From Candidatus Bathyarchaeota archaeon (GTDB lineage Archaea; Thermoproteota; Bathyarchaeia; RBG-16-48-13; GCA-020355125), in contig JAOZHB010000032.1 of the NCBI GenBank assembly GCA_026015035.1, forward strand, positions 1-34,280: a stretch of 34,280 bases of DNA, given 5' to 3'. The notes below the pieces were generated by a model. The model had not been told where the DNA came from, did not search any database, and saw nothing but the letters and a program-made list of their open reading frames with translations. Both the position numbers and the translations under genes were made by a program. Of this stretch, positions 1-34,280 are shown piece by piece. Positions within the stretch are counted from its first letter, which is position 1; every line of letters starts with the position of its first letter.

Positions 1-6
1 ATTTAC

Positions 7-549
7 ATGGACGAAGCGCGTTGCACCGGTTGTGCCCTCTGCACGTATGCGTGCTCCATGAAGCACTTTGGCGTCATCAACAAGGACGCTTCAAATATCC
101 AGGTGCGACAGCCTCAGATTCCCATCATCAAAGGAATCCCGGTAACATGCTCTCAGTGCCAGGTGGATGAAAGGGAGTGTGAGAAAGCATGCCCGACAAC
201 TCCGAAATCAATCACGTATGACATGAAGACCATGCACATGGTGATTAACAAGGCAACATGTCTGGGTGCGGGTTGTCTGCTATGCCAGAAGGCTTGTAAC
301 GCCAAAGCGGTAAGGTTCAACGCTGCAGTGTCTGACAAGCCCTTCGTCTGTGACCTGTGCGACACTGAAAACACCGGCAATCGGGATCCCGAGTGTATCA
401 AGATTTGCCCCTTTAGTGCTCTCAATTTTAGAGATAAAGGCGCACATCACTGGCACCGACGAAGCATTATGGAGAAGGCAGAGATGCTCGCCAAGCGAAT
501 ATACCCTATAACCAAAGAAAGCTTTTGCTTTCCTGACAGGAATTGGTAA
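7..549 (+). CDS. 4Fe-4S dicluster ferredoxin-like subunit (AOR-associated electron transfer protein), probably 5'-truncated by the window edge
   Basis: Four Cys-rich cluster motifs (CTGCALCTYAC, CSQCQVDERECEKACP, CLGAGCLLCQKAC, CDLCDTE..CIKICP). Frame is open to the window start. Lies directly upstream of AOR. Confidence 0.85.
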   Translation: MDEARCTGCALCTYACSMKHFGVINKDASNIQVRQPQIPIIKGIPVTCSQCQVDERECEKACPTTPKSITYDMKTMHMVINKATCLGAGCLLCQKACNAKAVRFNAAVSDKPFVCDLCDTENTGNRDPECIKICPFSALNFRDKGAHHWHRRSIMEKAEMLAKRIYPITKESFCFPDRNW

Positions 550-568
550 AAGGAAAGGAGGTTGTGAA

Positions 569-2404
569 ATGGCTGAAATAACGTTTTATCTGTTAGACGT
601 GGATTTAACCAACAGGACGAGCAAGAAGGTGGATGTTACCAGTGATGTCAAGATATACTGCGCTGGCAGGGGCCTGGCTAATAAGCTGATTTGGGACCTG
701 GTACCACAGGGGGCAGACCTCCTCGGTCCACAGCAGATCCTGCACCTCGGCGTCGGGCCGCTAACCGGTCTCCTCGGGGGCAATATCTCCGTTAATCACA
801 TAAGTCCCCTGACCGGCTGGGTAAACAGAGCTTATAGTGGCGGCACTTTAGGCCCCGAGATGCTGGATGCTGGGTACAACTGTGGTATCTTGTTGAAGGG
901 CAAGGCGGATACGCCGGTCTACCTGTATGTGTATGACGACAAAGTGGAGATTCGGGATGCCTCCGACCTATGGGGGCTGACGGTCACGAAGACTAATGCC
1001 AAACTGCAAGACCGCTTATTCAAGGAGACGGGCGAGATATTCAGCATGGCGACCATAGGGCCCGCCGGCGAAAACCTGGTGCGATTTGCCAATGTCGTGG
1101 TTGACGGTTTCCGCAGTGCCAGCAAGCGTGGCCCCGGCGCCACGATGGGTTCCAAGAACCTCAAGGCAGTGGTAGTGCGGGGGACCAAGGGCCGGACATA
1201 CGCCGACCATCAAAAAGTGTGGAAACTGTATAAGGCCATGACCATGAACGCTGAAAATCAGTACCTCAGTAAAGGTTCCCGACTCGATGGCATTACCGCT
1301 TGGTCCGCTAGTCATTATAGAAATCCATCCACGCTAGAGGACTTCAGTTATGGATCAGCGATGCCCGGCATCAAGAACAACCACACGCTTTGGGTCCCCG
1401 AGTGTGACAACTACAACTACAAAGACTTTCTTATGCGATACAAGCTCTGGTCACACGCCTGCCCGGGGTGCATCCAACCCTGCTACCTGTCCTCCTTCAA
1501 AAACCTGCCCGCACCCCTTGGAGCCGTGGTTTGCAAGCACTTATACGATAACTCGGGTGGGTGCTCCCTAAACTGGATGCTTAAAACCTACGAGGAGCAG
1601 TCCGTGGTAGCAGCTGCGCTGGAAGAACTGGGCATGGACGGGGAAGAGGTAGGCGGAATCGTCGCCTGGGCCATGGACCTCTATGAGCATGGCATCATCA
1701 CTCAGGCGGACCTCGGTGGTATTGACCTCAAGTGGGGCGACCTGGATGCTGCCTTGGAACTATTGAAGAAGATAGCCTGCCGAGAGGGGAAGGCGCCCAA
1801 CGCCTTGGCTGATGGCTTCTGGCGAGCCGAAAAGGTCTTTGGCGAGGAGTCCATCTGGTATGCCTACGAGGTTCACGGCTGCGCCATGGATACCCAGGAA
1901 ATGCGGACCGGCACGAATAGATTCAGATATCCCTCGAACCATACTGGCGCCCGCAAGGGCGAAATGAGAGACATGAGTGAGTCGCTGACCCAGTGTAATA
2001 CCATTAGAAGACACATGGTGAATGCATTCGGCAGTTGGGAGGAAGCGGTTCGCCTGTTCCTAAATGCTGCCTGCGGCTGGAATATGACTATTGACGATGT
2101 CTGGGACATGAACTGGAGATACTACTTCTTCAACCGGGCCATAAGCCACCGTGAGGGCTTCAACGTCCCCTTGGGCAGTGCCGATGTCCTGCCCATTCGG
2201 GCCTACACGGAAACCGTTACCGACAAATACGGTACTAAGTATCTGGTAGACGAGTCTTACTGGCGGTCAACCGAGTGGCCGGACTTTTTGGAGAAGGAAT
2301 GTAAGTTGAACAGGGACGGTTCGCTACCCAGAAGTGAGCTGGTGCGTCTTGGGCTTGACTTCGTTATCCCGGTACTTGATCCTTTGGGAGTCATAGGTCC
2401 ATAA
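569..2404 (+). CDS. Aldehyde ferredoxin oxidoreductase family protein (tungsten/molybdopterin enzyme)
   Basis: AOR-type motifs SKRGPGATMGSKNLKAVVVRGT and CPGCIQPC; ~611 aa; SD-like aaaggagg upstream. Confidence 0.92.
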   Translation: MAEITFYLLDVDLTNRTSKKVDVTSDVKIYCAGRGLANKLIWDLVPQGADLLGPQQILHLGVGPLTGLLGGNISVNHISPLTGWVNRAYSGGTLGPEMLDAGYNCGILLKGKADTPVYLYVYDDKVEIRDASDLWGLTVTKTNAKLQDRLFKETGEIFSMATIGPAGENLVRFANVVVDGFRSASKRGPGATMGSKNLKAVVVRGTKGRTYADHQKVWKLYKAMTMNAENQYLSKGSRLDGITAWSASHYRNPSTLEDFSYGSAMPGIKNNHTLWVPECDNYNYKDFLMRYKLWSHACPGCIQPCYLSSFKNLPAPLGAVVCKHLYDNSGGCSLNWMLKTYEEQSVVAAALEELGMDGEEVGGIVAWAMDLYEHGIITQADLGGIDLKWGDLDAALELLKKIACREGKAPNALADGFWRAEKVFGEESIWYAYEVHGCAMDTQEMRTGTNRFRYPSNHTGARKGEMRDMSESLTQCNTIRRHMVNAFGSWEEAVRLFLNAACGWNMTIDDVWDMNWRYYFFNRAISHREGFNVPLGSADVLPIRAYTETVTDKYGTKYLVDESYWRSTEWPDFLEKECKLNRDGSLPRSELVRLGLDFVIPVLDPLGVIGP

Positions 2405-2776
2405 ACGACCACTCGGGGAACCAGAAGAACAAGATGATTCTCTGGCTAGGCTGTTGTCCACATCATGTCAAGATACGTTCAGAGAACAGTAGCGGGCTGA
2501 AAAAGGAGTATCCATGAATCAAGGCGATAGTCCACCCAGAGTGTAGACCGGAGGTGAGTGCCATGGTCGATGAAGTTCTCAGATCTGACGCGCGCGCACA
2601 GTGGTTATAGGTTGTATCCCGGCGGTCAAGGTAATAACATATATCGTGGGACTTGGTGGACTATTAACCAAGAGAGTATTAATATATGATGGGCTAAGCC
2701 TGATGTTCACAGAACTCAAGGTCAGGAAAGACCCCAATTGTGAGCAGGGTTGTCAGTTAGGAGGCAAGGAATAAGA

Positions 2777-3076
2777 ATGGGCATTATAACGGTAAAACTT
2801 CCTTTATCGTATGTGCAGTCTTTTACCGATGACACGGACTTTGTGCAGTTAACACTGGACGTAGTTGAAGTACGCGGAAGCACAGTTGGCGAGTGCCTTA
2901 ACCATTTGGTTAAGCAGTTCCCCGACATGAAGAAACAGCTTTTCACTAAATCTGGTAACTTGTTCGATAATATTATCATCTCTGTTAATGGAGAGAGTGC
3001 CTACCCGGAGCAACTGGCTAAGTCAGTGAAAGATGGGGATGAGCTTAACATAGTATTCATGATTAGCGGTGGGTAA
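2777..3076 (+). CDS. MoaD/ThiS-family ubiquitin-like sulfur carrier
   Basis: Small beta-grasp-like protein ending in GG (ISGG). ATG at 2777 with AGGAGG at 2759-2764; the listed ORF start at 2750 is probably too early. Confidence 0.8.
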   Translation: MGIITVKLPLSYVQSFTDDTDFVQLTLDVVEVRGSTVGECLNHLVKQFPDMKKQLFTKSGNLFDNIIISVNGESAYPEQLAKSVKDGDELNIVFMISGG

Positions 3077-3107
3077 ACGCGCACTTCGCTTGGCATCCCA
3101 TTGAGCA

Positions 3108-3117
3108 ACGCGCGCGT
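3108..3117. repeat. GC palindrome ACGCGCGCGT
   Basis: Direct reading; ~30 nt past the MoaD-like gene. Confidence 0.85.
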
Positions 3118-3261
3118 GCTCCTGATAAGAACAGTAAAAACTGAAAAATGAAGCTAACTAGCTACCCTTTCGAAAGACGGCACGCCTATCAGCTAGCTAT
3201 TCGAATTCATATAACTATGAAACGGGTTATATGCAAGTTCAATCCATCTGAATCTATATAC

Positions 3262-3275
3262 TTTAGCTAGCTAAA
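3262..3275. repeat. TAGC-array element: perfect 14-bp palindrome TTTAGCTAGCTAAA
   Basis: Direct reading; stops at 4-nt spacing on both strands. Confidence 0.9.
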
Positions 3276-3646
3276 CCGTCCCAGGATATTGAGTTCAATA
3301 CGCTAAACGGTTGAACGCCATGAGGAGACAGGTCGACACACTCAACAGCACATGGTCCACGACTGCCTAAGCAGCTTCGAGCCATGCCAATCGAACCCCA
3401 CCTCATGTAAAACTAGCAAGAACGTCGACTTCGCATACATTGTTAGTATCTTTTGTAGTATCTGGGAACTGAATAAGGGAAGCAGATATTCTATTGTTCT
3501 ATTCACCTCTTGAAACCTTATTGAAATAGATGTACAATTAGGAGTGTAGCTAGCTTCTATGTGCAGAATTTCAATAACGCCTCGCTAACCATAGTAGGTC
3601 TTATATGGGTCTTGTCCTCGTTTTTTGGTTAAGGAGGACTTTACTT

Positions 3647-5311
3647 TTGAGAGGAGGGCAAATAGTAGCGAAAATCCTGAAGATTGAAGGAACCGACTTT
3701 GTCTCCCACTACCCCAGTGTTGGTAGTGTTATCGGGGACGTAGCAGATGAGGGCGTCAGAGTACTAACGACGCGACATGAGAGAACCGCCATAGCAATGG
3801 CAGATGCTTATACGAGATATTCGATGGGACATAAGCACGGGGTGGCCATGAGTCAAAGTGGTCATGCCGCTCACAACCTAATGGGCGGTATGGGACAGGC
3901 CTTCGATGACCTTTCCCCCATACTGATGATGCCCGCAGGCTCTCGAATGAACCAACTTGAGAAGAGGCGGTGGGACTCAGCTGCTAACTATACGTGTGTC
4001 ACCAAATGGAGCGCACGCCTTGATACTGCCGTGAACATCCCCGGTCTCATGAGTATGGCTTTCACTAGGTTGAGGACGGGAAGGCCAGCGCCCGTTCTTC
4101 TTGAGATGATGCGTGACGCCTTAATGGGGGAGATTCAAGATTCGGACTTCAACTACGAGCCTGTGAAAGGCTGGAAATACCAGGGAGATCCTCATGATGT
4201 TGAGATCGCTGTACGCGCGCTCCTGAATGCCAAGAGACCTGTGCTTTATGTAGGCGATGGCGTGCTTCGAGCGGATGCGGCTGAAGACTTTAGAGCGTTT
4301 GCTGAACTCGTTCAAGCACCGGTCATCACCAACTTAAAGGGTAAGAGTGCGTTTCCAGAGGATCATCCGCTCTCCGTGGGGTTACGCGGAAGGGCGCTCT
4401 GGATGTGCATGAGTCGGGCTGACCTCGTCTTTGGCATTGGAACCAGTCTGTCTGGTGCACATGGAACGCCGATACCACTTGGAAAGAAAATCGTGTTATG
4501 CAACATCGGCGAGTACGATGTCAACATGTATCAGAGAGCGAACCTCGCGGTCATCGGGGACGCGAAACTGGTGCTCCGTCAACTGATTGAGGAGGTCAAG
4601 AAGCAGACTAACGGCGGCGGCGTCAAGAGAAACGATGAACTTGAGACGGAAATTGCACGGGAAAAAAGGCTTCAATTGAAAGAATGGCTGCCCAAACTTA
4701 CCTCAAACAAGAAGCCCATTAACCCGTACCGGGTTATTTGGGATATGATGCATACGTTTGATAGAACGAATTTGGCTATCACTCATGAATCGGGTAGCCC
4801 GCGAGAACAGTTGGGCGCCATCTGGGAATCCCTTCTTCCGAGAAGTTTTCTAGGATGGGGACATACGACAAACCTGGGTTTCTCGTGGGGTGCAGCCATG
4901 GCTGCTAAGCTTATGTGGCCAGAGAAACTCTCCGTAAACTGGGTTGGAGACGCCGCGATGGGTCACAACGCGATGGACTTAGAGACGTCGTTGCGGGAAA
5001 ACCTACCGATATTGACCGTTCTTAGCAACAACTCAGGCTATGCCACCTACGGTCCAAGGGGACGGTCAAGGCTGCCCGCAGCCGTCAAGATGGTGTCTCC
5101 CAGTAACGTAATAAGCTATGCCACCATGGCTGAAGGGTTAGGCTGTTACAGCGAGAGAATTGAAGAGCCCGATGAGGTAATACCCGCATTGAAGCGGGGG
5201 ATCAAAGAAGTTAACGCAGGAAGACCCGCCCTCATTGAAGTGATAACCGACTGGGAGTCAACACGGATAAGCTACCAAATTCCGAACGAGTATCAACCTG
5301 GGAAGCTGTAA
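3647..5311 (+). CDS. Thiamine-diphosphate-dependent enzyme, acetolactate synthase/decarboxylase-like
   Basis: N-terminal catalytic-Glu context TRHERTAIAMADAY; ThDP motif GDAAMG...LSNN. Probable TTG start at 3647 with AAGGAGG at 3631-3637; ORF track start is 3605. Confidence 0.85.
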   Translation: MRGGQIVAKILKIEGTDFVSHYPSVGSVIGDVADEGVRVLTTRHERTAIAMADAYTRYSMGHKHGVAMSQSGHAAHNLMGGMGQAFDDLSPILMMPAGSRMNQLEKRRWDSAANYTCVTKWSARLDTAVNIPGLMSMAFTRLRTGRPAPVLLEMMRDALMGEIQDSDFNYEPVKGWKYQGDPHDVEIAVRALLNAKRPVLYVGDGVLRADAAEDFRAFAELVQAPVITNLKGKSAFPEDHPLSVGLRGRALWMCMSRADLVFGIGTSLSGAHGTPIPLGKKIVLCNIGEYDVNMYQRANLAVIGDAKLVLRQLIEEVKKQTNGGGVKRNDELETEIAREKRLQLKEWLPKLTSNKKPINPYRVIWDMMHTFDRTNLAITHESGSPREQLGAIWESLLPRSFLGWGHTTNLGFSWGAAMAAKLMWPEKLSVNWVGDAAMGHNAMDLETSLRENLPILTVLSNNSGYATYGPRGRSRLPAAVKMVSPSNVISYATMAEGLGCYSERIEEPDEVIPALKRGIKEVNAGRPALIEVITDWESTRISYQIPNEYQPGKL

Positions 5312-5451
5312 AACCCTTAATATCACCTATTCCCTTTTTCCCTTAGCTAACCTATCGCCTGAATAAGAAATCAATTTTGAAGTGTAAAGCTAGTTCACCT
5401 TTTAAGAAAAACCTTCGCTAAAAACAGGGTAGCTAACTCGATTGTCAAATA

Positions 5452-5458
5452 AAAAAAG
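5452..5458 (-). terminator. Possible oligo-T terminator of the minus-strand enolase-superfamily gene
   Basis: Seven consecutive A on + strand (T on minus) ~30 nt past the stop at 5486. Confidence 0.35.
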
Positions 5459-5481
5459 GAGAAAGATCGCGATTAACGCTG

Positions 5482-5492
5482 CTAGCTAGCTA
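5482..5492 (-). repeat. TAGC-array element (TAGCTAGCTAG on minus strand) overlapping the stop of the 5486-6709 gene
   Basis: Direct reading of gctagctagcta. Confidence 0.9.
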
Positions 5493-6709
5493 TCGAAGTA
5501 GGTTTCTCCTTCCTTGAGACGCTTTCTAACCGCCTGCTCATTCAGCTCTATTCCCATTCCTGGTTTATCTGGCACTTCAATGAAACCGTCCTTGACTGCG
5601 TTCTTCGGAAGCCCCTTCACTAGGCCATCCCACTCAGCACCGACGTTGGGTAACTCGAAAGCGATGTAGTTTTGAGGTAATGTAGCTGAAACTTGGATGA
5701 GTGCTGCGAGGCCTATGGGGCCGTCGCCTATCCCGTGGGGTGCAATCAGGATCCCGTGCATGTCGGCGTATTCCGCTACCCACTTGAGTTCCATGATGCC
5801 CCCGACGTCGCAGGGGTCTGGCCCAATTATGTCAACCGAATGCTTCTCTATTAGGCCTTGGAATCCTTGTCTGAGATAGATCTGTTCACCGGTGTGGATG
5901 GGTGTGCTGGTGCTCTGAGTCACGGTGCGGTAGATGTCGGGAAGGGTGTAGGGGGTGTAGTCTCCTGTGATCATGTCCTCTAGCCACATAACATTCAGTG
6001 GCTCCAAGGCCTTTGCAAGCCTAATGGCGTCAGGTACTTTCCAGCCGGGGCCACAGTCCAATGCAAGCCCTACCTCATCTCCCAGGGCCTCCTTTAATGC
6101 TTTCACGCAGGCTATTGTATGCTTCAATCCACGTTCAGTGGTGAGTCCCGTTTGATAGAGATAGGGTTGAGTCGGAGGTAAGGGCTGTTCTCCATAATGG
6201 TATTCAGGAAACGTGGAAGCCATCGTTGAATGAAAGCCGATGCCCCACTTCATGATGGTGAAGCCTCCAGGTAACTTCTTCCTTTCACTCGCGTGATTGT
6301 AATAATCTTCTGGGGACGTACCCTCCCGACGTAAGCCGCTGGGAGAATAGGGCATGTCTCCACCGTTGTAAACCCTCACTTTATCTCGGACTTTACCCCC
6401 CAAAAGTCTGTAAACCGGGACACCGGCCGTTTTTCCAGCGATGTCCCAAAGAGCCATCTCGATGGCGCTGACACTGCTTCCCCAGGGCTTGAAGGCTCCA
6501 AGGCGGCGTATTCGAAGCATCACTCTTTCCACGTTAGTGGGGTCCTGCTCAAGAATGTACCGTTTATAATACAGAACATGCGGTTTCAAATAAGAGTGTT
6601 TTGACGCCTCCACTTGGGCAAGGCCACTGATTCCTTCATCAGTGTCTATTCGTACCAATAGCGCGTGTAAATCGCTTATTACCATGCATTTAAGATTCGT
6701 TATCTTCAT
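5486..6709 (-). CDS. Enolase superfamily (mandelate racemase/RspA-ManD-like sugar-acid dehydratase)
   Basis: Enolase-superfamily organisation: N-terminal capping domain, ...WLEDMITGDY..., PIHTGEQIY, DIIGPDPCDVGGI, LIAPHGIGDGPIG. Confidence 0.88.
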   Translation of the reverse strand: MKITNLKCMVISDLHALLVRIDTDEGISGLAQVEASKHSYLKPHVLYYKRYILEQDPTNVERVMLRIRRLGAFKPWGSSVSAIEMALWDIAGKTAGVPVYRLLGGKVRDKVRVYNGGDMPYSPSGLRREGTSPEDYYNHASERKKLPGGFTIMKWGIGFHSTMASTFPEYHYGEQPLPPTQPYLYQTGLTTERGLKHTIACVKALKEALGDEVGLALDCGPGWKVPDAIRLAKALEPLNVMWLEDMITGDYTPYTLPDIYRTVTQSTSTPIHTGEQIYLRQGFQGLIEKHSVDIIGPDPCDVGGIMELKWVAEYADMHGILIAPHGIGDGPIGLAALIQVSATLPQNYIAFELPNVGAEWDGLVKGLPKNAVKDGFIEVPDKPGMGIELNEQAVRKRLKEGETYFDS

Positions 6710-6876
6710 CTGGGGCCTCTCACCTTCTTACTTACTATCTTATGACGTTTCCAAATAAGCTTTTCAGCTAGCTAGGTGTAGTTTAGACTGTTCTTTTGGT
6801 AAAAAAGTCATTTAGTTAGCCACTAAGCGTAACTAGCCAGTATTCGTACACAGGTTTTCTTGGTTACTTGTAAGAC

Positions 6877-6883
6877 TTATATA
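6877..6883 (+). promoter_or_regulatory. TATA-box-like promoter for the second ThDP enzyme gene
   Basis: TTATATA ~35-40 nt before ATG 6918, archaeal promoter spacing. Confidence 0.4.
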
Positions 6884-6917
6884 CCATGTTAAAAGAATAG
6901 TACGAAGGCGAATTAAA

Positions 6918-8543
6918 ATGAATGGAATAGAAGCAGTAGCAGAGATCCTTAGGCTTGAGGGAGTGCCATTCGTTGCGTGCGAAGGAGCCGCACCGATACC
7001 CGATTATTGCGCTGACGTTGGTCTCAGGATAATCAATTGCAGACAGGAGCGGGTGGCCGTCGATATAGCCCATGGCTACGCGAGGGTCAGTCAGAATCCA
7101 GGGGTTTGCTCGATGATGGGTACGGGAGGAATCGAGAATTCTTTCGCTGGCGTGGCTCATGCTTGGGAAGACCTTGTGCCGATCCTTGTGCTACCTGGTG
7201 GTATTAGTCGACTACGGAAAGGCAGTCGCGACTTTGAAGCCGTCAACAGTTATCTCAGGGTCACGAAGTGGGCTCAAAGCATCAACTTCACGTCACGCGT
7301 GCCAGAGATGATGCGCCGCGCCTTCACCTATTTGCGGTGTGGAAGGCCTGGGCCGGTGCTTCTGGAGCTTCTTGGAGAGCTGCGAAGTGAAGAACTCAGC
7401 AGTCCACTCGAATACAAGCCTGTTGCGGGTTGGAGACCGGCTGGAAACCCCCGTGACGTGGAGGTTGCAGTCAAGGCACTGTTGGCCGCGAAGAACCCAT
7501 TGATTTACGTGGGGACAGGAGTTTATCGCGCAAAGGCTGAAGAGGAATTGAAGACGTTTGTTGAACTCGTTCAACAGCCCGTCATGACTACGATGAACGC
7601 TAAGGGCGCGTTTCCAGAGAATCATCCCTTGTCTGTGGGCTTCATACGCGGGGAGCCAACGGAATATTTCCTGGGAAAAGCTGATCTGATCTTCGGCATA
7701 GGGGCGAGTTTCAATAGACACTTCACGGCATTGATGGTTCCCGCTGGCAAGAAAATCATCCAGACAGCGTGTATCGACGAATATGACCTTAATAGGGAGT
7801 ATCCAGTGGATCACGCTGTCATTGGTGACGCGAAACTGGTTCTCACACAGTTGATTGCCGAGGTGAAGAAGCAGGCTGGTGCGATACGGGAGAAAGGTGC
7901 GCTGAAAAAAGAGATTGCGGACGCCAAGGAGACGCACTTGCAGAACTGGATGCAGTGGCTGACATCAGATGAAAAACCGATCAATCCTTACAGAGTCATG
8001 TGGGATGTGATGAACACGATCGATCGGGATAAATCAATTGTGACACACGACGCGGGTAATCCCCGAGATCAATTGAGTTCGTTCTGGGAGACAACGGTTC
8101 CCCACGGCTATATCGGCTGGGGCCACGTTACCACTCTTGGCTTCGGGTTGGGAGCTGCAATCGGTGCCGCGCTCGCGATGCCTGATCGACTCTCCATTAA
8201 CTTCATCGGCGACGCGTCCATTGGTCAAGTAGGCATGGACATGGAGACTCCAGTCAGAACGAAGATCCCGATGATGACCATCATCCTCAACAACGGGCAA
8301 TACGGTGGATACGATCGTTATCACCGCCATCCAGAAACATACCTGGTCACCGGAGATTATACAAAGGTCGCTGAAGGATTAGGAGCCTACGCGGAGCGGA
8401 TTGATGAACCGGATGAAGTGATCCCTGCGGTCAAGCGTGGCATGAAGAAGGTTGACGCTGGAGGATATGCCGTCTTAGAAATGATGACTGCCAACTTCCC
8501 CAAGTTTCCGTCCTTCGCTGGTTATCCAGCGAGGAGAAGGTAG
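6918..8543 (+). CDS. Thiamine-diphosphate-dependent enzyme, paralog of 3647-5311
   Basis: CRQERVAVDIAHGYAR, GDASIG...ILNN ThDP motif; colinear similarity to the upstream paralog, e.g. AEGLGAYAERIDEPDEVIPAVKRGMKKV. Confidence 0.88.
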   Translation: MNGIEAVAEILRLEGVPFVACEGAAPIPDYCADVGLRIINCRQERVAVDIAHGYARVSQNPGVCSMMGTGGIENSFAGVAHAWEDLVPILVLPGGISRLRKGSRDFEAVNSYLRVTKWAQSINFTSRVPEMMRRAFTYLRCGRPGPVLLELLGELRSEELSSPLEYKPVAGWRPAGNPRDVEVAVKALLAAKNPLIYVGTGVYRAKAEEELKTFVELVQQPVMTTMNAKGAFPENHPLSVGFIRGEPTEYFLGKADLIFGIGASFNRHFTALMVPAGKKIIQTACIDEYDLNREYPVDHAVIGDAKLVLTQLIAEVKKQAGAIREKGALKKEIADAKETHLQNWMQWLTSDEKPINPYRVMWDVMNTIDRDKSIVTHDAGNPRDQLSSFWETTVPHGYIGWGHVTTLGFGLGAAIGAALAMPDRLSINFIGDASIGQVGMDMETPVRTKIPMMTIILNNGQYGGYDRYHRHPETYLVTGDYTKVAEGLGAYAERIDEPDEVIPAVKRGMKKVDAGGYAVLEMMTANFPKFPSFAGYPARRR

Positions 8544-8586
8544 TATCCAGTAGTGAGATGCTAGAGCTCTGTAGTTAACCCTCACC

Positions 8587-8609
8587 TTTTTTATTTTTTT
8601 TCTTTTTTT
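8587..8609 (+). terminator. T-rich archaeal-type terminator for the second ThDP enzyme gene
   Basis: ttttttattttttttcttttttt ~45 nt past stop 8543, between convergent genes. Confidence 0.6.
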
Positions 8610-9897
8610 ATTTACTCGATGACGAGGTAGTGGATAATCTACCTGGCTGTTGGGCCACTCCTAGCAAGTCCATCATCAAGAGGGCATATACCTTCGTGCT
8701 GTCTATGAGCCCATCGATAGTGACATACTCATTATAGGTGTGGGTGTTTCCTCCGCGACCAATGCCATAACTAACGAATGGTCGGTCAGGATACTTCAAA
8801 TTAAACCATCCGTGGTCGCTTGACCCCCCTGTCGGTCCTGTAGCAATAGTGGGTGTGAAGCCCAGCACCTTCGCCACAGACCTCTGAAGAGCCTTGACGA
8901 GCGGAGAGTCAGGTACCGACACGGAGAAATTCATCCACCTCTCGGGGTTCCAGGCTACTTCGGCATCAAACTCTGGGTCTTCCGTCTTCAACTCGTCTAC
9001 GATGGCCTGGATCTCTGTCTGACCACTTTCAAAGGTTTCGTGCTGTGGTATGAGCCTCCTATCTATTTGGACTGTGCATATGTCTGGGACGTTGTTCCCC
9101 GTGGTAAAGGCGTGGACTAGGTTAATCGAGAACCGTGCCCTGCCTTCGATCTCCACATCTCCAGCCTTAAACTTCAACCTTCGGTTGTTAACCTCGTGCC
9201 TCAGCTTCTCAAGACGTAAGATAAGCTTCGCACCTTGGACGGCGGCGTTCAAACCCTGATCATTGCGTCCCGTATGCTGTGTTCTTCCCTTCACGGTGAT
9301 CCTGTAGTAACCACGACCATTGCTTGCTATACCCATGGTTTTTCCGTCACCGCCGCCCCCTGCATATAGGAGATAATCTGTGTCGCAGAGGCCCTCATCC
9401 ACGACGTACTTCATACCCCGGTGGCCGCCGAACTCCTCGTCGCAGACAAAGGCAAAGACGATGTCTCCGTTTAGAGTCACCCCCGCATCCTTTATCGCCT
9501 TTATAGCAAACAACAAGGGTGGTATCGGGAACTCATGATCGTTAACCCCACGCCCATATATCCGGTTGCCTACAATGGCTCCGCTGAAGGGTCCGTAAGT
9601 CCATTTCGTAATATCCCCCGCAGGTACCGTATCGTAGTGGGCGTAAACGGTGAGGGAAGGCTTACCCGTTTTACCGTAATAATGCCCCATCACGTTTGGT
9701 CTATCCACGATCTGTTGTACAATTCTTACGTCATCCAGGTTGAACTTCGCGGCTTCCTTGACAAGAAACTCGCCTTTCTCTTTTTCTTCACCCGAATAGC
9801 TGGGTATTTGAACAAGCTTCTGCATTAAAGCTACAATCTCGTCCCTGGATTGGTCTATCAGTTTAATAACACTTTGTTCAAGTACAGATAAGGGCAT
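8608..9897 (-). CDS. M20-family metallopeptidase/deacylase (ArgE/DapE/ACY1-like)
   Basis: VYAHYDTVPAG, GRGVNDHEFP, FVCDEEFGGHRG, SSDHGW motifs. Confidence 0.88.
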   Translation of the reverse strand: MPLSVLEQSVIKLIDQSRDEIVALMQKLVQIPSYSGEEKEKGEFLVKEAAKFNLDDVRIVQQIVDRPNVMGHYYGKTGKPSLTVYAHYDTVPAGDITKWTYGPFSGAIVGNRIYGRGVNDHEFPIPPLLFAIKAIKDAGVTLNGDIVFAFVCDEEFGGHRGMKYVVDEGLCDTDYLLYAGGGGDGKTMGIASNGRGYYRITVKGRTQHTGRNDQGLNAAVQGAKLILRLEKLRHEVNNRRLKFKAGDVEIEGRARFSINLVHAFTTGNNVPDICTVQIDRRLIPQHETFESGQTEIQAIVDELKTEDPEFDAEVAWNPERWMNFSVSVPDSPLVKALQRSVAKVLGFTPTIATGPTGGSSDHGWFNLKYPDRPFVSYGIGRGGNTHTYNEYVTIDGLIDSTKVYALLMMDLLGVAQQPGRLSTTSSSSK

Positions 9898-9955
9898 ATC
9901 ATTCCCTCCTTACCATTAGCCAGCATTAAGGATATATCTTCTTCTCCCCTGTACC

Positions 9956-9969
9956 GTAGCGCGCGCTAC
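9956..9969. repeat. GC palindrome GTAGCGCGCGCTAC (14 bp perfect)
   Basis: Direct reading. Confidence 0.9.
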
Positions 9970-10015
9970 TCCCCCTCTTTCCTTCATGAAATGTATCACA
10001 TTCATAATGAAGAGC

Positions 10016-10026
10016 TAGCTAGTTGA
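10016..10026 (+). repeat. TAGC-array variant TAGCTAGTTGA
   Basis: Direct reading; TAG, TAG, TGA at 4-nt spacing. Confidence 0.85.
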
Positions 10027-10169
10027 GACCTATCAATCCAATAATTTCCTAGTAAAAGGTTTACTCATTTATGCATTCTTTGGATGGCCCTTCAAATCTT
10101 AGGGTTGCTAGACATCAGCGTACGCTGAAAAGGAATAAAATTTTATAAAATAGGATCGAGTAGTGATAA

Positions 10170-10589
10170 TTGGTGACAAATCGAATGGATGCCTCGGAAG
10201 AGTGGGATATTGCGGTTTGTGGATTAAATTGCCTTCGATGCGGAATCTATCAAGAATCCAACAACAAGGATAGGGAGTGGCAAACGAGAATAGGGAAGTC
10301 CATTTTTGGTGTAGACGCAGACATTGACCCAGAAACGATAAGGTGTGGTGGATGTAGGAGCTGTTTGGAAATACATTGGAGTGAAAATTGTAACTTAAGG
10401 AAGTGTGCGGAAGAGAAAGGGCATACCTATTGTTTTGAATGCGACGATTTTGTCTGCGAAAAACTGGAAGCATTTGGCAAGGGCCGTCATGGCAGAACGG
10501 TCGAAAACATGAAAGAAATGAAGGAACTCGGAGTAGATGCTTGGCTAAAGAAACAACAAAAGAAGGGTCCAGCGGTCATGTGCCCTTAA
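10170..10589 (+). CDS. DUF3795-like small Cys-rich protein
   Basis: N-terminal CGLNCLRCGIY, further CGGCRSC and C-x-FxCDDFVCEKLE cysteines, typical of the family. Confidence 0.7.
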   Translation: MVTNRMDASEEWDIAVCGLNCLRCGIYQESNNKDREWQTRIGKSIFGVDADIDPETIRCGGCRSCLEIHWSENCNLRKCAEEKGHTYCFECDDFVCEKLEAFGKGRHGRTVENMKEMKELGVDAWLKKQQKKGPAVMCP

Positions 10590-10668
10590 AATACTGGAAT
10601 ATGACGTGTCACATTATCTAAACAGTTAACGACGAACTAAACTTCGAACATAGTATCAGGCAACATAA

Positions 10669-10680
10669 AGCGCGCGCGCT
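10669..10680. repeat. GC palindrome AGCGCGCGCGCT
   Basis: Direct reading; 17 nt before ATG 10698. Confidence 0.9.
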
Positions 10681-10697
10681 AAAAGGAAGGAATACTA

Positions 10698-11216
10698 ATG
10701 GAAGATATCGTCGAAGACGGTTTACAGGAAATGACAGCAGTTCTTAAAAGTGCTGAAGTGGGTCGCATTGCACTCTCGGACAGTTCAAAGCCTTACATCG
10801 TACCCATTAACTTCCTGTACCAAAACGGGAAAATAGCCTTTCACTGTGCCTTTGATGGAAAGAAGCTGGATATAATATCAAAAAACCCGAATTGCTGTTT
10901 TGAAGTTGACGAATTTATGGGAGAAGTAAGTTACCATTATGATTCCTTATGCCACTTGGACTTCGATAGTGTCTTAGTCTTCGGTAAGGCACGAATAGAA
11001 AATGATGAGGATTTAAAGCTCCAATTCTTTAAGAAGCTTCACTCCAAGTACAAGGAATTATATCGTAAACCCATATCAGAAGGTGGAGTAAGATTCGACA
11101 AGACTCGTCTACATGAAGCCTGCTGTGTAGTAATCGACATAGAAGAGTTAACTGGACGCCGAGAAAGAACAGTCGATGGAAAAAGAAAAACGGTAATATG
11201 GCAACACAAGTTTTAG
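10698..11216 (+). CDS. Pyridoxamine 5'-phosphate oxidase-like FMN-binding split-barrel protein (NimA-like)
   Basis: GRIALSDSSKPYIVPINFLYQNGKIAFHCAFDGKKLDIISKNPNCCFEVDE pattern. Confidence 0.8.
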   Translation: MEDIVEDGLQEMTAVLKSAEVGRIALSDSSKPYIVPINFLYQNGKIAFHCAFDGKKLDIISKNPNCCFEVDEFMGEVSYHYDSLCHLDFDSVLVFGKARIENDEDLKLQFFKKLHSKYKELYRKPISEGGVRFDKTRLHEACCVVIDIEELTGRRERTVDGKRKTVIWQHKF

Positions 11217-11361
11217 ATGCTTATATTTAGTTAGCTCGCACGAAGAAAACAATCCTATTGACGAAGTCTTATCGTATTACGCGCAAGCTGAACGTAGTAT
11301 TAATAGTAGCGCACGCTCTTTTTAGCTTGTTTATGTGCAATACTCTTAAACCCTTTTTTCT

Positions 11362-11607
11362 GTGATTATTCAGGGTATTGCTTTGGATAAGAAGAACGTA
11401 ATTGTTTTCGAAATTTGCATCGGACTACTACTCATCATTATCGGTTTCATCGTATGGTGGTGGTCCACGCACTTACTGTGGATACTCATCTATCCGCCAC
11501 CATTAGCAAAGCAGTTAATCGACGGCCTGCCGTTTGTCTTCTGGAGTCTCGGCGCGTTGCTTTTTATAGATGGCATGAGAAGGAAGATCAACGATCGAAC
11601 GAGCTAG
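11362..11607 (+). CDS. Small membrane protein, hypothetical
   Basis: 81-aa ORF (GTG start) with two hydrophobic segments; stop codon lies inside an AGCTAGCTAA element. Confidence 0.45.
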   Translation: MIIQGIALDKKNVIVFEICIGLLLIIIGFIVWWWSTHLLWILIYPPPLAKQLIDGLPFVFWSLGALLFIDGMRRKINDRTS

Positions 11608-11637
11608 CTAACAAGGCTTTGATAGTCCTAAAACATC

Positions 11638-11648
11638 TAGCTAACTAG
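11638..11648 (+). repeat. TAGC-array variant TAGCTAACTAG
   Basis: Direct reading; stops in three frames on both strands. Confidence 0.85.
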
Positions 11649-11885
11649 CGTGCGCTTTCTCGTTTTTACTCGCGTCAATAAGGATTTAGCTTCATTGATT
11701 GAGAGGCCCAACCAATGCTTTATCATACTGTAGCATTGAGAACATAGATAGACGTTAGAATCTCTTCGTGCAACATCATCTTTTTCGTGATTGCAGACAT
11801 CACATTTTCTCATTCAGTCATCGTTAAGGCATTCAATAAAGCTCTTTAAATAAGAATTATGAATTTTAAATAGTCATTTAATAGT

Positions 11886-11897
11886 AAGCGCGCGCTT
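11886..11897. repeat. GC palindrome AAGCGCGCGCTT
   Basis: Direct reading. Confidence 0.9.
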
Positions 11898-12139
11898 CTT
11901 TACTCTCACTAATCAGGAATTTACCTGCGTGTCAGCTTAAAAATAAAAGGCCTATTTTGGTAGTTGATATGGAGACGTAGATTCATTTATATCAAGCAAA
12001 CACCCATTTTGTAAAAGAGCTGGTTATCTGGCAGTGACATCGAACTTATGTCATCAATAACGAATTGGTGTCCAGTACAGATAACACGAGGAACCTATTG
12101 GACATGGTGTGGAGCTAACTACTTGGATTGCAGTAGGGG

Positions 12140-13513
12140 TTGTTCATGGCAGGTAAGAAGTTGAAGAGTCTTCGCAGTCGAAAATTCGTGAAGACTGTAA
12201 AAAAACAGCTGCCATGGATAAGCCACATGATTACTGATGAGGCAGCTGCTAGAGAGTTTAACCTTACGCAGATGAATATTGAACCTCGGAAGGGAAGCCT
12301 TTGTTTAGCGTGTAGAGGCGGTCGAAGGTTATGCGGTAAACCGCGGTGCCCGGCTCTCGTCAAACTCTATTCGCTCCTCAAAGTGCGAAAACGGATGCAT
12401 TCGGATCAGCTGGCAGGGTCTTCACCACCGGGCATTTTTGTTGGTCGGAGAGGGTATCCCCACGTCTACGCGGGGCCTTTAGTGCCTCCGATGTTAGGTG
12501 AGACCTCCCACTATGATGCCCCTGAAGAGTGGTTAGGACGGTCTGTTGATGAAATCGTTGGTTTTCGCACAAACTTAATTCGAAGCAAGTTTCGTGTCAA
12601 CGTTACAGACCTCTCCGAGAACAACCGCTTCCTGAATAGAACGCTTGAGATGGCTTTATCCAGCACTCCCGTCGACGCAGAATTGACTTTTCAAAAAAAG
12701 CCGTCCGATCGAATCTTCCTCGATGGCACCATGCAGCCGATGGGACCATCGGCGATCTTGAAAAAAATGAATGTGGGAAGCGGAAACACGGATAGACGAA
12801 TTGAAAAAGCGTACCGGGATCATGACTTGAAAGCTGAGCAAGCACTTCTCAATCTCTACTTGTCCGACGTTCCCGTTTCCAAGATTCAACGTGTCTTCAG
12901 CGTAGGTGCCTTCGGCGTCAAACAGCAACGGCGGATGGTTCCGACCCGGTGGAGTATCACGGCTGTGGACTCCACGATCTCCCGTCGGTTAATAGAGGAT
13001 CAGGTCAAGGACAACACGATAATCAACGAATATCGGGTGTATGAATACAACTACTTGGGGAATCGCTTTGTAGTCCTGTTACTGCCCCACAATTGGAGCT
13101 ACGAGTGGATGGAAGCCTGGTACCCCGGGACCTCATGGAATCCGCATAGTCGGAGTATCGCCGTGGGCGGTGATTGGGAAGGCTATCGCGGTCGAACTAA
13201 ATACGCGTCAATTGGGGGGTGCTATTATGCAGTACGATTAGCGGTGGCGGAATTCTTAGCGGCGGAACACCGTCAAGCCCGGGTCATTGCGATGCGTGAG
13301 ATACATCCCAGCTTCCTACTCCCCCTCGGCGTGTGGATCAATCGGGAATGCATACGGGAAGCGTTCCATCAAAATGAGCGTAAATTTAATTCCCTCCACG
13401 AATCGCTGGCCTATATCGGTTCGAGATTTACCATACACATGGATGACTGGATCGAGGCAAGCACACTTCTGAAGGATTCCATTCACCAAAAAAGAATCAT
13501 CGACTACGTTTAA
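12140..13513 (+). CDS. nreA: Nre-family archaeal DNA repair protein
   Basis: N-terminal zinc finger CLACRGGRRLCGKPRCPAL (CX2CX6CX4C), GIFVGRRGYPHVYAGPLVPP, SVGAFGVKQQRRMVPTRWSITAVDSTIS; PIP-like C-terminus QKRIIDYV. The nreA versus nreB assignment is uncertain. Confidence 0.85.
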   Translation: MFMAGKKLKSLRSRKFVKTVKKQLPWISHMITDEAAAREFNLTQMNIEPRKGSLCLACRGGRRLCGKPRCPALVKLYSLLKVRKRMHSDQLAGSSPPGIFVGRRGYPHVYAGPLVPPMLGETSHYDAPEEWLGRSVDEIVGFRTNLIRSKFRVNVTDLSENNRFLNRTLEMALSSTPVDAELTFQKKPSDRIFLDGTMQPMGPSAILKKMNVGSGNTDRRIEKAYRDHDLKAEQALLNLYLSDVPVSKIQRVFSVGAFGVKQQRRMVPTRWSITAVDSTISRRLIEDQVKDNTIINEYRVYEYNYLGNRFVVLLLPHNWSYEWMEAWYPGTSWNPHSRSIAVGGDWEGYRGRTKYASIGGCYYAVRLAVAEFLAAEHRQARVIAMREIHPSFLLPLGVWINRECIREAFHQNERKFNSLHESLAYIGSRFTIHMDDWIEASTLLKDSIHQKRIIDYV

Positions 13514-13610
13514 TAGGGATAACGTAGACTCCCTACCGTCAATAAAAGAGACTGGATGACGGCTATCATGTTTAAACTCATCGCAAGCATGCAGTGATGA
13601 TGATGGGAGA

Positions 13611-14357
13611 ATGATTGTCAAGGAAGTGTACGCGAAAAGTGTTCTCTCCAAGTCAAAAGTGGCAGATTACACCATCAACCCCTATGTTGGTTGTGAACAT
13701 GGTTGCACGTATTGTTATGCCCGCTTCATGAAGCGATACACTCGTCACAAGGAAAAGTGGGGGCAATTTGTTGACGTAAAGATCAATGCCGTGAGTTTAC
13801 TGCAGCGTGAAATACATAAACGTCGAGTTGGAAAAGTCTGGATCAGCGGCGTATGTGATCCCTATCAACCCCTCGAAGCTCAATATAACGTCACACGAGG
13901 GTGTCTCGGTATTCTCGTAACGCATGATTGGCCAATAACGATCCAGACCAAATCACCCTTGGTGCTTCGTGATGTAGACCTGTTGAAACAATTTACTGAC
14001 TGTGAAGTTGGCCTATCCATTACAACGGCACACGATGTTATTCGACGATTGTTTGAACCGACTGCTCCACCCATTAACCAACGGATTGAAACCTTATCCA
14101 AACTTCATTCAGCTGGCCTCATCACTTTTGCGATGATCGCTCCGCTTCTTCCAGAAGCGGAGCAACTTATTCCTCAACTCAAAGGAAACGTTGATCATAT
14201 TTTGATTGACAAAATGAATTATCACTACGCAGATTGGGTTTATAAACAACACAAGTTAGAGTACGCACTGTCTGATGAGTTCTTTCAGCGGAACAAAATA
14301 GCTTTGGTTAACGCCTGTCACAAAGCAGGTATCCCTTATCAAATACTATTTAGTTAG
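13611..14357 (+). CDS. SPL-like radical SAM protein (SplB/Rv2578c-type)
   Basis: NPYVGCEHGCTYCYARFM (CX3CX2C) and the following family pattern. Confidence 0.85.
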   Translation: MIVKEVYAKSVLSKSKVADYTINPYVGCEHGCTYCYARFMKRYTRHKEKWGQFVDVKINAVSLLQREIHKRRVGKVWISGVCDPYQPLEAQYNVTRGCLGILVTHDWPITIQTKSPLVLRDVDLLKQFTDCEVGLSITTAHDVIRRLFEPTAPPINQRIETLSKLHSAGLITFAMIAPLLPEAEQLIPQLKGNVDHILIDKMNYHYADWVYKQHKLEYALSDEFFQRNKIALVNACHKAGIPYQILFS

Positions 14358-14384
14358 CCAGTTTCTATGCAGAACACAATGCTT

Positions 14385-16499
14385 TCAGGTGATCGCATCG
14401 AGTGACCGTAACATTTCTTCTTTGCGGGTTGTAGGGAGATCGCATTGATAGTTGCGGCACACATAGGCTGTGGCTTTTCCCTCTATACTGGTTAGATCCC
14501 TCGTGAACTCGACGTATTGGGCGATTTCCGGATGTTCTTCTTCGGTGGGTCGGAAGAGTACAACTTTGTTCGGGATGAACCGTGTTTTCAGTGCGTTCAC
14601 CAAAGCTTTAGTGTCTTGGTTCTGTCGTTTACCGACGATCACTACTTCAGAGGATGGGCCTAGTGCGAAGTCCAGTGCTCCCAGTAGACTGGTGTAAGCT
14701 GCTGGCGCCTGTGAAACCGCGTCAGCGAATGTCTGGAGGATCTGAGTGGCTTTCGCTTCATACTCCGGTTTTCCCGTCATGCGTGCGAGGCGAAGCAGAT
14801 TCAATGCAGCAACAGAGTTTCCTGACGGATACGCACCATCGTAAATCATCTTGTCTCGTATGAGAACGTTCTCCGCATCCTCTGCAGTAAAATAGAAGCC
14901 CCCCTCCTTTTCGTCCCAGAACTGTCGTATCATGTCTTCGGCTAGTGCAATGGCATGTCGTAGATATTTCACTTCAAAGGTCGTCTCATAGAGTTCTATG
15001 AGCCCCCAGATCAGAAAAGCATAGTCGTTCAAGAACCCCGGTATCGCGGCTTCTCCCTCGCGATAACGGTGATAAAGCCGTCCCCGCGAGTCCAGCATGT
15101 TCTCGAAAATAAAGTTTGCCGCTTTTTTGGCTGCGTCCGCGTATTGCATATCGTTGAAGGCTTGGGACGCTTTCGCCAACGCGACGATCATCAATCCGTT
15201 CCAATCGGCTAAAATCTTGTCGTCTTTCCTGGGATGAACACGACTCTCACGGGCAGTGAATAGGATGCCTCTCGCTTTTTCCCAACGCTCTTTTACCTCC
15301 TCTGATGGAACATTTTGGTCATTGGCGATTTTCCTAAACGGGTTTGTAAGGTGTAAGATGTTTTTTCCGGTCACCCTTCGAGTCGATTCTTCTTCGAAAT
15401 TCCCGTTTTTCGCCACGTTGAAGGCGTCAATAACGAGTTCAGCTTCATCCTTGGGGAGCCGCTGCCGTATCTCGTCGTCTGTCCAGAGATAAAATTTTCC
15501 CTCCTCGCCCTCGACGTCGGCGTCTTCAGCCGAGTGGAATCCTCCAGCGGGATCTGTCATGTCTCGCAATACATAGGTAAGTATTTCCCTAGCGGTCTTC
15601 TCATACTCTTTCCTTCTTGTGGCCTGATAGGCTTCCACGTACGCGATGGTCAGCATCGCCTGATCGTAGAGCATCTTCTCGAAGTGGGGGACCCGCCAAT
15701 GTTTATCCGTGGAGTAGCGGTGAAAGCCAAATCCGACGTGGTCATAGATGCCGCCACACCGCATGGCGTCAAGGGTCTTCTCCACCATTCGAAGGGCCTC
15801 CTCCTTTCCTGTACGTTTCCAATAACGGAGGAGAAAGAGCAGTCGCTGAGGTGAAGGAAACTTGGGAGTTTTTCCGAAGCCTCCGTCTCGTTCATCAAAA
15901 GTATCCAATAGATACAGATATGCCCCGTCTAAGGTTAATTCATCCAGTTCTTCTGCCTGAATGCTTGCTTCCCCCTGCCTTCGCTTGAGCAATGAGAGAA
16001 CCTTTTCAGCCAAGTCATCAACCTCGCTTCTCCTCGTGGTCCAGAACTCTTGAATCGAAGGGATTAATTCCGTGAGTCCAACGCGTCCAAACCGGCTTTC
16101 CTGAGGGAGGTAGGTGGCTGCAAAAAAGGGTCGCTTATCTGGGGTCAGAAGGATGGTGAGGGGCCATCCACCGCTACCCGTCATCAGCTGGCAGACCCGC
16201 ATGTAGGTTCTATCGATGTCCGGTCGCTCTTCCCGATCAACCTTGATGCAGACAAAGGTCTCATTCAACAATTCGGCTACTGCATGGTTCTCAAAGGACT
16301 CTCGCTCCATCACGTGGCACCAGTGACAGGTCGAGTACCCTATGGACAAGAAAACGGGTTTCTCCTCTCTCTCCGCCTTTTCAAAAGCCTCAGCGCCCCA
16401 AGGATGCCAATCTACCGGGTTGTACGCATGTTGTAAGAGGTACGGACTTTTCTCAAATACCAGTCGGTTCGGGTTTCGTTGGGCTGATGTATTCTGCAA
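14385..16499 (-). CDS. YyaL/DUF255 thioredoxin-domain protein (SPATA20-like)
   Basis: [58 protein letters not shown]. Confidence 0.93.
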
Positions 16500-16520
16500 G
16501 TAACTCCTTCCAATATGAGC

Positions 16521-16531
16521 TAGCTAGATAA
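16521..16531 (+). repeat. TAGC-array variant TAGCTAGATAA
   Basis: Direct reading. Confidence 0.85.
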
Positions 16532-16774
16532 CTACGACGTGCAAAAAAAAGGGGGAACGTATAAGTTTACCTACATTGACTCGCTAGCTGAGTCATCGTA
16601 ACAAATGAGTCAAATGCAGTGCTCATGTGCTTGCGACTGTAGACTTCCTTCCTGCTTTCTATCTATTTAGTCAGTTTGAAGTAAAATAAGGTCTTCAATA
16701 TGATACCATCATTTCGAGAGTGTGTAGCTGACTACCATAATGAGAGCTAATAAACGTCATTACGTTTTATATCA

Positions 16775-18679
16775 GTGGAAAACAATTATTGTACAAGGTT
16801 TAGGTGTTTCAATATGACCGATAAGGAAGAAGTCGTTAAGAAACTACCTGCGAACGAGTCGAAGCGAACCTTTCTAAAGGAACACCCCACGGCCCAAGGA
16901 GGGGTTGCGGAGGACGAATTAACCTTGGTATCATCCCCTCCTCTCTCAGCCAGGTCTAGCCCGGAAATCGTGTCCGTAGAGAACTGGGGTCAGGCTTTCG
17001 TGGAGACAACTGTGCGTTGCGGCGTAAAGTACTGGTTCGTCAATTCGGGTACAGATTGGCCGGTCTTCATCGACGCCATTGCGAAAAGGCATGCTCTCGG
17101 AAGAGAGTGGCCCAAGCTGTTGACCGTTCCTCATGAGTATGTCGCAACCAGCATGGCTATGGGCTACACCCAAGTTACCAATGAGCCCCAGATCGCTGGG
17201 TATCATGTCACCGTGGGAACCTACAACGCTCTCGGAGCCATCGTGAATGCTTTCACGGGGCGGATTCCCATCCTCCTCTTCGCTGGGAGGCGATCGATAA
17301 CCAAGGAGGGCTTCCCGGGGACCGATAAGGGGCCCATCGCTCAAGAGTCGACGGATCAGGCTGGTCCTCTGAGGGAATACATAAAGTGGGACTACGAGAT
17401 TAAAATGCTGGAGCACATCCCCCAGTTGATTCAAAGGGGCCTACAAATAGCGAAGACCGAGCCCAAGGGCCCGGTGTACCTCACTATCCCCAACGAACTG
17501 GCGATGATGGAAGCCAGCGAGATCACGATTCCCCCACAAGAATTGTATAGGCCAGCTGCACCCCCCCATGGAAACCCCTCTGCTACGATGCAGGCAGCAG
17601 AATTGCTGGTAGAGGCGGAGAACCCGTATATCATCACTCGATTTCTTGGAGCCAACCCTGCCGCCGTCGACCAGCTCGTACGTTTCGCTGAACTCTTGGC
17701 GATACCGGTCTCTCGAGCCATCAACGGATACATGAACTTCCCGAACACGCACCCCCTCGCTACCTCGATCTCCCTTGACGACGCTGACGTTATCTTCACC
17801 ATCGACACGCCTTCTCCTTGGAGAGGCTCATATATCCCGAACCCCGATGCGAAGTACATCAACCTCAGCCCCATGCCCCTCCGCATCCGACCCTACCCCA
17901 TGGCTGGCCACTATCCAGCTGACATCAACATCACTGGCGATCCAGCGACGACGCTCAACACTCTCTACCAGGTTACCTCTCACGTGATCTCCCGAAACCC
18001 AGATAAATTGATGGCGGTCGAGAAGAGGTTAGAGAAATTCAGGACTCTCCAAACTGCTGCAAGGAAGAAAGCGGTGGAGGATGCGATGAAGGTGAAGAAC
18101 GATAAACCCATCGACCGCAAATGGCTCGAATACTGCATCAGTCAAGTCATGAATGACGATACCATAGTCGTTGGCCGCTCCGCAGCTTCCTACATAGAGT
18201 ACACGAAGCCCGGAACCTATTTTGGCAGTTATCCCGCAGGATCCCTCGGCGACTCACTTGGACAAGCCCTCGGTGTTAAGTTGGCAGCGCCAGACAAGAC
18301 CGTCATCTGTGGGATAGGTGATGGATCTTATATATACGGCGTACCTACCGCAGCCCACTTCACGTCTGCCAAGTACCATCTTCCCGTCCTCTTCATAGTG
18401 TATAACAACCAATGCTGGCGCGCCGTCAGGGGAACCCTCTTACGGGAGTATCCCAATGGCTGGGCGATACGAACGAACAGCCGAATTGGACAAGATTTGA
18501 CTTTAGCGGATGGCGAATCGGCACCCCACTATGAGCTAAATTCTGTAGCCTCAGGCGGCTATGGTGTGATTGTTGAAGACCCCGCTAGACTCCCTGAAGC
18601 TTTACAGGATGCCTTACACGCCGTCAAAGTCGAGAAAAGGCAAGCCCTCCTCAACGTCGTCATCAAGTATGCTACTTAG
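16775..18679 (+). CDS. Thiamine-pyrophosphate-requiring enzyme, acetolactate synthase-like (third, divergent copy)
   Basis: VPHEYVATSMAMGY, GDGSYIYG...IVYNN ThDP motif. Alternative start ATG at 16814 (MTDKEE). Confidence 0.85.
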   Translation: MENNYCTRFRCFNMTDKEEVVKKLPANESKRTFLKEHPTAQGGVAEDELTLVSSPPLSARSSPEIVSVENWGQAFVETTVRCGVKYWFVNSGTDWPVFIDAIAKRHALGREWPKLLTVPHEYVATSMAMGYTQVTNEPQIAGYHVTVGTYNALGAIVNAFTGRIPILLFAGRRSITKEGFPGTDKGPIAQESTDQAGPLREYIKWDYEIKMLEHIPQLIQRGLQIAKTEPKGPVYLTIPNELAMMEASEITIPPQELYRPAAPPHGNPSATMQAAELLVEAENPYIITRFLGANPAAVDQLVRFAELLAIPVSRAINGYMNFPNTHPLATSISLDDADVIFTIDTPSPWRGSYIPNPDAKYINLSPMPLRIRPYPMAGHYPADINITGDPATTLNTLYQVTSHVISRNPDKLMAVEKRLEKFRTLQTAARKKAVEDAMKVKNDKPIDRKWLEYCISQVMNDDTIVVGRSAASYIEYTKPGTYFGSYPAGSLGDSLGQALGVKLAAPDKTVICGIGDGSYIYGVPTAAHFTSAKYHLPVLFIVYNNQCWRAVRGTLLREYPNGWAIRTNSRIGQDLTLADGESAPHYELNSVASGGYGVIVEDPARLPEALQDALHAVKVEKRQALLNVVIKYAT

Positions 18680-18755
18680 GATGGCCGTTTCCTATCACTT
18701 TTTTCAAATGGATGTGATCCCGGGTATCCAGCCTTTACAAGTATATTGGAGTTCA

Positions 18756-18766
18756 TAGCTAACTAG
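18756..18766 (+). repeat. TAGC-array variant TAGCTAACTAG
   Basis: Direct reading; same 11-mer as at 11638-11648. Confidence 0.85.
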
Positions 18767-18835
18767 GATAAATCAAAGCAGTAACAAGGCAAGACTTATA
18801 GTGATATAGCTGACGAGTGCTTTGCTGTCCAACCT

Positions 18836-19366
18836 TTATCCTAAGAAGTTTATGAGACCAACCTCTACCAAGGCCGCAACAAAAAATATCCCATAGATGT
18901 AGACCAAGTCTTTCGCGGCCATGGCTCTGCTCAGAGTCTTCTTTATGGTCACGTATATCCCATATCCCTCAAGTATCCCCATTGGTGCACTAACCAGAAA
19001 AATCGTTGGAAGGGCTTCGACTACGATTCGCCCCAGAAAGAAATTGGCTCCCCTTAAAATACTTACGAACAGAACTATGAACGTGAAGACGGCGGCAAAG
19101 GTTCGTGGATGATCCAGTACAACATTTGCATACTTCTCTTTCTTGAAGAAACCCAGAACCACTAACTCGACGTAAAACGTCATACCCAACAAGATCATGG
19201 ATGCCACGATTACATTATTTATGAAAATCATGAAAAAAACTAAAAGGTGATTTTGAAAGAGGGTTCTAAACGCGTTGAAAAAAGCGGTGTTTGTGAGGTA
19301 AGACAGCATTAACAGAAATAGAAACGTCAGCCCTACCAACGTCACACGATATTTTTCCTTCAGCAT
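18836..19366 (-). CDS. SpoIIM/DUF95-like integral membrane protein
   Basis: Multiple hydrophobic helices with NNVIVASMILLG... and PMGILEGYGIYV pattern. Confidence 0.6.
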   Translation of the reverse strand: MLKEKYRVTLVGLTFLFLLMLSYLTNTAFFNAFRTLFQNHLLVFFMIFINNVIVASMILLGMTFYVELVVLGFFKKEKYANVVLDHPRTFAAVFTFIVLFVSILRGANFFLGRIVVEALPTIFLVSAPMGILEGYGIYVTIKKTLSRAMAAKDLVYIYGIFFVAALVEVGLINFLG

Positions 19367-19495
19367 CGATTAAACCCATGACAATTAGTTTAGCTTTCCA
19401 AACTTTACCCACGAGTAGGAATAAGAAAGCAATATTCCCACCAGCACATATTAAATCTTATGAATCCCAAACTACTTCCTACGCGTTCTACGGAT

Positions 19496-19506
19496 TTAGC
19501 TAGCTA
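19496..19506 (-). repeat. TAGC-array element (TAGCTAGCTAA on minus strand)
   Basis: Direct reading of ttagctagcta. Confidence 0.85.
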
Positions 19507-19563
19507 CCTAACAGGTCATTATTTTCCATTAGACCTTTAGAATACAGTAAAAGGAGAGACGGC

Positions 19564-19574
19564 TAACTAGCTAA
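19564..19574 (+). repeat. TAGC-array variant TAACTAGCTAA
   Basis: Direct reading. Confidence 0.85.
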
Positions 19575-19750
19575 TATAGAATCCGATGGATTTCTAATTA
19601 CATATCAGTTTAGAAGTAGTCTGGATAACCCTTGCTTTAGTCTTTTGGCTCCTCTCCTCTTTGCATTGCTGCCTTCGCCAAGCCCTCCCCAAGCTCCTTG
19701 TAGGTTTGCAAGTCCCTTTCGGTGGGTATTCCTGATGAAGCCTATCCATC

Positions 19751-19762
19751 AGCGCGCGCGCT
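19751..19762. repeat. GC palindrome AGCGCGCGCGCT
   Basis: Direct reading; identical 12-mer to 10669-10680. Confidence 0.9.
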
Positions 19763-19781
19763 AGGACGGTGTTTACTTGTA

Positions 19782-19792
19782 TAGCTAGCTAA
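19782..19792 (+). repeat. TAGC-array element TAGCTAGCTAA
   Basis: Direct reading. Confidence 0.85.
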
Positions 19793-19910
19793 CCAGAGTG
19801 AAAATAAAGTAGTTTTGTGTAATAGTGACGCCAAATTCATCATCTGATAAAAAAATATTTTTTCCTCTGTATCTCCTCGTTTCTCACAAACACTTCGCTC
19901 CGTTCTATGT

Positions 19911-19920
19911 GTTTATATAA
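19911..19920 (+). promoter_or_regulatory. Archaeal TATA-box-like promoter for the ZIP gene
   Basis: TTTATATAAA within a GTTTATATAAAC palindrome ~35-40 nt before ATG 19953, consistent with a leaderless or near-leaderless transcript. Confidence 0.5.
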
Positions 19921-19952
19921 ACTCAGGTTATACGTTATAGCTGACTTGTGAA

Positions 19953-20699
19953 ATGATTAGTGAATCCTTACTTCTCAGTCTGGTTGCAGGTTTAGCTACG
20001 GGAATCGGTGGATTAATTGTTGTGTTTCTAGGAAGCATAAGTGACCGCTTCATTGCTGGCTCCATGGGATTTGCTTCGGGTGTGATGCTCCTCGTTTCCT
20101 TCTTAAACTTGTTTGTAGAGTCCTTAGACTTAACCTCGTACCTTTATGTTTCTCTAGCCTTCGTGGTTGGCTCCATCCTTATGATCTTCTTCGACTCCTT
20201 GTTGCCTCATCTAGAGCTGGGAAAGCGGGAAAACGGCATCGTCAAATCAAAACTCCTAAAATCAGGTGTACTGATCCTGATCGGAATCACCCTGCACAAT
20301 ATTCCTGAAGGGGTAATCATAAGCGCGGGATACACGCATCTACCACAGCTTGGAGTGTTAATCGCCGTGGCCGTCTTCTTTCATAATGTTCCTGAAGGCA
20401 TCGCAACAGCAGTCCCGTTAACTTCTGGTGGAACCAAGAAACGGGATGTACTTCTCTTAACCTTTTTTTCGGGTCTAGCTGAGCCCCTTGGAGCAATCTT
20501 AGGGAGTACTTTACTGATCAATGCATCAGATGAGATGATTGGCATCGCCCTCTCATTCGCAGCTGGCGTAATGACATATATTACCGCTGACGAAATCATA
20601 CCGATCGCTCATGAACGCGGCCATAAACACGCTGTCTCAATAGGCCTTCTTCTCGGGATAATCTTCATGATGATTCTTAACAACTTTTTGAGATTGTAA
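19953..20699 (+). CDS. ZIP-family metal transporter (ZupT-like)
   Basis: Duplicated ZIP signatures HNIPEGV and HNVPEGIA in a multi-TM protein. Confidence 0.9.
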   Translation: MISESLLLSLVAGLATGIGGLIVVFLGSISDRFIAGSMGFASGVMLLVSFLNLFVESLDLTSYLYVSLAFVVGSILMIFFDSLLPHLELGKRENGIVKSKLLKSGVLILIGITLHNIPEGVIISAGYTHLPQLGVLIAVAVFFHNVPEGIATAVPLTSGGTKKRDVLLLTFFSGLAEPLGAILGSTLLINASDEMIGIALSFAAGVMTYITADEIIPIAHERGHKHAVSIGLLLGIIFMMILNNFLRL

Positions 20700-21305
20700 G
20701 CTTGCTAGCTGTTCTACGTTTTCCTTTTTAAATACCCGAAGAGGTGTATCCACGGTACTAAACATACTACGCTTATTATCGAACTAATAATTAAATTGGG
20801 ATAATAATTGAAAAGGGAGTAGTCAATTACGCATTTACGTACTGATAAAGCTATTGAAGATTTCAACTTAGACACTTGCAACCTGTCATACGCTCCCCTC
20901 TTTTATGTTAGCAATTAATAGGCGGTGGTTCAAAAGCTGATTCAGAAAACGTTTAAAACGAACGTGTTTACCACTTACACAACACATGTAAACAATTGTA
21001 TACATCGTTCCTTTTTTTACAAAAATATGATAGAGTTCAGATTATTTAGCAAGTTGCTCTTAGATAATCACGTTCCACGAGAGCTAATAGAAATAACATA
21101 CAAGATAATAATATGGTTCGGAGGTTCGTCCTAGCTGTCTCATCGCTAGCTAAATCTTGTATTGAAAACCTAATGGTAATGTCAACGTAGTATGTAAGTA
21201 GCGAGAAAGTCAAGCTAGTTATGTGCCTTCTCTTTCCTGTCAAAGCTAGCTATGTTTAAGCTACCGTAATCGATCCCACCAGTGGCTTGTATGTTCTTTC
21301 AAGTG

Positions 21306-22379
21306 TTAGAGTTTTGTGCCGCAGTCTCCACAGAATTTTGTGCCTTGGGGGCTGGTTTTCCCGCATTGTGCACATGTCACTGATTCAGGGTTCAAAGCGG
21401 ATCCACAGCTCCCACAGAACTTCATGGTATTTGGCATTTGAGCGCCACATTGGGGACATTCAATGGTGGGTGTGGGGGCTAGACTTGTTCCGCAGTTTCC
21501 GCAGAACTTGTTGCGGGCTGTGTTTTGAAATCCACACTTTTTACAGCTAATCGTTTCTTGGGTTGGTTGGGGTGCTGTGGTTTGCGATGGCTGCATGGAC
21601 TCTGCGAGGCGTGCACCCATAGCCAGTCCAATTCCTGCCCCGACCCCTGCACCAGCGGCTCCGCCGCCTGGGGGCAGTTCGGACGCTGTCTCTTTCATGT
21701 ATTGCATCATCATGGCTTGTTGACCAATTCCTGATGCGAAGCGTCGAGCTTCTTCCGGAATTTTCACGCCTTCAAAGATGCAGTCAATTACTTTTAACCC
21801 AATCCGTGCAACTTCGTCGCTAATGGTGAGTCCAATCTTGTCGGTGGTTTCATCAAGGTTCGTGACGATTGTGGAGATATCGTGATGACCCATCTCGTCA
21901 ATGACCCGTTCGTTTACAAAGCCTCGGACATACTTTTCAATGTCTTGAGTGGAGCTAACGCCGCGGTTTCCAAAGAATTCAATGACAAACAGCTTCGGGT
22001 CTTCAACTTGAAAGAGTAAATAACCGTAGAATCCCATTTCCGCTTGGTAGGCTATCGGGCCACTGGGAGCGGAGTATGCTTGTCCACCAAAGTTTCCACG
22101 AAACTGGCTGTTGCTAACGAAGATTACTTCACAGTCAAAGATGTCGCCGATGATGCGTAAGGCGCGTAAAGCGCCTGTCAAGAGAGGGATGTTGGCGCTT
22201 GTTATGGTGTGTCTTCCCGGTCCGAAGACATCATAGGCTTTCCCGTCTCGAAAGAAGACAGCCCACTGGTTTTCCATGACAATTACTTGGCTTCCGTACT
22301 TCAAGGACAGGTTGGGAAATCGGCGGGCAATGTCATCGGGTCGCGCGTCATCCCATGCTACTCGTTCAATTAAAGGCAT
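21306..22379 (-). CDS. SPFH-domain (YdjI/COG4260-like) protein with three C-terminal zinc ribbons
   Basis: MPLIERVAWDDARPDDIARRFPNLSLKYGSQVIVMENQWAVFFRDGK N-terminus; three CxxC...FCGxCG ribbons. Confidence 0.85.
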   Translation of the reverse strand: MPLIERVAWDDARPDDIARRFPNLSLKYGSQVIVMENQWAVFFRDGKAYDVFGPGRHTITSANIPLLTGALRALRIIGDIFDCEVIFVSNSQFRGNFGGQAYSAPSGPIAYQAEMGFYGYLLFQVEDPKLFVIEFFGNRGVSSTQDIEKYVRGFVNERVIDEMGHHDISTIVTNLDETTDKIGLTISDEVARIGLKVIDCIFEGVKIPEEARRFASGIGQQAMMMQYMKETASELPPGGGAAGAGVGAGIGLAMGARLAESMQPSQTTAPQPTQETISCKKCGFQNTARNKFCGNCGTSLAPTPTIECPQCGAQMPNTMKFCGSCGSALNPESVTCAQCGKTSPQGTKFCGDCGTKL

Positions 22380-22391
22380 GTTTTCACCTTC

Positions 22392-22922
22392 TTACATTAG
22401 GGGACGAAACAGATTCTCCCTTTCATTCCATTTATCTTCTAAGTCATACAATAACTTTTTGACCTGATTTAGGTCTTCTCGTGCTTCTGCCCAATTTTCG
22501 TTATCCACGTTTTGACTTGTCTTCTGGACGGCTTCGTCCATACCCGCGATGTCCTGACTCAGGGTCTTATCAAAGTTGAAGACGCGGGCAAGTTCATTTT
22601 CGTTGATCTGGCCTTTTCGATCCCACAATCCAGCGTATCCATAATTTGCACGACGGATCTTTGCCATGACGCGATCAAGGACTTGAAGCACTCTCTTCAG
22701 GTCACGCTTTGAGAGTCTAGCATCCGCGTCTAAAACGTTAAGATAAACCCCCTCCCAGGTGTGACGCATATCACGCAGTGTGCGATATTGGGTGTCACGC
22801 ATTTGTTTGTCGAGTTCTCGTAAATCCTCTTTCGTCGCGAACCCACGTAAAAATAAGTTCTGAAGCTTAGACACGATACCTTGTCTCGCATTCACACTCT
22901 CTATTGTGTCACGTTCTGCCAA
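22392..22922 (-). CDS. Conserved-looking all-helical hypothetical protein
   Basis: 176-aa ORF, heptad-like charged helices; starts 13 nt upstream of the SPFH gene, likely co-transcribed. Confidence 0.75.
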   Translation of the reverse strand: MAERDTIESVNARQGIVSKLQNLFLRGFATKEDLRELDKQMRDTQYRTLRDMRHTWEGVYLNVLDADARLSKRDLKRVLQVLDRVMAKIRRANYGYAGLWDRKGQINENELARVFNFDKTLSQDIAGMDEAVQKTSQNVDNENWAEAREDLNQVKKLLYDLEDKWNERENLFRPLM

Positions 22923-23017
22923 ACTTCATCTCCTCGAACAGTTATTATACATATTTTACTGCTTGTAAGTTATTTATACATGTTACCTTGAGCTAACCGT
23001 TCACGACGTCCTCGCTA

Positions 23018-24463
23018 TCATAGAGCGATCGCTGCTCCACAGTATCTGCAATTAACCGATGTCTGCCCCCGATATATCATTTCGTTGTACGGGGCGCCAC
23101 AGATAGAACAGGCAACTAGCTCGGGGGTCTCCTGGTCCGACTCGGACTCTGGAGAGGCGGCGGCTAACTCTTCTTCGACTTGACCTGAAACAATAAGATT
23201 GTAGCCTTGCGTCAACCAATCTGCTTCATGTCCCTTGGTGTCAAACTTCATCTCCGGAACTCCGCTTTCCGATGCGAATTCAACGAATAACCCGGCGCCT
23301 TTTAACAAGCCAACTCTGCCTTTCGTCAGCTGGGTGACCATTCCAATGGGTTTATGAACAGCGACTTCTCGCACGATTTTTTTCTCAGTGACAATGAAGA
23401 ACCTTTTTTTCAGCACAACTTCCTTTTCCTGCTCAAAAATGAAGCGGAGGTTGGTCAAGGTGATGACGCCCTCCGAATCGTTATTCAGGTCTTTTGCCTT
23501 GGTGGCTATGATCGGGGTCTCTCCTTCCATCCAGGGAAACGAGGCGTCAGAGACTAGGGTCACTGTGCTTTCCGCCATGCGAAGATCTTGGTCAATGTTT
23601 TGATATCGTTTCTCTATGGGCGTAAGTGAACTAGCTATCTGACTCTGGATATTGGACATATTTCGGCGTAATTCTGAGAGTCCTAATTCGATGTCTCGGA
23701 GGTTTCCAAGATCGTAGTCGGAACGTCCTTGTTTTTGAGTGAGTATGCGTTGCAGATCCCGTGCTCTTAAGTGAACTGCTTCACTCCTTTGACTTGTAAC
23801 CGCTCTAAGATTTGAGCTAAGTGTAGCCCACGTTTCTGAAAGTGAGACTTGATCCGCCTCCAAGTGAGTTAATGCTCGGTAGTTACCTTGTCGAACGCGG
23901 TTAATCCGAGTAGGTAGGCTATGCACTCGATCGTTGAGACTTTCAATGCTGTGGGGTATATTATTGGTCTGCTGGCTGATGGAAGAGATCTCAGAGAATA
24001 AAGCGCTCATTCTATTAGTGTACATGAGCCGTTGCGAGTCATCGGTCACCATCTGATTTTCTCTTAGTTGAGTAGGCGTAGCGCGCGTGCGTGCGAATGG
24101 AGTTTGTGGACGACGGGTTTTTTGTTTCTCTATTCGATAATCAGAGAAGCGTTCCGCAGCATCCTTGTTAATTTTGAGTAGTTCAGCGATCACAACATTT
24201 GAAAGACGTGCTGAGGACACTTCTTTCTTTCCCTCAACGTCTTCACATAACTCACAAACCCGTACGCTTTTCGTAATTGTATTTGTGACTTGACTGGCCT
24301 GCCTTCGAGATGCCCCCGCTTTTAATACGCTTAAGCGCATTTTTGATCTATTGAACGCTTCCAACCGTCCATCGCTTTTTCGCACCCATCTTTTTTCTGC
24401 TACACGCGAACGCTTCTTTACCTTACTCATAGAACCCTTACCCAAGAAATAATGCAAAGACAC
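23018..24463 (-). CDS. ATP-cone / coiled-coil / PH-GRAM-like / zinc-ribbon multidomain protein
   Basis: N-terminal VRKSDGRLEAFNRSKMRLSVLKAGAS...SDYRIEK resembles an ATP-cone; helical centre; ITLTNLRFIFEQEKEVVLKK... PH/GRAM-like; C-terminal CSICGAPYN..VNCRYCG. Confidence 0.75.
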   Translation of the reverse strand: MSLHYFLGKGSMSKVKKRSRVAEKRWVRKSDGRLEAFNRSKMRLSVLKAGASRRQASQVTNTITKSVRVCELCEDVEGKKEVSSARLSNVVIAELLKINKDAAERFSDYRIEKQKTRRPQTPFARTRATPTQLRENQMVTDDSQRLMYTNRMSALFSEISSISQQTNNIPHSIESLNDRVHSLPTRINRVRQGNYRALTHLEADQVSLSETWATLSSNLRAVTSQRSEAVHLRARDLQRILTQKQGRSDYDLGNLRDIELGLSELRRNMSNIQSQIASSLTPIEKRYQNIDQDLRMAESTVTLVSDASFPWMEGETPIIATKAKDLNNDSEGVITLTNLRFIFEQEKEVVLKKRFFIVTEKKIVREVAVHKPIGMVTQLTKGRVGLLKGAGLFVEFASESGVPEMKFDTKGHEADWLTQGYNLIVSGQVEEELAAASPESESDQETPELVACSICGAPYNEMIYRGQTSVNCRYCGAAIAL

Positions 24464-24779
24464 AACATAAAAACTTCATGGAATCCAAGTTAATCTCATT
24501 CACTTTCTAACTTTGTAATTTACACTAGTTCCTTAGACGGCTAGCTTGCTCTGATTCCTACGTCACATATTGTATTGGTTATCGCTGGCTAGCTAAAGCT
24601 GGCTTCAAGTCCCGTACTTTTCTAACTAGCTCGAAGAAAAAAGGGGAATCTACTCGTATTCCCTGGCTTCTAGATGAACTGGAAAAAAACTAGAATCAAG
24701 ACACATTCACAGCTCGCTACGAAGATAGACTTAATATTCCTCTTTCAATCACTATATCAATCTTCCTAGAGAGGCATCG

Positions 24780-25613
24780 ATGTTGAAACTCATTGTAACG
24801 TCAAAAGACGATGCAGCTAGCACAAATATTGCTACACATTTATTAGAAAACCATCCTTTTACTGAAATGTCTGAACAATTTTCTGGGCACCCTGTTTACC
24901 ATTGGAAGCTACAAAACAAGGAGATCAGGTTTTTAACTGTTACTGGAGAACTAGCATATCATCAGGATCTAGAAGAAATACCTGATGTGGAACTCATCGT
25001 TTTTGTAAGTCGACACGAAAGTCGAGATAAGAAACCTATCTTTTCTGTCCATGTCCCTGGAAATTTCTTCACAGCAGAGTTCGGAGGTGTGTCGCGTACG
25101 GTCTCCATCGCACCAGCTAATGCCATGCGTGACGCGCTCAAGGAAATGACGAAGCAGAGGGATCTTCTCGGTCTCAAGGATTTTACGGTTTATTACGAGG
25201 GGACGCATCACGGTCCCTCCCTAAACATACCTGCCGTATTCGTCGAGATTGGAAGCACCCCCACTGAATGGATTAACCCCTTGGCGGGGGAAGTCGTCGC
25301 TCATGCGGCTATCGCCGCAATTGAGAGCACGGTACAGGTTGAGGGCGCCGTAGGACTTGGGGGGTCCCACTGCAACCGGAGACTGACCAGTATCAGCTTG
25401 GACTCCGACATCGCCTTCGGTCACATCATTCCGTCCTACGCCTTTAAGTGGCTCACCCCTGAACTCCTCAATCACTGTGTTTCGAGAACATTGGAGACGA
25501 ATCCCATCCTTGTCTTGGACTGGAAGGGCATCGATAGAAAGGATCGGGGGAAACTGCAAAAGGTACTGGATAAAGTCCCCTATCCGGTTCGTAGGGTATC
25601 AGAGTTTCGCTAG
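24780..25613 (+). CDS. dtdA: D-aminoacyl-tRNA deacylase, archaeal DtdA/GEK1 type
   Basis: GTHHGPSLNIPAVFVEIGSTPTEW and GLGGSHCNRRLTSISL...AFGHIIPSYAFK. Confidence 0.9.
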   Translation: MLKLIVTSKDDAASTNIATHLLENHPFTEMSEQFSGHPVYHWKLQNKEIRFLTVTGELAYHQDLEEIPDVELIVFVSRHESRDKKPIFSVHVPGNFFTAEFGGVSRTVSIAPANAMRDALKEMTKQRDLLGLKDFTVYYEGTHHGPSLNIPAVFVEIGSTPTEWINPLAGEVVAHAAIAAIESTVQVEGAVGLGGSHCNRRLTSISLDSDIAFGHIIPSYAFKWLTPELLNHCVSRTLETNPILVLDWKGIDRKDRGKLQKVLDKVPYPVRRVSEFR

Positions 25614-25908
25614 CAGTCTAAGCCTTTACACTTGTGACCTTGTAAAGACTTGAAAAAATAGAAGCGAGAAGCGTTCAACCCGTTATCGTCGTCATCAACT
25701 TTAGTTCTTCATATTGAGAATTATTCAATGTACTCATGTCCAAGCATTAAGGAAAATCTTGTTCTAATGTACACTAGAAATAGAACGTGTAATGGTAAAA
25801 TATTCGATTTTCTATAACATAGGTTAGGGAGCTAGCTCGCCTTTAATTAGTGAGTTTCAGGTCTTTTTGTAATGCATAAAAAGATTCCGCGTGCTAGAGA
25901 ACTGGTAA

Positions 25909-26997
25909 CTAATCCTCAGATTTTATGCTTGTCAGAGCCTTACTGATTTGCGTAATCCCTTTATCGTAGTACGATTTTGCCTCTTTGAATAGTTCCACGA
26001 CTTGAGTGCTTATCTCCGAACTTGAAGTTTTAATCCTCCGTCCCCTTGACACAAAGATTGTATGGATCTGGTTCAATGCTTGAGCCTCATTTTTGAAGCA
26101 TTGTGCTGCTAGTACAAGATTCTCTCCAGCTTCTGGGTAATTAAAAGCTATCTCCAACAAGAATGTGGAAGCGGCTTGATGCGTTGTGCGATAAACGCTT
26201 AGGCAATACGTGTCTCCCATTTCGGGTATTTTTAGTTCTTGTAAACCGAATTTATGAATCCACCAACCATACGTGTTTGATCCTTGCTGGATTTTCCATT
26301 GAGTGCTTTCACTATAATCGTCTATCTGGTTTTGTGAGTCATGGGCATGTCTTACTGCTTCTTCTAACGCTGCAATCTCTGATTTTTCCGCATCAAACTC
26401 TTTAATTTTCTCTCCGACAGCATACTCTTTCCCGTAGCCACATCTCGAAATACTTTTAGTGGCATAATTCTCATCCTGTACATCATAGCTATCAAGTCCT
26501 GATGAACCTCCTCTACCAAGAAACTTTTTGGTCTTTTCCTCAAATCCGCAAACTACATTATATTCACATACATCGAAGGCTCCCCACACTATCACTGGAT
26601 TCCCCAGTTTAATTTGATTTTTTATAAAGGGTATTGCTTGCTCTATCCTTTTTTTATTCGCTGAGATCCATTCTGGATCTTCCCAACCTTGAAAACTTTC
26701 AAAAAGCGGGGTTTTTTCACTTAACGTCTCAGCATCATAACCCAAAAGCTCGATTAGTTCTTCAGTACTCATAGCAAAACTGCAAGTCGGTGCACATGGA
26801 CATGGGCCAGCTAATCTAAATGCCGCTCCCGATATTCCTTGTATGTACGCCGTGGAGTAATCTTCTCCGTGATAATTCAAAACGATTCTTACAGCTTCAA
26901 ATAAAGGCTCATCGACTCTGAATTTGTCTATTCCTTCGATCCATACTTTTCCTTCCTTTGTCTTTACACTCTCTTTCAAATTTTTCATGTCCTGCAT
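25909..26997 (-). CDS. Hypothetical protein with C39/BtrH-like (papain-fold) N-terminal region
   Basis: ISGAAFRLAGPCPCAPTCSF followed by NPVIVWGAFDVCEYNVVCGFEEKTKKFLGRGG; inferred from pattern only. Confidence 0.45.
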   Translation of the reverse strand: MQDMKNLKESVKTKEGKVWIEGIDKFRVDEPLFEAVRIVLNYHGEDYSTAYIQGISGAAFRLAGPCPCAPTCSFAMSTEELIELLGYDAETLSEKTPLFESFQGWEDPEWISANKKRIEQAIPFIKNQIKLGNPVIVWGAFDVCEYNVVCGFEEKTKKFLGRGGSSGLDSYDVQDENYATKSISRCGYGKEYAVGEKIKEFDAEKSEIAALEEAVRHAHDSQNQIDDYSESTQWKIQQGSNTYGWWIHKFGLQELKIPEMGDTYCLSVYRTTHQAASTFLLEIAFNYPEAGENLVLAAQCFKNEAQALNQIHTIFVSRGRRIKTSSSEISTQVVELFKEAKSYYDKGITQISKALTSIKSED

Positions 26998-27134
26998 ATG
27001 GCTTTCATCTATATAATTTCACATCGCATAATGCGTATATAAAAAATTGCTAGCGAGCCTTAAGCAAAAACTTATTACATTCTATGTAGCGCAATACCCA
27101 TCACAATTTTCTTATAAACTAAGATGGTGTCGTA

Positions 27135-28298
27135 GTGTTTGCTACTGTGAAGAATCCGGTTTTTATGAAGATATATGCAATCCCCTTACTTACTGTGATG
27201 GTACAGTCCATGTCAGGGGCCATAGCCATTCTCTACGCCCTCGACTTGGGCGCGAATGTCCTCCAAGTTAATCTCATAACTACCATCCGTAGTACTATGG
27301 GTATTTTCCTCATGGTGCCCTTTGGCATCTTATCTGACCGTTTCGGACGAAAACCGATGGTGCTGTATTCAAGGATCGTAACTCTCTTGGGAACAGTGAT
27401 GCGTGCTTTTGCTACAGAACCTAATCATCTGATTATAGCCTCTTTATTTGGTGGCTTTGCTGGGGGAGGATTCTTTCCAATTCTACTTACGATGATAGGT
27501 GATGTTGCCGAACCAGAGGAAAGGCAAGAGGCTATCAGTACACTCTTCTTCTTTTCAAGCTTGGGTTTGATGATTGGCCCCGCCATATGTACAGGTCTAT
27601 TGTTACTACCTCAAATCACAATGCGAAATATCTATCAGATAACCTCTATAGCCAATGTAGGTATTCTCATCTATCTTGCTTTTACAATTCGAGAGACAAA
27701 ATCTCAGACGCATGAAAAAGGAAACTCTCGCCTTCACATTTCTAATTTAATTAAAAACTCTAACTTTCAAGGACTTCTAACGATGTCCTTTCTCTACTTC
27801 TTTTCCAGATCAGTCGTTCAAACCTATGTCCCGATATATGCCAGCGTTGACTTACAATTATCAAATGCCGAAGTCGCCTCGTTTTCTTTCTATCGTAGCT
27901 TAGCAATTATGCTTATTCGCTTATCCTCAGCTACCTTCTTAATAAGACTTTCAACAAGGCCTTTTCTCATCTCCGTATTACTGTTAGGCGGAATAACAAG
28001 TCTGGTCTCCCCCTTTGCGAATAATTACATATTGATAGTTGTAATCTTCTTTTTATCGGGTTTAAGTTACGGAGCGACATCAATTCTTGGGAGTACACTT
28101 GTATCGAATATTTCTACACCTGAAAACCGAGGAATTGCTAACAGCCTTTACAATTTAGCCCAATCAACTGGCAACATCACAAAACTCGTTACGTCTCCAA
28201 TAGCAGACATTTTCGGACTTACATACGTATTCTTCTTCGGAGGACTAATGGGTCTCCTTTCAGCTATTCCCCCATTATTTAAAAAAATAGGAAAATAG
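27135..28298 (+). CDS. MFS transporter
   Basis: ~12 hydrophobic segments, GILSDRFGRKPMVL signature. Start is probably GTG. Confidence 0.88.
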   Translation: MFATVKNPVFMKIYAIPLLTVMVQSMSGAIAILYALDLGANVLQVNLITTIRSTMGIFLMVPFGILSDRFGRKPMVLYSRIVTLLGTVMRAFATEPNHLIIASLFGGFAGGGFFPILLTMIGDVAEPEERQEAISTLFFFSSLGLMIGPAICTGLLLLPQITMRNIYQITSIANVGILIYLAFTIRETKSQTHEKGNSRLHISNLIKNSNFQGLLTMSFLYFFSRSVVQTYVPIYASVDLQLSNAEVASFSFYRSLAIMLIRLSSATFLIRLSTRPFLISVLLLGGITSLVSPFANNYILIVVIFFLSGLSYGATSILGSTLVSNISTPENRGIANSLYNLAQSTGNITKLVTSPIADIFGLTYVFFFGGLMGLLSAIPPLFKKIGK

Positions 28299-28395
28299 AT
28301 ACTGACAAATATGAAGTAAATACTCAGATACACAGTCAATACTTCAAACATTCTATAACAGAGCAGCCAGCCAGTTCAGCTAACAAGACAAGAAG

Positions 28396-29181
28396 TTACT
28401 GAGCTTTAGGTAGTAACACATAAAGGTCATGGGCTTCCTTTCGTGTGTATCCCAGTTTCTCTGCGAATTTTGCTGAAATGGGGTTTGCAGCGTTCCAATG
28501 GGGTTCGATGCCACGTCCTAAGCAATGTTCAATAAGTGTCGCGGCAAGGGTTGTAGCAATTCCTCTCCGTCGATAATCTGGGTGAGTATTAATCTCTATT
28601 TCAATTCCTTCCTGACACACAGTGAATGAGGATGCACAAGAAACTATCCGTTCACCCCTTAAAGCACAAAAGCCAACTCCCCTCGCCACAAAATCTTCAG
28701 GTGAAGAGTAACTCAGTAAATGATTATCTGTCCCAAGTTCATAGCTGAGATGACGTGCTAGATCGAGGTTAACACGCTTAACAGCAATCCCTTCTTGAAC
28801 CCGCTCTTTGAATGAACGGATATGGTTGATGTTAAGACCTTCACTTGAGAAGTCGAACCTTTGTCTCTTCTCAAGTCGACTCCCATAAGCTTCTTTTAAT
28901 AAATCTACCCATCCTTCTGCATCAACGTTTATCATGCACGGAGGAGTCAGTTCTTGAATAAGCTGAAGTGAAACAGGTAAATCTGGATCTCCCCCGAAAA
29001 ATGAGGCTACGGGATTGTGCAATAATACAGCTGCTTGCGGGTTAATCTCGTTGTCTGCTTTAGCAATCCCCCATATCCCCTCAAGTACGGCATTTATGAG
29101 AACACGACTATATTTGTGCTTTGAGAACAACCCAGAGAGTATTAACCGTTTTTTCGGGTCGACCTTAACAAGGGCACTCAT
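28396..29181 (-). CDS. GNAT-family N-acetyltransferase (ZmaR/GNA1162-like)
   Basis: INTHPDYRRRGIATTLAATLIEHCLGRGIEPHWNAANPISAKFAEKLGY. ATG at 29181 with GGAGG upstream preferred over ORF-track start 29250. Confidence 0.75.
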   Translation of the reverse strand: MSALVKVDPKKRLILSGLFSKHKYSRVLINAVLEGIWGIAKADNEINPQAAVLLHNPVASFFGGDPDLPVSLQLIQELTPPCMINVDAEGWVDLLKEAYGSRLEKRQRFDFSSEGLNINHIRSFKERVQEGIAVKRVNLDLARHLSYELGTDNHLLSYSSPEDFVARGVGFCALRGERIVSCASSFTVCQEGIEIEINTHPDYRRRGIATTLAATLIEHCLGRGIEPHWNAANPISAKFAEKLGYTRKEAHDLYVLLPKAQ

Positions 29182-29323
29182 TATAAAAAACCTCCATCCG
29201 TTAGCTAGCGTAAACCCTGATTTTTCCAAATATTCTGTTATCGCGCACATTCTAGATACTAGTTATTTCTTATTTATTTTGTTAATTAAATTTTAGAGTC
29301 ATTGGTACGATTTGTAAGGATGA

Positions 29324-29338
29324 TAATTAGTTAGCTAG
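29324..29338 (+). repeat. TAGC-array variant TAATTAGTTAGCTAG
   Basis: Direct reading; four stop triplets at 4-nt spacing. Confidence 0.85.
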
Positions 29339-29593
29339 CTTATAGTCACTATAACAACTAGCTGGCTGAGTCAATATACTTGGTGTAAAGATGAAGGTTC
29401 AATACGTGATGCAGAGATTAACCTAAGAAAGTACGTTAACGCCATAGCAAGCTAAAGCTAGCTAGGATCGTACGTTTCTAAATGTATCCTTCATTCCAAT
29501 GAATTAACCATTTACATAGACTTTATGCCGTCTTTTAGCTTATTTCAGCTATGAATATTAACTACCTTCGGTGTTACCTAAGGAAAACTGGGG

Positions 29594-30865
29594 ATGGTTC
29601 TCATGGGCATGACGATTAGTGAAAAAATTTTAGCCACCGCTTCAGGGAAAGAATCGGTATCGGCTGGTGAAATCGTTTGGGCCGAGCCGCGTACTATTTT
29701 GGCCCATGACATTTCTGGGGTCGGCGCCAGCCTCTACATTAAAGAACACTTTGGAGAAGCAAAAGTTAAGTATCCTGATAGGATCGTGTTGGTAGAGGAT
29801 CACTACGTACCGTGCAGAAACAAGGACGCAGCGAACAACATCAATATTCTTGAACAATTCGCAGCAGACAACGGCATATCGCGATATCACCGATGGGGGC
29901 TGGAAACCAATTACGGTGTATGTCATGTACTGCTCCCTTACGAGGGACATGTCCTTCCCGGAACCTTAGTGATAGGTGGAGATTCCCATACCTGTACCCA
30001 CGGTGCAATGGGTGCTTTAGCAACAGGTTGCGGAGAGATCGATATCGGTAACGCCATGATTACTGGCGATTTATGGTTTCGTGTTCCCGAAACCAAGCAA
30101 TTCGTCCTTGAAGGAACGCCAGATGATGTCACCATGGCAAAGGACGTGATTCTTCACATAATCGGTACCGTGGGGAGCAGTGGCTCCATCTATAAAACTG
30201 CGGAGTTTACAGGATCCTATGTGACGGACCTTAATATCGATGAACGACTCACGCTTTCTAACATGGCTGTCGAGATGGGGGCAAAAAGCGGTCTGATCGC
30301 CACCGACCAAAAAACCATAGACTTCGTAAAAGCAAGAACACGTGAATCCTTCGACGTTGTGAGAAACGATGAGAACGCCGACATTGAACACCAATTATTT
30401 GATTTAGATGATTTAGGACCGATCGTTGCAACACCATATTCCCCTGAAAACGCTGTGCCAGTAGAAGACGTGGAGGGAACCCCCATCGACCAAGCCGTCA
30501 TATGTGCATGTACTGGCGCGAAATACACGGATCTAAAAGCCGCTGCCGAGCTTTTAGAGGGTAAAACCGTAAACGTTAGGACGGCCGTTTTACCCGCTAC
30601 CCAAGAGATCTACCGGCAGGCACTTACCGAAGGCTTATTGGAGATCTTTGCGAATGCAAATATCACCGTTGGACCGCCTACCTGCGGACCATGTTTAGGG
30701 GGCAACATGGGCGTCTTAGGTGACGGTAAAGTCTGCATCAGTACCTCTAATAGGAACTTCGTTGGCCGCATGGGAAGCAAGACCTCGATGACCTACTTAG
30801 CGTCGCCTCGAACGGTTGCAGCATCGGCCGTAAAAGGTTATATCTTCGATCCGAGACGAATTTAG
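29594..30865 (+). CDS. Aconitase/isopropylmalate isomerase-family large subunit, diverged
   Basis: GGDSHTCTHGAMGALATGCGEIDIGNAM; cluster Cys contexts ICACTGAKYTDL and PTCGPCLGG. Confidence 0.88.
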   Translation: MVLMGMTISEKILATASGKESVSAGEIVWAEPRTILAHDISGVGASLYIKEHFGEAKVKYPDRIVLVEDHYVPCRNKDAANNINILEQFAADNGISRYHRWGLETNYGVCHVLLPYEGHVLPGTLVIGGDSHTCTHGAMGALATGCGEIDIGNAMITGDLWFRVPETKQFVLEGTPDDVTMAKDVILHIIGTVGSSGSIYKTAEFTGSYVTDLNIDERLTLSNMAVEMGAKSGLIATDQKTIDFVKARTRESFDVVRNDENADIEHQLFDLDDLGPIVATPYSPENAVPVEDVEGTPIDQAVICACTGAKYTDLKAAAELLEGKTVNVRTAVLPATQEIYRQALTEGLLEIFANANITVGPPTCGPCLGGNMGVLGDGKVCISTSNRNFVGRMGSKTSMTYLASPRTVAASAVKGYIFDPRRI

Positions 30866-30886
30866 CAGTCGAACAGAAGGGACCTG

Positions 30887-31435
30887 ATGAGTATGGAACG
30901 AGTGCTGAAGGGACGTGCGTACGAGCTCAGTGAGGACGTTCGCGACAACGTAAACACGGATATCATTATCCCGCCAGAAAACCTCATGCGGTTTGACCGT
31001 GAATATTTAGGACAGCACGCAATGGATGGCTTACCGAGTTTGGAGTCGGGAGCTTTCGCCGCCCAAGTCGGTGAAGGGTTCAATATCCTCGTTGCCGGCG
31101 AAAATTTTGGCTGTGGTTCCATGCGAGCCCATGCCGTCTATGCCTTGGGTGGGGCCGGTGTAAAAGCCATCATCGCAACATCCTACGCACGGACATTCTA
31201 CCGAAATGCTGTGAATTGCGGGTATTTAGTGCCCCTCCTCGTCGAGCCTGATGCTGTCAAACTAATCCATTGGGGCGACCGACTGGAAGTCGATTTAACT
31301 AACAACGAAGTAAGGAATGTATCCAAAAATGAAGTCTATTCCACAAAACCGTTCCCGAAAGTGATTGGGGACATCATTGACGTTGGCGGCTTAGCTGAAT
31401 ACAACAAACGCAGATTACTGGCCAAGAAGGCTTAG
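30887..31435 (+). CDS. Aconitase/isopropylmalate isomerase-family small subunit, diverged
   Basis: DNVNTDIIIPPENL, ENFGCGSMRAHAVYAL, YARTFYRNAVNCGYL. Confidence 0.87.
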   Translation: MSMERVLKGRAYELSEDVRDNVNTDIIIPPENLMRFDREYLGQHAMDGLPSLESGAFAAQVGEGFNILVAGENFGCGSMRAHAVYALGGAGVKAIIATSYARTFYRNAVNCGYLVPLLVEPDAVKLIHWGDRLEVDLTNNEVRNVSKNEVYSTKPFPKVIGDIIDVGGLAEYNKRRLLAKKA

Positions 31436-31455
31436 GCCAACCCCTGCTCAAGTAG

Positions 31456-31465
31456 AGCGCGCGCT
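31456..31465. repeat. GC palindrome AGCGCGCGCT
   Basis: Direct reading; in the gap before the DgoD-like gene. Confidence 0.9.
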
Positions 31466-31496
31466 AGACGATGAACGGTAAACGAGGTAAGAATAC

Positions 31497-32618
31497 ATGA
31501 AAATTACGCGGTTGGAAACGTTTCTGGTTAAACCCCGTTGGTTGTTTTTAAAGGTTCACACAGATGAGGGTTTGATTGGATTAGGGGAACCACTTCTTGA
31601 AGGCCGTGCATTGACCTGTGCAACAGCGGTTTCCGAACTCGAACCCTATCTTATCGGCAAAGACCCAACAAGGGTCATGCACCACTGGCAGGCAATGTAT
31701 CGACATGCCTTTTACCGCGGTGGACCGATCCTGACCAGTGCCCTTTCAGGCGTGGAGCAAGCACTATGGGATCTCACTGGAAAGTCGTTAGGCGTTCCTG
31801 TCTATAAATTACTCGGCGGACCACTGCGAAGTCGGATTCGATGTTATGCGCCGGCTCGTGCCGACTCTGAAGAAAGTGCGGTGAAAAACGTTAAGGCTCT
31901 AGTGAAGGAAGGTTACACTGCTATTAAAACGGGTGTCCCTGGTAGGCAAAGGAGTCGAATTATAGAGACAAAGGATTTTGTGGATCGCGCAGTCTCAATC
32001 TATGCAGCTATGAGAGAGGCGGCTGGTCCAAAAGTTGATATTGCCATAGACTTTCATGGAGCAGTAAATCCTCAAACATCTCTACTTTTAATAAAGGCAT
32101 TGGAGCCATACCAGCCCTTTTTCATAGAGGAGCCTGTTCAGTGCCAGAACGTTGATGTTTTAGCAGAATTAGTGCGTAAGACCCACATTCCTATAGCTAC
32201 TGGTGAACGGGTCTTTACAAAATGGGGATTCCGAGAACTTTTGGAGAAGAGAGCAGCTTCTATACTGCAGCCAGATCTATCCCATGCTGGGGGAATTTTT
32301 GAGTGTCGGATTATCGCTGGTATGGCTGAGAGTTACTATGTTGGGATAGCACCCCACTGTCCCCTGGGGCCAATAGCGAGAGCTGCATGCTTACATCTTG
32401 ATGCGTCAATCCCCAACTTTGTGATTCAGGAGAGGGGATCCTTTGGTGTTGGCTATTTGAAAGAGCCGTTTCTTCACAAGAAAGGGTTCTTACCGCTTCC
32501 GAAGAACCCTGGCTTAGGCATTGAATTAGATGAAGATGCGATGGAGGATAAGATTGGACATAATTGGTTAAACAGAGAATCATATAGTGCAGATGATGAA
32601 TCAGTCATCGATTGGTAA
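31497..32618 (+). CDS. Enolase superfamily galactonate dehydratase-like (DgoD-like)
   Basis: DFHGAVNPQTSLLLIKALEPYQPFFIEEPVQCQN, TGERVFTKWGFRELLE, QPDLSHAGGIFECR, IAPHCPLGPIA. Confidence 0.87.
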   Translation: MKITRLETFLVKPRWLFLKVHTDEGLIGLGEPLLEGRALTCATAVSELEPYLIGKDPTRVMHHWQAMYRHAFYRGGPILTSALSGVEQALWDLTGKSLGVPVYKLLGGPLRSRIRCYAPARADSEESAVKNVKALVKEGYTAIKTGVPGRQRSRIIETKDFVDRAVSIYAAMREAAGPKVDIAIDFHGAVNPQTSLLLIKALEPYQPFFIEEPVQCQNVDVLAELVRKTHIPIATGERVFTKWGFRELLEKRAASILQPDLSHAGGIFECRIIAGMAESYYVGIAPHCPLGPIARAACLHLDASIPNFVIQERGSFGVGYLKEPFLHKKGFLPLPKNPGLGIELDEDAMEDKIGHNWLNRESYSADDESVIDW

Positions 32619-32966
32619 TTATGCCTCCATGCGTGTAGATGAGATTAATCGCATAAGTAACTTCCAACTCCACTCAATTTTTTACTGGATACAGATTGAT
32701 CCTCCCCCGATTTTATACTAGTGTTGTCATCAAGAAACTTTCTATTGGGAATAAGTAACAGCTAGTTAGGTTAGAGTATACTAGAAGACGTTTCCACTCA
32801 TGTAGTCGGTGCAGTATGCAGCGAATTCGAAAGGCAAGTGTTATTTATCGACCCTTATTATGCCCATAATTGCTACTGCTTTGCATTCTGAAGTAAATGG
32901 AATGAATCTGGCTGGTATAAAGAACGTTTATGTGTCGGGAGTCGGCACATATTTGATACGGAGAGT

Positions 32967-33986
32967 ATGGCTTTGATGAAAATCTCGATTCAATCAAGAC
33001 CTCCTACAGATAGCTACTTGAGATGGGCTTCACAGATGGGAGTAGACTGCTTAGACGCTGTGTCTTTACCGGGAGTCAATCAGGTGGGCGCTGCCGGAGG
33101 GCAAGGATGCGCTGACCTAGAAAAGCTTCTGAAATTGAGGCGTTGGATCCGATCATTCGGCCTTGACATGAATCGCGCTAGCTTACCAAACGTTAGCAAG
33201 TTTATGCTGGGTCAACCCGGCGGCGACGAGCAGGTCGAGAACGCGTGCAAAACTTTGAAGGTCTTGGGCGAGGCCCAGATCCCTATAGCTCGACCCACCT
33301 TCGCCACCAGCTCTGGGGTGTGGCCGGAGACCCATGGAGTGCCTCGGGAGTGGCCCACGACAATACCGATGCGTAGCGTGCATAGAGGGGGATACTTGAT
33401 GCGAGGATTCGACTTGGCAGCGATGAGAACTCATATGGCGGAGACGGGGGTTGATCGGACAGAAGTACTGCCTGAGGCGTGGTGGTCTCGGGTGGAGGAG
33501 TATTATGGGCGGCTCATTTCCCTCGCCGAAGAGTGTGGTGTGAAGATCGCGATGCACCCATCCGACCCGCCAATGCCCGACGCCCCTTTCAGCGGCCTGG
33601 GATACCATCACGTCCTTGATCTGCGTCCCAGCCCGAACAATGGATTACTCTACTGTGTGGGCACAAGATGTGAGGCAGGAGGCACCCGAATGGTCTTGGA
33701 TGAGATCAATCACTTCGGCAGGAAGGGCAAGATCTTTCTAGTGCACTTCAGAAACGTCAGGGGCAGCCTCGCATCAACCGGGGCCTTCGAAGAGGTTCTC
33801 CTCGACGATGGCGATATGAATATGTTCGAAATCCTCTTGGCGCTGCAGAAGATCGGATACGACGGCTGCTTAAACCCGGACCACACCCCGATATTAAAGG
33901 GGGGCACTCCTGAAAGACGGATGGCTTTGTCGTACTCGGTTGGTTACCTTAAGGCGCTCCTAGCCGCATTGGCAGCGCTTCCATAA
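32967..33986 (+). CDS. Mannonate dehydratase (UxuA)-like TIM-barrel enzyme
   Basis: AMHPSDPPMPDAPF, YCVGTRCEAGG, FLVHFRNVRGS...FEEVLLDDGDMNM, LNPDHTP. Confidence 0.82.
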   Translation: MALMKISIQSRPPTDSYLRWASQMGVDCLDAVSLPGVNQVGAAGGQGCADLEKLLKLRRWIRSFGLDMNRASLPNVSKFMLGQPGGDEQVENACKTLKVLGEAQIPIARPTFATSSGVWPETHGVPREWPTTIPMRSVHRGGYLMRGFDLAAMRTHMAETGVDRTEVLPEAWWSRVEEYYGRLISLAEECGVKIAMHPSDPPMPDAPFSGLGYHHVLDLRPSPNNGLLYCVGTRCEAGGTRMVLDEINHFGRKGKIFLVHFRNVRGSLASTGAFEEVLLDDGDMNMFEILLALQKIGYDGCLNPDHTPILKGGTPERRMALSYSVGYLKALLAALAALP

Positions 33987-34147
33987 CCACACCCCTTTCC
34001 TAAGCTTTTCGTATCCGAAGACCTGCCAAGACACTCCTCTCGCGCGCATAATCGCTAAACCGCTGATAACTGCTATGCGTGTTGCTTCGTTCTTCAAATT
34101 CAGAGTACTTTTTAAAGGGTCTTCACCTTAAGATATAGTGATGTGTT

Positions 34148-34280
34148 ATGACTGTTTTAGCTGTCGCAAAGGTTAGTAAAAAGTACAGAATTACCCTGCC
34201 AATAGAGGTTAGAGACTTCCTCAACGTGTCAGAGGGCAATAACCTTCTCTTCTTCACAATAGAAGGCGCAAAAGGACGAG
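34148..34280 (+). CDS. AbrB/SpoVT-like DNA-binding protein, truncated by window end
   Basis: ATG at 34148 translates MTVLAVAKVSKKYRITLPIEVRDFLNVSEGNNLLFFTIEGAKGR, open to window end. Confidence 0.75.
   Translation, partial: MTVLAVAKVSKKYRITLPIEVRDFLNVSEGNNLLFFTIEGAKGR

Follow-up and report, generated by a model that had tools for sequence, protein, structure and literature searches.

Among described systems the closest counterpart of the locus analyzed here is the membrane-maintenance complex PspA-YdjGHI of Bacillus subtilis, in which PspA depends on YdjI, together with YdjG and YdjH, for its recruitment to the membrane (PMC8581546). YdjI is an SPFH protein that has no membrane segment and carries a low-complexity region and a C-terminal zinc finger (PMC8581546), and in the operon it is accompanied by a helical partner and by membrane and zinc-ribbon proteins (PMC8581546, PMC9239133). 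In a survey of 915 archaeal genomes more than half were devoid of any Psp component (PMC9239133).

The window, by which we mean the whole stretch of 34,280 nucleotides analyzed, is a complete contig (C62) of a 2.06-Mb genome that is 88% complete, and the named relatives used in the comparison are Bathyarchaeota. The list of open reading frames gives three minus-strand genes in a row, in agreement with an earlier note on this DNA, and we term them P1, P2 and P3. P1 (23018..24463, minus strand), which combines an ATP-cone, a three-helix rod, a PH/GRAM-like domain and a zinc ribbon, comprises 481 amino acids when read from the GTG at 24463; since the relatives also open with MSKVKK or MSKKRK the true start is probably the ATG at 24430, which would give a protein of 470 amino acids. 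P2 (22392..22922, minus strand) is an all-helical partner protein of 176 amino acids with a TTG start, and P3 (21306..22379, minus strand) is a YdjI-type SPFH protein of 357 amino acids with three zinc ribbons. The gap between P2 and P3 is 12 nt, one less than the earlier note had counted, and between P1 and P2 there are 95 nt. This longer gap holds the TATA-box-like sequence GTATAAATA (22971..22979, minus strand), a match to the consensus and a putative promoter, which occurs once in the window with 0.19 copies expected per window; the relative L025 has the same TATA-box-like motif at the same place between P1 and P2. Being 12 nt apart and preceded by this box, P2 and P3 look like one transcript, and because the box lies in the gap P1 may have a transcript of its own.

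P3 is of a type that is already known from the YdjI-type SPFH scaffold operons. Pfam places an SPFH (Band_7_1) domain at residues 24-213 (21741..22310, minus strand; PF13421, E 3.5e-22) and three zinc ribbons at residues 279-357 (21309..21545, minus strand; PF12773, E 2.3e-20, and PF13240 in three stretches), which bears out the previous description of this gene. The zinc ribbons are preceded by a Gly/Ala-rich low-complexity stretch. With its SPFH domain, its C-terminal zinc ribbon and no membrane anchor P3 has the features that define the YdjI type, and a stretch hydrophobic enough for a membrane helix was found in none of P1, P2 and P3.

P2 is all-helical in the AlphaFold model (pLDDT 79.9), as the earlier note had read it, and neither its fold (Foldseek) nor its sequence has a noteworthy counterpart in the PDB. 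Going by profile matches, its only named relative appears to be a distant one, the LIMLP_15305 family of Leptospira (NF047596). The window protein matches this profile over its C-terminal half with an E-value of 2.8e-9 and 37.1 of 210 bits, below the cut-off, and so do all of the 11 close P2 proteins, the best at 6.2e-11 and likewise far under the curated cut-off; from these matches we conclude that a distant bacterial relative exists. The one open-access paper that names LIMLP_15305 mentions it only as the neighbour of a non-coding RNA. Six control genomes also gave matches to NF047596, with E-values of up to 1; these lay below the cut-off, and we did not take them for homologues. An assignment of P2 as a PspA/ESCRT-III protein found no support from Pfam, PDB sequences or Foldseek, and matches of P1 and P2 to WWC1, FlaC, DNA_pol3_delt_C and DUF4363 were below the Pfam cut-off and taken as coiled-coil noise.

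A search of the phylum detected P2 in 139 of 398 Thermoproteota genomes, once per genome. We examined 88 P2 loci, drawn from the phylum search and the named collection. All 88 have an SPFH-zinc-ribbon gene near P2, and in 85 of them it is the next gene downstream, in the same orientation. P2 and P3 are thus a conserved two-gene core and P1 is an occasional partner. We found no description of P2-P3 as a widespread archaeal unit in the open-access literature. Other partners recur as well: a zinc-ribbon protein of about 250 amino acids is encoded at 41 of the 88 loci, in most cases directly before P2, and 23 loci have a downstream gene for a small membrane protein, which shows weak similarity to LiaF-TM (E 0.0035, below cut-off). 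In Thermoproteota the unit more often takes the form of the zinc-ribbon protein of about 250 residues, P2, P3 and then the small membrane protein (L107:5027-7709, L108, L103, L105 and others). At two further loci the zinc-ribbon protein beside P2-P3 contains an Arrestin_N-like domain (L099:4565-6067, E 2.8e-5; L095:2721-3290, E 0.0029; both below cut-off), which recalls sorting adaptors.

The ATP-cone is a nucleotide-sensing domain whose usual home is in the enzymes of DNA-precursor synthesis. In P1 it occupies residues 26-116 (24116..24388, minus strand) and is supported by Foldseek, by phmmer matches to NrdR chains and by Pfam (PF03477, E 8.6e-8, 33.1 bits against a cut-off of 25.8, residues 27-113), where the match covers positions 3-86 of the 88 of the profile, i.e., the whole domain. 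In the AlphaFold model of P1, which was built on 21 relatives (mean pLDDT 87.1, pTM 0.60), the cone is followed by three long helices forming a rod (residues 130-304; 23552..24076, minus strand), a PH-like barrel closed by a C-terminal helix (residues 317-426; 23186..23515, minus strand) and a C-terminal zinc ribbon. The CxxC...CxxC pattern of the ribbon is evident from the sequence (residues 448-481; 23021..23122, minus strand) and is kept in most relatives. When compared with the PDB by Foldseek this single model matches both ATP-cones, namely that of NrdB (5olk, E 2.4e-4) and E. coli NrdR (9fxk, rmsd 2.9 A, 31% identity), and PH folds, namely the DH-PH of Trio (E 6.3e-5), the PH domain of Vps36 (2cay, TM 0.56 by target) and that of Sin1 (3voq, TM 0.63). 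Pfam has no PH or GRAM match in the sequence of P1 itself and recognises GRAM (PF02893) in 9 of the 21 members of the P1 alignment, the best at 3.6e-6. The reading of this protein in the earlier note as ATP-cone, long helical region, PH/GRAM-like segment and zinc ribbon therefore holds in all four parts.

The ATP-cone of P1 contains the motif V27-x-K29-x-x-G32-x-x-E35-x-F37-x-x-x-K41. In the NrdR of S. coelicolor the exchanges V48A, K50A, E56A and K62A lower nucleotide binding (PMC12176259), and an alignment to E. coli NrdR shows that all four positions are retained in P1 as V27, K29, E35 and K41. Where K-R is found in many cones, both P1 and E. coli NrdR have K-S. With the contact residues retained, it is likely that P1 binds nucleotide. 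In the sampled genomes only four P1 proteins carry the cone, those of the window, L025, L029 and the genome G003 (L018). The fused cone of L025 keeps all four nucleotide-contact residues, that of L029 has I in place of V at the first contact position and that of L018 has Q at the position of E35. The four proteins form one clade in the P1 tree with full support (100/100), and a single fusion event is therefore the simplest account of how the cone joined P1. Free-standing ATP-cone proteins of about 90-110 amino acids are present in the relatives and could plausibly have been its source. Fusions of ATP-cones are widespread in these archaea: a relative (L013:778-1662) and the genome of the window (G000:C49:49508-49687) have a further ATP-cone fusion of about 300 amino acids, whose remainder resembles by eye a nuclease-type domain.

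The fold and the nucleotide-contact residues are what P1 shares with the cones of ribonucleotide reductases (RNR) and NrdR; unlike in these the cone is fused to a helical rod, a PH domain and a zinc ribbon instead of an RNR or a DNA-binding zinc ribbon, and there is no catalytic domain. It could nevertheless be argued that the cluster regulates nucleotide pools or transcription, with zinc ribbons that bind nucleic acid, a cone that reads dATP/ATP and an SPFH protein that is a mere oligomeric base. ATP-cone and zinc ribbon together are the NrdR combination, P1 is similar to NrdR in sequence and fold, and the zinc ribbon of YdjG has been proposed to bind DNA (PMC9239133). However, P1 misses the NrdR equivalog model (N-terminal zinc ribbon and ATP-cone) by far, with 22.1 of 124.65 bits, its two domains stand in the reverse order and about 330 residues apart, and most P1 cores are without a cone. 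In addition no RNR gene lies nearby in the window, and the genome encodes a separate ATP-cone protein of RNR size elsewhere. We consider a regulator of this kind improbable, and P1 was not classed as an NrdR.

The linkage of P1 to the core is more variable than that between P2 and P3. P1 lies directly upstream of P2-P3 in seven loci (the window, L025, L029, L028, L031, L033 and L068), the last of which belongs to a genome outside the class and has P2 and P3 broken by apparent frame errors, while in 12 of the 19 P1 loci P1 is encoded away from P2-P3. The assumption that the three genes are conserved neighbours is thus correct for the recurring order but too strong for P1. Alternatively only P2-P3 might form a unit, beside which P1 would be a neighbour without functional ties; the location of P1 elsewhere in most P1 genomes and a separate TATA-like box in the 95-nt gap speak for this. 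Against this the order P1-P2-P3 is repeated in seven loci, one of them in another class, and genomes with P1 nearly always contain P2 too. Strong matches to the P1 core (rod, PH domain and zinc ribbon) occur in 10 of the 398 phylum genomes, and P2 is present in 9 of these 10 compared with 139 of 398 overall (Fisher p 4.5e-4, common ancestry ignored); among 61 close relatives 6 of the 8 with P1 also have P2 (p 0.016, again ignoring common ancestry). G003 has a cone-fused P1 and no detected P2, in a genome that is 86% complete and has masked stretches. The P1-core search also gave weak matches in 59 other genomes of the phylum; these correspond to coiled-coil or zinc-ribbon segments, and we did not score them as P1. 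We regard independence of P1 as unlikely. With the predicted folds and the recurring gene order the earlier note therefore withstood the tests that it had set for itself.

As to the comparison with Bacillus, P3 shares the layout of YdjI and stands likewise in an operon with a helical partner. The archaeal unit differs from the bacterial complex in several respects: the genome of the window is without PspA, which P2 does not resemble; other proteins take the place of the membrane proteins YdjG and YdjH, or these are missing; and P1 has no counterpart in Bacillus. A search for PspA (PF04012) gave no match in this 88% complete genome, with positive search controls, and the locus was accordingly not assigned to the Psp system. 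Eight phylum genomes have PspA above the cut-off and all of them are without P2. As only about 2.8 of the eight would be expected by chance to contain P2, its absence from the PspA genomes of the phylum sample is suggestive only. Given that PspA is absent here and P2 is missing from the PspA genomes, P2 sits where PspA would be.

The unit is, in our opinion, best read by analogy as a PspA-independent analogue of the PspA-YdjGHI complex, and we tentatively favour the view that the cluster represents a form of the widespread P2-P3 module peculiar to this lineage, in which P1 serves as a nucleotide-responsive adaptor. The soluble P3 would oligomerise into a membrane-associated scaffold and hold its partners by the zinc ribbons, and its helical partner P2 would be obligate and would correspond in position to the PspA next to YdjI in Bacillus. 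P1 could be an exchangeable adaptor that attaches to membrane lipid or to the scaffold through its PH domain and zinc ribbon, and whose N-terminal ATP-cone binds ATP/dATP and thereby alters the oligomeric state of P1, so that assembly or recruitment of the scaffold would track the adenine-nucleotide (energy or dNTP) level. Nucleotide-driven oligomerisation is the way in which the ATP-cones of NrdB (PMC5794259) and NrdR (PMC9110341) act. What speaks against this favoured reading is that a minority of P1 proteins have the cone, that P1-P3 are without a membrane segment and that P2 is unlike PspA in sequence and fold. The 12 P1 loci apart from P2-P3, the cone-fused P1 of G003 with no P2 detected and the Q of L018 at the position of E35 count against it as well.

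There is a real chance that the unit is a separate system in its own right, beyond the YdjI-type SPFH scaffold operons. It is possible, though doubtful, that P2-P3 are an undescribed PspA-independent archaeal membrane-maintenance system with interchangeable adaptors, of which the Bathyarchaeia adaptor with its ATP-cone couples the scaffold to ATP/dATP. If so, an ATP-cone would act on a membrane complex outside nucleotide metabolism, and the system would span about a third of Thermoproteota. With a YdjI-like scaffold and a helical protein the pair is a direct candidate for membrane upkeep in archaea without Psp, and the cone fusion, an ATP-cone moved into a non-enzymatic, membrane-type protein, offers a biochemical handle on it through nucleotide binding and oligomer state.

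A rather unlikely alternative is an archaeal protein-sorting or vesicle-like complex with a function related to ESCRT/adaptin, in which PH/GLUE-like and arrestin-like zinc-ribbon partners work together with an SPFH scaffold. Of the PH matches to single domains, the GLUE PH domain of Vps36/EAP45 comes closest to the P1 model, and the Arrestin_N-like partners at other P2-P3 loci would fit as well. Archaeal ESCRT-type loci have been reported to contain SPFH proteins with coiled coil and zinc ribbon, which P3 resembles as an SPFH protein with zinc ribbon, and proteins with zinc ribbon, coiled coil and PH domain such as the Asgard Znr_CC_PH_SB, whose domain vocabulary is shared by P1 (PMC10936438). 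The likeness is one of domain content, however, as the domain order differs and no steadiness box was detected here; at the loci read, neither Vps4 nor ESCRT-III was noticed among the genes next to the unit, and the PH-to-GLUE similarity is generic (TM 0.56). The statement of the earlier note that no system of this architecture has been described must be restricted, since the layout of P3 is that of YdjI (PMC8581546) and SPFH-coiled-coil-zinc-ribbon proteins are on record (PMC10936438). It stands for the P2-P3 pair and for P1 with an ATP-cone, which we likewise did not find described in the open-access literature; there, the combination of ATP-cone and SPFH led to unrelated phage work only.

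The earlier note had further suggested a nucleotide-responsive membrane stress or defence complex and had named enrichment near defence islands as a point to check. Our findings are consistent with a membrane scaffold that senses nucleotides; they lend no support to defence. A phage-triggered nucleotide-sensing membrane complex could be proposed only by analogy with SPFH proteins and nucleotide sensors, and bacterial PspA-type systems do respond to phage proteins (PMC9239133). PADLOC, run on P1-P3 and ten window genes, returned no match of weight, the best (E 9e-4) being to a helical stretch of P2, relatives of P2 were found in neither viral contigs nor plasmids, and P2 is single copy per genome over many families. 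Defence is thus very improbable. A viral origin was also discarded, as PHROGs gave only zinc-ribbon and NrdD-cone matches and a weak one to P2.

The surrounding genes of the window encode carbon-metabolism enzymes, an archaeal Nre protein, transporters and a D-aminoacyl-tRNA deacylase, a metabolic neighbourhood that likewise speaks against a defence island. Another gene of the window (25909..26997, minus strand) encodes a 362-residue protein for which Pfam gave no family at E 0.1. The stretches 569-9897 and 29594-33986 contain an aldehyde ferredoxin oxidoreductase, thiamine-diphosphate enzymes (three when 16775-18679 is included), two enolase-superfamily enzymes and aconitase-like and UxuA-like proteins, and the genes of these two stretches look like a pathway of sugar-acid or organic-acid catabolism.
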